Shown here in pieces: positions 1-64,000 of a stretch of 64,000 bases of DNA. The stretch lies in the NCBI RefSeq assembly GCF_040784935.1, contig NZ_CP160680.1, positions 6,057,802 through 6,121,801 on the forward strand. Direction: 5' to 3'. Under the pieces are notes generated by a model. That model made no database searches. It was not told the DNA's origin and worked only from the letters and a program-made list of their open reading frames with translations. The first letter of the stretch is position 1. Every line of letters begins with the position of its first letter. The translations under genes and the position numbers were made by a program. Source of the stretch: Lewinella sp. LCG006 (GTDB taxonomy: Bacteria > Bacteroidota > Bacteroidia > Chitinophagales > Saprospiraceae).

Positions 1-1491
1 GGTTATAAAACAGAAATGCCCGTTGATTTACAACAACTTTTTTGGGATTTGCATGGAGCCACAATGCTAAGTCAAGGCTATCAAGATGATCAATTGAAAG
101 CTTCTAGTGTTAAGCCAGAAAAAAAAATCCTCCTAGAAGTATCCAAAGCTTTTTCAAACGACAACGATGGTGTTAAGCGATACTTAACAGAATTAATTGA
201 GCACTTAATCCAATTCTCTACCATTAGACGAGATATTCATATTGACTTATTCTTCAATAATACTATTTGGCCAATAAATTCTTCTATAACAAGTACTTAT
301 CTTAAAAAATACGCAATAACTGAAAGCCATGAACAGGAACACCCTTTAGCACAGGTTGTAAAAGTTGCTGACCAACAAAAAGAAGCGTTACAAGGCACTC
401 ATCTATATGAAAATCGGCTTTTAGCACTAAAAGCATATATCAAAGCGAAGCTTCCAACTAACATTTATGATTTCTTTAGTAGGTTATACAGAAAAGGCCC
501 GTTTCGCCGATTCCTGAATTATCTGCACCGAAAAACAACAGCCAGGAAATCAGTTAAAGCCTTTAGAAAACTTCAAAAAAACATTGACAGTTATGACCTT
601 GTCCATCTTCCTCTTCCTCAAAACATGCATTTGATACAACACGCAAATACAAAGTTTTTAGTAACTGCACACGATTTCACTCATCATCTTTTTCCAGCGT
701 ATCATACCGAAAACAATATTGTACATTCAGAGGAAGGAATACAATGCGCACTAGCGAAGAATGCTGATTTTATTGCCATTTCAAAGGCTACCGCCAGGGA
801 TCTTTCCCTTCTTTATCGAGTTCCCAGAGAAAAAATAAAAGTCATATACGAAGGTGCTAATGGTGCGTTTTCCAGGGAGAGTATAGGTAAAGAGAATGAA
901 GCAAGAATTCTCGAAAAATACAAGGTCAATGATGGGACACCATATTTTATGACCTTATCAACAATAGAACCTCGAAAAAATTTAAAGGGTGTAATCGCTG
1001 CTTTTCTTCAACTGAAAGAAGAGCAAGGCTTTAATCAAAAGCTCAGCTTACTCATCGGGGGGAAAAAAGGATGGAAATACCATGACTTGGAAAAATCGGA
1101 AGAAGATTTAAAGAAACAAAATGTATATTTTACTGGATTCATTCCGGATAGTGAGCTTCCAGTTTTATATAATAATGCAATAGCTTTGTGCTATTTATCT
1201 CATTACGAAGGGTTTGGCTTGCCATTATTAGAGGCTATGCAATCAGGAACTACCGTAATATTTGGCAGTAATAGTTCTATGCCTGAGGTAGTAGGAGAGG
1301 GTGGCTTAGGAGTCAATACCAAGGATGTATCGGCAATTGCCAAAGCGATGAAGCAGTTACTCCTAGATCCGGAAATGAGGTTATCATTAGTTGAAAAAGC
1401 ACGAATTCAATCTTACAAATTTTCATGGTTGAAAGCCGCCTTCGAAACGATCAATTATTATGAAAAACTGATTAGTAATAATAAACCATGA
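1..1491 (+). CDS. Glycosyltransferase family 4 protein, possibly 5'-partial
   Basis: Retaining GT-B glycosyltransferase, expected to move a sugar from a nucleotide-sugar donor onto a growing surface glycan in the cytoplasm. Visible signs are the donor-domain start YFMTLSTIEPRKNLKGVI, then YFTGFIPDSELPVLYNNA, and the GT4 EGFGLPLLEAM motif whose first Glu belongs to the EX7E signature. The frame is open to the left edge. The first ATG in the window is at base 16, but about 37 residues precede the Rossmann-like start ILLEVSKAF, so the true start may lie outside. The next gene follows after 4 bases, so the two are probably cotranscribed. Confidence 0.85.
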   Translation, partial: GYKTEMPVDLQQLFWDLHGATMLSQGYQDDQLKASSVKPEKKILLEVSKAFSNDNDGVKRYLTELIEHLIQFSTIRRDIHIDLFFNNTIWPINSSITSTYLKKYAITESHEQEHPLAQVVKVADQQKEALQGTHLYENRLLALKAYIKAKLPTNIYDFFSRLYRKGPFRRFLNYLHRKTTARKSVKAFRKLQKNIDSYDLVHLPLPQNMHLIQHANTKFLVTAHDFTHHLFPAYHTENNIVHSEEGIQCALAKNADFIAISKATARDLSLLYRVPREKIKVIYEGANGAFSRESIGKENEARILEKYKVNDGTPYFMTLSTIEPRKNLKGVIAAFLQLKEEQGFNQKLSLLIGGKKGWKYHDLEKSEEDLKKQNVYFTGFIPDSELPVLYNNAIALCYLSHYEGFGLPLLEAMQSGTTVIFGSNSSMPEVVGEGGLGVNTKDVSAIAKAMKQLLLDPEMRLSLVEKARIQSYKFSWLKAAFETINYYEKLISNNKP

Positions 1492-1495
1492 GGAC

Positions 1496-2605
1496 TTGAG
1501 TAACAACAAGCGAATCGCAATCTTAGCTGACCCCTTAGATAATCAATCTGCCGGTGTACATGTATTCACTAAAGAATTAATTAATGCTTTAATCAACATG
1601 GGCAAAGCGGATCAACTGCTACTCATTCGAGAAAAGTACGATCCTGACTTAAACATAGAACAAATTGTTGTTCCAAATATTCATCTACCTATTGGCTTTG
1701 CTTCTTTACGGCTGTTCTTTATTATCCCTTGGATACTCAGCAATAGGGGAGTGGCCGCTGTTTTTGAACCCGCCCACTTTGGTCCTTTTAATCTCCCACA
1801 TAGCATAAAACGGATGACGATGATCCACGATCTTACGCCCTTGATTTTTCCGCATCATCATCGATGGCACAGCCAGTTGTTGCAAAAGATTTTCTTGAAA
1901 GGTATTCTGCGCAGAACGGATTGGGTGTTTACCAATTCCAAGCATACAAGCAAGGATGTTGAGCAATTTTTTCCCTTTACGGAAAACAAAATTAAACACT
2001 TGTACCTGGGTAAGCATTCTGTATTTCAGCCCACAAAAAATCCTGCTCGTTTAAAAGAGCTTGGGATCAATGTGCCTTATTTTATTTACGTAGGCACAAT
2101 TGAACCGCGAAAAAACCTAGTGCTACTTCTGAATGCATTTGCTACATTTTGTTTAGAGAATAAAGATCAGGAAATAGCACTCATTATGGTCGGACAAATG
2201 GGCTGGAAATCTACTCGTTTTGAAGAAGCCTTCGCAGCACATCCGTACCGCGAAAAAATCAAATTGTTAGGCTTTGTCGATTTTTCAGATTTGCCGATTT
2301 TGTACACGCACGCTACAGCGCTTATTTATCCATCCATGTATGAAGGTTTTGGCTTGCCCATTATCGAGGCCTTAGCTTGTGGGACAGACGTCATCACCGC
2401 AAATAATTCCAGTTTAACCGAAATAGGAGAGGGAGCCGCATTTTTCTTTGAGACCGATGATACTGCATCATTGGTAGCATGCATGGAGGAAGTTTTCTTC
2501 AGCAAGGAAAACAGGAGCTTGAAAAATCAGCTCCACGCTGAAAAATTTTCCTGGGCTCAGTGTGCACTCGATTTTTGGCAGAAAGTAGAAGAAGTAATAA
2601 AATAG
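1496..2605 (+). CDS. Glycosyltransferase family 4 protein
   Basis: Second GT4 enzyme (369 residues), related to its neighbour. It shares FIYVGTIEPRKNLVLLLNAF, LGFVDFSDLPILYTHA and the EGFGLPIIEALACG donor-site motif, and ends in FSWAQCALDFW as GT4 proteins often do. The frame starts with TTG at 1496, four bases after the upstream stop, and no in-frame ATG fits better because the N-terminal Rossmann strand KRIAILADP follows at once. Likely role is assembly of a surface polysaccharide whose other genes lie to the left. Acceptor and donor are unknown. Confidence 0.85.
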   Translation: MSNNKRIAILADPLDNQSAGVHVFTKELINALINMGKADQLLLIREKYDPDLNIEQIVVPNIHLPIGFASLRLFFIIPWILSNRGVAAVFEPAHFGPFNLPHSIKRMTMIHDLTPLIFPHHHRWHSQLLQKIFLKGILRRTDWVFTNSKHTSKDVEQFFPFTENKIKHLYLGKHSVFQPTKNPARLKELGINVPYFIYVGTIEPRKNLVLLLNAFATFCLENKDQEIALIMVGQMGWKSTRFEEAFAAHPYREKIKLLGFVDFSDLPILYTHATALIYPSMYEGFGLPIIEALACGTDVITANNSSLTEIGEGAAFFFETDDTASLVACMEEVFFSKENRSLKNQLHAEKFSWAQCALDFWQKVEEVIK

Positions 2606-2735
2606 GCCTTTTTTTAAACTCTACTTAACATAATATAAATTATAGGCATTAATTTAGGCCATTTTTTCAGCTCTTATTTAAACGTTCTATATAGATTGGC
2701 TATCTAAGGGCGGATTATTCACTAAATAAAACAAC

Positions 2736-3164
2736 ATGAAATCCTATTTCTCCAGCAGCCTGCTGATTATCTGTGCATTTTTCTTTCTGAACAAAATTTC
2801 GGCCCACAGCGTATCCAGCGACGCTGTGCTAGAAAATCCTCCTCGTTGGGAAAAACTTGGCCAGCGACGCGTCAACTACGGCTTAGATCGTGATGAGATT
2901 CTGGTGACGGCCCGTGAAGGAACTTTTACGGCTTTACGTTTACACGCCGAATTAGCGCCCATGAATTTCCACCGCTGCGTCGTGCATTTTGCCAATGGCA
3001 GCACACAGACCTTCCAAATCAGCGAAACCGTCCGCGCTGGACAAACGACCCGATTACTTGACCTCACTGGCAACAACCGCATCATCACCAAAGTCGTTTT
3101 CTGGTACGACACTAAGAATCGCGCAAATCGTCGCGGCCGTGTTGAACTCTGGGGACGGCACTGA
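2736..3164 (+). CDS. Small secreted protein of unknown function
   Basis: This 142-residue protein has a clear signal peptide (MKSYF, a hydrophobic run to about residue 22, then ISAHS). The mature part is a compact beta-rich domain with many Arg/Thr residues, ending in VELWGRH. The pattern of a small beta-sandwich with a closing VELWGR-like strand recalls small periplasmic DUF proteins (DUF2541-like), but I cannot confirm a family. No T9SS sorting domain, no lipobox and no metal motif are visible. It is a single-gene unit: a 130-base AT-rich gap lies upstream and a hairpin terminator downstream. Confidence 0.7.
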   Translation: MKSYFSSSLLIICAFFFLNKISAHSVSSDAVLENPPRWEKLGQRRVNYGLDRDEILVTAREGTFTALRLHAELAPMNFHRCVVHFANGSTQTFQISETVRAGQTTRLLDLTGNNRIITKVVFWYDTKNRANRRGRVELWGRH

Positions 3165-3187
3165 TAAAACAAAATGTTTTTTATTGC

Positions 3188-3223
3188 AAAAACAGCCTGA
3201 AGCGACTACTTTAGGCTGTTTTT
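3188..3223. terminator. Bidirectional hairpin terminator between convergent genes
   Basis: A perfect 11-base inverted repeat (AAAAACAGCCT / AGGCTGTTTTT) surrounds a 14-base loop. It sits between the end of the small secreted protein (+) and the end of the leucine-rich-repeat protein (-). The stem carries T-runs in both directions, as expected for a shared intrinsic terminator. Confidence 0.8.
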
Positions 3224-3286
3224 ACTTTATTACTCCCCTACCCTTACCCTTTAGTAGACCAAACCTTGGAGCGTAAATGCCTGATT

Positions 3287-5602
3287 TTATTGCTTCAACA
3301 CCTTGGTAACATACGCACCATCAACCGCAATAAGCTGTAAGTAATACACGCCAACGGGTAACGCGCCCAGGTCCAATTCCTGGCCAGGTGAACGGTAGCT
3401 GGCGACCTGCTGCCCTTGAGCATTGAATACCTCTACTCGTTCGGCAGTGATATTGCGGAGCTGAAGTCGCCCATTGGTAGGATTGGGAAATAGCTCAATA
3501 TTGGTTGCCGAGATTTCCGTAGCCGGTACAATGCAAGCCGCTTCTACCTGGGCCCGGATCTGGCAACCCGGGGCATTGCTAAGAAAGGAAGTATCGTTTG
3601 TGGCTACCGCTAAGTAATCGCAAATACTCTGGACGGCACAGTCCGAAAGCTGGCCGTTGAAGACAATTTCCAGAAAAGTAATGGTATTGGCAGTAATGTT
3701 TTCCAGCCCGCTTACGTCTGTGAGGGTTTCATTGCTAAACAGGCTTAATTCTCCGCCCAGCGTTGTGATGCCCGATAGCCCATTCAGATTGGTCAGGACC
3801 GCGTTGTTGAAGAGCTTCAGGTTTAGACCTACAGTGGTAATATGCTCCAGACCACTCAAATCGGTTAAGGCATCATTTAACCCGATATAGAGGTTCGAAC
3901 CTACCGAGGTGATACCAGACAGGCCCGTTAAATCGGTTAAATTATCGTTGGAGCTAATTTCCAAACTTTGGCCCACGGAACTGATACCCTCCAGACCATT
4001 CAAGGCAGATAAAGAAGTGTTGTTATTAATGCGCAGGTCCTCTCCCACTGCCGTAATAGAAGACAAACCACTTAAGTTCGTCAGCGATGGATTGGAGAAA
4101 ATTAGCAAGTCTCCTGGTAGGAAATCAATAGCAAATGGACCCGTAATTTCCGTTAAGAGATCATTCTCCGTAATCTTCAAATCTTCACCGATATAAGTTA
4201 CGCCAGCAATGCCGCTGACATCCGTAAGCATAGCGTTGGTCGAAATATCCAGATTACCAGCTACCGAATCTACAGCGGATAGTCCGTGCACATTGGTTAA
4301 GGCTGCATTCAAGTTGATCCCCAGATTGTCACCAACTACCGTGACATTTGCTAGTCCATCCAAATTCGTGAGGGCGGCATTACTGGTAATAAACAGATTC
4401 CCCCCGACAGCAGTTAGATTAGACAGCCCGTCCAGATTTGTTAAGGCCTCATTGTAGCCAATCCTCAAGTCTCCAGCCAGGGTGTTAATGCCGGATAAAG
4501 CATCTACATTTGCTAAGACAGCGTTACCCTCAATCCGTATCCAACCACTTACGGATTGGATACCCGCTAAACCTTCTAAATTCGCCAGGCCTGATGTCAG
4601 GAAAATATGCAAGTCACCATCTACAGCAGTGATGGCCGATAATCCAATGAGGTCGGTAACGTCCGATGATCCAGAATTGGGGCCTATCTGTAGGTCACCG
4701 TTGATCGTTGTACAGTTGGGATAAGTAGCTACGAAGGCATCTACTTCCGCTTGAGTGGGGAGCACAACATCTCCTTCCGGACAGACAGCCGGGCAAGCCA
4801 TCTCCACTTCCGTACGGGTAGCACAACCGTCGGCGTTACCCGAAATATCAGCTGGGTTCATTTCCACCCCAATATAGTTACAGATACTTTGGATGTCGCA
4901 AACGGAGAGCTGAGGGTTAGACATGATAACTAGTCCTTGTCCGGAAATACTCGTTGCATCAATATTCTCCAGGCCATTCAGGCTCGCAAGTACCGCATTG
5001 AATCTAATCGTTAGCGTTCCATTAATTGAGGTGAGATTTCCCAGGTTGGAAATACTTATCAAACCATCATTATCCATAATACTCAGTAAGCCGTCCACAT
5101 CGATTACATTGTCCAACCCTTCCAGACTTGTGAGCGCATCATTGGAGGCAATACTAAGTGGTCCGGGAATAAAAGTCAAATTATTCAAACCGCTAATGTC
5201 GGCCAGGGTATTGTTTGATTCAATACTGAGCCCTCTCCCAAGGGAAAGCAGATTCGCTAAGCTGTCCAGGTTGACCAAACTGGGATTGAAAGCAATAAAG
5301 AGGCGGCCGCCAATCGTTGTCAGGTGCTGTAGGCCGTTTAAATCTGCTAAGCCATTATTGAAAAGAATGTCAAGGCCTTCGGTAATACTCGTTAGGCTGC
5401 TTAGGCCGGAAATGTCGGCAATGTCCGTACTTGCTTCATAACTTCCAATCTGCAAATTACCGGCAATCTCGGTGCAATCTGGAAAGGTTGCCACATAAGC
5501 ATCTACCTCAGCCTGACTGCTGAGGACAACATCTCCGTCGGGGCATTGCGCGTGGAGACTTAATAAAGCAAGAGCAATTAGTAGCGTCAAGTAATACTTC
5601 AT
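3287..5602 (-). CDS. T9SS-exported leucine-rich-repeat surface protein
   Basis: Secreted repeat protein of 771 residues. The start chosen is the ATG at 5602 because it gives a signal peptide (MKYYLTLLIALALLSLHAQ); the open frame continues 37 codons further and would overlap the next gene. Most of it is an array of 23-24-residue LRR / receptor-L-domain-like units (pattern LTxLxGLxxITxVGxxLxIxxN). The array falls in two homologous halves, each opened by CP(D/E)GDVVLxxQAEVDA and closed by a Cys-rich CxxQSICxYxxV block. The last 75 residues (IELFPNPTNGRLQLRN ... GVYYLQLIAVDG) form a type A T9SS sorting domain. It is probably cell-surface attached or released, with a binding or adhesion role. Confidence 0.85.
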   Translation of the reverse strand: MKYYLTLLIALALLSLHAQCPDGDVVLSSQAEVDAYVATFPDCTEIAGNLQIGSYEASTDIADISGLSSLTSITEGLDILFNNGLADLNGLQHLTTIGGRLFIAFNPSLVNLDSLANLLSLGRGLSIESNNTLADISGLNNLTFIPGPLSIASNDALTSLEGLDNVIDVDGLLSIMDNDGLISISNLGNLTSINGTLTIRFNAVLASLNGLENIDATSISGQGLVIMSNPQLSVCDIQSICNYIGVEMNPADISGNADGCATRTEVEMACPAVCPEGDVVLPTQAEVDAFVATYPNCTTINGDLQIGPNSGSSDVTDLIGLSAITAVDGDLHIFLTSGLANLEGLAGIQSVSGWIRIEGNAVLANVDALSGINTLAGDLRIGYNEALTNLDGLSNLTAVGGNLFITSNAALTNLDGLANVTVVGDNLGINLNAALTNVHGLSAVDSVAGNLDISTNAMLTDVSGIAGVTYIGEDLKITENDLLTEITGPFAIDFLPGDLLIFSNPSLTNLSGLSSITAVGEDLRINNNTSLSALNGLEGISSVGQSLEISSNDNLTDLTGLSGITSVGSNLYIGLNDALTDLSGLEHITTVGLNLKLFNNAVLTNLNGLSGITTLGGELSLFSNETLTDVSGLENITANTITFLEIVFNGQLSDCAVQSICDYLAVATNDTSFLSNAPGCQIRAQVEAACIVPATEISATNIELFPNPTNGRLQLRNITAERVEVFNAQGQQVASYRSPGQELDLGALPVGVYYLQLIAVDGAYVTKVLKQ

Positions 5603-5664
5603 TCTATTATTTACTTTTTCTGAATACTTTATTGACCTACTAATGATATAGTAACCAAATGGTA

Positions 5665-6870
5665 CTAACTTTTCTCCAAAATCATCGCATACCCCTGCCC
5701 CACTCCAATACACATCGTCACCAGGGCGTACTTTCCATTTGTTTTATGCAACTCCAAGGCGGCAGTGTGCGCAATCCTGGTGCCCGAAACGCCCAGCGGA
5801 TGACCAATAGCGATGGCACCGCCATTGGGGTTGATGCGTGGATCGTCATCTTGCAAGCCTAGTTCACGAATACAGGCCAAACTTTGTGCGGCAAAAGCTT
5901 CGTTGAGCTCTATGATGTCCATATCCGCTAGTGTTAAGCCAGCGCGTTGGAGGGCTTTCTGGCTCGCTTTTACCGGACCAATCCCCATTATACGCGGCTC
6001 TACACCAACGACCGCAGAGGTAACGATTCTTGCCAGAGGCTGTAAATTGTACTCCTTAACCGCTTTTGCGGAAGCTACCAATACGGCGGCTGCACCATCG
6101 TTCAAACCAGAAGCATTGCCCGCCGTAACGGTGCCCCCCGTTTTCCGGAAAGCCGGACGAAGCTTTGCCAAAATGTCGATGGTGGTATCTGCACGAATAA
6201 ATTCATCCTGATCGAATACCAGGTCATCCTGTTTGCGGCGTGGAATATGCACCGGTACGATCTCTTCTGCCAAGCGCCCAGCTGCTTGCGCACGAGCAGC
6301 TTTTTGCTGAGAGTTGTAGGCAAACAGGTCTTGATCTTCCCGGCTAATATTGTACATATCCGCCAGGTTTTCGGCGGTTACGCCCATGCCATCAGTGCCG
6401 TACAGCTCTTGCATTTTGGGGTTGATAAAACGCCAACCAAAACTGCTGTCAAACATCTGAGCATCCCGCCCAAAAGGCTTGGATGTTTTAGAAATCACCC
6501 AAGGTCCACGGGTCATGTGTTCCACCCCGCCCGCAATAATGAGGTCCCCCTCCCCTGCTTTGATGGCCCTATTGGCGTGTGAAATAGCTGACAGTCCAGA
6601 AGAACAAAGACGGTTGACAGTCTCACCGGGAACATCATAAGGCAAACCTGCCAGCAAGAGACACATACGGGCAACATTACGATTGTCTTCACCCGCCTGG
6701 TTAGCACAGCCCAGGATTACATCGTCATACAGCTCCGCAGGGATTTGCGGAAAACGCTTGACCAATTCGCGAATCGGGATAGCGCCTAAATCATCTGTAC
6801 GGACTGGAGATAAAGTTCCGGTAAACTTGCCAAAAGCGGTACGAACGCCCGCAACGAGATATGCTTCCAA
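5665..6870 (-). CDS. Acetyl-CoA acyltransferase (thiolase)
   Basis: Type I thiolase of 401 residues, cleaving beta-ketoacyl-CoA with CoA to give acetyl-CoA and a shortened acyl-CoA. All landmarks are present: nucleophilic Cys89 in NRLCSSGLSAIS, NEAFAAQ, His357 in GHPLGVSGTR and the acid/base Cys387 in CIGVGQG. The start chosen is TTG at 6870 (MEAYLVAGVRTAFGKF), where thiolases normally begin. The frame stays open to 6999, but that stretch translates a heptamer DNA repeat and is not thiolase-like. Fatty-acid or aromatic-acid degradation are both possible. No partner beta-oxidation gene is adjacent. Confidence 0.9.
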   Translation of the reverse strand: MEAYLVAGVRTAFGKFTGTLSPVRTDDLGAIPIRELVKRFPQIPAELYDDVILGCANQAGEDNRNVARMCLLLAGLPYDVPGETVNRLCSSGLSAISHANRAIKAGEGDLIIAGGVEHMTRGPWVISKTSKPFGRDAQMFDSSFGWRFINPKMQELYGTDGMGVTAENLADMYNISREDQDLFAYNSQQKAARAQAAGRLAEEIVPVHIPRRKQDDLVFDQDEFIRADTTIDILAKLRPAFRKTGGTVTAGNASGLNDGAAAVLVASAKAVKEYNLQPLARIVTSAVVGVEPRIMGIGPVKASQKALQRAGLTLADMDIIELNEAFAAQSLACIRELGLQDDDPRINPNGGAIAIGHPLGVSGTRIAHTAALELHKTNGKYALVTMCIGVGQGYAMILEKS

Positions 6871-6878
6871 TTTTTTGG

Positions 6879-6906
6879 GTACTTGGTACTTTGTACTGGG
6901 TACAAG
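6879..6906. repeat. Heptanucleotide GTACNNN tandem array
   Basis: GTAC occurs at 6879, 6886, 6893 and 6900, exactly every 7 bases, with the spacers TTG, TTT, TGG and AAG; a fifth degenerate unit GTAGATG follows. The array lies 9-36 bases upstream of the thiolase TTG start. Such GTAC-spaced strings recur between genes in several Bacteroidota, and in translation give a LVPSTKYQVP-like peptide, as here. Confidence 0.8.
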
Positions 6907-7085
6907 GTAGATGGTTAGGGGAAAATTTGAACCACATAAGGTACTTAAGTTTTTTCTTAGGTGCCTTAAATGGCTCACGAAAACACAAAAATAGCACAAT
7001 TGACACTAATCAAAAAACTACTCTATGTGACAATTCAATACTTCAGGCGCCTCAAAAAAGCTATGTGAGTATGTGGTAAATAGAA

Positions 7086-7799
7086 TTAAGTCAATAAATT
7101 CCCATCCTCATCCCACTCCGCGATGGTCATTCGCTCATTTTGGTCGACACATTTGGCCAACCATTCTTCATCATAATCAACATCGTGATCGGCTAAAATT
7201 TCCTCAGGGACGCCATCCCAAACATTGGCAAAATTGCCGGTGTAGCCCAGATCGTCGAGTCCCATTTTGGTGGTGTAATAGCCCGTCAACGTAAGGTTAC
7301 GCATCAGCTCAAAAAACGTGATTCCGTACGCCATGTCTGGCTTTAATTCATCCGGATCAGGATAGGCGATGTCTTCAATGATTTGAATCTCCTCGGCAGG
7401 CAGACAGGTGATAAAGTCCTTACCAAAACGACGATTCGCTTCGTAGTTGAGCCACATCAATCCACCTCGAATTGGCAACTGGTAATCAGGTATATCTTTG
7501 ACGATAAAGTCGATAAAATCTGGAACTTTAGCATCAGTCGCAGAACCCGCCTCCGCCGTTGCCGGCAAGATGATATCGCACAAGACGGCAATGGTTGCCA
7601 GCTCATCGTCATTTAAGTAAATTTCAGCATTTATCTCTTTATCGTGCTCAATTTCTTCGGGCGTCCGACCGTAAAGACCTGTAGCTTCGCCAGCTCCAGC
7701 ATCCTCCGATGCGGGGGTACAGCCACTATTGCTGGTAAAGATAGCGGCACTTCCAATGGTTCCAACCAACAAGGTTCTGAGTGAATCTCTTCTTTTCAT
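7086..7799 (-). CDS. Gluconate 2-dehydrogenase subunit 3 family protein
   Basis: Small partner subunit (237 residues) of a membrane-associated FAD-dependent sugar or alcohol dehydrogenase. The N-terminus has a twin-arginine-like leader (MKRRDSLRTLLVGTIGSAA) ending near a Cys (SNSGC), so Tat export and possibly lipidation are plausible. The mature region has the family layout: a helix with LATIAVLCDIILPA, then VPDFIDFIV, a GLMWLNYEANRRFGKDF stretch, and the closing FFELMRNLTLTGYYTTK-MG. The gene follows its catalytic partner after 2 bases, so the two are translated as a pair. No cytochrome c subunit gene is adjacent. Confidence 0.85.
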   Translation of the reverse strand: MKRRDSLRTLLVGTIGSAAIFTSNSGCTPASEDAGAGEATGLYGRTPEEIEHDKEINAEIYLNDDELATIAVLCDIILPATAEAGSATDAKVPDFIDFIVKDIPDYQLPIRGGLMWLNYEANRRFGKDFITCLPAEEIQIIEDIAYPDPDELKPDMAYGITFFELMRNLTLTGYYTTKMGLDDLGYTGNFANVWDGVPEEILADHDVDYDEEWLAKCVDQNERMTIAEWDEDGNLLT

Positions 7800-7801
7800 A
7801 A

Positions 7802-9511
7802 TTAAATGTTCCGCTTTTTGTATTGTTCTACAATGTATTCAGAGGTACGCATAGCCAGTGCCATGATCGTCCAGGTACAGTTCTTATCGGCCTGACTCAC
7901 AAAGGGGCCAGCATCTACCACAAACACATTATCGGCATCGTGTAATTGGCAGTATTTGTTGGTGACCGATGTTTTCGGGTCATTGCCCATCCTGGTGGTA
8001 CCCACTTCGTGAATAATTTGCCCAGGTTTCAGTAAGCCCCAATCTTGCTCTTTGGTCGGTTTGTCACCTACGGGATGACCACCCATGGCGTGGATCAATT
8101 CCTCAAAGGTGTCCTGCATGTGGCGCGCCTGGTAGCGTTCGTAATCCGACCACTTGTAATTAAATTTCAACACTGGAATCCCGAATTGATCGACGACCGT
8201 AGGATCTAATTCACAACGATTCTCTCTTCTGGCGATAGACTCCCCTCTCCCACCAAAACCAATGGCGGCTCCATAAAATCGTTTCACATCTTCGCGGAGT
8301 TTATTCCCATAACCCCCAACTTCCAAACCAATGTATTCATTAAAAGCGCTGGCGTCAAAACCGAAGCCATAGGCAGGCATCCCCAGTCCTCCCCACACTT
8401 CAATGTGATAGCCTCTAGGAAAATCCAACTTTTTGTTGTCCAACCACCAGGGGGAATAAACGTGCATCCCTCCTACTCCATCTTCGTTGTAGTTGGTTTT
8501 GCGATTCATCAGTGCAGGAATAAAACCCGTTCTGCCACCGCCCGTAGAATCATGGAGATAACGCCCCACTACGTCACTGCTATTGCCCAAACCATTGGGG
8601 TGCTGTGGGCTCTTGGAATTCAGTAAAATCCGAGCAGAACTACAAGCGGAGGCTCCTAAAACGACGGAACGCCCCTGTAACTGGTATTCTTTGCGGTCGA
8701 CTTTATTGATGTAGGAAACACCTGTCGCTTTCCCTTCCGCATTGGTCGTCACCGAACGCACCATGCTGTTTACAAACAAATCTACCTGACCAGTACCGTT
8801 CAATGCTGGGATGATAAACACCGAGCTGGAAGAAAAATCTGCATAGACCTTACAGGAGCGGTTACATTGCCCACAGTAGAAACACACACCACGCTCGTTG
8901 TTTAGTTTTTTAGTCAGCATCGACATCCGGGCTGGGATAACGTCTACGCCTGCTTTGCGTGCACCTTTGATGTAGTAAAGTTCATGCAGCCTTGGCTTTG
9001 GTGCTGGCAAGAAGAACCCATCGGGATCATTGCGCCGATTTTCTTTAGAACCAAAAACCCCGACCATCTTATCCAGCCGATCGTAGTAAGGCTTGATTTC
9101 TTCATAAGTGATGGGCCAGTTGTCGCCTAAGCCATCAATGTCTTTACGCCTAAAATCATCGGGTCCAAAGCGGAGCGATATTCTTCCCCAGTGGTTGGTA
9201 CGGCCACCCAACATACGAGATCGCCACCACATAAAGTCGGTGCCTTCTTCCTGGGTATAGGGCTCGCCTTCCACTTTCCAATCGCCCCAGGACATATCAA
9301 AGTCGCCAAAAGCGCGATTAGTGCTGGCTCCTCGACGCGGGGATTCCCAGGGCCATTTCATCTGGGTCATCGTCGTAGGATCCTTGGGATCGAAGTAAGG
9401 ACCGGCTTCCACCAGTGCTACTTTCATGCCGGCTTCCGAAAGGATTTTGGTCGCCATCCCCCCACCGGCACCGGAGCCTACAATAATTACATCATAAATC
9501 GTTGCTGACAT
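7802..9511 (-). CDS. GMC-family FAD-dependent oxidoreductase, gluconate-dehydrogenase type
   Basis: Catalytic flavoprotein of 569 residues oxidising a sugar, sugar acid or polyol; the substrate cannot be read. The Rossmann FAD motif is at residues 11-18 (GSGAGGGM), with LVEAG after it, RSRMLGGRTNHWGR near 100, and the C-terminal HEVGTTRMG and VVDAGPF... blocks of the GMC fold. A Cys cluster at C210, C213, C216 and C220 (CFYCGQCNRSC) resembles the iron-sulfur Cys motifs known in bacterial FAD-dependent glucose dehydrogenases. It lacks its own signal peptide, so export would depend on the Tat-type leader of the subunit 3 partner downstream. Confidence 0.88.
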   Translation of the reverse strand: MSATIYDVIIVGSGAGGGMATKILSEAGMKVALVEAGPYFDPKDPTTMTQMKWPWESPRRGASTNRAFGDFDMSWGDWKVEGEPYTQEEGTDFMWWRSRMLGGRTNHWGRISLRFGPDDFRRKDIDGLGDNWPITYEEIKPYYDRLDKMVGVFGSKENRRNDPDGFFLPAPKPRLHELYYIKGARKAGVDVIPARMSMLTKKLNNERGVCFYCGQCNRSCKVYADFSSSSVFIIPALNGTGQVDLFVNSMVRSVTTNAEGKATGVSYINKVDRKEYQLQGRSVVLGASACSSARILLNSKSPQHPNGLGNSSDVVGRYLHDSTGGGRTGFIPALMNRKTNYNEDGVGGMHVYSPWWLDNKKLDFPRGYHIEVWGGLGMPAYGFGFDASAFNEYIGLEVGGYGNKLREDVKRFYGAAIGFGGRGESIARRENRCELDPTVVDQFGIPVLKFNYKWSDYERYQARHMQDTFEELIHAMGGHPVGDKPTKEQDWGLLKPGQIIHEVGTTRMGNDPKTSVTNKYCQLHDADNVFVVDAGPFVSQADKNCTWTIMALAMRTSEYIVEQYKKRNI

Positions 9512-9816
9512 AATAGGTTTTTCGTTTGGGCTAAACTAGGGTTTTTATCCAACATTTTATTATCATTGGGGAAGGGAATTTGGCTTCCTCCTCGATCCCC
9601 CTCACTGAGGTAGGAAGGCGCGGTAGGATTTGCTTAAATTAGGGATTGCGCTGTTCGCCTTTGGAGGAGGATGAAGGCCCTTAAGGTTAGGTCAGCCCTC
9701 CCTCGATCCTTTGGATCGATCCCTTCAGCGGGACACATTTGGTGTAGCTAGTAGTAAGAATACCCTTGGTGTTTCAAAAGAACAACATCAATTTAGAATT
9801 CTAATCAGAACAAGCA
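9512..9816. other. Intergenic region between divergent genes
   Basis: About 305 bases with no supported gene. It should hold the promoters of the GMC operon (-) and the small unknown gene (+). The middle has purine/pyrimidine-skewed patches (CCTCCTCGATCCCC near 9588, CCTCCCTCGATCC near 9698, palindrome GGATCGATCC near 9714). These resemble patches at 10237-10270, so it may carry degenerate copies of a short dispersed repeat. No Bacteroidota promoter match was convincing. Confidence 0.4.
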
Positions 9817-10218
9817 ATGAGTCATAAAATAACAGCCTCCATAAAAAAGGAGGTTCTGGAAATTACAGGAAATTTTAACAAGGAGAATAAGACAAATTTT
9901 CAAATCTCTTTCAGAGGGCAATTCGCTTATTTATCTAAAATCAAAAAAAGAGAAATCTCCATCCCCAATTCATTCAGTGAGTTGATCGGGCAGATGCTAG
10001 GTATCTCCACTCCAAAAATAAACCAGGACGATGTTAGCTATATAGAAACAAAGCTAGGTCGGCTTAAGTATGAAGGCCAAATGGACAACTGGTCTTTTGC
10101 TGTATACAGATACAGTCGTGAATATTATGACCCCGATGAATGGATGTTTCCTGGTAGTGAAGAACTTAATGGAACGATTTTAGGGGCACTAAATGCAGGT
10201 TTGTACATTTACGACTAA
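9817..10218 (+). CDS. Hypothetical protein
   Basis: I do not recognise this 133-residue protein. It is soluble-looking, with no signal peptide or membrane segment. The N-terminal half is Lys/Asn-rich and the C-terminal half is acidic and aromatic (YSREYYDPDEWMFPGSEEL), ending in a hydrophobic helix-like GALNAGLYIYD. Its AT-rich base use differs from the GC-richer genes on both sides, which fits recent acquisition. It has its own strand context: divergent from the GMC operon and 66 bases ahead of the TRAP-type binding protein. Confidence 0.55.
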   Translation: MSHKITASIKKEVLEITGNFNKENKTNFQISFRGQFAYLSKIKKREISIPNSFSELIGQMLGISTPKINQDDVSYIETKLGRLKYEGQMDNWSFAVYRYSREYYDPDEWMFPGSEELNGTILGALNAGLYIYD

Positions 10219-10284
10219 ACAACCCACCCATCACGCCTTCCTTTCTCGTGAGGGAGGACCGAGGAGGGAGCTAAACACAACACC

Positions 10285-11406
10285 ATGTCCAATCGACGAA
10301 AAATATTCAAAGCCCTGGCACTAGGAACCATTTCTCTGCCTTTCGCTATTCGTGCCCTTACGGGGGATATGAATGCCCAAAAAGGTGGCGGCTCCCCCAC
10401 CCTGGCGAATCAGAAAAGGTACGAGTGGAAAATGACGACTACCTGGCCTCCGAATTTTCCGGTGCTTGATGAAGCCTGCAAGATGTTGGCAAAACTGGTA
10501 GAAACGATGTCTTCCGGACGCATGAAGATTACCGTTTACGGAGGGGGCGAATTGGCGCCACCCCTCAAAGCATTCGAGACCGTCCGCTCAGGTGGAGCCG
10601 AGATGGGGTCGGGAGCAGGTTACTATTGGGCGGGGATTGCCCCGGCAGCACAGTTTTTTGCCTCTGTTCCCTTCGGAATGAATGCGGCGCAACACACCTC
10701 CTGGATCATGAATGGTGGAGGAATGGAGCTGTGGCAAGAGCTGTATGCCCAGTTTGGCGTGGTACCCTTTCTAGGGGGAAATACCGGGGTACAAATGGGT
10801 GGCTGGTTCAATCGGGAGATCAACAGTCTTCAGGATATTCAGGGCCTTAAAATGCGTATACCTGGGCTTGGTGGCCGCGTATTTGATGCCGCTGGCGGCG
10901 CCCAGGTACTCATGCCCGGCAGTGAACTGTATTCCAACCTCGAACGCGGCGTCATTGATGCTACGGAGTGGCTTGGTCCGTATCACGATACGCTCATGGG
11001 TTTTCACGAAATTGCTAAATACTACTATACGCCTGGCTGGCACGAGCCCGGCACAGCCTTGGAATTCTTTGCTAACAAGGATAAATTTGAGGCCCTACCA
11101 GAAGATCTACAGGCCATCGTCCGCTCGGCAGCCTACCATACCCACTTGTGGTGTTGGATGGAAATGGAAAGACGCAATGCCGAAGCCTTGGGAGGCTTGG
11201 TAGAAAAAGGCGTGAAGCTCCGGCAATTCCCCAAGGAAGTACTTGAACGTTTTCGTGTCCTTACTGCGGAGGTGCTTCAGACGCTTTCCGAGGAAGACCC
11301 CTTCTCCGCCAAAGTATACGCTTCCTTCCAGCAGTTTCAGGCCCAAGCTTATCAGTATGCGGCCATTACAGAAAAGCGATTCTACAATGAATTGCAGGTG
11401 CAGTAG
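10285..11406 (+). CDS. TRAP transporter solute-binding protein (DctP family) with Tat leader
   Basis: Periplasmic ligand-binding protein (373 residues) of the TRAP type, expected to bind an organic or keto acid. The N-terminus MSNRRKIFKALALG is a twin-arginine signal. The mature domain opens with YEWKMTTTWPPNFPVLDE, has the GGELAPPLKAFETVRSGGAEMG block, the ligand-site segment GLKMRIPGLGGRVF (Arg contacting the carboxylate in the family) and GVIDATEWLGPYHD. It most resembles the TakP/SmoM keto-acid subgroup. No DctQ/DctM membrane genes lie next to it, so its membrane partner must be encoded elsewhere, or it works alone. Confidence 0.88.
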   Translation: MSNRRKIFKALALGTISLPFAIRALTGDMNAQKGGGSPTLANQKRYEWKMTTTWPPNFPVLDEACKMLAKLVETMSSGRMKITVYGGGELAPPLKAFETVRSGGAEMGSGAGYYWAGIAPAAQFFASVPFGMNAAQHTSWIMNGGGMELWQELYAQFGVVPFLGGNTGVQMGGWFNREINSLQDIQGLKMRIPGLGGRVFDAAGGAQVLMPGSELYSNLERGVIDATEWLGPYHDTLMGFHEIAKYYYTPGWHEPGTALEFFANKDKFEALPEDLQAIVRSAAYHTHLWCWMEMERRNAEALGGLVEKGVKLRQFPKEVLERFRVLTAEVLQTLSEEDPFSAKVYASFQQFQAQAYQYAAITEKRFYNELQVQ

Positions 11407-11446
11407 GCGACCTCCTACCCTGCTCTTTGCTGCATGATGGAACGCG

Positions 11447-11481
11447 CCTGCCTGCCCGTGAGGCACAGCCGAGAAGGCAGG
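11447..11481. repeat. GC-rich hairpin, CCTGCCT/AGGCAGG element
   Basis: A 7-base inverted repeat with a 21-base loop lies 41 bases after the TRAP-type gene. No T-run follows, so it is not a standard terminator. The same CCTGCC/GGCAGG stem recurs inside two genes (16384-16404 and 43699-43714), suggesting a short mobile palindrome family. Confidence 0.45.
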
Positions 11482-11667
11482 GAAACGAATTTTTATAATG
11501 AAGGTTCTTCGTCTCTTTAGGGCGAATGTGTTGTCCTCGCCATAAATGACAGGGAACCATTAAAAATCTACAGAATTTGCCTTGTTTTTATTAGTTTTTG
11601 AATATGTAAGATAGGTTTACAATAGAGAGAAAATTTTAAATGAGTAATTAATTTTAACATCTGATTA

Positions 11668-12978
11668 ATGCTTCACAACTGGGGGAAATACCCGTTTACC
11701 GATGCTAGACTATACCCACTCAGCTCTTACCAGGAAGCAATATCCGCATTGGAGCAGCTCAGCGGGCAGGTACTCATCCCACGCGGCAATGGCCGTTGCT
11801 ATGGCGACAGTGCGCTTCAGCGGAGGGTGTTCTCTACCCTTCAACTCAACAAGCTTTTGCAGCTGAACGAGGAGGATGCGATTATTCGCCTACAGGCGGG
11901 GGTGTTGCTGGAAGACCTCTTGTCGGTGATCGTCCCTAAGGGGCTTTTTCTTCCGGTGGTGCCTGGCACGCGATTGATCACCATTGGTGGAGCTATTGCT
12001 GCCAATGTACACGGCAAAAACCACCATCACGCGGGGGCTTTCGGGCGCTATGTAAAATCGCTCAAGCTGCTCACTGCTGACGGGCAAATCCTGCTTTGTT
12101 CCACCGCAGAGAACGAGGCGCTCTTCAAGGCCACTATTGGCGGCATGGGTACTACAGGTATTGTTTTGGAAGCCACGCTGCAATTATCCAGGATCGAGAC
12201 CGCTTATTACCAGCAGCAATCTTACCCAGCCACTTCCCTACTCCACCTTATCGAGCTTTTCGAGCAACACCAGTCAGCGCCTTACCTGGTTGCCTGGATC
12301 GATGGCCTGGCAGGAGGCAAACAACTCGGACGGGGCGTGCTTCATACTGGTAGACCATGCTCCAAGGAGGAGCTAGCGGCCAAGGCTTTTCCTGATCCGC
12401 TCCTGGTTCATCCTACCGCTAAACTAAACATTCCGCGTTTTATACCCTCATGGCTGTTGCAGCCCCTTATACTGCGCTTAAACAACGCTTTCTATCGTTG
12501 GAACAACCGGAAGCCCGTGAGCCAAACCAAGCATTATGCTTCCTTTTTCTTTCCCCTGGATGCGATCAAGCATTGGAATAACCTGTATGGTAAGAAAGGT
12601 CTTCTGCAATACCAATTTGTTTTGCCGTTTTCTGCTTCCGCTACCGGGATTACAGCAATATTAGCGACTGTACACGCTGCACGGATTAGCCCTTATTTGG
12701 TGGTTCTCAAAAGAATGGGAGAACGCAGCCCTCACGCAGCAGCTACCGACTTTCCAATGCCGGGTTACTCACTGGCCATTGACTTCAAGTACAGTCCTCA
12801 GGTACTCGACTTGTTTCACCGGCTCGACGAGATAGTGATCCAGCATAGCGGCCGTATCTACCTCACCAAAGATGCCAGGCTCCCGGCCGCTGCCTTCCGT
12901 AAGATGTATCCCGAGGCCGTTCTGCATTCTCCTGAGATATTCCGATCTTTGCAATCAGAGCGATTATTTGACCTGTAA
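11668..12978 (+). CDS. DprE1-like FAD-binding oxidoreductase
   Basis: VAO-type flavoprotein (436 residues) like decaprenylphosphoryl-ribose 2'-oxidase, which oxidises C2 of a polyprenyl-linked ribose to a keto intermediate. FAD-domain signs are GNGRCYGDSAL near residue 50, and PGTRLITIGGAIAANVHGKNHHHAGAFGRYV near 100-130, the DprE1-type pyrophosphate loop. The C-terminal part has the ALO-like substrate domain, with YQFVLPF and GRIYLTKDARL. It starts a three-gene operon with a DprE2-like reductase 4 bases downstream, so the pair should epimerise a lipid-linked pentose to the arabinose form, or act on a similar sugar. The exact substrate here is inferred. Confidence 0.85.
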   Translation: MLHNWGKYPFTDARLYPLSSYQEAISALEQLSGQVLIPRGNGRCYGDSALQRRVFSTLQLNKLLQLNEEDAIIRLQAGVLLEDLLSVIVPKGLFLPVVPGTRLITIGGAIAANVHGKNHHHAGAFGRYVKSLKLLTADGQILLCSTAENEALFKATIGGMGTTGIVLEATLQLSRIETAYYQQQSYPATSLLHLIELFEQHQSAPYLVAWIDGLAGGKQLGRGVLHTGRPCSKEELAAKAFPDPLLVHPTAKLNIPRFIPSWLLQPLILRLNNAFYRWNNRKPVSQTKHYASFFFPLDAIKHWNNLYGKKGLLQYQFVLPFSASATGITAILATVHAARISPYLVVLKRMGERSPHAAATDFPMPGYSLAIDFKYSPQVLDLFHRLDEIVIQHSGRIYLTKDARLPAAAFRKMYPEAVLHSPEIFRSLQSERLFDL

Positions 12979-12982
12979 CGAT

Positions 12983-13717
12983 ATGCCTACTTTACTGCTA
13001 CTTGGATCCAATTCAGACATTGGCAAAGCCTGTGCCTACCGTTTTGCGGCCGAAGGTTTTGACCTTCTATTGGCTACACGTTCCGTCGATGAGGAGCAGC
13101 AATTCCTTGCCGCTGACTTGCGTATTCGCTTTAATATCCAAGTAAGCACGCTTCTATTTGATGCTGAAAACCTGGCTGAACATTCCTCTTTCTACGAGCA
13201 GCTCTCCAACAAACCCGATGTTGTCCTTACCGCCATCGGTTATCTTGGTGATCCGAAAAAAGCCCGTACAGATCAGGCAGAAGTCAGCCGCATTGTCAAG
13301 GCCAATTATACTGGCCTAATCACGATACTAGATATTGTTGCGGCCGATATGATGCAAAAAAAAGCAGGAACTATCATAGGAATTTCTTCCGTTGCCGGAG
13401 AACGAGGGCGAGCAAGCAATTACCATTACGGCAGTGCCAAGGCCGGGTTTACCGCTTATCTAAGTGGTCTTCGGCAGTATTTACGGCCTATGGGGGTTAA
13501 GGTCATCACTATTATCCCGGGTTTTGTTCATACCAAAATGATTGGCGACCTGCCCACTCCTGGTTTTCTTACGGCTACACCAGCCTTGGTTGCCAATGCC
13601 ATCTACCAGGCTTATAAAAAGCAAAAGTCAGAGGTTTATTCCATGTCAATATGGCGTCTTATCATGTTCATCATCCGCCATATTCCTGAAGTCATCTTTC
13701 AACGCCTTTCTTTATGA
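12983..13717 (+). CDS. DprE2-like short-chain dehydrogenase/reductase
   Basis: NAD(P)-dependent reductase (244 residues), second half of a DprE1/DprE2-like epimerase pair: it would reduce the keto sugar formed by the flavoprotein. It has the variant cofactor motif GSNSDIG at 8-14, a catalytic Ser at 135/136 (GISSVAGERGR) and Tyr149/Lys153 (YHYGSAK). The start is the ATG at 12983; the open frame extends 37 codons further into the previous gene but gives no SDR sequence. The end overlaps the next start by 4 bases (ATGA), so translation is coupled. Confidence 0.87.
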   Translation: MPTLLLLGSNSDIGKACAYRFAAEGFDLLLATRSVDEEQQFLAADLRIRFNIQVSTLLFDAENLAEHSSFYEQLSNKPDVVLTAIGYLGDPKKARTDQAEVSRIVKANYTGLITILDIVAADMMQKKAGTIIGISSVAGERGRASNYHYGSAKAGFTAYLSGLRQYLRPMGVKVITIIPGFVHTKMIGDLPTPGFLTATPALVANAIYQAYKKQKSEVYSMSIWRLIMFIIRHIPEVIFQRLSL

Positions 13718-15720
13718 GTGAGGCCAAGTCACCAGTCCTTGCTGTATTTGATTTCGATGGCACTATTAGTGATCGAGATTCCTTTTTGGCTTTTATCCGT
13801 CATACGCATGGCAGCTGGCGGTTTTTCTGGGGCTTTCTACTTCATTTGCCCTACTTGATCTTGTACCTACTAGGACGCTATCCAAACGATCTTATTAAAG
13901 AAAAAATCTTCACACACTTCTACGCCGGAAAAACAGAAGAGGAATTAGCACAACAAGGGAAGCAATTCTGCGAACAAAAACTTCCTGCCTTGATTTATGC
14001 TGGTGCCCGACAACAACTTCAATGGCATCAACAACAAGGCCACCGTATCATCATTCTTACAGCTTCCTCCGCTATTTGGTTAAAACCTTGGTGTGACGCC
14101 AATCATTTCGAAATCATTGCCACCACTTTCGAGACCCAAAACGGACGCTATACCGGCAACCTCCAAGGAGAGAATTGCTATGGTGAAGAAAAGAGAAAAC
14201 GAATCGCTTCGGTTCTTTCGAACGCCCCCTCTTCCGAAGTCTATGGCTACGGAGATCGTACTTCCGATCAAGCGTTTCTCAAGGAATGCGACCATATTTC
14301 TACCCTGCCACTTACCTCTAGCTTAACAGGTTGCGCGGGCTTTAGCTCGCACAGCTGTGGACATTCTGGCGGATCTCAATCTGGCGCTCCCCTACTCTAC
14401 CGCGCTATTCGCTACGCCTACCTGGCCTTGTTTCTCAGTTTACCTTTTTCGGTACCCGTTGATTTCTACCAACACCAAGTCAATGTACCTAGCGAGCCGC
14501 TCCTTATCCTTATCAGTATTTTACTCGCTATGTGGTTCTTCACGCAAGGCTGGTGGAGTCGCACTTTTTATCGCCAGCCAATCAGCATTGTAACTATATT
14601 GATGTTATTATGGTTATTTGTTATCACAATATTTACTACGCTTCCTTTGGTGAGTGCCAAGTACTTCCTCGTTACCTTCCTGCATTGGTGGGTCTTTTAT
14701 CATGGTTTACCCCTCTTGTTTGATCAACGACCTAAGGCTTTATTACGATTCGTTCAGCAGTACGCCGCAAGCTTTTTGTTCATCCTTCTTTTTGCCTGGA
14801 CAGTACACGCACAATACGATTTCCGGATCGACGCTTCCGTCCTTACTGCTCGTCCCTTCTATTTTGACCATGGCTTGTACAGTAGTTGTTTACTCCTTTT
14901 GCTAGGCCCTGTTTTTGGTCTTTTTATTATTTCCTACTTCCACAAAACACAGGGCAGCTTCCCTTACCATTGGTTGTGGCTTGTACTCAGTGGCTTATTT
15001 ACTGTCGGCATCTACCTCTCCTTTTCGCGAGCTGCCTGGCTAAGCTGCCTTATGAGTCTTGTACTTGTAGCCGTTATTATGCTATTCCGACCAAGATTCA
15101 AAACTATAGTATACACTTTTATTGTCTTAATGCTCGGCCTACTACTCACTGGCCCTTACCTTATATCAAAAATGGGCAACAATAAAAATACAGGCAGGAC
15201 TGATAACCAATGGGAGCATCTCTCTTCTGTGACCAACCTTACCACAGACGTTTCCAATTTAGAGCGACTCAATCGCTACAGTTGTGCCTGGCGCATGTTC
15301 CAGGATCGTCCTGTTACTGGATTTGGTATTGGTACTTTCCAGTTCGCCTATCTCAAGTATCAACGCCATGAAGAAATGACACGCCTCAGTGTCACCAGTC
15401 CCGGCAAACATCGGGCAGGTATGGGAGGTGGTGCACATTCCGAATATTTTCAGTTGCTTGCAGAAGCGGGCTTACCCGCACTGTTGCTCTGGATAGCCCT
15501 CCTTTTTGCTGTTCTCTGGACCGTCACGCAGATCAACCACAGCTCACCATCCAGCTGGCAAAGCACCCTCAGTCTCGGTATCTGCTTTAGTCTCCTTACC
15601 TATTTCATCCACGGCCTCTTCAACAACTTCCTCCATTACGACAAGGTCGCCGCCCTCTTTTGGGGCCTCCTCACTGTGTTGACTTATCTCCAAACCCATA
15701 AGTCAATGGCCACTATTTGA
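13714..15720 (+). CDS. HAD phosphatase fused to O-antigen-ligase-like membrane protein
   Basis: Two-domain protein of 668 residues. Residues 8-205 are a HAD-IB phosphatase: D13 and D15 in VFDFDGTISD, a Thr-Ala-Ser motif II (ILTASSA) and YGDRTSD as motif IV. A low-complexity Ser/Gly/Cys linker (about 208-228) leads into a multi-pass membrane region. Its loop (RMFQDRPVTGFGIGTFQFAY ... GGAHSEYFQLLAEAGLPALL) is the Wzy_C/WaaL pattern of O-antigen ligases and polymerases. The phosphatase may act on a polyprenyl-phosphate pentose precursor and the ligase domain may transfer lipid-linked glycan. I have not seen this pairing described, and the frame is uninterrupted across the junction. Confidence 0.82.
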   Translation: MSEAKSPVLAVFDFDGTISDRDSFLAFIRHTHGSWRFFWGFLLHLPYLILYLLGRYPNDLIKEKIFTHFYAGKTEEELAQQGKQFCEQKLPALIYAGARQQLQWHQQQGHRIIILTASSAIWLKPWCDANHFEIIATTFETQNGRYTGNLQGENCYGEEKRKRIASVLSNAPSSEVYGYGDRTSDQAFLKECDHISTLPLTSSLTGCAGFSSHSCGHSGGSQSGAPLLYRAIRYAYLALFLSLPFSVPVDFYQHQVNVPSEPLLILISILLAMWFFTQGWWSRTFYRQPISIVTILMLLWLFVITIFTTLPLVSAKYFLVTFLHWWVFYHGLPLLFDQRPKALLRFVQQYAASFLFILLFAWTVHAQYDFRIDASVLTARPFYFDHGLYSSCLLLLLGPVFGLFIISYFHKTQGSFPYHWLWLVLSGLFTVGIYLSFSRAAWLSCLMSLVLVAVIMLFRPRFKTIVYTFIVLMLGLLLTGPYLISKMGNNKNTGRTDNQWEHLSSVTNLTTDVSNLERLNRYSCAWRMFQDRPVTGFGIGTFQFAYLKYQRHEEMTRLSVTSPGKHRAGMGGGAHSEYFQLLAEAGLPALLLWIALLFAVLWTVTQINHSSPSSWQSTLSLGICFSLLTYFIHGLFNNFLHYDKVAALFWGLLTVLTYLQTHKSMATI

Positions 15721-16181
15721 TGAAGTATTTGGGGCCATGCCCAGCCCTGGCAAGATGATCCCAACGGCAGCTATTACAACATCGGGCTGGCCACCGGGTC
15801 ATCCGCTCTTATGCGCACGACCAACTCCCCCCATGCTTGTCCCCGTGCACATACCGCTACTACCCCTTGTCCGGGCACTCGTTTTTGGCAGCATCCCCAC
15901 CTTTTAGCAAAAAGCGTCTACCAAAAGACCAGTTAACCAATCTTTTGGTTTAGCATCACCCCTCTAATCCCCCCTTAAATTCCCTTATTATCCCTCATAT
16001 GCTTCATTCAAATAATCCCCTACGTTCGACGTCGGCTGTGCCTACGTCGCTGTGCTCGCAAAATTCCGTTTTGCACAGTCTCCTTAGGTGCTGAAAAAAC
16101 AAAAGCGGCAGCTCCCATCTCCAGGAACTGCCGCTTTCTATTTTCAAGGTCAAATCATCCAACGATCAAACCAGCAAACTA
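15721..16181. other. Intergenic region, GC-rich part without supported gene
   Basis: A 461-base gap between convergent genes. Its first half (about 15735-15905) is GC-rich and keeps an open frame of 58 codons (ATG 15737), but I see no domain, so I do not call a gene. Bases 16019-16058 hold an imperfect direct repeat of CCTACGT...GCTGTG. Bases 16050-16078 form a bulged hairpin (CTGTG-CAAAA / TTTTG-CACAG). A terminator hairpin follows. Confidence 0.4.
16102..16137 (-). terminator. Intrinsic terminator of the giant surface-protein gene
   Basis: A 10-base perfect stem (AAAGCGGCAG / CTGCCGCTTT) with a 16-base loop lies 45 bases after the giant gene's stop. On the minus strand it is followed by TTTTGTTTTTT, a good U-tract. 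It also separates that gene from the convergent operon on the left. Confidence 0.75.
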
Positions 16182-19100
16182 TTAATCCACTACAATCATC
16201 TGCTTGGTCGCTGTATGATTGTCCGTCGTTACCGTGTAACTCAGTACGCCCGTAGCACCTTGGATCATCTCCTTGGTCAAGTTGATCGTATTGTAACCAG
16301 CAGCGTAATCACCTTTGATGATCGTCAGTACCCGTCCGCTGGCGTCGTTGATCGTTACTGTTACCGTTGCATCCTCTGGCAGGCCTGCCTGAACGGCAGG
16401 CAGGTTAAACCCAATCAGGGTTGCCGCTGCAAAAGGGTTCGGCGTGTTCTGGTACAATTCAAACTCCGCAGCAGCATTCCAACCATTGGTGAATTCAATC
16501 CCCAGGTCAAACACCTGTTCTCCCCTCTCAGGGGAGATGTCCGTAAGGACAGAAGGGTAAGCCTCCGCAGCCGTATAACGGCTAGAGATGCTCAGCGCTT
16601 CTCGCAGGGGCTGGTCTTCACTTGCTCGTAGTACCAGGCTGAATAGGACATCGGTTGTAGTACCGCCACCGTTGTGATTCCAGCTCATGGTGATGGTGCC
16701 TTCGTCTACGAAACGCAGGCCGAAGTTTTCTGCTTGTGCCTGTCCGTATTCGATGTCCACCAGTTCTACTCCACTTAGTTGTAGGGTACCCTGGTAGCCT
16801 TCGATCTGGCTGAGGTTCTCCGCCGTCATGGCTACGGTGTAGGTATTGCCTGCCTTCAGGTCAATGTCTTCCGCTTGGAGGTGGAAGATGCCCTTCAAGG
16901 TACGATCATCGCCGGCCAAAGCATTGGCTTGGGCACTGCCGTTCACATCACCGATCTTCACACCCACGAAGTCCGCATCCAGCACATCTCCCGGGAGATT
17001 GTTCTCGTTGATCAACTCTGGGAAGGTTTCGAACCAGGGGTTCGTACTTTCCGGGAACTCGTAGTTCGCATCCACAAAGCGCCAGCTCGTATTGTTGGGG
17101 AACGCCGTGATCACGTTAAGGATCAGCTTACGAATCTGGATCAAATCCAGCGTCGTAATCGTTCCACTACGGTTGGCATCCGCCGCAATGCGCTTGTAAG
17201 GCCCAACGAGTGGCTCCACGTTGAGGATGTGCTTGGAGATCTTCACGATATCGAAGGTCGTCACTCCGTTCAGCGGGTTGGCATTCAGGTACGGTGTTAC
17301 TGAGTAGTCACCTCCCAGTGCCAGGTTGCTGAAGCTGTAGGTACCATTCGTATTCGTGGTCATCGTAGCGGTCATGCCGCCATTGATGCTCACTTCCACG
17401 CCTTCTACCGCTTCGTTACCTTCCGTCATGATGATACCTGCAATCGTGCCGGTTTCATCACCGCTACACGTAGCGTGCAGTTGTACCAGGACATAAGTCT
17501 CACAGTAGTCGTAGTTGCCTTCTTCGTCAAAGGCGTACACGTAAACCACCGTAGTCTGCTCATCCGCATCCGTCAGTACCAATCCAATATCATCGGGGCT
17601 TGGGACAAAGTTTGGATCAGCTTCCACATCCGCTGCGCGGTAGATCGCATACTTCGTCACCCGTGGCAGACCGCCGAAGAGTTCAGGTCCCTGACCTGTA
17701 CAGTCACTGATTGGGGAACCTTCAAAGTCCGCTGCCCAGATCGCCATCGCACAACCTTCACCCTCAGGTGTTGGCATCAGCGTTACCGTCAGGCCGTTGA
17801 TACAAACTGGGGCAGGGCCTTTGCAGTCGATCACATCGAAGACGATGGTCTCGCTGGTCTGGTTGCCACAGCCATCCTCAAACAGGATGCGTACCGCGTG
17901 GTAGATGTTATCGCCCATCGCCGAGGTAATGATCGGGAACGTTCCTGTGAACAGGTAAGTGCCGTCACCATTGCTGGTGATATTGCTCAGTACGTTGGCA
18001 TCAGCTACAAACTCGTTCGACTTGATGTCACCGTCGCCGTTAGCGTCTACGGCGAAGGCATCCAGCTGGGCAGATACGATGTTGACCACCAGCACACCGT
18101 CCAGGTCAAACAGTTCACACTCATCAGCTACGCTGAATGGAATGCTGACTGCTTCCTGACAATCACCGTCGTCATCACCAAACTGACCAGGCAACAGGTT
18201 AGGACAGTTGGCTGTTGGGCCACCGTATTCGCCTACAGTTACGACTGGGGCCGTGGTGTCGTACACCTTCACGTATTGCGTGTAGATGTAGCGACCGTAG
18301 TTTGGCAGTTGTGGGCTATCACAATCCGATAAGTTAGAGTCTCCATCGCGGTCATTGTGACGACGATCAATACATAATCCATCGGTACTGTTGTAGCTTA
18401 CTACCGGACGCTCATTACCTTCTACGGCACGGTCAATCGGCAGCGCCTCACCGTCATCTTCCGTCATACGAGGAAGTACGTAGCCAGTGTATTCGCCATC
18501 CCACACGCACCAGTTGATGACATCGTAGGTGATCGAGTACTTGTAGCATGCATCGCCGTTGGCGGTAAAGAAGACCGGATCGCCGATGTTCACACTCAGC
18601 ACATCACAACCAGCGGTGGTGGTGATGATCGTCGGTACTTCCGGATCGCCACAGTCAGCGGCCACATCTTCAGGGAAGTCGATGGTAAAGTCGTGGACTT
18701 CCGTGATCGTGATCAGCTGGCTACAACTGTTCGTCGAGCGGAACACTTCGTTGATGTCGATCGCACCGTTGCCATTGGCATCGCCCTCGGGGCGCAGCTG
18801 CCAGGCTTCGAAACGACGCGTGATGGTTCCCCAGCCACAGTCGTTCACCTGGATGTTTGGCGTGCGCTCTACGATGGTATCCACCGCACAGTTGTCCGTA
18901 CCCGTAGCACCGCCGAAGATCGAGCTCATCATGATCGAGGTCGCAGCGAAGTCTTCGTCGTAAGCCGTCTGGATGTCTCCAGGGAAGGCCAGCGGAAGGT
19001 CGTTGCAGCTCAGATTCACTGGTGCTGGTGCGTAGCAGTAAGGGTTCAGTTTATCTTCAGGTACGATGGTCATCCAGCAGATGTTCTGGTTGCCAGACTC

Positions 19101-22100
19101 GTCCGTTACCCGTAGTTCAATCGTAATTTCGTTGTTGATATCGCAGCAGTAGAAGTCGACATACTCTCCCCATGGGCTCCAGCGGTTTTCGCTAGGATCA
19201 CAGGTTTCGTTGCGCCAGTAGTTACGGCGGACTTCCAGCGTTACTTCCCCACAGTTGTCCGAAGAACCTTCGTCGACCGCGGTGGCAAAGATGCGCGCGA
19301 TACCTTCGATACCGTTGAGCACATCACCACCACCGATGGATACGTTGAGGTCGTCGTCACAGCTGGCGGTAGGTTCGATCTCGTCGCGGATGATCAGCGT
19401 GTATTCCTCGCAGGTCTCGTTGCCACAAGCATCTTCCGCACAAAGGATCAGCGTGTGGGTACCTACGGGTACACCTACCACATCGTTATCGGCGATGTTA
19501 CCGCCAGCGAAGAAGCTCTCACCGTTGGCCAGGATGGTGTAGGTTGTCGTATGTACATCTGAACAGCCGTTGCCATCGGTGATCGTTGGCGTCGGGATCA
19601 GGACGTTCGCTACACAGCTCAAGGGAGAGGTAGAGATCGTCAGCGTTGGGGCTACACCGGTCAATACGGGGCCGGTGAAGTCACCGACTTTGATCAGCTG
19701 GTTCAGCGTACCAGAGCCTCCGGGGTTACACCAGTCGATGATGTTCCACTCGCGACGCAGCTTGTAAGTGCCTTCACACACCGTAATCCTTGGCTCATCC
19801 GAGTAAGACGCGCCGATGTTGCAGTAGATCTGATCCAGATCGTAGAAGCCAAAGGCTGTACGTATCCACGGATAACCAGAGGTGGATGGGTGTGGGTTGC
19901 CATTGGCATCCGTGGCATAGTCTTCATCACATTCAATCGGCACCACAAACGGAGGGAATACAATGTCTCCAATTGTAGGCTTGCGGAAGGTGATCACCTG
20001 GTCACAAGTTACGGTGCGTGGTGCGCCGATACATACGCCGTCGTAGCGATCGGCTACCGTGAACGTACGCGTAATGCGCTCGTCGCCACAGTCACCATCA
20101 CTGTCGGTAACATCCGACAAGGTCACCAGTACGGGGCCACAGTTGTCGCTAACTACCGGGAAACCAGTCAGGTTCACCTTGGCGATGAAGGCGTTCAAAG
20201 CAGCCGTGCTTCCACCGAAGAAGGTGTTGCGCGTAGCCGTGAAGTCAAGTGTACCATCTGCACTGGCAATCCAGCTTTGAGGCGTCTCAAAGTGGATGAA
20301 GTCGATGTCGTTACAGACCAGGTCACGAGTTTGGGTTAATGCTACTGGCGTGAAGTCTGCACCCGTTACACCGGTGTTGTTGTCCGAATAGATCGTAACC
20401 GTCCAGTCGCCGAATTGAGTTGTCAACCAGTTCGTCAGCACCAGCGTATAGCTTGTGTTCGGCTGTAAAGGCAAGCTCAAACGAAGGGTAGGATCAAAGG
20501 GGTTGCCACCAGGGACGAAACCATCATCGGAGGAACCGAGGATATTCTCACAAGGTGACGCAGGATCGAAACCACCCTGGAACAGGAACAAGCTTCCATC
20601 GCCCCAATCCGTATCCACCAGGAAGGTATACACATCAACCGGTAGTGCAAAGTCTGGCGTCGTGAACGTAATCACATCGTAGTTGTGTACGCCGTCGGCC
20701 AGGAAGCCCTGGTTCAAACAGCTGTTGTCGTTGAAGTTCAAGGTAGCATCAGCTGCATTCAGGTTACCGCTTGCCTGGTGAGCTTCGTAATCCATCGTCA
20801 CACTGCTCGTGTTGGCAGGGCAGGTAACAACAGGATCGGTCTTGTCTTCGGCGAAGAGACTGCCCCAACAGGTGTAGACGATTTCTCCGTCTTCGATCAG
20901 CTCGATCATGTAGGTGTGCTCACCACAGCCAACCGCCTGATCAGAATCCAAACCATCGACCATCAGGTTGTAGCTGTCGATACAGTCGTCGAAGCCCGTC
21001 ACTACCATGTCAGGGGTGATGGTTGCGGCACAGTTAGCACCCAGCGTCACGTTCAAATCAGCAATACAGCCAAATTCGAAAGGAACAGCAGCATCGTCGA
21101 TTTCTACAATAGCGGTACAAACATCGCTGTTACCAGCACAGTCCGTGACCGTCAGTTCTACCTCCGTGCCGCCAATCGCTCCGATGGTTAGATCGATGTC
21201 TGAACAATCGAAGAAGGTCTGGTCGACCATGTAGGTAAAGTCCACATCACAGTTGTCTGAAGAACCAGCAGCGATCGCATCAATATCGGCTTGCGTCAGC
21301 GTGTACTGACCGCTGGCAGATAAGAAGATACGGATGGTGTTGCACACGGGCTCGGGAGCAGTAGTGTCTTCTACCGTGATCACTTGTACGTGACTATTCG
21401 GATTACCACAATCATCTTCCACGGTCCAGGTACGGGTAATGGTCATTTCCTGAGGACAAGCACCAGGGGTAATTACCTCGTTGAAACCTACCGTCAGGTT
21501 TCCAGTAATGGTTTGGGTAGCGTTCAAGCTGCCAGGTGACTCGGCATTCGGACCACTCCAGGTGAAATCTGTCATATTGAAACCAGTGCCACTCAATTCG
21601 AGTGACTCACCAATTTCGCCGGGTTCAGATACGCCAACATCCGTACTGGTCATTCCAGCTGCGGGACCATCAACAGCGGTAAAGCTGCCTTCCCAACTTA
21701 AGAATTCCAGAATGGTGCCTGTAGATATTTGCACCAATGCAAATCCGTCTGGAGAGCCGTTCATCAGGCCGGGGATCAGGAAGGACAATGCACCAAGGCC
21801 ACTGCCTTCGTTGTCGATCACACCACCCAACATGTAAATCTGATCCAGCAGGCCATTGGCACCATTGTACAGTACCAACTCGTAGTCCATCAAGTCAAGG
21901 CCAGCAACACCAGCTACTTCGATGAACTCGCCTTCGTCGGTACCGACGTTGTCGTAGTGGATTTCGTTGATCCACAGCAGTGGGTCAATGCCACTGACAT
22001 CACAGTTGTCCGTTGCGGTAAGAACCGCTGGAGCCGGAACGGTCTCATCACATTCAAGGGTAAGATCACCCGGGAGGGCTTCCACGAAGGTGGGAGCCGT

Positions 22101-25100
22101 ATTGTCTTCTACCATGATGGTCTGTACGTGCTCGGTATCGTTGCCACAGCCGTCGGTTGCCGTCCAGGTCCGGGTCAGGGTATACTCGTTGGCACAAGTG
22201 CCGTCGGTGCGTACTTCGGTAAATTCAACCAGCACATTGCTGACCATGTTGCAATCCGAAAGTTCAAAGGTCTGTCCTGTGTTGATCGTGCCGGGAGACT
22301 CAGCTGCCGGGCCACCCCAGGTAAAGTCACCCGCCGGGCAACCCGAGCCAGTGAGTTGGAGCGACTGGCCAATGGGGGTATTACCAGCTTCTGTGCCGAT
22401 ATCCGTACTCATCATGCCATCGGCAGGGCCGCCCACGGCGGTAAAGCTGCCTTCATAGCTGAGGAATTCTACCACCGCACCGCCGCAAACCAGAGCGACA
22501 CCATCGGGGGGACCGTTTTGTAAGCCGTTGGTAGGATAAGAGAAGGATACAGCACCAAAGCCTGCGCCTTCATCATCAATAGTTCCAGCGAGGGTCATCG
22601 GGCTATTGTAAGTCATGCCATTCGAACCATTGTACAGCACCAGCTGGCAATCGCTCAAATCCGTGCCAGCCGTACCAGCAACTTCGATGAACTCGCCCAC
22701 ATCACCACCATCATTATCGTAGTGAATTTCGTTGATAAACAAGACCGCTTCGCTGCTCGTGCAGTTGTCGGTTGCTGTCAGCACTGCCGCAGCAGGGACG
22801 GCGTCACATTCAACGGTCATATCCATGGGCAGTGCTTCCACAAAGACCGGATCTTCGGTATCCACGGTGAAGGTGAAGGTTTGGGTGCATTGATCCATCT
22901 GGCCACGGTCGTCCGTAATGGTGTACGTCCGTGTTACGGTGCGCATACAACCGACATCACTGATCACATCGTTAGCCGTTAAGGTCAATGGGAAACAAGG
23001 ATCCGCGGATACAGTAGGTAGCGCAGGATCTGGATTAGGATCACCGTCCACGTTGTAGGTCGTCGCAGCATCAGGAACCACAGGGTTACAACCTGCAGGT
23101 AAGCCAAAGTTGTTGGCCGGGCAAGTAAGTACCGGAGCATTACAGATGATCACTTCAATGACTTGCGTCACTTCTTGTACACAACCAGGTGCAGCGGGGG
23201 TAATACCTCCATCGGGAGAAATACCTCCATTACCATCGGCCGCACCATCAAAGGTCATCACGACAATGTGGTCACCTTCGGTGTAAGCTGCGGGATCGAA
23301 TTGTGTCTGTGGGATGCCATCAACAGTAAAGGTCACCATATCGGCACCGTTGCCATTGGTATCCGTTGCGCCAAAGGTAATGATCGGATCATCGTCTTGG
23401 ATAGTAGATGGCAAGGCTGGATCAAATACCGGGTTGGGGTATTGACAGGTGTTACTGATGGTGAAGGTGGTATTGGCAGGATTGCCTACAGCAAATGGAC
23501 CTTCAATCATCAGCGTGTAGCCTTGTGCATCTACGTGCACGAAGGGTATTTCGTAAGTTCCAAGACCCACATTGTAGGTCAGTGTTACCGAGCCATCGCC
23601 AGGGACAGCAACACCTGCACTTTGCGTACCTACTGGTGGAACATTGTAAGCATCAAAGGCACCTGTAGCACCTACCACCGTCCAGCTTTGGCCGGAAGGT
23701 AACATGCCACTGGCATTCGCAATAGAGACCAGTTCCGAGAACTGGCCATCATCGCCACCTGTTCCCGCATCAAGATCAATGATCGTCGCATTGTCCAGAC
23801 ATGCACAAGGGTCAACAATTTCGAATTCACAGGCAAATACGACCACATCATCGCTAGCACTAGCACTACAACCATTCCCATCGACATAATCATAAGTAAT
23901 CGTATGCGTGCCTGCACCAGCCACAGCGGGATCAAAACTATAGGTCATGCCGTTACCATCGTCCGTTACGCCAGGGCCACTGTAAACGCCACCTGCACCA
24001 GCAGGCGTGCCACCACCAAGGCCAGCTTGTACGCCAGCATCAAGACAGAGGTCGGCAGGCGCAGTAAACGTCACCGTTGGTAAGGCAAACACTTCAATAT
24101 CGTCACTAATGATCATTCCGGCAGAGCAACCATTTGGATCAGTGTAATCATAGGTGATGGTGTGTGTGCCAACACCTGCGGCGGCGGGGTCGAAGCTGTA
24201 GGTCATGCCGTTGCCATCATCTGTTACGCCAGGACCACTGTAAACACCGCCTTCAGGGTTTCCGTCACCTAGACCTGCTTGTACTCCTGCATCTATACAC
24301 AAATCAGCAGGTGCAGTAAACATCACTGTTGGTAAAGCAAACACTTCAATATCATCATTGGCACTGCTGCTACAGCCGTTACCGTCCGTATAGGTATAAG
24401 TAAGTGTATGCATGCCCACACCGGCAGCGGCGGGATCAAAACTGTAGGTCATGCCGTTGCCATCATCCGTTACGCCAGGGCCACTGTAAATGCCACCTGC
24501 ACCAGCAGGCATGCCGCCACCGAGACCAGCTTGTACGCCAGCATCAAGACAGAGGTCAGCAGGCGCAGTAAACGTTACTATTGGTAAGGCAAACACTTCA
24601 ATGTCATCACTGGTACTACTGCTACAGCCATTACCGTCCGTGTAAGTATAAGTTAGCGTATGCGTACCCACGCCTGCAGCGGCAGGATCAAAACTATAGG
24701 TCATGCCGTTACCATCGTCGGTTACGCCAGGACCACTGTAAACACCACCTGCACCAGCAGGCATGCCGCTACCTAGACCTGTTTGTACTCCCGCATCTAT
24801 ACATAAATCAGCAGGCGCAGTAAACGTCACCGTTGGTAAGGCAAAGACTTCAATATCGTCACTAATGATCATTCCAGCAGAGCAACCATTTGGATCAGTG
24901 TAATCATAGGTAATGGTGTGTGTGCCCACACCTGCGGCAGCGGGGTCGAAGCTGTAGGTCATGCCGTTGCCATCATCTGTTACGCCAGGACCACTGTAAA
25001 CACCGCCTTCAGGGTTTCCGTCACCTAGACCTGCTTGTACTCCTGCATCTATACACAAATCAGCAGGTGCAGTAAACATCACTGTTGGTAAAGCAAACAC

Positions 25101-28100
25101 TTCAATATCATCATTGGCACTGCTGCTACAGCCGTTACCGTCCGTGTAGGTATAAGTAAGTGTATGCATGCCCACACCGGCAGCGGCGGGATCAAAACTG
25201 TAGGTCATGCCGTTGCCATCATCCGTTACGCCAGGGCCACTGTAAACGCCACCTGCACCAGCAGGTATGCCGCCACCTAGACCAGCTTGTACTCCTGCAT
25301 CTATACACAAATCAGCAGGTGCAGTAAACGTCACTATTGGTAAGGCAAAGACTTCAATGTCATCACTGGTACTACTGCTACAGCCATTACCGTCCGTGTA
25401 AGTATAAGTTAGCGTATGCGTACCCACGCCTGCAGCGGCAGGATCAAAACTGTAAGTCATGCCGTTGCCATCGTCGGTTACGCCAGGACCACTGTAAACA
25501 CCACCTGCACCAGCAGGCATGCCGCTACCTAGACCTGTTTGTACTCCCGCATCTATACATAAATCAGCAGGCGCAGTAAACGTCACCGTTGGTAAGGCTA
25601 ACACTTCAATATCGTCACTAATGATCATTCCGGCAGAGCAACCATTAGGGTCAGTGTAATTATAGGTAATGGTGTGCGTACCTATACCGGCAGCGGCGGG
25701 ATCAAAACTGTAGGTCATGCCGTTGCCATCATCCGTTACGCCAGGACCACTGTAAACACCGCCTGCGGGGCTTCCGCCACCTAGACCAGCTTGTACGCCA
25801 GCATCAAGACAGAGGTCAGCAGGTGCAGTAAACGCCACTGTTGGTAAACCAAATACTTCAATATCATCACTGGCGCTATTGCTACAACCATTTGTATTGG
25901 TGTAGGTGTAAGTCAAGGTATGCGTGCCTACACCTGCTGCAGCAGGATCAAAGCTGTAAGTCATGCCGTTGCCATTATCGGTAACGCCAGGACCACTGTA
26001 AACACCTAGTGTACCCGTAGCCTGCACAGGTGAGCCTCCAGAGAGATTTACTTGCATACCCGCATCGACACACAGATCAGCAGGTGCAGTAAAGGTAACA
26101 ACAGGTAAGGCAAAGACTTCAATGTCGTCACTGGCGCTAGACGTACAGCCGTTCCCATCAGTATAAGAATAAGTAATAGTGTGCGTACCAACACCCGCCA
26201 TCACAGGATCGAAGCTGTAGGTTATGCCGTTACCATCATCCGTTACGCCAGGACCACTGTAAACGCCGCCCGTACCCGCAGGCGTACCACCTCCGAGACC
26301 AGTCTGCACGCCAGCATCAATACACAGATCAGCAGGTGCAGTAAAGCTAACAACAGGTAAGGCAAAGACTTCAATGTCGTCACTGGCGCTATTGCTACAA
26401 CCATTTGTATTGGTGTAGGTGTAAGTCAAGGTATGTGTTCCTACGCCCGCAGCAGCAGGATCAAAGTTGTAAGTCATGCCGTTGCCACCATCGGTAACAC
26501 CAGGACCACTGTAAACACCTAGTGTACCCGAAGCTTGTGTGGGTAAGCCACCAGAGAGATTTACTTGCATCCCGGCATCAACACATAGATCAGCAGGTGC
26601 TGTAAAAGCAACTACTGGTAAGGCAAAGACTTCAATGTCGTCACTGGCACTATTGCTACAACCATTTGTATTGGTGTAGGTGTAAGTCAAGGTATGTATC
26701 CCTACGCCCGCAGCAGCAGGATCAAAGCTGTAAGTCATGCCGTTGCCATTGTCGGTAACACCAGCACCACTGTAAACACCTAGCGTACCCGTAGCCTGCA
26801 CAGGTGAGCCTCCAGAGAGATTTACTTGCATACCAGCATCAACACACAGATCAGCAGGTGCAGTAAAGCTGACAGCAGGTAAGGCAAAGACAACTATGTT
26901 ATCGCTAGCGCTCGCAGAACAGTTATTCCCATTGGTGTAAGTATAAGTAATGGTATGTGTATCCACACCAGCAGCAGTTGGATCAAAACTATAGGTCAAG
27001 CCGTTACCATCGTCGGTAACACCGGGGCCACTATAGACGCCACCTGCACCAGCAGGCATACCGCCACCTAGACCTGCTTGTACTCCCGCATCTATACATA
27101 GATCAGCAGGCGCAGTAAACGTCACTGTTGGTAAACCAAACACTTCAATATCATCACTGGCACTGCTACTACAGCCGTTACCGTCCGTGTAAGTATAAGT
27201 TAGCGTATGCGTACCCACACCAGCAGTAGCAGGATCAAAACTGTAAGTCATGCCGTTGCCACCATCGGTAACACCCGGACCACTATAAACACCAAGTGTA
27301 CCCGAAGCTTGTGTGGGTAAGCCTCCAGAGAGATTTACTTGCATACCAGCATCAACACATAGATCAGCAGGTGCAGTAAAGCTGACAGCAGGTAAGGCAA
27401 AGACAACTATGTTATCGCTAGCGCTCGCAGAACAGTTATTCCCATTAGTGTAGGTATAAGTCAGCGTATGTGTTCCAACACCCGCCGCAGCAGGATCAAA
27501 GCTGTAAGTCATGCCGTTGCCATTGTCGGTAACGCCAGGACCACTGTAAACACCTAGCGTACCCGTAGCCTGCACAGGTGAGCCTCCAGAGAGATTTACT
27601 TGCATACCAGCATCAACACACAGATCAGCAGGTGCAGTAAAGCTGACAGCAGGTAAGGCAAAGACAACTATGTTATCGCTAGCGCTCGCAGAACAGTTAT
27701 TCCCATTGGTGTAAGTATAAGTAATGGTATGGGTGCCAACGCCCGCCATCACAGGATCGAAGCTGTAGGTCATGCCGTTGCCATCATCCGTTACGCCAGG
27801 ACCACTGTAAACGCCGCCCGTACCCGCAGGCGTACCACCTCCGAGACCAGTCTGCACGCCAGCATCAATACACAGATCAGCAGGTGCAGTAAAGCTGACG
27901 GTTGGTGAAGCAAACACTTCAATATCGTCACTGGCACTACTGCTGCAGCCGTTACCGTCCGTGTAAGTATAAGTTAGCGTATGCGTGCCCACACCTGCCG
28001 TTGCAGGATCAAAGCTGTAAGTCATACCGTTGCCACCATCGGTAACACCCGGACCACTGTAAACACCAAGTGTACCCGTGGCTTGTGAGGGTGAACCACC

Positions 28101-29672
28101 GGAGAGGCTTACTTGCATACCCGCATCGACACACAGATCAGCAGGTGCAGTAAAGGTGACTGTTGGTAAAGGAAGGACTTCTACATCGTCACTGGCACTC
28201 GAACTACAACCATTACCATCCGTAAAGGCATAGGTAATTGTAGCGGTACCGGCACCCGCAGCTGTTGGATCAAAGTCGTAGGTATTATTTCCGTTATCGG
28301 TAACACCGGGGCCGCTGTAGGTGCCACCTACAGGGGAACCGCCACCAAGGCCAGCCTGCAGACCAGCATCAAGACACAAGTCGGCAGGAGCAGTGAAGGT
28401 GACTATTGGTATGGCAAATACTTCAATATCATCACTGGCGCTGTCAAAACAGCCATCTGCTTGTGTGTAGGTGTAAGTGATCGTATGCGTACCTACCCCT
28501 GCTGCCGCAGGATCAAAGCTATAAGTCAGGCCATTGCCATCATCGGTTACACCAGGGCCGCTATAGACTCCCATATCGCCGACAGCTGTTCCTTCGGCAG
28601 GCATGCCACTGCCAAGACCATTCTGCACACCAGCATTGATACACAAATCAGCGGGGGCGGTGAAAGTGACCGTAGGGACTGAGCAAGGATTATATGTAAT
28701 CGTCACTTCATCAAATGTTGCCGCACACGGGCCGTTGGTGATCGTCCACCTTAATATATTATCACCAGGACTTAGGCCTGTTACTGTAGTAGTTGGATTA
28801 TTGGCGTTATCAAAACTACCTGATCCCCCAACCACGGTCCACGTTCCGGCACCATAGGTGGGCGCATTAGCAGCCAGGATGGTGGAGTTAACCATGATGT
28901 TTTGGTCTGGTCCGGCAAGAGCTATTGATGGGTTATGGTAGACCCGAACATCTTGGGTTGTGGTACAGTAACCAAAGCTGTAAGTAATCGTATAAATCTC
29001 ACTACTCCCAGCAGGAGTAGGTGCAGTAAAGGTAGTCCCTGATACGCCGGTACCGCTAAAAGTCCCTTGATTTCCAGATCCAGCAAGCGGTGTAATCGCA
29101 GTCCGAACAGGTACCGCTGTGAGGGCTCTGGTTTCTCCCTCACACATATTTGCGCTAGAAGATGTAATACTGAGGTTATTATTTTGTCGAACACGTACGG
29201 TTATCGACTGACTACCACCTGATTGACAATTGTATTGCCGCACATCAACTCTGGTATAATCCGTAAAAGTGGGCACAAAATTGACCGAAGCAGCAGTCCC
29301 GACACACACCGAACCATTATCATCATTATAGGCAAAGGGGCCAGAGGTTAAGGTGCCTTCAAAACAACCGATTTGGGTATCAATCCCGGCACCACAGGTC
29401 TGAATCGTATAGCAACCTCCAGCTAGAACTGGCATGCGAAAATATTCACCGGGGCCATAGTTCGGAACTTCTGTATAACCCCCGCAGCCCTGATCGGGAA
29501 GAATTTCGCCATAGTAAAAATTGCTCCGGGTACAAAAAGCCCCAGATTGTGTGTTACCACTGCACTGCCCCCAGCTTTCTGTAGGGGTGGCGAAGCTAAC
29601 TACTAACAGTAGAAAGAGGGTGCTGAAAACGCACGAGGAGGTCGCCGTTAAAGGTGTAGAGTTACTATTCAT
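16182..29672 (-). CDS. Giant T9SS-exported repeat adhesin-like protein (4496 residues)
   Basis: Secreted surface protein. A signal peptide covers residues 1-36 (hydrophobic FLLLVVSFA, ends ESWGQ). A PPC-like domain follows to about 155, then PKD-like segments. From about 330 to 1950 come 19 units of roughly 80-88 residues, each starting with FTAPADLC and containing GVYSGPGVTDDGNG and THT(I/L)TYxYT. Beyond about 2150 lie HYR-type domains (VTRTYTITDD, TRTWTATDGCGN), two of them interrupted by lamin-tail-like inserts (INEIHYDN). A Cna-B-like domain lies near 4074-4130, a dockerin-like Ca-binding pair near 4138-4248 (ADANRSGTITTLDLIQIRK), a cohesin-like domain, and a T9SS sorting domain in the last 95 residues. 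Likely roles are adhesion or matrix formation. Cysteines in the repeats suggest disulfide cross-bracing. Confidence 0.9.
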   Translation of the reverse strand: MNSNSTPLTATSSCVFSTLFLLLVVSFATPTESWGQCSGNTQSGAFCTRSNFYYGEILPDQGCGGYTEVPNYGPGEYFRMPVLAGGCYTIQTCGAGIDTQIGCFEGTLTSGPFAYNDDNGSVCVGTAASVNFVPTFTDYTRVDVRQYNCQSGGSQSITVRVRQNNNLSITSSSANMCEGETRALTAVPVRTAITPLAGSGNQGTFSGTGVSGTTFTAPTPAGSSEIYTITYSFGYCTTTQDVRVYHNPSIALAGPDQNIMVNSTILAANAPTYGAGTWTVVGGSGSFDNANNPTTTVTGLSPGDNILRWTITNGPCAATFDEVTITYNPCSVPTVTFTAPADLCINAGVQNGLGSGMPAEGTAVGDMGVYSGPGVTDDGNGLTYSFDPAAAGVGTHTITYTYTQADGCFDSASDDIEVFAIPIVTFTAPADLCLDAGLQAGLGGGSPVGGTYSGPGVTDNGNNTYDFDPTAAGAGTATITYAFTDGNGCSSSASDDVEVLPLPTVTFTAPADLCVDAGMQVSLSGGSPSQATGTLGVYSGPGVTDGGNGMTYSFDPATAGVGTHTLTYTYTDGNGCSSSASDDIEVFASPTVSFTAPADLCIDAGVQTGLGGGTPAGTGGVYSGPGVTDDGNGMTYSFDPVMAGVGTHTITYTYTNGNNCSASASDNIVVFALPAVSFTAPADLCVDAGMQVNLSGGSPVQATGTLGVYSGPGVTDNGNGMTYSFDPAAAGVGTHTLTYTYTNGNNCSASASDNIVVFALPAVSFTAPADLCVDAGMQVNLSGGLPTQASGTLGVYSGPGVTDGGNGMTYSFDPATAGVGTHTLTYTYTDGNGCSSSASDDIEVFGLPTVTFTAPADLCIDAGVQAGLGGGMPAGAGGVYSGPGVTDDGNGLTYSFDPTAAGVDTHTITYTYTNGNNCSASASDNIVVFALPAVSFTAPADLCVDAGMQVNLSGGSPVQATGTLGVYSGAGVTDNGNGMTYSFDPAAAGVGIHTLTYTYTNTNGCSNSASDDIEVFALPVVAFTAPADLCVDAGMQVNLSGGLPTQASGTLGVYSGPGVTDGGNGMTYNFDPAAAGVGTHTLTYTYTNTNGCSNSASDDIEVFALPVVSFTAPADLCIDAGVQTGLGGGTPAGTGGVYSGPGVTDDGNGITYSFDPVMAGVGTHTITYSYTDGNGCTSSASDDIEVFALPVVTFTAPADLCVDAGMQVNLSGGSPVQATGTLGVYSGPGVTDNGNGMTYSFDPAAAGVGTHTLTYTYTNTNGCSNSASDDIEVFGLPTVAFTAPADLCLDAGVQAGLGGGSPAGGVYSGPGVTDDGNGMTYSFDPAAAGIGTHTITYNYTDPNGCSAGMIISDDIEVLALPTVTFTAPADLCIDAGVQTGLGSGMPAGAGGVYSGPGVTDDGNGMTYSFDPAAAGVGTHTLTYTYTDGNGCSSSTSDDIEVFALPIVTFTAPADLCIDAGVQAGLGGGIPAGAGGVYSGPGVTDDGNGMTYSFDPAAAGVGMHTLTYTYTDGNGCSSSANDDIEVFALPTVMFTAPADLCIDAGVQAGLGDGNPEGGVYSGPGVTDDGNGMTYSFDPAAAGVGTHTITYDYTDPNGCSAGMIISDDIEVFALPTVTFTAPADLCIDAGVQTGLGSGMPAGAGGVYSGPGVTDDGNGMTYSFDPAAAGVGTHTLTYTYTDGNGCSSSTSDDIEVFALPIVTFTAPADLCLDAGVQAGLGGGMPAGAGGIYSGPGVTDDGNGMTYSFDPAAAGVGMHTLTYTYTDGNGCSSSANDDIEVFALPTVMFTAPADLCIDAGVQAGLGDGNPEGGVYSGPGVTDDGNGMTYSFDPAAAGVGTHTITYDYTDPNGCSAGMIISDDIEVFALPTVTFTAPADLCLDAGVQAGLGGGTPAGAGGVYSGPGVTDDGNGMTYSFDPAVAGAGTHTITYDYVDGNGCSASASDDVVVFACEFEIVDPCACLDNATIIDLDAGTGGDDGQFSELVSIANASGMLPSGQSWTVVGATGAFDAYNVPPVGTQSAGVAVPGDGSVTLTYNVGLGTYEIPFVHVDAQGYTLMIEGPFAVGNPANTTFTISNTCQYPNPVFDPALPSTIQDDDPIITFGATDTNGNGADMVTFTVDGIPQTQFDPAAYTEGDHIVVMTFDGAADGNGGISPDGGITPAAPGCVQEVTQVIEVIICNAPVLTCPANNFGLPAGCNPVVPDAATTYNVDGDPNPDPALPTVSADPCFPLTLTANDVISDVGCMRTVTRTYTITDDRGQMDQCTQTFTFTVDTEDPVFVEALPMDMTVECDAVPAAAVLTATDNCTSSEAVLFINEIHYDNDGGDVGEFIEVAGTAGTDLSDCQLVLYNGSNGMTYNSPMTLAGTIDDEGAGFGAVSFSYPTNGLQNGPPDGVALVCGGAVVEFLSYEGSFTAVGGPADGMMSTDIGTEAGNTPIGQSLQLTGSGCPAGDFTWGGPAAESPGTINTGQTFELSDCNMVSNVLVEFTEVRTDGTCANEYTLTRTWTATDGCGNDTEHVQTIMVEDNTAPTFVEALPGDLTLECDETVPAPAVLTATDNCDVSGIDPLLWINEIHYDNVGTDEGEFIEVAGVAGLDLMDYELVLYNGANGLLDQIYMLGGVIDNEGSGLGALSFLIPGLMNGSPDGFALVQISTGTILEFLSWEGSFTAVDGPAAGMTSTDVGVSEPGEIGESLELSGTGFNMTDFTWSGPNAESPGSLNATQTITGNLTVGFNEVITPGACPQEMTITRTWTVEDDCGNPNSHVQVITVEDTTAPEPVCNTIRIFLSASGQYTLTQADIDAIAAGSSDNCDVDFTYMVDQTFFDCSDIDLTIGAIGGTEVELTVTDCAGNSDVCTAIVEIDDAAVPFEFGCIADLNVTLGANCAATITPDMVVTGFDDCIDSYNLMVDGLDSDQAVGCGEHTYMIELIEDGEIVYTCWGSLFAEDKTDPVVTCPANTSSVTMDYEAHQASGNLNAADATLNFNDNSCLNQGFLADGVHNYDVITFTTPDFALPVDVYTFLVDTDWGDGSLFLFQGGFDPASPCENILGSSDDGFVPGGNPFDPTLRLSLPLQPNTSYTLVLTNWLTTQFGDWTVTIYSDNNTGVTGADFTPVALTQTRDLVCNDIDFIHFETPQSWIASADGTLDFTATRNTFFGGSTAALNAFIAKVNLTGFPVVSDNCGPVLVTLSDVTDSDGDCGDERITRTFTVADRYDGVCIGAPRTVTCDQVITFRKPTIGDIVFPPFVVPIECDEDYATDANGNPHPSTSGYPWIRTAFGFYDLDQIYCNIGASYSDEPRITVCEGTYKLRREWNIIDWCNPGGSGTLNQLIKVGDFTGPVLTGVAPTLTISTSPLSCVANVLIPTPTITDGNGCSDVHTTTYTILANGESFFAGGNIADNDVVGVPVGTHTLILCAEDACGNETCEEYTLIIRDEIEPTASCDDDLNVSIGGGDVLNGIEGIARIFATAVDEGSSDNCGEVTLEVRRNYWRNETCDPSENRWSPWGEYVDFYCCDINNEITIELRVTDESGNQNICWMTIVPEDKLNPYCYAPAPVNLSCNDLPLAFPGDIQTAYDEDFAATSIMMSSIFGGATGTDNCAVDTIVERTPNIQVNDCGWGTITRRFEAWQLRPEGDANGNGAIDINEVFRSTNSCSQLITITEVHDFTIDFPEDVAADCGDPEVPTIITTTAGCDVLSVNIGDPVFFTANGDACYKYSITYDVINWCVWDGEYTGYVLPRMTEDDGEALPIDRAVEGNERPVVSYNSTDGLCIDRRHNDRDGDSNLSDCDSPQLPNYGRYIYTQYVKVYDTTAPVVTVGEYGGPTANCPNLLPGQFGDDDGDCQEAVSIPFSVADECELFDLDGVLVVNIVSAQLDAFAVDANGDGDIKSNEFVADANVLSNITSNGDGTYLFTGTFPIITSAMGDNIYHAVRILFEDGCGNQTSETIVFDVIDCKGPAPVCINGLTVTLMPTPEGEGCAMAIWAADFEGSPISDCTGQGPELFGGLPRVTKYAIYRAADVEADPNFVPSPDDIGLVLTDADEQTTVVYVYAFDEEGNYDYCETYVLVQLHATCSGDETGTIAGIIMTEGNEAVEGVEVSINGGMTATMTTNTNGTYSFSNLALGGDYSVTPYLNANPLNGVTTFDIVKISKHILNVEPLVGPYKRIAADANRSGTITTLDLIQIRKLILNVITAFPNNTSWRFVDANYEFPESTNPWFETFPELINENNLPGDVLDADFVGVKIGDVNGSAQANALAGDDRTLKGIFHLQAEDIDLKAGNTYTVAMTAENLSQIEGYQGTLQLSGVELVDIEYGQAQAENFGLRFVDEGTITMSWNHNGGGTTTDVLFSLVLRASEDQPLREALSISSRYTAAEAYPSVLTDISPERGEQVFDLGIEFTNGWNAAAEFELYQNTPNPFAAATLIGFNLPAVQAGLPEDATVTVTINDASGRVLTIIKGDYAAGYNTINLTKEMIQGATGVLSYTVTTDNHTATKQMIVVD
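16384..16404. repeat. Perfect CCTGCCTG/CAGGCAGG palindrome inside coding sequence
   Basis: An 8-base perfect inverted repeat with a 5-base loop lies within the T9SS domain of the giant protein, encoding part of LPAVQAGLPED in frame. It resembles the stems at 11447-11481 and 43699-43714. Confidence 0.5.
23826..28690 (-). repeat. 19-unit coding repeat array in the giant protein
   Basis: I count 19 occurrences of the PADLC block between these coordinates, with units of about 240-265 bases. Units differ mainly in a short variable segment after the QxxLxGG motif (for example PAGAGG against PVQATGTLG) and in the loop before DDIEV. The array is entirely in frame and is a coding repeat, not a CRISPR. 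Confidence 0.9.
24076..25587 (-). repeat. Two near-identical 756-base three-unit blocks
   Basis: Repeat units 13-14-15 and 16-17-18 are nearly identical at the DNA level and offset by 756 bases. For example, the segment starting ATCATTCCxGCAGAGCAACC appears near 24111 and again near 24867. This indicates a recent duplication of a three-unit block. Confidence 0.8.
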
Positions 29673-29931
29673 GGAATTACAATAATGGGTTTACAAATAA
29701 GTGGCCAGTAGTTTGCAATGAAAAAACTCGCTATGCATAATGCTCTGTCAACTTAAAATATTGATAGACCACTGGCTTTCCAACAAACTTACGAATGAGG
29801 GAAATTGTAAATCAGCATTGGGATTATTAATAAAAACAAATACCTAGTAAAGGTAGTTAAATATCTGCTAATTAGTGTAATCCCTTCCTGCTGAAGAGTC
29901 AAGATTAACATATTCAGCGTAATTTTTGGGT

Positions 29932-32685
29932 TTATTGCAGCATCCGAAGGTAGGGCTCAGCCAAGTCAGGTCGGTTTATTTGTTGGTAACAATAGATGAT
30001 CTTTTGGATGAGGACTCTATCGTTTGAAGATTGCTGCAAAGCCTGAATAAAATAAATAGCCGCTTCGGTGTAATCATTATTTCCAGCATACACATTCCCT
30101 ATATTGGTCAATAAATCGACAGCATTAGGCCATCGCTCTAATGCTAAGAAAGACACCTCTAGTCCTTCCTCTATATTTCCCCTTTTAAAAAACAATGTGG
30201 ATAGGTTCAAATATGCTTCCTGTAGATCTGGCTCATCAGCAATCGCTGCCCGGTATGCAGCAATCGCCAAATCCCACTCTCCTTTCAATTCATGGATCAT
30301 TCCTAATTGAAAGTTCACCTGTGGGTTATACAGATCAATAGCTGCCGACTTTTCCGTGGCTAATTGTGCTTCTTCGTATTGTCCTAACTTCATGAGCGTC
30401 GTGCCCAAATCAAAATAAGCGTAAGGAAAATCAGGATAGATAGTTACACAAGCTTTCCAATAAGTAGCAGCCTCGTCTAACAACCGGTTTTGTTGCTGGA
30501 CATCACTGGTTTGCGAAACTTTTTTAAGCAGCTCTGAGGCCAACAACTGGTTCGCTTTTGCGGATTGAGTCAGATAAGTAATATCATGCTTGAATAAAGT
30601 CAAAGCATCTTTCCAATGGCGATTCCGCTGAACAACATAGCCCCCTGCACCAATCACTAAAAGCAATAGCAATACGGCAATTAAGCGCTGCAAATTAATC
30701 ACTTCGGTCAGCTTCCATTTCCCTATACCCCATTCAAAAAGTCGTACGACAACCAGTACAAAACCTAGTGAACCAATGTATATAAAACGTTCACCCACGA
30801 TACCTGGTAAAGGAATGATATAATTCGAGAACAGGGCAAGACTAAATAGTAACAAAATCCCACCCCATACAATCCAAGGGTCTCGCGGGATCGCGAAAAA
30901 AACCAACAGTCCTATACTCAGCAAAAGGAGCACAGCGATCCAGGGTTTTCCGTCCGCCTCATCGGCAATCGGAATCATATTATACCCATAGTAAAATCGC
31001 AAAGGTGTTGGCCAGGTCAGCAATTGCAGGTATTGCTTCGTTATATTTAGCGAAGTCGCCAGACGCTTGTTCTGATCTAGGTAAGGCAGTGGATTTTCAG
31101 AAAACTCTAGTGCCCGTCCCACGCGATCATCTATTTTTTCTGGCGTTTGCATTGCTTCAACGGTCAGCCCCTGGTCTACCATTGTTACGGCTGGCACTGA
31201 CTGCACGGAGAGAAGCCGTACCAATCCGACAGCAACAATCAACCCCGCAGAAAGGGGAAATGCCCGGGCTTTCAAATTCGGACGATGATATAGTCCTAAA
31301 AAACCGGCACTTATTAAGAATAAGACTGCAGATTTATAATCTTGGCTAAAGCCTAAAACAATGGCCAATATCACACACCCAGCTATCGCCCAATTCCCCG
31401 CATTGTTTATTCTTTGGGAGGTTCCCAGCCACAACAGCAGAGCAGCAAAGAGAGGGATAATTAATCTCTCCGCGTACCCTACCCGCGCGAAATAAACCCC
31501 AATGAGAATTAACCAGCAGCCATAAGTCCACCACATTTTCTTAGGCTGAGCTTCCCTGGAAAATAAGAAAAACAGACCGTATAAACTACCAAGTATTAGC
31601 AGGTAATAATATCCATTTTTGACAATCAGTATGGCTAATACTACATGAACCCCTAGTAACACCCATTTAATGCCTTCTTTTTTCGAAAAGATCACTACAC
31701 TTACACCCATGGTCACCCACAGTGAAATCATCGCATCAGGATCAAATGGAAACATTAACCACCATATCACACTAAGCGCCATTAGCACCAAAAACAAAAA
31801 ATGAAGCGTAGTGTAGTGCTTCTCCTTATCCCCTAAACTCAGTTTTCCGTTTTGATCTTTACTCAAAAAAGGCTGGAGATGTTGAACAAAAAGAACAGCT
31901 AAGGGGGCGAAAAAAATACCGGCCCCAGCGAGTACCATTGTAAAAGGAGTTAGCGTAGGTAATAGCACCAAGCTTACTACGGTCAAGGGGAGAGAAAGTA
32001 AGGCAACTTCTTTCCAGTTGGTTTTCCGAAAAAGAATCAGACTTAGCGGAATCATTATCGCAAACAGCAAACCGCTTAATTTTGCCAACAACCCAAGGGT
32101 AAAAACACCTACCCCTAATGCATACCACGCCCAGCTACGCTGCTGGTCTTTTCCATAAACCACTAAATAACTGGCCAGCAAACCGAATAAAAGAGCGAGC
32201 AACTCATCCCGGTTCTTGATGCTGTTGACCACTTCAGAATGAATAGGATGGATCAAAAACAATAGGCTTACAATACCAGGAAACCACAATTTACGGTTCC
32301 CTCTTTCTGGCATAAAAAGTCGCAATAAGAAAAACAAAAGGACTGCCGTGAGACCGTAAAGAAGCACATTGATCGTATGGCTTACCAAGGCTTGTTCACC
32401 AAATAAACTGTGCTCTATCGCAAAACTACTGCTTACGACCGGGCGATAATCAAAAGCATATCCCGCTTCATCAAAATAATACGGGCTCTTAAATATCCGG
32501 GGTATCGCAGCTACTCCCTGACTCGTTAAAGGGTGGTTTTGGGTAACCAGTGTATCATCTAAGTTGTAATCATTATAGAGGGTGTTGCCATAAAAAACCC
32601 AGGACAAAACCAATAGCAGAAAAGTGATCATCCACATCCCTTTATTGTTCCAACTGGCAGCTGTTTTTCCTCTTGATTTGCTCAC
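29932..32685 (-). CDS. TMTC-like multi-pass membrane protein with C-terminal TPRs
   Basis: Integral membrane protein of 917 residues. An N-terminal multi-pass part has the luminal-loop pattern of the TMTC/PMT-like GT-C glycosyltransferases (NDYNLDDTLVTQNHPLTS, then FDYRPVVSSSFAIEHSLFG and HPIHSEVVNSIKNRDELLA), with the acidic pair in the first loop. About 14 hydrophobic segments follow. From about residue 700 come four or more TPR units (FPYAYFDLGTTLMKLGQYEEAQ, NPQVNFQLGMIHELKGEWDLA). It probably glycosylates a protein or lipid outside the cytoplasmic membrane using a polyprenyl-phosphate sugar. The start is GTG at 32685; it ends the long minus-strand glycan run, 92 bases after its neighbour. 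Confidence 0.8.
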   Translation of the reverse strand: MSKSRGKTAASWNNKGMWMITFLLLVLSWVFYGNTLYNDYNLDDTLVTQNHPLTSQGVAAIPRIFKSPYYFDEAGYAFDYRPVVSSSFAIEHSLFGEQALVSHTINVLLYGLTAVLLFFLLRLFMPERGNRKLWFPGIVSLLFLIHPIHSEVVNSIKNRDELLALLFGLLASYLVVYGKDQQRSWAWYALGVGVFTLGLLAKLSGLLFAIMIPLSLILFRKTNWKEVALLSLPLTVVSLVLLPTLTPFTMVLAGAGIFFAPLAVLFVQHLQPFLSKDQNGKLSLGDKEKHYTTLHFLFLVLMALSVIWWLMFPFDPDAMISLWVTMGVSVVIFSKKEGIKWVLLGVHVVLAILIVKNGYYYLLILGSLYGLFFLFSREAQPKKMWWTYGCWLILIGVYFARVGYAERLIIPLFAALLLWLGTSQRINNAGNWAIAGCVILAIVLGFSQDYKSAVLFLISAGFLGLYHRPNLKARAFPLSAGLIVAVGLVRLLSVQSVPAVTMVDQGLTVEAMQTPEKIDDRVGRALEFSENPLPYLDQNKRLATSLNITKQYLQLLTWPTPLRFYYGYNMIPIADEADGKPWIAVLLLLSIGLLVFFAIPRDPWIVWGGILLLFSLALFSNYIIPLPGIVGERFIYIGSLGFVLVVVRLFEWGIGKWKLTEVINLQRLIAVLLLLLVIGAGGYVVQRNRHWKDALTLFKHDITYLTQSAKANQLLASELLKKVSQTSDVQQQNRLLDEAATYWKACVTIYPDFPYAYFDLGTTLMKLGQYEEAQLATEKSAAIDLYNPQVNFQLGMIHELKGEWDLAIAAYRAAIADEPDLQEAYLNLSTLFFKRGNIEEGLEVSFLALERWPNAVDLLTNIGNVYAGNNDYTEAAIYFIQALQQSSNDRVLIQKIIYCYQQINRPDLAEPYLRMLQ

Positions 32686-32777
32686 AACCCTAGGTAATTA
32701 ATGTATCAACTCACAAATAAAACCATGAATATACGATGACAATAATAATTCGGAAATCAAATATGAAATAGATGTGA

Positions 32778-33884
32778 TTAGCGTCGTACTTCCAATTGAA
32801 ACAAGCCAGGATATTGCGTTTCCAGTTGTTCAACAATGACTTTTCTTTCCCGCACCACCACCTTCCTGCCGGATCGGGCAAGCGCCACAGCAAGCGCTAG
32901 TTGCTGGGATTCAACCAGTAAGATCGAATCTGGTTTGTAAGTGACACTCTCAAACACAATCGATTCCTCTTCCGCATATTGACGCAGCCACTGCTGAAGC
33001 TGAAAATCAAGATGCCGACGATTGACCTCATCGGTGGCTTGCCCAATGAGTAGTTCGTAATCCGTCTCTTCAGCGAAAACCCCGAGTGCCCGATTATCAC
33101 GCGGAAAACAAGGCCCTCCGAAGCCAAAGCCATAGTTTAAGTATTTTGTGCCAATGCGCGAGTCGCTACCGATGGCGGCTAAAATTTTGTCGGGGTCGGC
33201 ACCGGCCTTGGTGGCCAAATCACCAATTGAGTTGGCGAACGAAATTTTGGTGGTTAAAAAGCAGTTCGTCGCTAATTTGGTGATCTCCGCGCTCTTGCGA
33301 TCCATACGGTGCACCTGGGGCTGATTGCGGCAGAGCTGGCCGTACAACTTCTCCAAACGCTCCCCTATTTTGGTATTCGCCTCCCCAATCAATACCTGGT
33401 CCGGATGCACCAGGTCGTACATGATGCGCCCTTGCGCGATAAACTCGGGATTGTAACTCACCGTATAGTTGAAAGGGCTCATCTTTTCTGCCAACTGGTC
33501 ACAGTAGCCCGGCATGGTTGTGCAACCGATGACCAGGTGTCTTGTACGAGTGGCTGGCCCCAACTGGATGAGACCATGTGTAACCCTTTCTATTTGACTG
33601 TGGTCATAGCCACCCTCCGGGGTAGAGGGCGTCGCGACCAGGATGAAAAGCACGTCAATATCTTCCTGAATCAACTGCCGAATATCGGTGGTTGCACGTA
33701 GTGTTTTTGCTTCTTGGAGAGCCTCTTCTACCCCCGGCTCGGAACTGGCTAAACTCCGCTGATTGACCTGATCTACGTAAGAAGGGTCAAGGTCAACGCC
33801 CAGTACCGCATAACCCGCTTGATCCAGATGGAGGGCCATACAAATCCCTAGTTTACCAATGCCTAAAACAGCAATCTTTTCCAT
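32778..33884 (-). CDS. Nucleotide-sugar dehydrogenase (UDP-glucose/GDP-mannose dehydrogenase family)
   Basis: NAD-dependent enzyme making a nucleotide uronic acid by two-step oxidation of C6. It has an N-terminal Rossmann motif (VLGIGKLGICMA), VATPSTPEGGYD, TTMPGYCD, a central helix with AEITKLATNCFLTTKISFANS and the catalytic Cys in GFGFGGPCFPRDNRAL. At 368 residues it is shorter than the usual 420-450: the C-terminal domain starts at TYKPDS but is reduced. The start is ATG 33884, giving MEKIAVLGIGKLG; the open frame upstream would overlap the previous gene. Gap of 5 bases to the gene before it. Substrate not determinable. Confidence 0.85.
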   Translation of the reverse strand: MEKIAVLGIGKLGICMALHLDQAGYAVLGVDLDPSYVDQVNQRSLASSEPGVEEALQEAKTLRATTDIRQLIQEDIDVLFILVATPSTPEGGYDHSQIERVTHGLIQLGPATRTRHLVIGCTTMPGYCDQLAEKMSPFNYTVSYNPEFIAQGRIMYDLVHPDQVLIGEANTKIGERLEKLYGQLCRNQPQVHRMDRKSAEITKLATNCFLTTKISFANSIGDLATKAGADPDKILAAIGSDSRIGTKYLNYGFGFGGPCFPRDNRALGVFAEETDYELLIGQATDEVNRRHLDFQLQQWLRQYAEEESIVFESVTYKPDSILLVESQQLALAVALARSGRKVVVRERKVIVEQLETQYPGLFQLEVRR

Positions 33885-33889
33885 GTCGT

Positions 33890-34939
33890 TTATTCTGGAT
33901 ACTGGATAACTTCTTCCAATTGGTGATCGGCCAGCCCCCAATTCGGGGGATTCAATTGTAGTTTTTGCTCGCCTTTAATCAGGATTTCTCCAATGCGATA
34001 GACGGTATCCCACTGCAGCATGGGTCGCTCAATGTCCTTTATTAATTTTCGGAAAGGATCACCCTGTTCCCAACCGTCTTCGTGGGATACGTGGTAGGTA
34101 CAAAAGGAAGGCGGTAAAACGACCTGTTTAATGTTTTCAGACACGGCTGCGTACAAGGCCAAACTATCAATATGAATAGAATAAGCGCCTAATTCCAGGT
34201 AGCCACCAATCTTCAACCAATCCTGCTTACTCATTAAGGTAAAATCTCCGCAAGCAACGGTATCTACTTGCTCTACCCGCACGATTCGTTTCTGGTAAAA
34301 CACTGGCCATAAATAGTTTATGGCGCTTTTCAAAAGCAACTTGAACTTATTACTACGCTCACCAGCATTAGTCTTAGGTATCACCATATCCTCTAAATGA
34401 TACAATCCCAGCCGATTCAATATATTATTTCTCCCGTAATCCAACAAGTCAGGTAGGGAAGAATCGTAATTAATCTCGCTGGGAATATCACAGCGATTGC
34501 AACGATAATAGGATCCTTCGAACAAATACATGCCTGCTAAAAAATCGAAAAGCGGGCTTGAAAATAAAAGATCTACATTGGTGCATAGCACAAATCTACC
34601 CTTCGCGCGACGAATGCCTACATTCTTGGCGATCATTTGAAAGAGCGGAATCTTGTCCGCATTCCCGAAAGTATGATGAATCCCAGGCGGAACACGTATG
34701 TAGCGGATGGTGAGGTAGTCTTCTTTTTCCGGCCGAGGTAAGATTTCTGCCAAAAATGGCCGACCAGCAATAGGGTTCCATTCGACCAGGATCAATTCCA
34801 CCTCTTGTTGAATCCGACGAGTTTGGTACAGAAGACCTCTGACAAACAAGGTCATCCGCTGGCGCATGTGTTTTCCGTGGTCGTCGTTCCTGGTCGTGGC
34901 TACGATGGACAGATAGGGGGGGCTTTCGCTTACAGGCAT
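33890..34939 (-). CDS. GT-A-like glycosyltransferase-related protein
   Basis: Probable cytoplasmic GT2-type enzyme (349 residues). It starts with SIVATTRNDDHG, a nucleotide-binding strand like that of GT2 enzymes. It then has AKNVGIRRAKGRFVLCTNVDLLFS, the usual position of the metal-binding DxD, here NVD. A late segment DTVACGDFTLMSKQDWLKIGGY matches the acceptor-side part of GT2 proteins, and THVS/CTYHVSHEDGWEQ follows. It is a paralogue of the next gene upstream, and the two overlap by 10 bases, so they are cotranscribed. Role: adding a sugar to the surface glycan (inferred). Confidence 0.7.
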   Translation of the reverse strand: MPVSESPPYLSIVATTRNDDHGKHMRQRMTLFVRGLLYQTRRIQQEVELILVEWNPIAGRPFLAEILPRPEKEDYLTIRYIRVPPGIHHTFGNADKIPLFQMIAKNVGIRRAKGRFVLCTNVDLLFSSPLFDFLAGMYLFEGSYYRCNRCDIPSEINYDSSLPDLLDYGRNNILNRLGLYHLEDMVIPKTNAGERSNKFKLLLKSAINYLWPVFYQKRIVRVEQVDTVACGDFTLMSKQDWLKIGGYLELGAYSIHIDSLALYAAVSENIKQVVLPPSFCTYHVSHEDGWEQGDPFRKLIKDIERPMLQWDTVYRIGEILIKGEQKLQLNPPNWGLADHQLEEVIQYPE

Positions 34940-35988
34940 ACTTCCGAAAATGTGTGGTGAGCTAATCCCCAGTGGGGTTGGTTTTCCATGACCTCTCCCC
35001 TTGTCAACATTTTTTGTATTTGAGACAATAACAACTCGTACATGCGATCCATATCCGGGTTATGTGCGCTGAAATCGAACCGACGATGATGTTCCTGATG
35101 ATAAATAGGATGAGGGATGACCTCCAGGCGAAAGCCTCTAGCTACTGCACTAACGACATGAAGGGAATCCGTATGCGTAGATATCCAGGTTGCTTCCGGA
35201 TAACCCGTCATTTGCTGCCAGGAGTCCCGATCCAACAAGGCCATATCACCGCTGGCATTGCAGTGGTACTCCATTAAAAAAAACTCTTCGCTTTTAATTT
35301 TCGGAAAGAAAAAGAGCAGCGTAGCTAGTATTTTATTTGTTAACAATCCGTAATAGGTCTTCCGAAAACGGTTGTAAGCATGCAAAATTGACAGTCGGGT
35401 TGCGAGTGCTTTGGGGCGTCTCAAGTTAAAGGTACCTCCTTGCAAAAAAAACTTGAAGATGTGGGGCTCCAGTCCCTCTTCAAAGCCAGGGCTAGCTACC
35501 TCCATCTTTACATCCGGCGCTACAAAGTCCAGCCGGTTTGCGCGGTACAGGCAGCCTTTTTGCAGTGCCTTTTGGGCGAGGTAATGGAACAATTTATCCG
35601 AAAACAAAATATCTGCATTGGTACACAGGATGAACTCGCCCCGCGCCCGACGAACACCGATATTTTTGGCAATAAATTCAAAAAGCGGCACCGTCTTCCG
35701 AATCGTTTGATCAACCAAGCTTTTGTGAACCTCTGAAGGAACATTGATTATCCGTATGTGTAAGTACGATCGATTTTCAGGCCACGTAATCGAAGTTTCC
35801 AGACTCGTGTTTTCTGCGATTGGGTTGTAGTTGACCAAAACCAACTCCGTTGGCAATTGCTCCTTTTCTACCAGATAGCTGAGGCGATCCACAAAGTGTT
35901 GCAAGCGTTGTAGAAAATCACCTCCATAATTATCATTACGCCCGGTAACAACGACTGACAAGTAGGGAGCTTTATCACTATTTGGCAT
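34930..35988 (-). CDS. GT-A-like glycosyltransferase-related protein (paralogue)
   Basis: This 352-residue protein shares its whole layout with the downstream neighbour: LSVVVTGRNDNYGGDFLQR at the start, AKNIGVRRARGEFILCTNADILFS in place of the DxD block, NASGDMALLDRDSWQQMTGYPE, and HPIYHQEHHRRFDFS near the end. It overlaps the aminotransferase gene upstream by 11 bases and the paralogue downstream by 10. A tandem duplication followed by divergence is the simplest origin. Family GT2-like; donor and acceptor unknown. Confidence 0.7.
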   Translation of the reverse strand: MPNSDKAPYLSVVVTGRNDNYGGDFLQRLQHFVDRLSYLVEKEQLPTELVLVNYNPIAENTSLETSITWPENRSYLHIRIINVPSEVHKSLVDQTIRKTVPLFEFIAKNIGVRRARGEFILCTNADILFSDKLFHYLAQKALQKGCLYRANRLDFVAPDVKMEVASPGFEEGLEPHIFKFFLQGGTFNLRRPKALATRLSILHAYNRFRKTYYGLLTNKILATLLFFFPKIKSEEFFLMEYHCNASGDMALLDRDSWQQMTGYPEATWISTHTDSLHVVSAVARGFRLEVIPHPIYHQEHHRRFDFSAHNPDMDRMYELLLSQIQKMLTRGEVMENQPHWGLAHHTFSEVCL

Positions 35989-37105
35989 GGTAAAAAGTAT
36001 TTATGGATGCAACGACACGCTCGATTTCATTGCGACTTAGGTCGTAATAAAGGGGAAGGCGTAAAAGTCGTTCACTGCAATCCGTGGAATAGTTGTCAGC
36101 TCCCCTCAATTCCCCATAACGGCGGCCGGCTGGAGCGCTGTGCAAGGGCAGATAATGAAAAGCCGTCTCGATACCTTTCTCTCTCAGAAAGGCTTGCAAA
36201 GCCGAGCGTTCTTTGTTGGTACGGCAAAGTAGATAAAAAATATGCCCGTTGTGCTCACAGTGTAGTGGTACCTGGGGCAGGCTTATTTCAAATTGATTGA
36301 CCAATGGTGTCAATTGCGCGTAATACGCTTGCCACACGCCGACCCGATGCTGGTTAATAACCTGAAGTTGTTCCAGTTGTGGTAACAAATAGGCTGCACA
36401 AAGCGGACTGAGCGTAAAGCTTGACCCCAGTTCGACCCAATGGTAGAAATCAACATCTCCGCGCGAGAAGGCCGTTCGGTTGGTACCTTTTTCGCGGATG
36501 ATCTGTGCCTTTGACACATCGCCCAGGTGGTTGATCCAAATTGCTCCTCCTTCACCACAGTGAATGTTTTTGGTGTGGTGAAAACTCAGGGCACCCATGC
36601 GTCCGAAGGTGCCCAGAGGTTGCCCTCTGAATTGCGCTCCGATGCAATGGGCTGCGTCTTCAATGAGACTGATATTGGTCCCTTGGAGTAAGTTTTGGAT
36701 GGCATCCAAATCGCAAGCTATGCCGGCATAATGGGTGATGACCACTGCTTTGGTCCTTTCGCTCAGTGCTGCGGCTATTTGCTGTGGATCAATGTTCATG
36801 GTCGCGGGGTCAATGTCCACAAAACACAGCCGACAGCCCCGCAAGGCAAAAGCATTCGCCGTAGAAGGGTGCGTAAATGAAGGCAAGATGACCTCGTCTC
36901 CCGGCTGCAAACCACAGACGAGTGCCGCCATTTCCAGGCTGGCGGTACAGGAAGGCGTCAGGAAAGCCTGCTTGTTAGCCGCAGTCAGCACAGTCTCACA
37001 AGTCGCGCTACTTTGCGACCATTCATTGGCCTCCAAGGCAAAATCTGGCCTGGGTTTCAGTTCCAATGGCCGATTAAAAGGAATATGTTCGTTACTCTGT
37101 TTCAT
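35978..37105 (-). CDS. wecE: DegT/DnrJ/EryC1/StrS sugar aminotransferase (WecE type)
   Basis: PLP enzyme converting a dTDP-4-keto-6-deoxy sugar into the 4-amino sugar. It begins HIPFNRP, as WecE/RffA proteins do, has the PLP phosphate-binding region TPSCTASLEMAAL, Asp150 (LIEDAAHCIGA) stacking on the ring, and the Schiff-base Lys179 in FHHTKNIHCGEGG. WecE makes dTDP-fucosamine; the residues fit that subgroup well, so the glycan probably contains a 4-amino-4,6-dideoxyhexose. A PseH/WecD-like acetyltransferase that could act next is encoded at 60965-61612. Gap of 3 bases to the upstream HTTM gene. Confidence 0.87.
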   Translation of the reverse strand: MKQSNEHIPFNRPLELKPRPDFALEANEWSQSSATCETVLTAANKQAFLTPSCTASLEMAALVCGLQPGDEVILPSFTHPSTANAFALRGCRLCFVDIDPATMNIDPQQIAAALSERTKAVVITHYAGIACDLDAIQNLLQGTNISLIEDAAHCIGAQFRGQPLGTFGRMGALSFHHTKNIHCGEGGAIWINHLGDVSKAQIIREKGTNRTAFSRGDVDFYHWVELGSSFTLSPLCAAYLLPQLEQLQVINQHRVGVWQAYYAQLTPLVNQFEISLPQVPLHCEHNGHIFYLLCRTNKERSALQAFLREKGIETAFHYLPLHSAPAGRRYGELRGADNYSTDCSERLLRLPLYYDLSRNEIERVVASINTFYHAK

Positions 37106-37108
37106 CCC

Positions 37109-39022
37109 TTAGCGCAGGCGGTTTTCGTAGATCAATTCGTTGATGATGTACTCTTGGCGACGTTCCGGCTGAACCGGTGTACGATGGTAATATACTTTCA
37201 AATGGGTGATTTTGGTCAAGGCCGGAACGTTACTGCACCAGAGTTGCCAGTAGCTTTCAACCAATCGTTCCAGTTCACTATTGCTTTCCCAAGCTTCAAT
37301 GATTTGCGTTTCAAAAATGGTACAATCTTCCCGGCGAAAATGAGCCTTTTGAGCTTCTTCCAATACCTCTATTTCTTTGCCCTGATCGTCGAAACCTACA
37401 AAATGAATAAGATCTATTTCATCAGATACCAACTCCGAGTAAGTTGGATAAGAAGAAAACGGATAGCTATGAATACTGAAAAAGCCACACAAAAAGTTCA
37501 AAGAAAAAACCACTAGTCCGATTTTAAAAACAGTGGGTGCCTGCTTCCATTTCAGGTTATCCCAGGCAACGTTCTGGGGCGCTGGGGCCGACATTGCGCT
37601 CTTGACATTATGAAAAAGAAAAATATAACAATGTTGCAAATTGTAAAAACCAATGTACATAAAGTAGGCAGACAGGTTGTGAAAGCTCAATCCTCCCAGA
37701 AACGCAAAAATCCGGGTAGCTGGTTTAAGTAGTAAAAACACAAAAAGAATTTCAAAGAGGATCAGGCATAGCCCACCCAGTTTCACCAAGATTGGATAAT
37801 GATCAATCCGGAGCGTAGGAATAGTATCGTAGTGTTGTACCCATTCCGTTTGAATTTGATTGATCATGGACGCACTAAGTGCCCAATCAAATCCACTGTT
37901 CCACAATTTAAAAATACCCGCAAAAAAATAGATAATCCCCAGATGCGCCCAGATCCAGCGAATAGGGATGGAATAAGCACTGCGAACAGATGGCTCAAAG
38001 ATGCGGCCTCGCCGACGCGCCCACCAGGCATCCACTGACCAGACATCGTAGCACCGACTGGCGACAAACAGCCAGGATATCCAGATAAAAATCTGGTTGT
38101 GCCACAGTTTTCCAAAAAAATTAGGCGTAGCCACAATCAAGAAGCACAGTAAAGCATTGACAATTAGTAAATAACGCGTAAAAAAACCAACTGCTAGCAG
38201 CAAGGAACAGCCTATTCCCAGATAATAAATCAGTTCATAATGGGGCACGATGTATCCGAATACACGAGCTATTCCACCCCAAAGTGGCAGACCTGAGACC
38301 TGATTAGCCTGCATCCATTGATTAAAGAAAGGCCCTATTCCATAGTAGACCAAGGCCAGATAAGTAAAAAAGAGAAAGCGATATACCGCCAAGGACTTAG
38401 CACTGGAGGGTTCAAGCAAAAAGTTGGCGATCGTTTGTTTTACCTGTGTCCTTTGGTTCAATACGAGCGTAAAAAGATACAAATAGATAATCATTACGTA
38501 CCACCTAGCCAGACATACCTGAAAGAGATGCCAGCTTTCGGGAGCAAGCGTTACACTGATCTGCCCCAAGCCATAAAATAAGAGTAATACCAAAAGAAGG
38601 ACCAGTAAATTTGTCAGGTGCATCCGGAAATTGCGGTAGAAAGCATCATGGGGTGCATAGCTAGGCCAAAATGGTATTTTCAGCCTTCGTCTTTGACTTT
38701 TCTGCCGGTGCTTATAGAATTGTTTACTTTTATAAACCAGGAAAACAAATAGCATGATCACCAGCCCTTTCGTTAGCAGCCAGGCCAGGAAATAATAGCG
38801 CGGATAGTCAAACTGTAGTTCAGTGAAACTTGCCAGAAATCCGTACTTCCACATCTCCATCAGCTTGACCACGGGGGCAAGGACACTGAGTGTATTCGTC
38901 AAGAAATAAAGGAAAATACTACTCCCCCCCAAGAAAGTTAACAGTACCCAAAAAAATGCAAATCGGAGGTTTTCGCTCCCGCCCGGCTCCTTATTTTGCT
39001 TTTCTTTTATTTCTTGCTTCAT
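37109..39022 (-). CDS. HTTM-domain membrane protein
   Basis: Integral membrane protein of 637 residues with about ten hydrophobic segments. The central region (YRFLFFTYLALVYYGIGPF, IWISWLFVASRCYDVWSVDAW, WAHLGIIYFFAGIFKLWNSG) matches the HTTM / vitamin-K-dependent carboxylase-related family, which has a conserved His and a WxxG-type helix. The C-terminal about 120 residues are soluble and acidic (GFDDQGKEIEVLEEAQKAHF). Function in bacteria is poorly known. Its place inside a glycan operon suggests a membrane-embedded modification step, but this is inference. Confidence 0.75.
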   Translation of the reverse strand: MKQEIKEKQNKEPGGSENLRFAFFWVLLTFLGGSSIFLYFLTNTLSVLAPVVKLMEMWKYGFLASFTELQFDYPRYYFLAWLLTKGLVIMLFVFLVYKSKQFYKHRQKSQRRRLKIPFWPSYAPHDAFYRNFRMHLTNLLVLLLVLLLFYGLGQISVTLAPESWHLFQVCLARWYVMIIYLYLFTLVLNQRTQVKQTIANFLLEPSSAKSLAVYRFLFFTYLALVYYGIGPFFNQWMQANQVSGLPLWGGIARVFGYIVPHYELIYYLGIGCSLLLAVGFFTRYLLIVNALLCFLIVATPNFFGKLWHNQIFIWISWLFVASRCYDVWSVDAWWARRRGRIFEPSVRSAYSIPIRWIWAHLGIIYFFAGIFKLWNSGFDWALSASMINQIQTEWVQHYDTIPTLRIDHYPILVKLGGLCLILFEILFVFLLLKPATRIFAFLGGLSFHNLSAYFMYIGFYNLQHCYIFLFHNVKSAMSAPAPQNVAWDNLKWKQAPTVFKIGLVVFSLNFLCGFFSIHSYPFSSYPTYSELVSDEIDLIHFVGFDDQGKEIEVLEEAQKAHFRREDCTIFETQIIEAWESNSELERLVESYWQLWCSNVPALTKITHLKVYYHRTPVQPERRQEYIINELIYENRLR

Positions 39023-39068
39023 ATTAGTAGTTTGACGGAAATAAACCTATTTATTTTTTCTCCGTCCC

Positions 39069-39983
39069 TTAGTTCTTTACAGCTTGAAAATAAGCCTCTA
39101 ATTGTTGAGCCAGGTTTTTATCCTCTCCCCAAAAAGAAGGCTTAATCATCATCGCATACCGTAAATCTCCGTGGTAGCCCGCTTGCTGCAGTGCTTTGAC
39201 AAAACGATCTTCGTAATTATCACAAGGATTCCTCCAGGAGGTATAATGTCGAAGAAAAGGAAGGTTTGTCAAGGAGGCTTGACCATCATTATCTTTCAAT
39301 ATTTTTTCTATTAACCGGCGGCAGGAATCTTGTAGAAAATCCTTTTTCAACACGGATGCTAGTGATCCTGGCGGTACGACGGCCCAGGTTGCAACAGTGT
39401 CGGTAGTAATACCGACCTGCTCCATATTCCCTTCTTCGATATCCGCCCATAAGCTCCTGATATCCAGCGGTTCTCCAGACAGCTGGGTATACAAAGTGGC
39501 TAAGGTGGGGTCTTGAACGATGTATAGCAAACTGTCTGCTTGCGGAAGCGCAACCACCACTACTGTATGGCTAAAAGGGGCTTCCAAGCCATAGGAATAG
39601 TTAATCGCTTTAAAACCAAAGTTCCTCAACAACGCTACATAAGTCTGGCTGATCACACTGCAATGGGTAGGTTGCTGATTCGCTTTAAAGATGGGGTACC
39701 AGTTCGGCAAATCCCGCTCTTTTATTTGTAGCGTATCGTACACCTTTCCCAACTCGTCCGAAATAGGACCTACATCGAGCAAGCGGCCTACGTAGTTCCG
39801 GAGCGCGGTTGTTTTTTCAATGGGGTTCTCTAGCTGATCTAGTTCTATACTTAGGCTGTCCAAGACGGCTTGCCACTCAGCCGATGCGAAATCATTCCTT
39901 TCTGTTGTCACTGGCCGATCACAAGCAGGAAAACCCCAAAACAGGGTTAGGATTAAGCTAATTACAAATAAAATTCTTTTCAT
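39069..39983 (-). CDS. Transglutaminase-like lipoprotein
   Basis: Probable lipoprotein of 304 residues: a hydrophobic N-terminus runs into GFPAC with Cys21 as acylation site, although the lipobox is not ideal. The domain has a Cys-His-Asp arrangement of the transglutaminase-like/papain fold: Cys108 (PTHCSVISQTYVALLRNFGF), His139 (PFSHTVVVV) and Asp158 (YIVQDPTL). It may act as a peptidase or acyl transferase at the envelope. Its start overlaps the end of the UbiA-GT4 gene by 4 bases, so the two are coupled. Confidence 0.7.
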   Translation of the reverse strand: MKRILFVISLILTLFWGFPACDRPVTTERNDFASAEWQAVLDSLSIELDQLENPIEKTTALRNYVGRLLDVGPISDELGKVYDTLQIKERDLPNWYPIFKANQQPTHCSVISQTYVALLRNFGFKAINYSYGLEAPFSHTVVVVALPQADSLLYIVQDPTLATLYTQLSGEPLDIRSLWADIEEGNMEQVGITTDTVATWAVVPPGSLASVLKKDFLQDSCRRLIEKILKDNDGQASLTNLPFLRHYTSWRNPCDNYEDRFVKALQQAGYHGDLRYAMMIKPSFWGEDKNLAQQLEAYFQAVKN

Positions 39984-42295
39984 AAGCGCTGGTTCGTGTT
40001 GCGCAAAATAATCTCCGCCAAGCGGTCATGGTGGTTGGTCACCAATTCGTTCTTCCTGATCCATTGAGCAGCCTGCTGAGCAAGTTGAGCCGCAAATTCC
40101 TGCTCGCGGATCAGTCGGAGCATCGCTTTTGCCATCCCATCCACATCATACTCCTCTACCAAAAGGCCCGTTTCCTCGTGTTGGATCATTTCTGCAATGC
40201 CTCCGTGACGGGTACTTACTACCGGCAAACCACAGGCCATTGCTTCCATGATAGCTACCGGTGTTCCTTCTTTATCGCCTTGCAGAGGAGTAGTGAGGGA
40301 ATGCTGGACAAACACTCGCGCTTTTTGCATCTCCTCGAAAACTTCCCAAGGAGAGAGGATGCCTTTAAAGTCAACTTTATCTTCCAAGCCCAAGGCACGT
40401 ACTAAGATATGGCAAGCCTCGAACAGCTCTCCTCCCCCATCTTTGCCCACCATCACCAACCGCGCTTCCGGTATTTCTTTAGCCACCTGAGCAAAGGCCA
40501 AAATCGTCAAATGAGGGCTTTTGGTTTCTGCAAAACGCCCGACGGAAAGAAAGACGGGAGGATTTCGGCTATGGTCTTCGTACGAAAACAAGGACAGGTT
40601 TACAGCACAGGGCAGGTAGTGAACTTTTTCCGCCTGAGCCCCCAGCTTTTGCAACTGTTGGCAAATGTCCTGCGAGACGCCGATAATGGCCGCAGCATAA
40701 GCAAACATCTCCTGGTACTTCCTCCTAAACTCGCTTAACACCTGGGCATGAAAGGCATCATATCCGTAGAAGACAACTACCAGTGGCAAGTCCATCTTTT
40801 TCGCCACCGGCAACACGTGAGCTCCTACGGTTCCGAACTCGGCGAGAATCAACTGTACTCCCTCTTTGACCAGATAACTTTGGAGTGCTTTTTCCTTCAA
40901 TGCTTGCTCCCCTAGTCCCAAAACCTGCCGATTCCACCATAATTTGCCATCCTCCGCATTCGTAGTGTAGAGGAGTTTTCCTTTGGCCGTTTTTATCGGA
41001 AAATAATCATCATGGCCGTATACCGGAACCACATGAAACGGCAAATGCTGTAGATGTTGTCGGACAAAGGTTTCGGTGTATTTATTTTGATTCCTGTTAC
41101 AAAGGGCAATGGTCAATGCTTGGGAGGTATCCGCTTGCTGACAGGCTTGTTTTTTCAGGCGATCTTTGCGCGTTTTCCTATCAATATAATCTTCGTAATA
41201 TTCCCTACGGGCCGTTTGTATATCCTGCCGCAATACCAAGCGCCGATAGTAGTAAATGCCATAATTGACAGTCAGGCTGCCCATTTTCCAAAACAGACTC
41301 CATTGCAAAAGGCGGTTGAAAAACAAGCTGATGGTATGAACGAATAGCACCAAAAGATACCAGGGGTCTATCCATAATACCGCGAGGATCAGGTGCCAAA
41401 AAGGCCAGAATTGATGGTAGTGAATATTTAGCAGTTGATGATCTTGTTCGTCTGTACTACGCCCGAACATGCGCAGGGAGGCCACTTGGAAGAGGCTAAC
41501 ATATTTGAGGAGAAGTACCAATAAAGGCAGGACAAAATAGCTGCTCCACCAATTGCTGCTCAGATAGACGACTAGCAAACCAAAGACCAGGAGTTCAAGT
41601 GGCCAAATCAGCCAGGTCATTACACGACTTACGTAACCAGCACTGCGGCTGGTGGCCAAGGTACGAGTTTGGGTGCGTTGATCATTGTCACAATCGACAA
41701 TTTGGTGGATCATGATGTTGTGCACGCCTACCAATAGTTGCCAGCTAAAAAGCACGCCCAAAAGGGGAATGTTCGGCTCCGCTCCGGCGACCAGCATAAA
41801 GGTATAGGCGGCCAAAACACTGGGTAAGGCATAAGCGTACAAACCATCCGTCAGTACACCTAACCAGGGCCTTTCTTTGAGTCGCACCGGCGGCAAAGCG
41901 TAGAGTGTCAACAGGGTAAATTCCGCCCCTAAGAGTAGCCATGAATTCGCATCCTGCGGAAGGAACAACCAGGGCAGCAGCGCGACCGCCAATAGGAGCG
42001 CCAACAGTGCCCACCGTTGCCACTGGCTCAGATCCCCTACCCGATTCGGCTTGCCGACTTGCAGATCGGTATCAATATCCAGCCAGTCGTTAATAAAATG
42101 ACCAAAGCCTCCGATACCGATAATGGTCAGGATAGCCGGCCCCAAATAGTAGATGGAAGTGAGAAAAGGAATCTCCTCCATGATGATGATCAGGTAGAGC
42201 ACTCCCAGCAGGTTTCCGGCTTTAGCTTGCCACCATTCGGGTAGGCGGGTGTATTGCTGAAAAGCACCTGGCATAATTGTTCTGAATTTGGCCAA
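39980..42295 (-). CDS. UbiA-type prenyltransferase fused to GT4 glycosyltransferase
   Basis: Fusion of 771 residues. Residues 1-330 form a UbiA-like multi-pass domain with both acidic motifs: NDWLDIDTD at 69-77 and DCDND at 201-205. These bind the Mg-diphosphate of a prenyl donor or, in DPPR-synthase relatives, phosphoribosyl diphosphate. A basic linker follows (residues about 350-395). The rest is GT4: SVGRFAETKSPHLTILAFA, DFKGILSPWEVFEEM and the donor-site PVAIMEAMACGLPVVST. Such a protein could build and then extend a polyprenyl-linked sugar. DprE1/DprE2-like genes at 11.7-13.7 kb make a polyprenyl-phosphate pentose route worth considering. Confidence 0.8.
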   Translation of the reverse strand: MAKFRTIMPGAFQQYTRLPEWWQAKAGNLLGVLYLIIIMEEIPFLTSIYYLGPAILTIIGIGGFGHFINDWLDIDTDLQVGKPNRVGDLSQWQRWALLALLLAVALLPWLFLPQDANSWLLLGAEFTLLTLYALPPVRLKERPWLGVLTDGLYAYALPSVLAAYTFMLVAGAEPNIPLLGVLFSWQLLVGVHNIMIHQIVDCDNDQRTQTRTLATSRSAGYVSRVMTWLIWPLELLVFGLLVVYLSSNWWSSYFVLPLLVLLLKYVSLFQVASLRMFGRSTDEQDHQLLNIHYHQFWPFWHLILAVLWIDPWYLLVLFVHTISLFFNRLLQWSLFWKMGSLTVNYGIYYYRRLVLRQDIQTARREYYEDYIDRKTRKDRLKKQACQQADTSQALTIALCNRNQNKYTETFVRQHLQHLPFHVVPVYGHDDYFPIKTAKGKLLYTTNAEDGKLWWNRQVLGLGEQALKEKALQSYLVKEGVQLILAEFGTVGAHVLPVAKKMDLPLVVVFYGYDAFHAQVLSEFRRKYQEMFAYAAAIIGVSQDICQQLQKLGAQAEKVHYLPCAVNLSLFSYEDHSRNPPVFLSVGRFAETKSPHLTILAFAQVAKEIPEARLVMVGKDGGGELFEACHILVRALGLEDKVDFKGILSPWEVFEEMQKARVFVQHSLTTPLQGDKEGTPVAIMEAMACGLPVVSTRHGGIAEMIQHEETGLLVEEYDVDGMAKAMLRLIREQEFAAQLAQQAAQWIRKNELVTNHHDRLAEIILRNTNQRL

Positions 42296-42338
42296 AGGTA
42301 GGAAGTTTTCCTGCTTTTACGTGTTTACTACCTGGTCG

Positions 42339-43355
42339 TTATTCTTCCCTGTAGATTTGTTGGAGAATTTGTGTACCCACGTGTGGGCGATAGTGGATAC
42401 TTTCCGAAAAGTTACCAATAGGTTCCGACAAACTATGCTTACCGGAAAAATTATACACCCGGGCCTCTCCAAAAATCTCGACCAACCATTGAAGGTGATG
42501 CGCTCCCAATGGTACCTGGTCATAAGTGGGAGAGATAATGATTTTGTAATCTGTCTGATGGCGATCAAATACTGCTTTTATTTCCATCAATTGGGTTATT
42601 TCTGCCTCCGTGACGGCTTGCTCCTCCTTCTGTACCGGGCGTTGAAAAAACTCCCCCTGGTCAATTAAACCTTGGTAATAAGTGCTTGAATCTGCGGCGA
42701 TCAGCGCCTCGGAGGGGTAAACAATATCCCCGTTGACAAAATTGAATTGCCCTTTAAATCCTGGTGGTATAATTAAGCCTTTCATATACGGCCGGTAGGT
42801 TCTGAAGAAGAGGAAATCGAAGTAGGCCCGCATAAAATCCACATCCAGCATCAGGCGATAAAACTTCAAATAGTAGCAAAACGTCGATGCTTTTGACACC
42901 TGCGGCGGCGTCATCTGCATAAGCGCTTCATTATTGGTGTTGAAGACCAGAAACGCTTCATCTACGACCACCAAAGCATGTTTAATCGTATCCCCTAATT
43001 CGTCCAGGTAGTGTATTTTCTTGTTCGTATCGTATAAACCAGCTCCACCAGCACCAAAATGGTAGCTGGCCCGTTCATCTTTCAGGTGAGTACTCCATAT
43101 TTCTCCTTGAAAAGCTCTTGACCTGGAATTCCCGAAAATGAAGGCGTCGTATTTTTCGCTTTCCCGTTGGTTATTATATAAGTTGACGCTCAACAAATTT
43201 TGACTTAGTGCTGTGAAGCGAAAACCAGAAAAAGGCGCTGTTCGCACATCCGGATAGAAAAGCATAAAAACATCAACGACGCTAAAAAAGACGAGGATGG
43301 CGATGATTGGGCTCGTTAAGAACAAAAACCGTCGTAAGAATTTCTTTATACTCAT
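42339..43355 (-). CDS. SGNH-like protein paired with MBOAT acyltransferase
   Basis: A 338-residue protein with one N-terminal membrane helix (about 10-34) and an extracytoplasmic SGNH/DltD-like domain. Ser77 in IFGNSRSRAF is the likely nucleophile. HFGAGGAGLYD supplies the oxyanion-side Gly, and ESIHYRPHVGTQIL near the C-terminus the usual terminal His. It overlaps the MBOAT gene start/stop by one base. MBOAT plus SGNH/DltD-like pairs O-acylate exported glycans (alginate AlgI/J/X, DltB/D), so it probably completes acyl transfer in the periplasm. Confidence 0.78.
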   Translation of the reverse strand: MSIKKFLRRFLFLTSPIIAILVFFSVVDVFMLFYPDVRTAPFSGFRFTALSQNLLSVNLYNNQRESEKYDAFIFGNSRSRAFQGEIWSTHLKDERASYHFGAGGAGLYDTNKKIHYLDELGDTIKHALVVVDEAFLVFNTNNEALMQMTPPQVSKASTFCYYLKFYRLMLDVDFMRAYFDFLFFRTYRPYMKGLIIPPGFKGQFNFVNGDIVYPSEALIAADSSTYYQGLIDQGEFFQRPVQKEEQAVTEAEITQLMEIKAVFDRHQTDYKIIISPTYDQVPLGAHHLQWLVEIFGEARVYNFSGKHSLSEPIGNFSESIHYRPHVGTQILQQIYREE

Positions 43356-44794
43356 TAAAATTGAAAATAAATGAAGGTCTGCCCATTTTCGGCATACTTG
43401 GAAATCAAAATAAGCAGGAGGTAATAAAAGGGATATCGAATAAGCTTAGGCCAATGGTTTTTCATACATTCCAAGGCGTGCTGCCCTTCTCTCCCATTCC
43501 ACTCGATCAGCAACATAAAGGTGAGCAGCCCTTTGAAATCGTTCGTCATTCCCAAATCAGGAAGGGAAAAAAGCGTATTTGAAAACAAATGGGTAAAATA
43601 AACCCAGCCATCAAATGGGGTTTCTACTCTGAAGAGAATCGTTACCAGCGCAATAAGTATAAAAGTCTTCACCATCTGCCAGAGCTCAAGTGCTCCCGGC
43701 AGGCGCTTGCCTGCGGCAACGGTATCCAGGTATTGGCGGTTCCTCTTCCGCAAAAGTAAGGGCAGAAACAAAACAGCATGGGCGAAACCCCAAAGGACAA
43801 AGGTCCAATTGGCCCCATGCCAGAATCCGCAAGTGATAAATACGATGAAAGTATTTCTGACCTTACGCCAAATACTGCCCCTACTCCCACCTAAAGGAAT
43901 GTAGACATAGTCACGAAACCAGGTGGTGAGAGAGATATTCCAGCGTCGCCAAAATTCAGCTACATCCCTGGCAAAGAAAGGAAATGCGAAGTTTTGCATC
44001 AAGCGAAACCCTAAGAGACGGGCACAGCCGAGCGCAATGTCGGAATAGCCGGAGAAATCACCGTAAACTTGAATGAGGAATAAACAGCCTCCCAACAACA
44101 AGGTAGAACCCGTCTGGGAAGCAGGATCAGCAAACAACATCTCCACGTAAACGGCACAACCATCAGCAATGACCACTTTTTTGAATAGCCCCCAGAGTAT
44201 TTGCCTCATACCGTCTACGGCCTGCTCGTATTCAAAGGTTCTGCGCTTTTCAATTTGGGGCAAAAGATGCCTGGCACGTTCAATAGGTCCCGCCACCAAC
44301 TGGGGGAAAAAGCTAACGAAAGTGAGAAAAGTGATCATGTTCCTGGTCGGTTGCAGTTTCCTGCGGTAGATATCAATGGAATAGCTCATGGATTGAAAGG
44401 TGTAAAAGCTCAATCCTACGGGCAGGATAATCGCTAGTCGTTCCGTCGTAAAATTGCCCCCCAATAAAGAAAAGGCATCGACAAAACTCTCCAGGAAAAA
44501 ATTGTAGTACTTGAAGAAGCCTAAGATGCCAAGGTTGACCAGTACACTGATACCCAGCAACACTTTTCTTTTTCCCTGTTCTGGAGTGCGACCTAGTGCC
44601 CAACCGATAATAAAATCAACACACGAACTCGTAAAAAGCAGCAGCAAAAACCGCCAGTCCCACCACCCGTAAAAGAAGTAACTGGCCAGAAGTAGAAAAC
44701 AGTTTTGAGCTGTTACCCTCTTACCCAGCACTAGCCAATAAAGGAGAAAGACGACTGGAAAGAACAATGCAAACTCGAGGGAATTGAAAAGCAC
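43355..44794 (-). CDS. MBOAT family O-acyltransferase (AlgI-like)
   Basis: Membrane-bound O-acyltransferase of 479 residues with about 11 membrane segments. Catalytic His326 lies in CGFWHGANWTFVLWG. The second conserved block is VYGDFSGYSDIALGCARLLGF (244-263), and AEFWRRWNISLTTWFRDYVYIPLGG follows. AlgI-type proteins pass acetyl or other acyl groups from the cytoplasm to a glycan-modifying partner outside, here the SGNH-like protein encoded directly downstream with a one-base overlap. It starts the long minus-strand operon that runs toward 29.9 kb. Confidence 0.9.
   Translation of the reverse strand: MLFNSLEFALFFPVVFLLYWLVLGKRVTAQNCFLLLASYFFYGWWDWRFLLLLFTSSCVDFIIGWALGRTPEQGKRKVLLGISVLVNLGILGFFKYYNFFLESFVDAFSLLGGNFTTERLAIILPVGLSFYTFQSMSYSIDIYRRKLQPTRNMITFLTFVSFFPQLVAGPIERARHLLPQIEKRRTFEYEQAVDGMRQILWGLFKKVVIADGCAVYVEMLFADPASQTGSTLLLGGCLFLIQVYGDFSGYSDIALGCARLLGFRLMQNFAFPFFARDVAEFWRRWNISLTTWFRDYVYIPLGGSRGSIWRKVRNTFIVFITCGFWHGANWTFVLWGFAHAVLFLPLLLRKRNRQYLDTVAAGKRLPGALELWQMVKTFILIALVTILFRVETPFDGWVYFTHLFSNTLFSLPDLGMTNDFKGLLTFMLLIEWNGREGQHALECMKNHWPKLIRYPFYYLLLILISKYAENGQTFIYFQF
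43699..43714. repeat. GCAGGC/GCCTGC palindrome inside the MBOAT gene
   Basis: A perfect 6-base stem with a 4-base loop falls in a cytoplasmic-loop region of the MBOAT protein (about residues 360-366, AGKRLPG), in frame. The sequence is related to the other GGCAGG hairpins in the window, but the shorter stem makes chance more likely. Confidence 0.3.
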
Positions 44795-44997
44795 TGAATT
44801 TTGTTTTGGCTCGAAAATATCAAACTACGCTACTCAGACAAAATCCGGAATAAAATGTATTCAAATATAGCTAAAAAAGTGGTTTGGGCGAGCCCCAAAC
44901 GCCTTGCCAAATAGACATGTGTCAGATCTAGCGATAAGAAAAAAGAACCGGTGTCCCGAAAGATAGGATTGGCTGACTGTACTTCCGTCAAAATCGT

Positions 44998-45005
44998 TAT
45001 TTTTG
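44998..45005 (+). promoter_or_regulatory. Possible Bacteroidota -7 element
   Basis: TATTTTTG matches TAnnTTTG about 80 bases ahead of the PhyH gene at 45084. The nearest upstream TTG (44969) is 26 bases away, longer than the usual spacing, so the assignment is weak. The gap 44795-45083 separates divergent genes and must hold both promoters. Confidence 0.3.
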
Positions 45006-45083
45006 CTCGATAGAGAAAAGTCTTATTACTACTGCTCCAACTTATTCCAAAACATACCCTGTTTCTAAAATCAGGCCAACGCA

Positions 45084-45923
45084 ATGATCAATTTATTTCA
45101 AAATCCTCAATTAGCTGCTTTATTAGATAGGGATGGTGTCGCCAAGATTCCTTTTCTAAGCGAGGAAGCGTTAAGGGAGCTGCAAGCGTTCCAACGCCAG
45201 ATTCACCCAAATGACCAGCTCCCGAAGGTTTACGACAATATTTACATGACCACCTGGTGTCCTGATCTTGCTTATAAGCTAGCTATCAAACAAAAGATTA
45301 AGCAAATTTTCGAGCAGGCTTATGCCCGGCATTTCCAGCATTTCCGATCGCTCAACCACGTGTTTATCATTAAAAATCCGGGGCAGGAAACGACTTTCAA
45401 TATTCACCAGGATTGGAGTGTGGTGGATGAAACGAAGTGGCCGTCTTACAATATTTGGGTACCGCTACAAGATGTAGATGAGGATTCCGGAGCGATGTGG
45501 ATCATCAAAAAAAGCCACCGCTTAACCGCCAATATTCGAGGTGCCGGGCAGTTGTTTCCCAATTACATGGATGCGATGGAGGAGCTGCGCCCCTACATGG
45601 TTAATTTTCCGATGAAAGCAGGAGAAGCGCTGGTTTTCCGGCACAGTACAATTCACGGTTCACCGCCTAATTTATCTGATCAAGCGCGCGTCGTTGCGGC
45701 AGCCTCTATTATTCCAGCGCAAGCACCCTTGAAGATCCATTTTCAGGCGATTGGAGGGGATCAGATCGAAGTAGTATCCCCCAAAGATGATTTTATTTAC
45801 CATTACGACAGCCTGCGCGAAGACTCAGTCAAAGCACCACCGCCCGGAAGAAAAATCGGCCAGCTCGATGCCAGTAACTATCGGCAGCTTTCGGTGCCGG
45901 AAATTATCGAGATGATTCAATAA
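45084..45923 (+). CDS. Phytanoyl-CoA dioxygenase (PhyH) family protein
   Basis: Predicted Fe(II)/2-oxoglutarate oxygenase of 279 residues. The jelly-roll facial triad is complete: His108 and Asp110 (NIHQDWSVVDE) and distal His191 (IHGSPPN), with Arg202 to bind 2-oxoglutarate. The family block VPLQDVDEDSGAMWIIKKSHR is intact. Near the C-terminus it has PPGRKIGQL, a weak version of the RPxxGRSLG motif shared by several PhyH proteins here. It is a lone plus-strand gene between the MBOAT operon and the Wzt gene. The substrate is unknown and may be an acyl, lipid or sugar group of the local glycan. Confidence 0.85.
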   Translation: MINLFQNPQLAALLDRDGVAKIPFLSEEALRELQAFQRQIHPNDQLPKVYDNIYMTTWCPDLAYKLAIKQKIKQIFEQAYARHFQHFRSLNHVFIIKNPGQETTFNIHQDWSVVDETKWPSYNIWVPLQDVDEDSGAMWIIKKSHRLTANIRGAGQLFPNYMDAMEELRPYMVNFPMKAGEALVFRHSTIHGSPPNLSDQARVVAAASIIPAQAPLKIHFQAIGGDQIEVVSPKDDFIYHYDSLREDSVKAPPPGRKIGQLDASNYRQLSVPEIIEMIQ

Positions 45924-45961
45924 ACTTAGAGCTTGTGTAAAAATAGCATACAGTCCAGCAT

Positions 45962-47260
45962 TTACTCCTCAAGATCAGCAACCTCCCAATCTAACGGAAC
46001 TTTAAATAACGCAGAACTTTCCCACCCCCGACCTACTTCTCTTGGGTTCAGGTGAATTCGAAACTTCAATAAATAGGGCCATTCGTGCTTCAGCTTGCCA
46101 TTTGCGCCACAAAATACACTGAGCGTGTACAAGCCTTGATTCAAGATATTGCCGGGAATACTTGCCCGTACCTGATAGCGACCTGTTTCTGTTTTTTTTA
46201 TTTGATAATCAACACGTAATGCGTACGAGTCTAATATCAGTTGAGCACCTTCGGCATTTAGCAAGCGGATGCCAACTTCCATGCTAGTATCTTCAAGGTC
46301 TTTTTGTATACCAATGGCGATGCCTATTTCGTCACAGGTGTAGATGGGAGCTTCAGGAGTCTTACCCTTGGCAGCTACCGACAAATTCAATAAGCTAAAG
46401 TCATCATTACTCGTAACATTAGGAGGTTCAGGCCATTTTTGGTTATTTCCTTCCTTCAAATTGGTCAACTCATTTTGTTCCATTTGCCCATCCAGTACTT
46501 CCTCCAGGTAATCCTCCAAAATGGCTTTTGTCTCACCAAACGCTTTAAGCTTCCCTTTTTCCAACCAAAGGCATTTATTGCACAATTCAATGATTTGCCG
46601 ATTGGTATGGCTCGCAAGTATAATAGTGGCCCCAGCAGTGGCCAGTTCTCTGATCCGATCAAAGCTTTTGCGTTGGAAGGCCGCATCGCCTACCGCTAGC
46701 ACCTCATCAAGGACCAAAATATCAATATCAGCGTGGAAGGCTATAGAAAAAGCGAGGCGAAGAAACATGCCACTCGAATAATGCTTAACGGGAGAATCGA
46801 TAAAGTCTTCTACTCCGCTGAACGCCAGAATATCTGGCAAGCGTGCTTGAATTTCTTGCTTGCTCATGCCTAGCACTGCACCGTTCAGGAAAATATTCTC
46901 GCGACCACTCAGGTCGGGATGGAAGCCCGTACCAATTTCCAGGATGGGCGTTAATTCACCTTGATAGATGATTTCACCGCTCGTCGGGGCCGTCACTTCG
47001 CTTAATATCTTCAGTAGGGTGCTTTTGCCCGCACCGTTAGGGCCAATAATGCCCAGCACATCCCCTTTTTCTAATTGAAAGCTCACTTCCTTTAAAGCCC
47101 AGAACTGATCCGCTCCGGCTGTTATTTTTCGCCGCCGAAAAAGGCTCTTGACCCCTTCCATGACTTCCTCCCGAATGGAGTCGTGCATTCGTTGGTCCTT
47201 GTGATAAAGCTTTGAAAGCTGCTTTACCTCTAGAACGGGGGGACTTGTCTTTTCCTCCAT
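45962..47260 (-). CDS. wzt: Polysaccharide ABC exporter ATPase with Wzt C-terminal domain
   Basis: ATPase of an ABC-2 glycan exporter, 432 residues. Walker A GPNGAGKST is at 73-81, the ABC signature in KHYSSGMFLRLAFS, Walker B in DILVLDEVLAVGD, and the H-loop in LASHTNRQI. Residues about 290-430 form an extra beta domain of the Wzt-C type (TCDEIGIAIGIQ ... GNILNQGLYTLSVFCG). In known systems this domain recognises the modified non-reducing end of the glycan before export. That makes it a natural reader of oxidised or methylated ends produced by neighbouring enzymes. The permease gene is 2 kb upstream, with a PhyH and a methyltransferase gene between. Confidence 0.9.
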   Translation of the reverse strand: MEEKTSPPVLEVKQLSKLYHKDQRMHDSIREEVMEGVKSLFRRRKITAGADQFWALKEVSFQLEKGDVLGIIGPNGAGKSTLLKILSEVTAPTSGEIIYQGELTPILEIGTGFHPDLSGRENIFLNGAVLGMSKQEIQARLPDILAFSGVEDFIDSPVKHYSSGMFLRLAFSIAFHADIDILVLDEVLAVGDAAFQRKSFDRIRELATAGATIILASHTNRQIIELCNKCLWLEKGKLKAFGETKAILEDYLEEVLDGQMEQNELTNLKEGNNQKWPEPPNVTSNDDFSLLNLSVAAKGKTPEAPIYTCDEIGIAIGIQKDLEDTSMEVGIRLLNAEGAQLILDSYALRVDYQIKKTETGRYQVRASIPGNILNQGLYTLSVFCGANGKLKHEWPYLLKFRIHLNPREVGRGWESSALFKVPLDWEVADLEE

Positions 47261-47265
47261 GACGA

Positions 47266-48315
47266 TTAAAGTTCTCCTTGTTCTCTACCCCATATTTTCA
47301 TGTGGTACAAATTCTGCAAAAAGTAGCGGCTATTGCCCAAACCAATATCGTACCAGGGCTTGAAGCACTTGATCTCGAAAAAGTCAACGGGAAAAACGTA
47401 TTCTTCCCAATTTTCAATGACGGCAATACCCGTTAATTCCTGAAAATCGTTGGAAATCGTCAGGTTCTCGAAATCTTCCAACTTGAGGTCGATGGTCTTC
47501 ATCTGAGAGATGATAAACCCCTGTTTACGAAGGGCGTGCAACACTTGATAAAGATCGGCGATATTGTAGCGATAGGCGGTATTGATCCGGCCGATTTCAT
47601 GATCTATTTTTGCTTCGTGTTCTGGCAAAACGGCAATTTTTCGGAACAGATCTTTCAAGTACAACACGCCACCGGGCTTTAAAACCTCCCAGGTCGAAGC
47701 AATAGCGAGCGCATGATCGTAAGAATGCCCGAAGGATTCCAGGAAATAGACCGCGTCGAAATGATCTGCTGGAAAATAGTTTTTCAGCTGGTGGTAATCG
47801 CCCTTTTGCACCCGTACTTTTTCAGCTAGACCAGCAGCTTGAATTCGTTGCTGCGCCTGCTGCACTTGTTCTTCTGAAACCGTCACGGCTTCTACCTCCA
47901 CCTCCGCTTGCTGAGCGAAGTAGATGGCAGGGCCACATACGCCACAACCGGCATCCAGCACTCGTTGGCCTTTTTCCAGGCCGATCGCCTCAATTTGATA
48001 GTCCAGCAGTTTCGTCACATCGGTCGTTCGGAAAGCCTGGATGACCTCTCCGTAGGTTTTCAGGAACTTATCGTTGTACTTATCATAAAAATCACCTACC
48101 TGCTCCGGACGGCTGGGAGTCTGGTTATTCCTGATGGCAAAAGATTGATCCTTTTTTCGCCATTGCCTCCAGAAAAAGCCATTGAGCAGTATGGAGAGTC
48201 CCAGCAAACTATAAACTATAAGCATAAAACCGGGTATTAAATATTGGTCTGGACTTTCGGTATTCGCCGAAGGTCGTAGAGGGATTTTGAGTAAAGGGTA
48301 GAAAGATAGGAACAC
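47266..48315 (-). CDS. Class I SAM-dependent methyltransferase with N-terminal membrane helix
   Basis: A 349-residue protein. The catalytic part has motif I VLDAGCGVCGPAIYFA, followed by VEAVTVSEEQVQQAQQR, a GDYHQL acidic loop, FDAVYFLESFGHS and LKPGGVLYLKDLF, the layout of sterol/tocopherol-type methyltransferases. An N-terminal hydrophobic segment (YSLLGLSILLNGFFW) suggests membrane anchoring. The start is uncertain: ATG 48225 (MLIVYSLLG) is also possible. Lying between Wzt and a PhyH gene, it may cap a glycan end, as WbdD-type enzymes do in ABC-exported O-antigens, or methylate a lipid. Stop 5 bases before wzt. Confidence 0.78.
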   Translation of the reverse strand: MFLSFYPLLKIPLRPSANTESPDQYLIPGFMLIVYSLLGLSILLNGFFWRQWRKKDQSFAIRNNQTPSRPEQVGDFYDKYNDKFLKTYGEVIQAFRTTDVTKLLDYQIEAIGLEKGQRVLDAGCGVCGPAIYFAQQAEVEVEAVTVSEEQVQQAQQRIQAAGLAEKVRVQKGDYHQLKNYFPADHFDAVYFLESFGHSYDHALAIASTWEVLKPGGVLYLKDLFRKIAVLPEHEAKIDHEIGRINTAYRYNIADLYQVLHALRKQGFIISQMKTIDLKLEDFENLTISNDFQELTGIAVIENWEEYVFPVDFFEIKCFKPWYDIGLGNSRYFLQNLYHMKIWGREQGEL

Positions 48316-48439
48316 GCTAGTAGAAACTGATCTTTAATTACCCAACATCGGCTTTTCTCCTTAATGTTGGAAATAATTGACTAATTCTTCGCTCCCCCTC
48401 TACCTTCTACTTCAAGGGCGCGAAGCAGCCCGCATCCAA

Positions 48440-49306
48440 CTACGGACTTTCGTCGAAAGTCCAGCTTAGAAAAGACCGCAGCTGGCTCCACCAATTCCGT
48501 TTTGGCACCTCTCCCAGAAATGAAGACCGAAAAGTAGGCGCATCCAAAACGGGAGTTTGCACCTCCAGTTGGCGCAACAATTCCAGATCGGCGGGCCCGG
48601 CACCAGGGTTGCCCTCCAGATAAAAGGCAGGGGAACAAGCATATTCGTTGATTTTTCCATCCTGCTGGTAATAATACCGCATGGGGGCTTGCCGGTGAAT
48701 AACACCAAACACGACCGCCAGGCGCAAAGCCTCTGATTGATTAGGGCCGGAACCATGTACCAGGCGATGATCGTAGATCAATGCTTGCCCCGCTTTCATC
48801 TCCAGTACTTCCATCGCAGACCACACGAGAGGTCGCACTTCGTCAAACGCGTTGGGTAGGTTTGCGCCCCGGAATGTCGGCAGCTTACGGTGGCTTCCCG
48901 GCAGGATTTCCACGGCACCGTTTTCTTTGGCCACGTCGACCAATGGTATCCAAGTGTTAAATGACCGATGCTGTTCTTCGTCCACAATATTCCAATCCTG
49001 GTGCGGCTGCAGGACACCATCATCACCAGCAGCTTTGGCAATGAATGTTCCCCCAAGGGCCAGGCCGTCCGTAAAGTGCTGCTCCACCAAAGGGCCAATT
49101 ATCTTACGAAGTTCATCACTGATGTGATTCCGAAAACCGGGGTCAGGCACGTGAGCGGAAGCATAAAATCCCTGGACAGGATCTGGATGAAGGCTCTCGA
49201 AAAGGGTCCGTAAATGCTCCACCTGGGTCATTTCCAAAAAAGGAACGATCACGTAGCCGTTCTCTAAGAGTTGGTCATCCAGCTGGTCTTCAATTAATAT
49301 TTTCAC
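48440..49306 (-). CDS. Phytanoyl-CoA dioxygenase (PhyH) family protein
   Basis: A 288-residue Fe(II)/2OG oxygenase with an intact centre: His102, Asp104 (PHQDWNIVDE), His184 (LVHGSGPNQ) and Arg195. The ENGAVEILPGSHRK block is standard. The C-terminus (RNWWSQLRSFLSWTFDESP) is a short aromatic amphipathic tail that could touch the membrane. The gene starts 19 bases after the Wzm permease gene and lies inside the exporter operon, which ties its product to the exported glycan. Confidence 0.85.
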   Translation of the reverse strand: MKILIEDQLDDQLLENGYVIVPFLEMTQVEHLRTLFESLHPDPVQGFYASAHVPDPGFRNHISDELRKIIGPLVEQHFTDGLALGGTFIAKAAGDDGVLQPHQDWNIVDEEQHRSFNTWIPLVDVAKENGAVEILPGSHRKLPTFRGANLPNAFDEVRPLVWSAMEVLEMKAGQALIYDHRLVHGSGPNQSEALRLAVVFGVIHRQAPMRYYYQQDGKINEYACSPAFYLEGNPGAGPADLELLRQLEVQTPVLDAPTFRSSFLGEVPKRNWWSQLRSFLSWTFDESP

Positions 49307-49325
49307 ACTATCCGTTGATTATTGG

Positions 49326-50153
49326 TTATAAAAAGTCTACGATCTTTCGTTCTACCCGGATGAAATAAAGCAAGCCCGTGAAGAATAGAAACAAAACCGG
49401 AATCAGCGAAACCAGGTAATACATACTGGGTAATACATCTCCCAACAAAGCCCAGCGGAAGCCCGCTATTACGAAGGCCAGCGGATTGATGAAGAGCGCC
49501 CAGTTGTAGGCTTCGGGAATAATCGTCCCGGGATAGAAAACCGGCGTGAGCCAGATGCCGAAGTTAACCAGATAAGGTATGATATGGTAAAAGTCGCGGT
49601 ACCTGAAAGTTAATGCACTTAACCACAAAGCGATTGCTAAGCCGCTTAGGATATTTAAAAATAAAAAAACGGGGACAAGTAGCATCGTCCACATTATGGG
49701 GTGCCCGGTAGCCACTAAAGTCAATATCAAAAGTAAAAAAGTGATACCAAAGTCAACAAAACCAACCAACACCTTGGCCAAAAGCAGAATGATTTTGGGG
49801 AAATAAATCTTCTTGATCAGCTCCTGCCCCTCCGTCAAAGCATTACCAGCAGCGGTCACGATGAACGCAAAATAATACCAGGCAACGATTCCTGTGAAAG
49901 CAAAAACAGGATAAGGAATATTACCAGTATCCAGTGGGATAAGCTCCTGAAAAAACAAGGTAAAAATAGCCAGTCCGGTAAGCGGTTGGATGATTACCCA
50001 AAGCATTCCGAGTACCGTTTGTGCGTATTTAGCCTTGACATCCCTTAGGGCTAAAGTCAGGAGAAAATGACGATAGGACCAAATTCGAGAGCAGTAGTCT
50101 GCCCAACTTAGCTGGCTGGATGTGATTTTTTTCAAAGTGTGTGGCTTTTGCAA
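49326..50153 (-). CDS. wzm: Polysaccharide ABC exporter permease (ABC-2 type)
   Basis: Membrane component of the Wzm/Wzt exporter. It has the conserved entry LALRDVKAKYAQTVLGMLWVIIQPL before the first membrane helix, about six hydrophobic segments, and the ABC-2 block FRYRDFYHIIPYLVNFGIWLTPVFYP. The ATG at 50219 would overlap the upstream gene by 56 bases, so I favour TTG 50153 (or TTG 50135), which gives a normal length of about 275 residues. The start is therefore uncertain. It works with the ATPase encoded at 45962-47260. Confidence 0.88.
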   Translation of the reverse strand: MQKPHTLKKITSSQLSWADYCSRIWSYRHFLLTLALRDVKAKYAQTVLGMLWVIIQPLTGLAIFTLFFQELIPLDTGNIPYPVFAFTGIVAWYYFAFIVTAAGNALTEGQELIKKIYFPKIILLLAKVLVGFVDFGITFLLLILTLVATGHPIMWTMLLVPVFLFLNILSGLAIALWLSALTFRYRDFYHIIPYLVNFGIWLTPVFYPGTIIPEAYNWALFINPLAFVIAGFRWALLGDVLPSMYYLVSLIPVLFLFFTGLLYFIRVERKIVDFL

Positions 50154-50163
50154 AAAGAGAAGA

Positions 50164-51090
50164 CTAAGTCCAGAGAATAATTTCCTCTGATGCTTTACTG
50201 CTACCCAGAAAGCCTCCAAAGGTAATTCGATCCTGATTTCCTTTTACGATTTCAACTCTGTGCCACAACTGACCTCCCTGGAAGAGAATTAAATCTCCTG
50301 GTTGAGGATTAACACTTTCTGATCCTACACGACGATCAGTGTGCAAATTGATGATACTTCCGTCGGGCAACTTCAAACAATCCTCGCCTACTTCATTAGG
50401 GCCCATTTTTATTTGTCCTTCTTCCCAAGGTAAGCTGTAGGTGGTGAGCTCTCCTCCTTCTTCTGCCTGCTGCAGTACAATAAAGTAACTCACCTGATTT
50501 TTGATCTCTACCTGATGAGATAGCTCACGGTAAAAAAGTTCAAATTGTCTTTGCAGGTCATTGCCACAGTGGAGATCAAAACCTCCGACCTCTTTGTAAA
50601 GTCGGCGAAAAGAGCCAAACGGATAGTTATTGGAACGATCCGGCTCATTGATTCTAGTGATCGGCAAAGCAGGTTCGATTAGAAGGAAGAAAGCACTAAT
50701 CTTGGCAAAAAGATCTACCCCAAATCGGCTAGGAAAAATCTGATGGTAATCATTGACCAAGTGATAATATTTCGCTAATTTTTCTTCCTTGCCTTTAGCA
50801 TCCGAATTTTCCAACTCTTTTGAAAGGGACGGCATCGTGATCGGATAAGAATCCCCGGTTCGATTGAGTAAAGGAGTTGCTTTTTCTTCTAATACCAACA
50901 TAAGATTATTTAGAACCAGGTCAAGTTCACTTTTTGACAAGAAATTCTTGACTAGAAACCCGTCAAATTCTTTTGAGAAGAGCTTCTGGATAGCATTCGG
51001 ATACAGAGCTGGCATTTCCTCTTTTTCTACCTGTATAAAAGAAAAATGAGGCCGCGAAGGCTTAAAAAAGTTGATTACTTTTTGGAACAT
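50164..51090 (-). CDS. 2OG-Fe(II) oxygenase-like protein, not PhyH type
   Basis: A 308-residue protein with a prolyl-hydroxylase-like C-terminal half: PQPGDLILFQGGQLWHRVEIVKGNQDRITFGGFLG gives distal His277 and 2OG-binding Arg288. The first metal ligands are less clear: His174 lies in FDLHCGND, so the carboxylate would be at H+4 (Asp178), not the usual H+2. The N-terminus MFQKVINFFKPS is a short amphipathic segment. It opens the minus-strand exporter operon, directly ahead of Wzm. It is probably another oxidative tailoring enzyme, but could be catalytically altered. Confidence 0.65.
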   Translation of the reverse strand: MFQKVINFFKPSRPHFSFIQVEKEEMPALYPNAIQKLFSKEFDGFLVKNFLSKSELDLVLNNLMLVLEEKATPLLNRTGDSYPITMPSLSKELENSDAKGKEEKLAKYYHLVNDYHQIFPSRFGVDLFAKISAFFLLIEPALPITRINEPDRSNNYPFGSFRRLYKEVGGFDLHCGNDLQRQFELFYRELSHQVEIKNQVSYFIVLQQAEEGGELTTYSLPWEEGQIKMGPNEVGEDCLKLPDGSIINLHTDRRVGSESVNPQPGDLILFQGGQLWHRVEIVKGNQDRITFGGFLGSSKASEEIILWT

Positions 51091-51162
51091 TGATTTAATT
51101 ACTAAAATTACCGGTAAGATGAGCTGAAAACAGATTCATCTTGTGAAGAAATGTTTTGTTAG

Positions 51163-51170
51163 CAAAATTA
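51163..51170 (-). promoter_or_regulatory. Possible Bacteroidota -7 element
   Basis: TAATTTTG on the minus strand matches TAnnTTTG, 73 bases ahead of the oxygenase/exporter operon start. A second near-copy (TAATTTTA) lies closer to the start codon. The 93-base gap between divergent genes must hold both promoters; no clear -33 TTG was fixed. Confidence 0.3.
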
Positions 51171-51183
51171 CCTATATTCCTCC

Positions 51184-52146
51184 ATGAATATTCTTAATCT
51201 CTTTCGAAAAACTTCAGCAAAAGCGACTTGGCGCCCCATCCCACACACCGTCCTCAAGGATGCAGGTTTACGATCTGTTCTCCACGAAGAGGGGATCGCC
51301 ATCCGCCCTTTTCTAAACGAGGTCCAATTAAAGGAATTAAGGGCACTCTACCAAGCTGAACACCAGATTACCGACCGCGACGGAGGGATGTTCTACAGCG
51401 TTTACTCGCGGGATTTTGACTACCGCCAGCGTATTCACAAGGCCATTCAGGCCATCCTACAACCTACGCTTGATCAATGGCTGACGGATTACCGAACGGT
51501 ACTCAACTCCTTTATCATTAAAGCTTCCGGTCCGAAAAGTGAATTCTACCTGCACCAGGATACCACCGGACTAGACGAAACCAAGTACTCTACGCTTTCG
51601 TTCTGGATTCCGCTCGAAGATGTGGATGAGACTAACGGGGCCATGTGTGTCATCCCTAAAAGCCATCACTGGTTTTCGCCCTACCGAGGGATTTCCTTTC
51701 CCCCACCGTATCAGGATATCGCCGATACGGTAAGGGCTTACCTCAAACCGATGCCTGTTAAGGCGGGCGAAGCAGTCATCTTTGACAATCGTATTCTCCA
51801 CAATTCACTGCCCAATACCTCGGGTAAAAACCGAGTGGTAGTCATGGCGGGTGTTTTCCCCAAAGAAGCGTCCATTATGACTTGTTACAAAGATGCAGTT
51901 ACAGAGAATGCGAAAATAGAACTGATCGAACATGACGATGATTTTCTCTTGCGCTATCCCAACTTCCTGATCGACTGCCATGTACGACCTAGCGTAGGGC
52001 GTTCTATTGGGTTCGTTGCAGATGAATACCCTCCAATGAGCGCCGAAGTATTTGAGCGATTATGTGCCGAAAATGGCATCAAAAAACAGGACTTTATCAC
52101 ACAAGAAATGGGCGATTGCAATTTGATCGGAGAACCACTGGGGTAG
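51184..52146 (+). CDS. Phytanoyl-CoA dioxygenase (PhyH) family protein
   Basis: A 320-residue Fe(II)/2OG oxygenase with complete ligands His124, Asp126 (YLHQDTTGLDE), His206 (ILHNSLPN) and Arg217. It carries the shared C-terminal signature RPSVGRSIGF. A 30-residue extension at the N-terminus starts MNILNLFRKT, an amphipathic stretch that resembles the C-terminal tails of two other PhyH proteins here. The gene stands alone on the plus strand, divergent from the exporter operon, and ends in a long inverted-repeat region. Confidence 0.85.
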   Translation: MNILNLFRKTSAKATWRPIPHTVLKDAGLRSVLHEEGIAIRPFLNEVQLKELRALYQAEHQITDRDGGMFYSVYSRDFDYRQRIHKAIQAILQPTLDQWLTDYRTVLNSFIIKASGPKSEFYLHQDTTGLDETKYSTLSFWIPLEDVDETNGAMCVIPKSHHWFSPYRGISFPPPYQDIADTVRAYLKPMPVKAGEAVIFDNRILHNSLPNTSGKNRVVVMAGVFPKEASIMTCYKDAVTENAKIELIEHDDDFLLRYPNFLIDCHVRPSVGRSIGFVADEYPPMSAEVFERLCAENGIKKQDFITQEMGDCNLIGEPLG

Positions 52147-52181
52147 GGTGTCCAATTTGTCAGGCCAAAGTTTAATAGAAA

Positions 52182-52434
52182 CACCTCGGAGAGGTGAAAT
52201 ATTGGTAGAATAAAGATAAGTGAGCGATGAAACGACCTCGGATGAGCCCGTCTGGCCAAGGCTTGCCGGACAGGGTCGCATATTAGGAAATGTCGCCCCC
52301 AGTTTTGATTCTTTCTGTCCCGTCAGCCAATGTGGATTGATATTCGACCCTGTCCGACTAGCCAGGCGGGCTCATCCGAGGTCGCTTTAACTCCAATAAA
52401 CACAGTTCTTCCAATATATGACCTCTCTGAGGTC
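52182..52434. repeat. Large imperfect inverted-repeat element
   Basis: Two arms of about 100 bases (52182-52283 and 52336-52434) face each other around a spacer of about 52 bases. Core arms match CGACCTCGGATGAGCCCG ... GGACAGGGTCG with few changes. Each outer end is itself a small palindrome (CACCTCGGAGAGGTG at 52182-52196; GACCTCTCTGAGGTC at 52420-52434), followed by ATATTGG(T/A)AGAA-like sequence. It separates convergent genes. It may be two inverted copies of a dispersed repeat or one non-autonomous mobile element, and would form a stable transcript hairpin. Confidence 0.75.
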
Positions 52435-52492
52435 AAAACCATTCACAAAAATGTGTCCCAACCGATGCTTTTGAAACAGCCCCTGAACAAGT

Positions 52493-53611
52493 CTAATCTC
52501 TCAGGCGCTCCCGCAGTACCTGCTTCGCAAATTGATAAAACTTTCGGTGCCCGGAATTAGTAAAATGATTGCGCGTCTCTACACCATCATAATCATCTCG
52601 TGAAAATGGTGCCAAATCAGGGAAGAAGTAAGCCGTTCCAGCAAAATGAGTGCCATAAGCTTCTTCCATATCCAGCTGCCTAATGACGTCTTCAGGAGAG
52701 GGTATACCCAGGACGATGAAAGCAGCGCCGTTGGATTCCGTCGTCTCCTTCATTGCTCTCAACAGGGTATTTGTTAAAGTAATATTGGGTTTTGCATCAG
52801 ATTTGTTTTTCCTTTCTTTGATATGGCCTATTTTTTTCCTCATCCCCAAATAAATCCGGGATAAGGATATCGTTGGCCTGATGATTTTTTCGAAGGTAGT
52901 TGCGTGTTGCCCCCATAGGGTAAAGTTGTTCAGATAAAAATCATAGGCCTCCTGAGGGGATTCCAAATAAGGTTTGGGATAAGCTCCCATAAAGTAACTT
53001 GGGCCGGTTGAATTTAACCACGAAAAATTATCAATCGTGTAGATCAGCGGAATATTAGGGGTAACCGGTCTTTCGAACAAATAAATATCATTGCCTAAAT
53101 AAAAATTAACGACAACTAAATCAGGTTGGATTTCCCGGACATATTTATCGAGCACCAATTTATATTGAAGCAAATCCATCCCACCTACCCCAAAATTCAG
53201 AAGAAGGAAATCATCATCAGCCAGTAATAAATCCGGAAAAGATTGACTGACAGGTTCCGCGCAACAACCCTCCGTGTAAGAATCCCCTACCATCAGTACC
53301 ACCTTTTTTCCCTGTCCTCGGCCCAGGGAATCTAAGGTTAAGGAATCAAAATTAAAGGGGCTGCGAAAACCTTGCTCATTGATCAAAAAGCCGTCCGGCA
53401 AATTCCCTCCGTCTTTGTCGTAGATGGTTATCCCGGTGCCCCCTGGATCTGCTTTAAAACGGGGATGGTAGATGAACGTATCAACAGGATAAAGAGAACT
53501 GTCCAAGGTTCCCGGCTTGTTTCCTGCTATTCTTAAGCCCAATTCAAGGATTAAAAAAAGAACGATAAAGATCTTTAGCTGGACAGGGATTTTTGTTAAC
53601 AGGTACTTCAT
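52493..53611 (-). CDS. SGNH/GDSL-type hydrolase with N-terminal membrane anchor
   Basis: A 372-residue esterase or acyl-transfer protein with one N-terminal hydrophobic helix (10-30). SGNH blocks are VGDSYTEG (Ser111), NFGVGGMD (Gly), NFYLGNDIYLF (Asn174) and the C-terminal NHFTNSGHRKF, which supplies the terminal His. The start is ATG 53611, which overlaps the stop of the tandem PhyH gene as ATGA; the frame extends 21 codons further without adding domain sequence. Last gene of the PhyH operon, so an acyl group added to or removed from the same product is likely. Confidence 0.82.
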   Translation of the reverse strand: MKYLLTKIPVQLKIFIVLFLILELGLRIAGNKPGTLDSSLYPVDTFIYHPRFKADPGGTGITIYDKDGGNLPDGFLINEQGFRSPFNFDSLTLDSLGRGQGKKVVLMVGDSYTEGCCAEPVSQSFPDLLLADDDFLLLNFGVGGMDLLQYKLVLDKYVREIQPDLVVVNFYLGNDIYLFERPVTPNIPLIYTIDNFSWLNSTGPSYFMGAYPKPYLESPQEAYDFYLNNFTLWGQHATTFEKIIRPTISLSRIYLGMRKKIGHIKERKNKSDAKPNITLTNTLLRAMKETTESNGAAFIVLGIPSPEDVIRQLDMEEAYGTHFAGTAYFFPDLAPFSRDDYDGVETRNHFTNSGHRKFYQFAKQVLRERLRD

Positions 53612-55482
53612 GAGTTGTAAAATAAGCGGTGCTTGATTTCTCTCAGGATATTGCCGAGTGTATACGTTTCCCAAAAGGATCGTTCGTCGGTTGCTGCTTG
53701 TTTTTGACTTTCCTGAGGCAGCTCATCAAGTTCAGGTCCCACAATCTCGGTAGCGTGTCCTGCTTTTACCAGCATTCTTAGAACCGTTTTTTCTAAAACA
53801 GCAGGCTCCGGTTGCGGTAAGCGATAGGCTTTGGTTCCCAGTGAAGTCCCCATCTTCGGCCGTTGAAAAATGTCTTCGAAAAAATTCTCAAAGCGAATCA
53901 GGAAATCATCTTCCTGGGCAAAGGCTTCCAATTCGGGTGCGCCTTTTTCCTGGTCGTAATAGTGGAAAATCATGGGAGCCCCCTGGGTCTTCACCCCGGC
54001 GGTGATCGCTTTGCGGATATGGTCTGAACGGTTTGGAGGGGAATAATGAATCAGGCTCTGGTTGAGCACCACCGCCTCGCCAGCTTTGACGTACAGCGGG
54101 ATCAGGTGCTTCATAACCACCTCCTCGTTGCCCGTAAAGAAAAATGGTAATGTAGGTGCGCGCAAGACGGGAAAGGAAGGATAATGACTTCCAGGTAACA
54201 CCATCAAGGGCCCATTTTCTGCATGTATATCACAAAGTGGAACCCACACATTAAGGGCAATGTGCTGCTCTTCATCCACAATGGTCCAGTCCTGATGAAG
54301 CACCAGGTCACTATCTTCCGAAGGTATTTTGTAGAGGTACGATCCTCCAAAAGGCGTGTAGTTTTGAAAAAACCGATCGTAACTCTGCTGAAATACCGCT
54401 ACAATTTTATCACTGGCCTTTTTCTTTAGCTCAAAGTCGCCGGAATAGCTATCGGAAACGAAGCCGCTGGCGGGAAGCTGGCGGTGTGTTTCATCAAAAT
54501 ATTGATCCAGTTGCTCGATCTGTTCCTTGGACAAAAAGGGCAGCGTGATATAGCCTTGACGGTCGAATAATGCCTGCTGCTCCGGATCTTTGAAAATGGC
54601 GGGCACCTTGCGTTCTACGGGCTTTTCTCGCTTTTGGAGCTTCCCGTAAGTACGCTCCAAATCCGCCAGCGTTAGCTTAGGGAAGTCATAGTCTACCCAA
54701 CCAAGGCTTCGACCAATCTTGGGTCGATCGTAGATATTCTCCCCAAATTGCTCAAAATTCGTCATGAAGTTATCATCCTGTGCGAAGAGTTCTACTTGCC
54801 CAGGATGGTTCTTTGGGTCACAGTAAGCCGTTTGAAAACGTGCTTCCTGGTGGGTAAAATAGGTGTTCGTCACAATCCGAACCTCCTCCGACAGGTTCGG
54901 CGGCGAATAATGAATGATGCTTTGGTCAAAAATAACGGCCTCACCGGCCTTCAGGAACAAGGGCTCCATGAAATCGATGATCTCTTCCTGCACATCGTCA
55001 TAAACCCCTGGAATGGTCGAACCGCGGTAGGTAGGAACGAGGCGATGGCTGCCCTTGAGCACATACAGCACGCCGTTCGTTTCGGTCAAATCTATTAGAG
55101 GACACCAGATATTGATGCCCGTAAACTCCGATTCGTCCACCAAAGTCATATCCTGATGAACCTGCATCACACTTTCTGGCCCCGGTGATTTGACGATGAA
55201 GCTCCCGCAAACGACCTGATGATCGGTGAGGAATTTTTCCATCCTGCGTCCACCAATACGGCGAATTTCGCTATCTGCCGTTTGGCGATAGTGCTTATCT
55301 TTCGAAAAAGTACTGGGGAAAAAGCCTTGCTCATCCACCGGGTGCAGCTCCTGGTAAAGTTGTTTCAACTCGGCAATCTCCGCTTCATTATAATAAGGTA
55401 CGACTACGTAGCCATGCTCCTCAAAACTGGCTTGCAGAGCTTCGTCTTTAAATACTTTCCTCATCTTGGGGAGCGTAAACAT
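53608..55482 (-). CDS. Tandem two-domain PhyH oxygenase with C-terminal tail
   Basis: A 624-residue protein with two complete PhyH domains. Domain 1 ligands: His109, Asp111, His191, Arg202. Domain 2: His396, Asp398, His479, Arg490. Each domain is followed by the local motif (RPKIGRSLGW; RPKMGTSLGT). After a Gln/Glu-rich linker it ends in RSFWETYTLGNILREIKHRLF, a basic amphipathic tail shared with the upstream protein. Start could also be ATG 55464 (MRKVFKDEAL), which aligns better with sibling N-termini. It overlaps the SGNH gene as ATGA and follows the other tandem PhyH gene by 22 bases. Confidence 0.85.
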   Translation of the reverse strand: MFTLPKMRKVFKDEALQASFEEHGYVVVPYYNEAEIAELKQLYQELHPVDEQGFFPSTFSKDKHYRQTADSEIRRIGGRRMEKFLTDHQVVCGSFIVKSPGPESVMQVHQDMTLVDESEFTGINIWCPLIDLTETNGVLYVLKGSHRLVPTYRGSTIPGVYDDVQEEIIDFMEPLFLKAGEAVIFDQSIIHYSPPNLSEEVRIVTNTYFTHQEARFQTAYCDPKNHPGQVELFAQDDNFMTNFEQFGENIYDRPKIGRSLGWVDYDFPKLTLADLERTYGKLQKREKPVERKVPAIFKDPEQQALFDRQGYITLPFLSKEQIEQLDQYFDETHRQLPASGFVSDSYSGDFELKKKASDKIVAVFQQSYDRFFQNYTPFGGSYLYKIPSEDSDLVLHQDWTIVDEEQHIALNVWVPLCDIHAENGPLMVLPGSHYPSFPVLRAPTLPFFFTGNEEVVMKHLIPLYVKAGEAVVLNQSLIHYSPPNRSDHIRKAITAGVKTQGAPMIFHYYDQEKGAPELEAFAQEDDFLIRFENFFEDIFQRPKMGTSLGTKAYRLPQPEPAVLEKTVLRMLVKAGHATEIVGPELDELPQESQKQAATDERSFWETYTLGNILREIKHRLFYNS

Positions 55483-55504
55483 AACAGTACTTTTATTTTT
55501 TTCG

Positions 55505-57445
55505 TCACTTACCCGTTAAGCGGTAGCGGATTTCCCGTAAAATATTCATCGGCGTATACACTTCGAAAATACGGTGGCGGATTTCCCGCAGGATATTCAT
55601 CGGGGTATAGATCTGCCAAAAACTGCGTTCCTCTATAGCAGGTGTTTTTTCCTGTGGCACCGGCTCAGTGTCTTGCTGAACGGGTGGTGTTTTTTGCGAA
55701 CCATCCAAGTTATAATTGAATAGTTTGGCCAGCTTTTCAATCAGGGCCACGTTCATCGTATTACCGGCGGCTTTGATGCTGTCGACCAATTCATCAGTAT
55801 CCAGCTGGAGTGGCTGGTAAGGCAAGGTCGCCACCAGGGGGTAATCTTCAATGACCTTTCCCTCGTCGTACATTTGCCCCAACAGGGCATTGTTGTATTT
55901 CCGGAAGAAAGCTGTATCAATGTGGTATTTCAGCAGCGCTTGCTGTCGGCCATCTGGTTTCATAAAGTAATGGCACAATTGGGCGTCCTGGTGCGTGAAG
56001 CCCATACCGATCACGATTCGTTGCTCGTCCGTCACATTGGGCGGAGACGCGTGAAAAGTACGGTTGTCAAAGAAAATAGCTTCTCCGGCCTTGAGCTCTA
56101 CAACCTGAACGTAAGGGAATAACGAAAACATATGATCCCGCAAGGGAGAGACCACCTGCGGCGAAGGCGACGGCCGCACATCCGTCAGGAAGCGGTGACT
56201 CCCCTTGATCACGCCTAAGGCCCCGTTCTCGATGGTCACATCCATCAATGGTACCCAGCAATTGACCGAATAGTAGTCGCCTTCCTGGTCCACAAAGGTC
56301 CAATCCTGGTGCACGGGCACTACGCCTTTGGGGTTGGAATCTTTGGTAACAAAAGCAGCTGTAAAAGCTTGTGCATCTTTGAAATGAGGCATTACTTGAG
56401 GGATCGCTTTCGCAAAGAGTGTATCCGTAATCTCCTCCACTAATTGCCGCTGCGGATCATCCATGCTGACGAAGAAACCGTAGCCAGTCTGGTCCTTTAG
56501 CGAAAGCGAATGAAAATAAGCCAACAGTTCATCGACTTGCTCCGGGTTGAAAACACGCTTGACGGTGTAGCCTTGTTCATCAAACTGGGCCTGCATCGCC
56601 GTATCTTGAAATATGGGTTTCATCCGTTTGGATTGATTGATCTTTTTTTGCAAAGTAAAACTCGAAATGGGGCTTAAATCCACCGCATACTCGGCAACTT
56701 GCCGCCCAAGGGTAGGCCGCTGACCGATTTCAGTATAGTACTGAAAAAAGTCGGTCTCTACCTCGTATGCTTCCACCTTTTTGGCTTCATTCAGATGGTA
56801 GAACTGCAACTGGGCCGCTGCGGGGATTAATCCGTAGGTGACGGCTACCCGATCGTGATCTGAGCAGTTTTCATTCGAGGCGTGGATCAGGGCCTGGTTG
56901 AAAACAAAGGCTTGCCCCGCTTTCATCTCCAAAACATCCATTTGCGACCAGATTTCCGCGTAGCGCTGCTCGTAAACCACCGGAATCGAGGGACCACGCA
57001 GCTGATCAAAAAAGCGGTGACTCCTCGGCAACACCCGAATGGCTCCGTTTTCGGCAGTAGTATCCACCAGGGGTATCCAAATGGTGAGGGAGCAAAAGCG
57101 GCTTTCATCCACCACCGTCCAATCTTGATGCACCTGCATTTTCCCACCAGCACCAGGAGGCTTCACCAAGAAGCTACAGCCGAGCGGTTGAAAATCTTTA
57201 AAACAGTGGTCTACCTTCGGCTGCAAAAGACGCTGAATAGGTAGGTGAATCTCCGCTTTACGTTCCGCATCGCTAATAAAGGTGCTGGAGTAAAAGTGAG
57301 GCGGAGGCTCCGAAAAATGCTGCCGGTAATGGTCGCGCAGCTGTGCAACTTCATCCACAGACAAGAAGGGGATGACGAGATAGCCTTCCCGGTCAAACTG
57401 TTCTTGGAGTGAGCTGTCCTGAAAAAGGTTACTTTCCTCCATCAC
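55505..57445 (-). CDS. Tandem two-domain PhyH oxygenase with duplicated tail
   Basis: A 646-residue protein with two PhyH domains. Domain 1: His106, Asp108, His188, Arg199. Domain 2: His379, Asp381, His465, Arg476. Between them, RMKPIFQDTAMQAQFDEQG looks like the normal N-terminus of a single-domain sibling, so the protein arose by end-to-end fusion. After a Pro/Gln/Glu linker the tail motif YTPMNILREIRHRIF occurs twice in tandem (17-residue period). It is in an operon with the HxN PhyH gene 3 bases upstream. The two active sites could oxidise the same position twice or two positions in sequence. Confidence 0.85.
   Translation of the reverse strand: MMEESNLFQDSSLQEQFDREGYLVIPFLSVDEVAQLRDHYRQHFSEPPPHFYSSTFISDAERKAEIHLPIQRLLQPKVDHCFKDFQPLGCSFLVKPPGAGGKMQVHQDWTVVDESRFCSLTIWIPLVDTTAENGAIRVLPRSHRFFDQLRGPSIPVVYEQRYAEIWSQMDVLEMKAGQAFVFNQALIHASNENCSDHDRVAVTYGLIPAAAQLQFYHLNEAKKVEAYEVETDFFQYYTEIGQRPTLGRQVAEYAVDLSPISSFTLQKKINQSKRMKPIFQDTAMQAQFDEQGYTVKRVFNPEQVDELLAYFHSLSLKDQTGYGFFVSMDDPQRQLVEEITDTLFAKAIPQVMPHFKDAQAFTAAFVTKDSNPKGVVPVHQDWTFVDQEGDYYSVNCWVPLMDVTIENGALGVIKGSHRFLTDVRPSPSPQVVSPLRDHMFSLFPYVQVVELKAGEAIFFDNRTFHASPPNVTDEQRIVIGMGFTHQDAQLCHYFMKPDGRQQALLKYHIDTAFFRKYNNALLGQMYDEGKVIEDYPLVATLPYQPLQLDTDELVDSIKAAGNTMNVALIEKLAKLFNYNLDGSQKTPPVQQDTEPVPQEKTPAIEERSFWQIYTPMNILREIRHRIFEVYTPMNILREIRYRLTGK
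55521..55611 (-). repeat. 51-base tandem repeat encoding the duplicated tail
   Basis: Two copies (55521-55560 and 55572-55611, offset 51 bases) encode YTPMNILREIRxR twice at the C-terminus of the tandem PhyH protein. The copies differ at only a few positions, mostly in third codon bases, so the protein motif appears to be conserved. Confidence 0.8.
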
Positions 57446-57448
57446 CTA

Positions 57449-58369
57449 TCAATTAAATAGTGTTTTCAAGCGCTGGAACAAGCCCCCTTTAGGAATCGCT
57501 TCATCAAAACGCGGTTGAAAAAGCTGGGCGGCAAATTCTTCCCTGCTTAAGTTGTTCGGCCTAAAAGGGATGGTTCTGAGGCGTTTGACATTCTCAGGCT
57601 TTTTCCAGGGATTGAATTCCATATAAAAATCATGGTCAACTTCCAGCACCTCCACCTGTGTGGGGGATTTCGAGTGATCCAGGTAGTAATGGATGGAGGG
57701 CATCTCCTGCGGTAGCATAATCAGCTGAATCGCTAAACGTAAGCCCTGCGTTTTATTGATGGCGGAGTAGTGGACAATGCTGTCATCCAGCACTACTGCT
57801 TGTCCGGCTTTGATATTTGCTGGCACCAGATAATTTTCGATAATATCATGCTTGATCCCCTCCAATTCCCAAGGGACCATAGGGCCCCGGTAGCGACCGT
57901 AGCGCTTGTGGCTCCCCGGCACCAGTTGAAGGGTGCCGTTTTCCTCATTACTGTCTACTAAAGGGCACCAGATAGAAACGGAGGTCGCTTGAGTTTCATC
58001 CACAAAGGCCCAATTTTGGTGCAAGGGTACCTCCCCTCCGGTTGCTTTTTTGCGGATATAATTGGCTATGATCGGGCGATACCGATCTAGTATTCGATCT
58101 GCATGAGGTTGAAAGTATTCCGCAATGATGTTGAATACCTTTTTCTTGAACTCAGGATTCTTGTCGATAAATGTGAAATCATAGGTGATTTCATCCATGT
58201 CTACCCCCGTTTCCCCTGCCAGTATATTCCCCCCACTCATCGGCAATGAATCGAAGAAAGCCTGTTTCAGGGTAGCTACCTCCTCATCCGAGATAAAGGG
58301 GATAATTACGTAACCATCTTTTTGAAACTGGGCTTCCAACTCGGGATCAAGAAATGTTTTCCTAAGCAT
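57449..58369 (-). CDS. PhyH family protein with HxN in place of HxD
   Basis: A 306-residue member whose first metal motif reads PLHQNWAFVDE: His117 and Asn119, where siblings have Asp. The codon is AAT. Distal His200 (IVHYSAIN) and Arg211 are kept, as is the ENGTLQLVPGSHK block. Asn is a poor iron ligand, so it may be inactive, have altered chemistry, or serve as a structural or regulatory partner for the tandem enzymes downstream. The C-terminus (GGLFQRLKTLFN) is amphipathic. First gene of the four-gene PhyH-PhyH2-PhyH2-SGNH operon. Confidence 0.85.
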   Translation of the reverse strand: MLRKTFLDPELEAQFQKDGYVIIPFISDEEVATLKQAFFDSLPMSGGNILAGETGVDMDEITYDFTFIDKNPEFKKKVFNIIAEYFQPHADRILDRYRPIIANYIRKKATGGEVPLHQNWAFVDETQATSVSIWCPLVDSNEENGTLQLVPGSHKRYGRYRGPMVPWELEGIKHDIIENYLVPANIKAGQAVVLDDSIVHYSAINKTQGLRLAIQLIMLPQEMPSIHYYLDHSKSPTQVEVLEVDHDFYMEFNPWKKPENVKRLRTIPFRPNNLSREEFAAQLFQPRFDEAIPKGGLFQRLKTLFN

Positions 58370-58411
58370 ATCAGGTGTAATTCAGACAAATGAGTAATTC
58401 AAAAAACCTTT

Positions 58412-58446
58412 CAAAGGTAGGGAACTTCTAACATTTAACACCAAAA
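58412..58446 (-). promoter_or_regulatory. Bacteroidota-type promoter of the PhyH operon
   Basis: On the minus strand TTTTG (58446-58442) is followed after 22 bases by TACCTTTG (58419-58412), matching the Bacteroidota sigma-factor pattern TTG-N17-23-TAnnTTTG. It lies about 43 bases ahead of the operon's first start codon, in the 120-base gap between divergent genes. Confidence 0.55.
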
Positions 58447-58489
58447 GGGTGGAGTGCAAAACTAGTTTAATATTTCCTATTTTCGCCCC

Positions 58490-60139
58490 ATGAAAGATGC
58501 CGTTCAAAGCCGAAAAGTATTCCTATTGGTACTGTGTTCCAGTATGCTCTTTGCATTGAAAATTGTGTCGCTTTTTCTTTTGTTTGAAGAAAAAATGGGC
58601 ACTTCCGTCTATTTGTCCATGGTATTAATTACGCCCGTCATTCTCTGCCTGACGCTCACTTTAATTGGCATTGCCAACCGGCGATCCTGGGCTTTAAATA
58701 CTTTTTTGCTAGCCTTTTTCGCCATCCTGCCTACCTTCCTTCTAGGCTTTATTCATATCTGGAAATTCCACTGGGCTTATTATCCTTTCCTCTTGCTGGA
58801 GGTTTTTTGCTTTTTAACTGCGATGATTCAATTAATCCGTCTACCCAAGGATTTCTGGAAGCCAAACACCAGCACTGCTTGGAAAAAACTCCTGCGACCT
58901 GATTTCCTGACCTTGCCCTTCTTTCTGCTGGCTTTACTTGAATTTGGCTTATTTTCCCTGGGTATCAGCCCTTCCGTCATCCAGGGCAATCCTTATTTTC
59001 ATCCCGTTGATAGCCTGGTGGTTTGGCAAGATTACTCGGCAGACGAATATGGCTTGACCCACGTGAATGCACAGGGCGCTGAGCTTGCCGCGAACGGCAC
59101 TTGGCTAGGCAAAGAAAGAACGAAAGAATCTGACCCGTACAGGACCTACTCGTTCTCCACCATATCTATTTTTGAGGATTGGACCCTACTCAGAGAAGCG
59201 CCCCCTACCCTGCCTTTCGCTCACCTTCTGGCGGATTTAAAACAGCGGCCGGACACTTTGCTCGACGAACTTGACCGGGCTCATCTTGAATTTCTGAATC
59301 GCCCCATCAACAGTCATGGCTATCGGAGTATTCCCTTTAAGAACTATGCTACGGATAGACCTACCGTTTTACTCCTTGGCGACTCCTTTACTTTCGGCTG
59401 GTCGGCACGACCTTGGTTTGGATCATTTGCGGATCACTTGCGTGCTTTAGGTTACGTGGTTTACAATGCGGGCATTTCAGGTACTGGTCCAGATCAATAT
59501 GCCGCCGCCGCAAAGGTGTTTATTCCAATGCTAAAGCCAGATTATGTGATCGTCAATTTCTTTGTAGGCAATGATATTCTTTACTTCCCCGTCGAAACGA
59601 AACCTTACGAAATGGTCTACTATCCTACCAATGCCGGTGTAATGATGGCGCGGCCCACTTACGAGCGCATTCCAACAGCGGAAGAAGCATTTCAATTTTA
59701 TCTCAATCAATACTATATTCCACTAAACAGCTTTTTCAATAAATTTTGTGCCTACACCTCAGTAGGATCCATCTTTTGGAGGCTAGGCAAACGATTTAGT
59801 ATTTTCCAATCCATAACCAACGCTCCCAATCAGGAATATTTTGAACGGAACCTGATGCATCGATCGACAAGGCCCGTCTCCGAAGCTTACCTTCTAGAAA
59901 TTGAAGCACTTTGTCAACAGGAAGGGAGTCAATTTGTCTGTTCCATCATTCCTGACCTCAAAAATCTCCGGCCTGACCTGGATAAAGATTACCCTGACTT
60001 GTTTCAAAGCATAACCCCCGTTATCATACAGCTCAGTGAAAAAGACTACAACCTCAAGGATACCCATTTTAATCTACAAGGGCACGAACGCTACAGCCGT
60101 TTTCTGGATAGTTTGATGAGATCAATTCCCGCTAACTGA
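58490..60139 (+). CDS. Membrane protein with C-terminal SGNH hydrolase domain
   Basis: A 549-residue protein with about five membrane helices in residues 10-160, then an extracytoplasmic SGNH domain: Ser299 in LLLGDSFTFGW, NAGISGTGPDQY (Gly), VNFFVGNDILYF (Asn) and DTHFNLQGHERYSRF for the terminal Asp-His pair. The domain closely resembles the SGNH protein at 52493-53611 (shared VVNFxxGNDIxxF and similar spacing) but has gained a membrane domain. It may be an acyl-transferring or deacylating enzyme acting on exported glycan. The next gene follows after 17 bases. Confidence 0.8.
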   Translation: MKDAVQSRKVFLLVLCSSMLFALKIVSLFLLFEEKMGTSVYLSMVLITPVILCLTLTLIGIANRRSWALNTFLLAFFAILPTFLLGFIHIWKFHWAYYPFLLLEVFCFLTAMIQLIRLPKDFWKPNTSTAWKKLLRPDFLTLPFFLLALLEFGLFSLGISPSVIQGNPYFHPVDSLVVWQDYSADEYGLTHVNAQGAELAANGTWLGKERTKESDPYRTYSFSTISIFEDWTLLREAPPTLPFAHLLADLKQRPDTLLDELDRAHLEFLNRPINSHGYRSIPFKNYATDRPTVLLLGDSFTFGWSARPWFGSFADHLRALGYVVYNAGISGTGPDQYAAAAKVFIPMLKPDYVIVNFFVGNDILYFPVETKPYEMVYYPTNAGVMMARPTYERIPTAEEAFQFYLNQYYIPLNSFFNKFCAYTSVGSIFWRLGKRFSIFQSITNAPNQEYFERNLMHRSTRPVSEAYLLEIEALCQQEGSQFVCSIIPDLKNLRPDLDKDYPDLFQSITPVIIQLSEKDYNLKDTHFNLQGHERYSRFLDSLMRSIPAN

Positions 60140-60156
60140 TTATTTCTCTATACTGT

Positions 60157-61041
60157 ATGTCATCAAAAAACGCTTTTACCCACATCATCAATCCCGTGGC
60201 ACTGCCCGCGGATCATGAGTTAATGCTGGCACAACCGATTACCTTTGCGAGTATGCAAAAAGCCCAGGAGGTGGCTGCAAAGAACGATATCCGCATCGAC
60301 CTGCTCACTACCCAATTCCCGGAAGATCAGGCTATTATTCCGCCTTACTTTAGACAAGTACCGGATTTGGAACGATCCATTCTAGACATCCGATCTTTCA
60401 GCCGCCCTCGTAAGCTACCGCTTATTGGTGACATTATTTCCCGGCTTTATACCTACTCCGATACGCCCTACCTCATCTATACCAACGTTGACATTGGCCT
60501 GCTACCCAACTTCTACCTGAGAGTGACGGAATTGATCGAACAGGGACACGATGCGCTGATCATTAATCGCCGAAGGATTCCCTCGATCTACACCTCACCG
60601 GATGACTTACCCGCCATTTATGCCGATCGCGGACGCTCCCATCCCGGCTTCGACTGCTTCGTCTTTCATCGGGATCTTTTCCCGAAATTTCGCTTGGAGA
60701 CCATTTGTCTAGGTATTCCCTTTATTGGCGTCACCCTGGCGCATCATCTGTTTGCTTTTGCGCAAAGCCCCCTACTTATTGATGAGGAGCACCTGACCTT
60801 CCACATTGGCCTGGAAGTGATGCCCCCCCACGATCCGGAATATTACTGGCACAATCGGAATTGCTTTCGGCGCATTCGGGACGAGCACTTTTGGCCACAT
60901 TTCGATATTCGGCGTTTTCCCTATGCTGATCGTCCGCTGCTGGAAAGATACTGGCGCTGGGCCCTTAATCCTTCCCTATTTGTAGCGATGAATTTCCGCT
61001 TAGAGTGGCGCGCCTACGTTGCAGATCGTTTTCGATCATGA
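60157..61041 (+). CDS. GT-A-like protein of unknown specificity
   Basis: I do not recognise an exact family for this 294-residue protein. The segment TPYLIYTNVDIGLLPNFYLRV resembles the TN(V/A)D block in the two GT-A-like proteins at 33.9-36.0 kb, and a buried Asp there could bind a nucleotide-sugar metal. His-rich C-terminal parts (HIGLEVMPPHDPEYYWHNRNCF) may form the acceptor side. No signal peptide. The last 77 bases overlap the GNAT gene on the other strand. A glycosyltransferase role is an inference from the motif and the neighbours. Confidence 0.6.
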   Translation: MSSKNAFTHIINPVALPADHELMLAQPITFASMQKAQEVAAKNDIRIDLLTTQFPEDQAIIPPYFRQVPDLERSILDIRSFSRPRKLPLIGDIISRLYTYSDTPYLIYTNVDIGLLPNFYLRVTELIEQGHDALIINRRRIPSIYTSPDDLPAIYADRGRSHPGFDCFVFHRDLFPKFRLETICLGIPFIGVTLAHHLFAFAQSPLLIDEEHLTFHIGLEVMPPHDPEYYWHNRNCFRRIRDEHFWPHFDIRRFPYADRPLLERYWRWALNPSLFVAMNFRLEWRAYVADRFRS

Positions 61042-61612
61042 CATCCAAGGCTTGATCACCCTCCAGGGTCAGCTTAAGCCTGGGATCACCGAGTAGGGCT
61101 GCTGCATTTTTCAGGGATTTTGCCCCCGTATTGTACCCTTCTCGGTCCACTATCATCCAATAAAAATCGGGATGCTCCGCTTCTTTCCAGACCTTAAAGC
61201 CCAAGGCACTATTGTATTGAATGGCCGTCAGGTTATCTTTCTTTACCTTGGCCGTTACGTATTCCAGGTACAAGGAATGGAACGCAAAATCCAGTAAACT
61301 CAAGGATGCCCGAATCGGTACGGTAGATCCTTGGTATTTGGGTTCACCAATAAAAAGACCTGCCTGTCCCGTTTCGTCATCCACAGCTGACAAGTGAATT
61401 AAACCAACCGGCCTCAAGCTTTCCAGAATCACAAAATAGAAGTTCTCAATCGTATGGACTTGGGTAAACCAACGGTGCTGCATCTCAGGGCTGATGTAGG
61501 CCTGGTACTCCATGTGTTGCCGTATCTCGGGATCATTACGCCAATTGCGCAGCAGCTCCAGATAAGCAGGCCGCAGGCTTTCTAACACCAATCCGTATTG
61601 TCTTAAATGCAC
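60965..61612 (-). CDS. GNAT N-acetyltransferase (PseH-like)
   Basis: Acetyl-CoA-dependent N-acetyltransferase of 215 residues. It starts YGLVLESLRPAYLELLRNWRNDPEIRQHM, as PseH/RimJ-type enzymes do, and has the acetyl-CoA loop region GLFIGEPKYQGSTVPIRASLSLLDFAF and the closing NLTAIQYNSALGFKV. PseH/WecD relatives acetylate the 4-amino group of a nucleotide-linked deoxy sugar, which fits the WecE-type aminotransferase encoded at 35978-37105. Its start overlaps the GT2 gene by 10 bases. Its tail overlaps the convergent gene by 77 bases. Confidence 0.8.
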   Translation of the reverse strand: MHLRQYGLVLESLRPAYLELLRNWRNDPEIRQHMEYQAYISPEMQHRWFTQVHTIENFYFVILESLRPVGLIHLSAVDDETGQAGLFIGEPKYQGSTVPIRASLSLLDFAFHSLYLEYVTAKVKKDNLTAIQYNSALGFKVWKEAEHPDFYWMIVDREGYNTGAKSLKNAAALLGDPRLKLTLEGDQALDVMIENDLQRRRATLSGNSSLQIGKD

Positions 61613-62535
61613 TCGCTGATCTCTTGGATGTGGAAACTGGGCTTGCCCAATTGAGCAAAATACAAGCGACGAATATATTCCCCAATTATACCTAGCGAAA
61701 AAATAATAATCGCCAGCCCAAAGGTAATAATCACAATGGTAGCTGTAAAACCCAAGGGCACCGCGAAGAAAATCTTATTGATGATAAAATAGATTCCTAA
61801 TCCAAAGCAAAGCAAAGCGACGATAAGCCCACCATAGGTCATCACTCTCAATGGAAGTGCTGTATAGTTGATGATGATTTGCATACTCATTCGCAATAAT
61901 TTGCCCAAAGGGTAGCTTGATTTACCATGGATACGCTCTTTCTGGATCACCTCCACCATCCTAACATCTTTGGTGTACCAACTGATCATTGCATCCAGGA
62001 AAACATACTCGAATCGAGAGGTGATCAGTTGATCGACCAGTTTCCGACTGAGTAGTTTATAAGGAGAGGCGTAAGGCGTAAGTGCTCCCTCGCGCAGTAA
62101 AAAACGGCCTAAAATTCGGCTACCTAAATTTCGCCAACTTGCCTGCCGTTTTTCCTTCGCGACCCCGTAAACGACCTGGGGGTGATATTCTTGGAAGGCT
62201 TCTATCAATCGAGGAATTTCCTCGGGGGGATTTTGCAGGTCAGAATCCAAAACAACAACCGCTTTGGTAGCTCTTGCCGCCTGTAAACCGCAAAGCAGTG
62301 CACGATGCTGTCCGTGATTATGGGCCAAACGAATCAGCCTTAGCGGGTACGTTTTATCTAATTGCACCTTCTTCAAAACTTCCCAACTGTTGTCGAGACT
62401 CCTATCGTCTACACAAATCACTTCATAATCGCCTTCTACCTGCTGCATAGTCAAGTCAATCCGTTCCAGAAGCTCTTCCAGAAAAGCAGCCGTCTGGTAG
62501 GCGGAGGTAACAATGGAATAATGGCAGGATGACAT
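61603..62535 (-). CDS. Family 2 glycosyltransferase (polyprenyl-phosphate sugar synthase type)
   Basis: A 310-residue GT2 of the DPM/ArnC/GtrB kind. It has YSIVTSAYQTAAFLEELLERI, ICVDDRSLDNSWEVL, GQHRALLCGLQAARA and the DxD in VVLDSDLQNPPEEIP. Two C-terminal membrane helices (LIVALLCFGLGIYFII; ATIVIITFGLAIIIFSLGIIGEY) end in the GEYIRRLYFAQ segment typical of this group. It probably makes a polyprenyl-phosphate hexose, the donor that GT-C proteins such as the TMTC-like protein use outside the cell membrane. Start is ATG 62535; 8 further upstream codons are not needed. Confidence 0.87.
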   Translation of the reverse strand: MSSCHYSIVTSAYQTAAFLEELLERIDLTMQQVEGDYEVICVDDRSLDNSWEVLKKVQLDKTYPLRLIRLAHNHGQHRALLCGLQAARATKAVVVLDSDLQNPPEEIPRLIEAFQEYHPQVVYGVAKEKRQASWRNLGSRILGRFLLREGALTPYASPYKLLSRKLVDQLITSRFEYVFLDAMISWYTKDVRMVEVIQKERIHGKSSYPLGKLLRMSMQIIINYTALPLRVMTYGGLIVALLCFGLGIYFIINKIFFAVPLGFTATIVIITFGLAIIIFSLGIIGEYIRRLYFAQLGKPSFHIQEISECI

Positions 62536-62642
62536 AATGCAATATTTTCGAAGCCTCAAAAGTACTTAGAACGCATGGTTTTTCCCACAAAAGCAAATGT
62601 GTTTACCTCTGCCCAGGGCACTAGACTTATTTTTTCCGGCGC

Positions 62643-63704
62643 TTAGCCAATCTCAATCAGCGGAATAATCGGCAGCTCTTTGACCGAAAACAGGACATTA
62701 CCCCAGGATAAGCCGACCCCAAAACCCGACGCCAGCAGCTGATGAGCCCCTTGTCCCAAAGGTTCCCTGAGTTGTTGTACGACCGTCAGTGGAATGGAGG
62801 CCGAGCTGGGATTACCAAAATCATGTAAGATCGACGGGCATTTTTCAACCGGAATTTTGAGCATCTTCCGCAGGGATTCATTGATAATTCGGTTGGCCTG
62901 ATGGAACACAAAAAAGTCTACTTCTTCCACCCTTTTGCCATGCGTTTTCATAAGTTCTTTGATCGTCGGAAGTACTTGTCGAATAGTAAAATTAAAGATA
63001 GCGATCCCATTCATTTCCAGATGGAGTGCGTGGCGTTCTACCCCTTCCCGTACCAGCTTTTTCGTTAAAGAATCTTCGCCAAAAGGATAGCGCCCTCCAC
63101 CACCTTTTACCATTAGATCGCGATAGCCACTACCATCGGAGAAAAGGCTAAAATGCATCTGTTCGGCGCTTCCCGTATTCGCTAGCGCTATCGCTGAACC
63201 AGCATCCGAAAAAAGCAGTGCCGTACTCTTGTCCGTAGGTGAAACCAGCTGACTGGATTTATCACCAATCAACAAAAGCCCCCGAGCACCGGGCATGGCC
63301 TTGAGCATATTCACCACCGTTGCCAAACCATAAGGAAAAGCCGAACACCCCAGGTTAATATCAAAACACAAGCAGCTTTGAGATAAACCCAGTCGATCCT
63401 GCAGGATAGTCGAAGTACCGGGTGTCAGGTAGTCTGGTGTTTGAGTCACCAGGCATAAGACATCTATGGTGGCTTTATCCCATTGTAATTGATCCAGCAC
63501 CTTCTCCGCTGCGGCCAGGCACAAATCTGCTGCCGTATGCTCAGCGCTTGCCACCCGGCGATGGGCAATTCCCACATTTTTGATAAAATGCTGCTGTTCT
63601 TGTGCTGCTTCCAGCAACGGAGAATTTGCCGTAGACACCAGCTGTTGCGGCACAGCCGCCGCTATAGCCTGGATTTCAATACCTGATACGGAAAAATTAG
63701 CCAA
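62643..63704 (-). CDS. 3-oxoacyl-ACP synthase III family protein (KASIII/FabH-like)
   Basis: Condensing enzyme of 353 residues that joins an acyl-CoA starter with an ACP-bound extender or transfers an acyl group. It has Cys120 (INLGCSAFPYGL), His268 (FVFHQANRIINES) and Asn298 (HDFGNPSSASIPL), the full KASIII triad. The start is probably TTG 63704 (MANFSVSGIEI); the open frame runs to 63866, but that part is not KASIII-like. An ACP gene precedes it. Sitting in a glycan locus, it more likely makes a special acyl group for sugar N- or O-acylation than general fatty acids. Confidence 0.85.
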   Translation of the reverse strand: MANFSVSGIEIQAIAAAVPQQLVSTANSPLLEAAQEQQHFIKNVGIAHRRVASAEHTAADLCLAAAEKVLDQLQWDKATIDVLCLVTQTPDYLTPGTSTILQDRLGLSQSCLCFDINLGCSAFPYGLATVVNMLKAMPGARGLLLIGDKSSQLVSPTDKSTALLFSDAGSAIALANTGSAEQMHFSLFSDGSGYRDLMVKGGGGRYPFGEDSLTKKLVREGVERHALHLEMNGIAIFNFTIRQVLPTIKELMKTHGKRVEEVDFFVFHQANRIINESLRKMLKIPVEKCPSILHDFGNPSSASIPLTVVQQLREPLGQGAHQLLASGFGVGLSWGNVLFSVKELPIIPLIEIG

Positions 63705-63878
63705 TCGACGCTGTTTTATACGGTTGAAGAAAAAGGTTAGATGGTTTGATGGTAGCCAGACAGATACCTCGCCAAGCAATAAGTAGTAATCCCAAAAAAA
63801 TACGATGCGCCTTCCTGTAACGTGGCAAAAAAAAAAGTCAAAGTAATGATCGCTGGATACGATCACAAATATCGACCA

Positions 63879-64000
63879 TTATTTAAGCGCTACTACTCGA
63901 TCAAACAAATCGGCAAACGTTTGGCTTTGTTGCAAATCTTCTTCAGATAACAATACTTCGTAATCCTCATTGATCCGGGCGATGACGATTAAAGCTTGCA
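63879..64000 (-). CDS. Acyl carrier protein, C-terminal part
   Basis: The minus strand keeps an open frame from the window edge to the TAA at 63879-63881, coding 39 residues (LIVIARINEDYEVLLSEEDL ... TFADLFDRVVALK). This matches the last two helices of an acyl carrier protein: the helix II end, the EDYEV(L)LSEEDL turn, and the closing helix TFADLFDRV. The phosphopantetheine Ser lies outside the window. Next to a KASIII gene it is probably its dedicated carrier. Confidence 0.65.
   Translation of the reverse strand, partial: QALIVIARINEDYEVLLSEEDLQQSQTFADLFDRVVALK

Follow-up and report, generated by a model that had tools for sequence, protein, structure and literature searches.

A PhyH-family oxygenase array with a putative WelO5-type halogenase at a Wzm/Wzt export locus of Lewinella sp. 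LCG006 and related Bacteroidota

Composition of the locus

Why are nearly all PhyH-family 2-oxoglutarate (2OG) oxygenases of one bacterium gathered around a Wzm/Wzt-type exporter, and what might they act on? The question was raised by a 64,000-nt stretch of Lewinella sp. LCG006 DNA (NZ_CP160680.1, positions 6,057,802-6,121,801; GCF_040784935.1), hereafter the window. A first-pass annotation had described six PhyH proteins, which carry eight PhyH domains between them, together with one further 2OG enzyme and with genes for Wzm, Wzt and a methyltransferase; the open reading frames (ORFs) of all of them were recovered at the coordinates given (Table 1). PhyH domains were called with PF05721 at its curated cut-off of 22 bits, which all six proteins and eight domains exceeded. 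The unusual density noted at first was borne out: eight of the nine PhyH matches of the whole 7,507,556-base genome sit in this cluster, and chance clustering was therefore ruled out.

Both exporter genes, an ABC-2 permease and a Wzt-type ATPase, are present at the sequence level. A profile of 10 array Wzt proteins aligned with the full-length Wzt chains 8dku/7k2t (A. aeolicus type) at positions 10-396, a match that runs on through the C-terminal part while the ATPase contributes most of the score; no Pfam model matched the C-terminal part of Wzt. The GT4 and GT2 glycosyltransferases and the WecE-type transaminase, which scored over its cut-off, place the array in a glycan context. The two SGNH/GDSL-like proteins 52493 and 58490 fall into one sequence cluster found in three genomes, Lewinella sp. 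LCG006 included. A KAS III also lies near the array. RNA families and tRNAs were searched for within the 64-kb window and none was found.

Table 1 Features of the array and its surroundings (window positions)
Feature	Position	Strand	Evidence or remark
WecE-type dTDP-4-amino-4,6-dideoxygalactose transaminase	35978..37105	-	NF008687 457.2 bits, cut-off 375
UbiA-GT4 fusion glycosyltransferase	39980..42295	-	relatives (single-linkage cluster) in 13 genomes, 4 families
DUF1574-like protein beside MBOAT	42339..43355	-	weak Pfam match; 75% identical in G397
MBOAT O-acyltransferase adjoining array	43355..44794	-	G397 orthologue 83% identical
PhyH-family 2OG oxygenase, HQD (slot 45084)	45084..45923	+	PF05721 70.1 bits
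Wzt ATPase, 432 aa, long C-terminal part	45962..47260	-	ABC_tran match
SAM methyltransferase, CMAS/Methyltransf_25 type	47266..48315	-	relatives fused to PhyH in G436, G448, G446
PhyH-family oxygenase, HQD	48440..49306	-	PF05721 75.5 bits
Wzm permease	49326..50219	-	ABC2_membrane; tree of 52 Wzm
WelO5-family Fe/2OG enzyme, HCG, putative halogenase	50164..51090	-	PF22814 166.7 bits
PhyH-family oxygenase, HQD, RPSVGRSIG motif	51184..52146	+	PF05721 82.5 bits
SGNH/GDSL-like protein, weak	52493..53674	-	PF13472 24.2 bits, below cut-off 32.9
Two-domain PhyH protein (HQD, HQD), C-terminal cationic amphipathic tail	53608..55482	-	PF05721 141.8 bits, two stretches
Two-domain PhyH protein (HQD, HQD)	55505..57445	-	PF05721 148.3 bits, two stretches
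PhyH protein, His-Gln-Asn replacing His-x-Asp	57449..58369	-	PF05721 85.0 bits
SGNH/GDSL-like protein	58490..60139	+	PF13472 32.7 bits, just below cut-off 32.9
GNAT acetyltransferase-fold protein	60965..61612	-	42% relative in G397
GT2, ArnC-like glycosyltransferase	61603..62559	-	below equivalog cut-off

Age, recurrence and fusions of the array

It had been proposed, from a shared RPxxGRSLG motif, that the PhyH genes expanded locally from one ancestor. The motif was present in four of the eight domains in all and was exact in one of them, the first domain of 53608 (RPKIGRSLG); approximate forms occur in 51184, in the second domain of 53608 (RPKMGTSLG) and in the first domain of 55505 (RPTLGRQV). 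A tree was built from 235 of the 240 PhyH domains of the fetched loci, five domains shorter than 150 letters being dropped. A second tree included outgroup domains from 18 of 20 fetched loci, as L106 (the ninth PhyH of the genome itself) and L119 gave no usable row. Its array clade (SH 93) takes in 232 of the 235 rows, with three outside, and separates the array PhyHs from 16 of the 18 other PhyH domains tested, the remaining two falling inside it. The single ancestor was thus retained, but the paralogues are old and each slot is conserved across families, with about one orthologue per genome in up to six of them: in the first tree, slot 57449 has 16 rows from 16 genomes of six families (SH 99), the second domain of 55505 has 18 rows from 18 genomes of six families (SH 95), and the second and first domains of 53608 have 12 rows from 12 genomes (SH 99) and 15 rows from 15 genomes (SH 86), each of six families. 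Slot 51184 (10 rows, nine genomes, SH 99) and slot 45084 (six rows, six genomes, SH 99) each reach four families. Since slots recur as orthologues in other families, a recent local duplication was rejected. Protein 48440 groups in the first tree with its same-genus orthologue only, and was the best window match of L007:12026 in G428 (38%). In G397 and G428, the matches of the two 53608 domains are encoded by separate genes.

For the recurrence of the array, 27 genomes (four from family f2) were selected for PhyH richness, and the rates given here are hence not population rates. The genome listing gave part of the PhyH matches (4-16 per genome among the matches listed), and counts were made on the fetched loci. 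Wzm was matched in 25 of the 27 genomes, and in 16 of the 27 a Wzm and at least three PhyH domains lie within 10 kb, as expected from the claim that the array recurs with wzm/wzt. Two genomes fetched for their WelO5-like genes (G491 and G512) raise the array-Wzm set to 18 genomes of six families. When 52 Wzm genes were sorted by nearby PhyH domains, 18 had at least three, five had one or two, and 29 had none. Another Wzm match without PhyH within 10 kb is held by 12 of the 18 array-Wzm genomes. In nine of these 12 it belongs to a 21-row clade (88/97) which contains none of the 18 array Wzm and has wzt adjacent in 18 rows; the two extra Wzm matches of G397 are weak and long-branched. Array-type Wzm as a single clade was not supported (10 changes on the tree).

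Homologues scattered without wzm/wzt had been named as evidence against the link. Five arrays (G424, G434, G453, G468 and G474) have no Wzm in the fetched stretch, and G468 gave no Wzm match at all; three of these five stretches hold a Wzt (L006, L057, L041). An array beside Wzm was not seen in G635, G704, G705, G747, G751 and G759, for which PhyH genes were fetched in part. Presence is patchy even within the genus, as G396 gave no PhyH match and G395 just two at 1e-8. A scan of named genomes with A2 confirmed one locus, L013. A radical SAM/B12-type family was observed near the arrays of nine genomes.

Some array genes are joined into one. A Wzt-PhyH fusion was found in G512, methyltransferase-PhyH-PhyH fusions in G436 and G448, and a PhyH-methyltransferase fusion in G446. 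Furthermore, a cationic amphipathic C-terminal tail was present in 86 of 198 array PhyH proteins versus 2 of 18 other PhyH ORFs, and the same rule was passed by 0/16 methyltransferases, 0/20 WelO5-like proteins, 1/22 Wzt and 2/19 Wzm. Shuffled controls of the array PhyHs passed in 19 of 198 cases, or 14.6 as a mean, and the excess persisted at five thresholds; 58 of 365 other array ORFs also passed (21 after shuffling). In the window, 53608 and 55505 are the only PhyH proteins that pass at a threshold of 0.55, with 57449 at 0.52 and 45084, 48440 and 51184 failing. The tail of 55505 carries YTPMNILREIRxR in two tandem copies. Such tails would probably attach part of the PhyH enzymes to the membrane.

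Iron sites of 50164 and 57449

Protein 50164, introduced in the first-pass annotation as a non-PhyH 2OG-like protein, is a 2OG enzyme, but this generic identity was dropped for the more specific WelO5 family. It exceeds the PF22814 cut-off (27) by far and matches WelO5 PDB chains (E about 1e-19), its HCGND being aligned under HVGND, with a Gly (HCG) at the position of the Asp/Glu carboxylate ligand of iron; HCG recurs in many of its relatives. Among the 32 full-length WelO5-like members (window included; three short rows were dropped from the tree and the motif count), the iron motif is HxG in 22, HxE in five, HxD in three and HxH in two, and the Ser of the WelO5 'QLSYF' is conserved in 30. 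The tree contains a well-supported 13-row HxG clade (100/99), with 50164 outside it, and HxE and HxD relatives occur in the same type of arrays. WelO5-like genes were found in 22 of 52 PhyH-rich genomes (at least five matches) versus 3 of 344 others (Fisher p 7e-19, kinship ignored), when the best seven candidates at most were scored per genome. Because they are absent from 30 of the 52, halogenation would be at most an optional step.

It has been reported that HXG/A marks halogenation and that WelO5 works on free substrates (PMC12871659 and PMC8407142, available parts). However, AspH hydroxylates despite a missing carboxylate ligand (PMC10947486, available part), and HxG is therefore no proof of halogenation by itself. 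We treat 50164 as a putative halogenase.

The HxD iron triad is present in seven of the eight window PhyH domains, the exception being 57449 (HQN), and the 240 PhyH domains of the fetched loci comprise 211 with HxD, 24 with HxN and five with an incomplete motif. The HxN of slot 57449 is kept in 20 genomes (the best three candidates at most per genome were scored in one scan), and in 11 of these 20 the gene adjoins wzm, which is not so in the window itself. H117, H200 and R211 of 57449 are conserved in all 14 rows of alignment A6, making a dead enzyme unlikely. No described halogenase with an HXN site was found in the literature, among the matches listed. Protein 57449 may use a halide or another anion, or may be a hydroxylase with two His ligands, and the second was ranked slightly higher.

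Proposed function, alternatives and known systems

Oxidative tailoring of an exported glycan, as first suggested, was kept as the best reading, and a glycan is the presumed substrate. In the proposed scheme, the neighbouring glycosyltransferases would build a lipid-linked glycan on the cytoplasmic side. This glycan would be oxidised at several sites by the PhyH enzymes, some of which would be anchored to the membrane through an amphipathic helix at the C-terminus, methylated by the methyltransferase 47266, and given a halogen, most likely chlorine, on an unactivated carbon by the WelO5-type 50164. Wzm/Wzt would then export the product, and the C-terminal part of Wzt may recognise that its end is complete, as happens in WbdD-type systems. 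Judging from the sequences, we rate this scheme, in which a dedicated Wzm/Wzt exports a lipid-linked glycan already modified by partly membrane-attached oxygenases and a putative halogenase, as somewhat better than an even bet.

The substrate is the point at which other readings have to be weighed. Among the solved relatives of the array PhyHs at the sequence or fold level are EvdO2, AviO1, SnoK, SnoN, HygX, KanJ and the methyltransferase-domain oxygenase EvdMO1, most of which oxidise sugars. PHYHD1, MysH, EctD, SyrB2 and fungal meroterpenoid enzymes are on the same lists with similar or better scores, so that sugar substrates are suggested at most. Action on the lipid carrier or an acyl part (polyprenol, lipid A, acyl substituents) instead of the sugars would agree with the amphipathic tails, the CMAS-type methyltransferase, the nearby MBOAT and KAS III, and the presence of human PHYHD1 and PhyH among the nearest solved sequences, PhyH proper being an enzyme of acyl-CoA. 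However, EvdO2, SnoN and SnoK score about equally well and the number of distinct slots probably fits varied sugar positions better, and we consider such action unlikely. Less likely again is a small oxidised and halogenated natural product, exported by a Wzm/Wzt-like pair with the glycan genes as mere neighbours. In its favour, WelO5 acts in natural-product formation, as do many relatives of the PhyHs, the radical SAM/B12-type family accompanies arrays in nine genomes, and five arrays lack Wzm in the fetched stretch; against this stand a long Wzt like those of O-antigen export, glycosyltransferases and a WecE-type transaminase in the locus, the direct Wzt-PhyH fusion, the position of the HxN gene next to wzm in 11 of the 20 genomes, and a scan of window proteins (part of the window and relatives' ORFs) in which no NRPS/PKS megasynthase was found.

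The halogenation step is in question separately from the substrate. Both 50164 and 57449 might be non-halogenating, either two-His-ligand hydroxylases such as AspH or non-catalytic partners, as the AspH precedent, the HxE/HxD relatives of 50164 in like arrays and the lack of an HXN halogenase among the literature matches listed would allow; we give this a considerable chance, short of even, because 50164 lies inside the WelO5 family itself, most members of the family here have HxG, which is conserved in the 13-row clade (to which 50164 does not belong), and the retained residues of 57449 speak against a dead enzyme. The tailoring scheme can be extended, tentatively and with more doubt than confidence, to a glycan-export system, spread through several families of a single order, in which a surface glycan would be halogenated and oxidised more than once before export; the HxN PhyH, whose gene often adjoins that of the permease, would be central to it.

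Among known systems, ABC-transporter-dependent O-antigens with WbdD-type termination (E. coli O9a, Klebsiella O3/O5/O7) share Wzm, a long Wzt and a methyltransferase with the locus, and their modifying enzymes carry a C-terminal amphipathic helix (PMC11231755, available part) like the tails of the array PhyHs; here, in contrast, the modifying set consists of PhyH oxygenases, often with a WelO5-type enzyme. With the carrier-independent halogenases WelO5 and AmbO5, 50164 shares the family, HxG, the distal His, the 2OG Arg and the QLSYF Ser, whereas they belong to a cyanobacterial alkaloid cluster and 50164 to a Bacteroidota glycan-export locus; its nearest intact fetched relative is 37-38% identical. 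The orthosomycin and aminoglycoside oxygenases (EvdO2, AviO1, EvdMO1, HygX, KanJ) and SnoK/SnoN, all of antibiotic pathways, have the PhyH fold in common with the array PhyHs, and EvdMO1 joins a methyltransferase domain to an oxygenase as do the fusions above. The likeness to them is one of profile and fold; the array PhyHs are set apart by their own clade, as seen against 16 of the 18 other PhyH domains tested, and by lying beside Wzm/Wzt. Many diverse PhyH genes, mostly of unknown role, have been reported in Poribacteria (PMC3909097), the available part of which names no glycan-exporter link, HxN or WelO5 component. No PhyH/WelO5 array with Wzm/Wzt was found in the literature among the matches listed, in a search with most subscription journals outside its range, and the sole paper found with both 'phytanoyl-CoA dioxygenase' and 'Wzt' was PMC3130047.

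These exporter-coupled iron oxygenases suggest a so far undescribed decoration of a surface sugar. If the proposed scheme is true, the chemistry of antibiotics and alkaloids (radical C-H oxidation, chlorination of unactivated carbons) serves to complete a surface polymer of bacteria, and six or more families of a single Bacteroidota order share the module. We know of no earlier halogenase built into a polysaccharide exporter; 50164 would be the first, and the HxN PhyH would add a natural form of the Fe/2OG iron site that is new. Halogenases taking free, possibly sugar, substrates would be useful catalysts. Test proteins would be at hand: 57449 for the conserved HxN iron site and, for the change between halogenating and hydroxylating activity, a naturally occurring series of 50164 and its 21 HxG relatives set against five HxE and three HxD members.

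The oxygenase array and its recurrence beside Wzm/Wzt

The cluster at 45084-58369 was found to contain six PhyH proteins with eight domains, as reported by the first-pass annotation (PF05721 matched all six, two of them twice), and all ORFs lay at the positions assigned there. The claimed interleaving with exporter genes was also confirmed (Table). The inventory, on the other hand, was incomplete: a WelO5-type enzyme with an HxG iron site and a conserved enzyme with an HxN site had been overlooked. The noted density of PhyH genes holds as well. The host genome, a single contig of 7.5 Mb, yields nine PhyH matches (E <= 0.001), eight of which sit in the array, and the clustering is therefore not a chance event.

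Table. Exporter and methyltransferase genes of the window array, and orthologous positions (slots) of its PhyH domains (slot tree: FastTree, midpoint root)
Feature	Start	Position or grouping	Rows	Genomes	Families	SH
Wzt	45962	amid PhyH genes
methyltransferase	47266	amid PhyH genes
Wzm	49326	amid PhyH genes
PhyH slot	45084		6	6	four	99
PhyH slot	48440	orthologue grouping within genus only
PhyH slot	51184		10	9	four	99
PhyH slot, first domain	53608		15	15	six	86
PhyH slot, second domain	53608		12	12	six	99
PhyH slot, first domain	55505		14	12	four	98
PhyH slot, second domain	55505		18	18	six	95
PhyH slot	57449		16	16	six	99

PhyH was matched in 21 of 40 relatives at 1e-8, with tight arrays in genomes G397, G424 and G428, and in 251 of 396 genomes of the order sample at 1e-12, where 52 had at least five hits. 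Within the genus, G397 carries an array, G395 has two PhyH hits and G396 none. For 27 genomes picked for PhyH richness, the arrays and the regions flanking each of the 50 Wzm hits were fetched and annotated with profiles made in this analysis. The proposed search for PhyH genes near wzm/wzt in other genomes showed, in 16 of the 27, three or more PhyH domains no further than 10 kb from a Wzm; with G491 and G512, which were fetched for WelO5, the number came to 18 genomes of six families. Counting against the association, no Wzm was present in the fetched array stretch of G424, G434, G453, G468 and G474, three of which (G424, G453 and G474) have Wzt there, and G468 had no Wzm hit at all. An additional Wzm hit with no PhyH within 10 kb was found in 12 of the 18 array genomes. 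In nine of the 12 it falls in a clade of 21 rows (88/97); wzt adjoins in 18 of these rows, and none of the 18 array Wzm is among them. G397 has two additional hits, both weak and on long branches, that are possibly not true Wzm. The array Wzm are not monophyletic, requiring 10 changes on the tree, a value as low as which was reached in one of 500 shuffles.

In the ancestry tree, for which 18 further PhyH domains served as outgroup, all eight window domains fell inside a 234-row clade (SH 93), and the array PhyH domains therefore probably descend from one ancestor. This clade took in two of the 18 outgroup domains, both from array-bearing genomes of family f62. In the slot tree the window domains join orthologues from other families before each other (Table), and separate genes in G397 and G428 match the two domains of 53608. 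Thus, of the earlier proposal that the PhyH genes expanded locally from one ancestor, the common ancestor is retained and the local expansion is not, since the slots pair across families. Judged from these trees, the PhyH set resembles a fixed succession of steps.

The WelO5-type and HxN enzymes

The seventh 2OG-like protein, 50164, is real and not a PhyH, as first annotated; what had been missed is its WelO5-type identity. It scored 166.7 bits (cut-off 27) against the Pfam model of WelO5, a carrier-protein-independent halogenase, and PDB WelO5 chains aligned to it with E about 1e-19. Its HCGND aligned with HVGND of WelO5, placing Gly at the Asp/Glu position of hydroxylases. The Ser of QLSYF, equivalent to WelO5 Ser189 and implicated in chlorination, is also retained. 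The exchange of Asp/Glu for Gly permits halide binding according to a review (PMC8407142), and a preprint takes HXG/A as a marker of halogenation (PMC12871659). Because AspH hydroxylates despite a missing carboxylate ligand (PMC10947486), halogenation by 50164 is stated only as likely.

The WelO5-like family is rare: the Pfam model at 1e-6 matched two of 395 phylum-sample genomes, the host included, and a broader alignment at 1e-8 matched 25 of 396 order-sample genomes. Such a gene was found in 22 of 52 genomes with at least five PhyH hits versus three of 344 others (Fisher p 7e-19, with genomes treated as independent and kinship ignored); in the three exceptions (G583, G624 and G482) the fetched stretch with this gene also contains one or two PhyH genes. 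Among 32 full-length members, including 50164 and excluding WelO5 itself, the iron site was HxG in 22, HxE in five, HxD in three and HxH in two; three short rows were left out, of which two have HCG and one lacks the site. On the tree HxG is accounted for by three changes; a single clade (100/99) unites 13 of the HxG rows, with 50164 outside it at an unresolved position. Arrays therefore use versions both with and without the carboxylate.

Several other WelO5-like loci were observed. The 50164 counterpart in G397 is broken into two ORFs with HCG present (L003:17924-18894), and a second copy is intact with HCG (L004:10177-11103). In G531 (stretch L129, C112, 4196-8900) wzm and wzt are followed by three tandem WelO5-like genes with an HNG motif, and no PhyH occurs in the 20-kb stretch around them. 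Stretches L126 (G583) and L127 (G624) encode distant proteins with the site HIHQE and one or two PhyH genes alongside, L126 also having wzm-wzt.

Among 240 PhyH domains in the fetched loci, 211 have HxD...H...R, 24 have HxN...H...R and five are incomplete. The string EVP(L/M/V)H(Q/E)NW was found in 20 of the 24 HxN domains, each from a different genome, with six families represented. Protein 57449 is 48-64% identical to 13 relatives, with His117, Asn119, His200 and Arg211 constant across the 14 rows; the slot is well conserved. In 11 of the 20 genomes the HxN gene is co-directional with wzm and either overlaps it or is separated from it by at most 90 bases. In four, including the window, the distance is 1.8-7.2 kb, and in five the fetched stretch carrying the gene contains no wzm. 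A profile of this slot matched 40 of 376 genomes of the order at E <= 1e-86 (HxN letters read in 20 genomes only) and 52 at 1e-45, the latter threshold giving the host alone among 296 phylum-sample genomes. Structure prediction gave 57449 a PhyH fold (pLDDT 81.1, pTM 0.83). Its top Foldseek matches (AviO1, SnoK, MysH, PHYHD1, SyrB2, SptF and EvdMO1) differed little in E-value, with TM-scores normalised by query length of about 0.45-0.5, and the NCBIfam chlorinating-enzyme model gave 21.7 bits, far below its cut-off of 226.3. A narrow literature search on HXN yielded no 2OG enzyme that has HxN naturally and whose reaction is described.

C-terminal tails and fusions

At the C-terminus of many array PhyH proteins, a linker leads into a short amphipathic segment that is aromatic and cationic. 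The rule applied asked for a hydrophobic moment >= 0.55 in a window of 11 residues within the final 16, together with net charge >= +1. It was passed by 86 of 198 array PhyH proteins versus two of 18 other PhyH ORFs; among array partners the counts were 0/16 methyltransferases, 0/20 WelO5-like, 1/22 Wzt and 2/19 Wzm. Shuffling the last 60 residues of the array PhyH proteins left 19 passing in a single round (mean 14.6, maximum 22 in 20 rounds), and the excess persisted for moment thresholds from 0.45 to 0.65. Part of the effect is general, because the remaining ORFs likewise pass more often than after shuffling (58 of 365 versus 21). In the window 53608 and 55505 pass, 57449 is close (0.52) and the remaining PhyH proteins fail. 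The last 40 residues of 55505-57445 (-) hold the tail YTPMNILREIRxR in two tandem copies; a single copy ends 53608 and two-domain PhyHs of f62, f74 and f75 genomes.

In Klebsiella O3/O5, an amphipathic helix within the C-terminal region of the terminator WbdD is described as associating with the membrane, and the finished chain end as being recognised by a carbohydrate-binding module of the ATPase (PMC11231755). The array tails resemble WbdD in their C-terminal amphipathic stretch. They are taken here as putative membrane anchors, and may equally be partner-docking elements.

Fusions were also found: Wzt with a PhyH domain (G512), methyltransferase with two PhyH domains (G436 and G448) and PhyH with methyltransferase (G446). 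EvdMO1 (6ec3), deposited as a methyltransferase-domain protein, was matched by both the PhyH profile and the fold.

Glycan context and proposed substrate

The array neighbourhood encodes a UbiA-fused GT4, an ArnC-type GT2, a WecE-type transaminase (457, cut-off 375), and GNAT and MBOAT acyltransferases, and is therefore annotated as glycan-making; relatives of these genes lie on the same contig in G397. The solved PhyH relatives include EvdO2, AviO1, HygX, KanJ and SnoK/SnoN, which oxidise sugars, but PHYHD1, MysH, EctD and SyrB2 are also among them and score as well. Sugar carbons are our first choice of target, and lipid or acyl carbons are the second choice. The array enzymes would finish the glycan chain, as in systems with ABC-transporter-dependent export. 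The oxygenase set differs from such systems, and no description of a set of this kind was found in the literature searched.

Further genes were observed nearby. A radical SAM protein with a B12-binding domain (L006:14283-15788 and its cluster, nine genomes) lies near arrays and possibly represents a further C-methylation step. A 4496-aa cadherin/Ig-like giant protein (16182-29672, -) and a TPR protein (29932-32685, -) adjoin the window array, and the arrays of G397 (58% identity over a cut ORF) and, more weakly, G428 have relatives of the giant protein next to them. An FAD-binding oxidase, an SDR and a HAD-Wzy_C fusion stand in a row at 11668-15720 (+), and this trio with the UbiA-GT4 fusion (39980) is reminiscent of a polyprenyl-phosphoryl pentose (DprE1/DprE2-like) route. 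A Receptor-L domain protein at 3287-5713 (-) carries a Por secretion tail, and we take it to be type IX secretion cargo.
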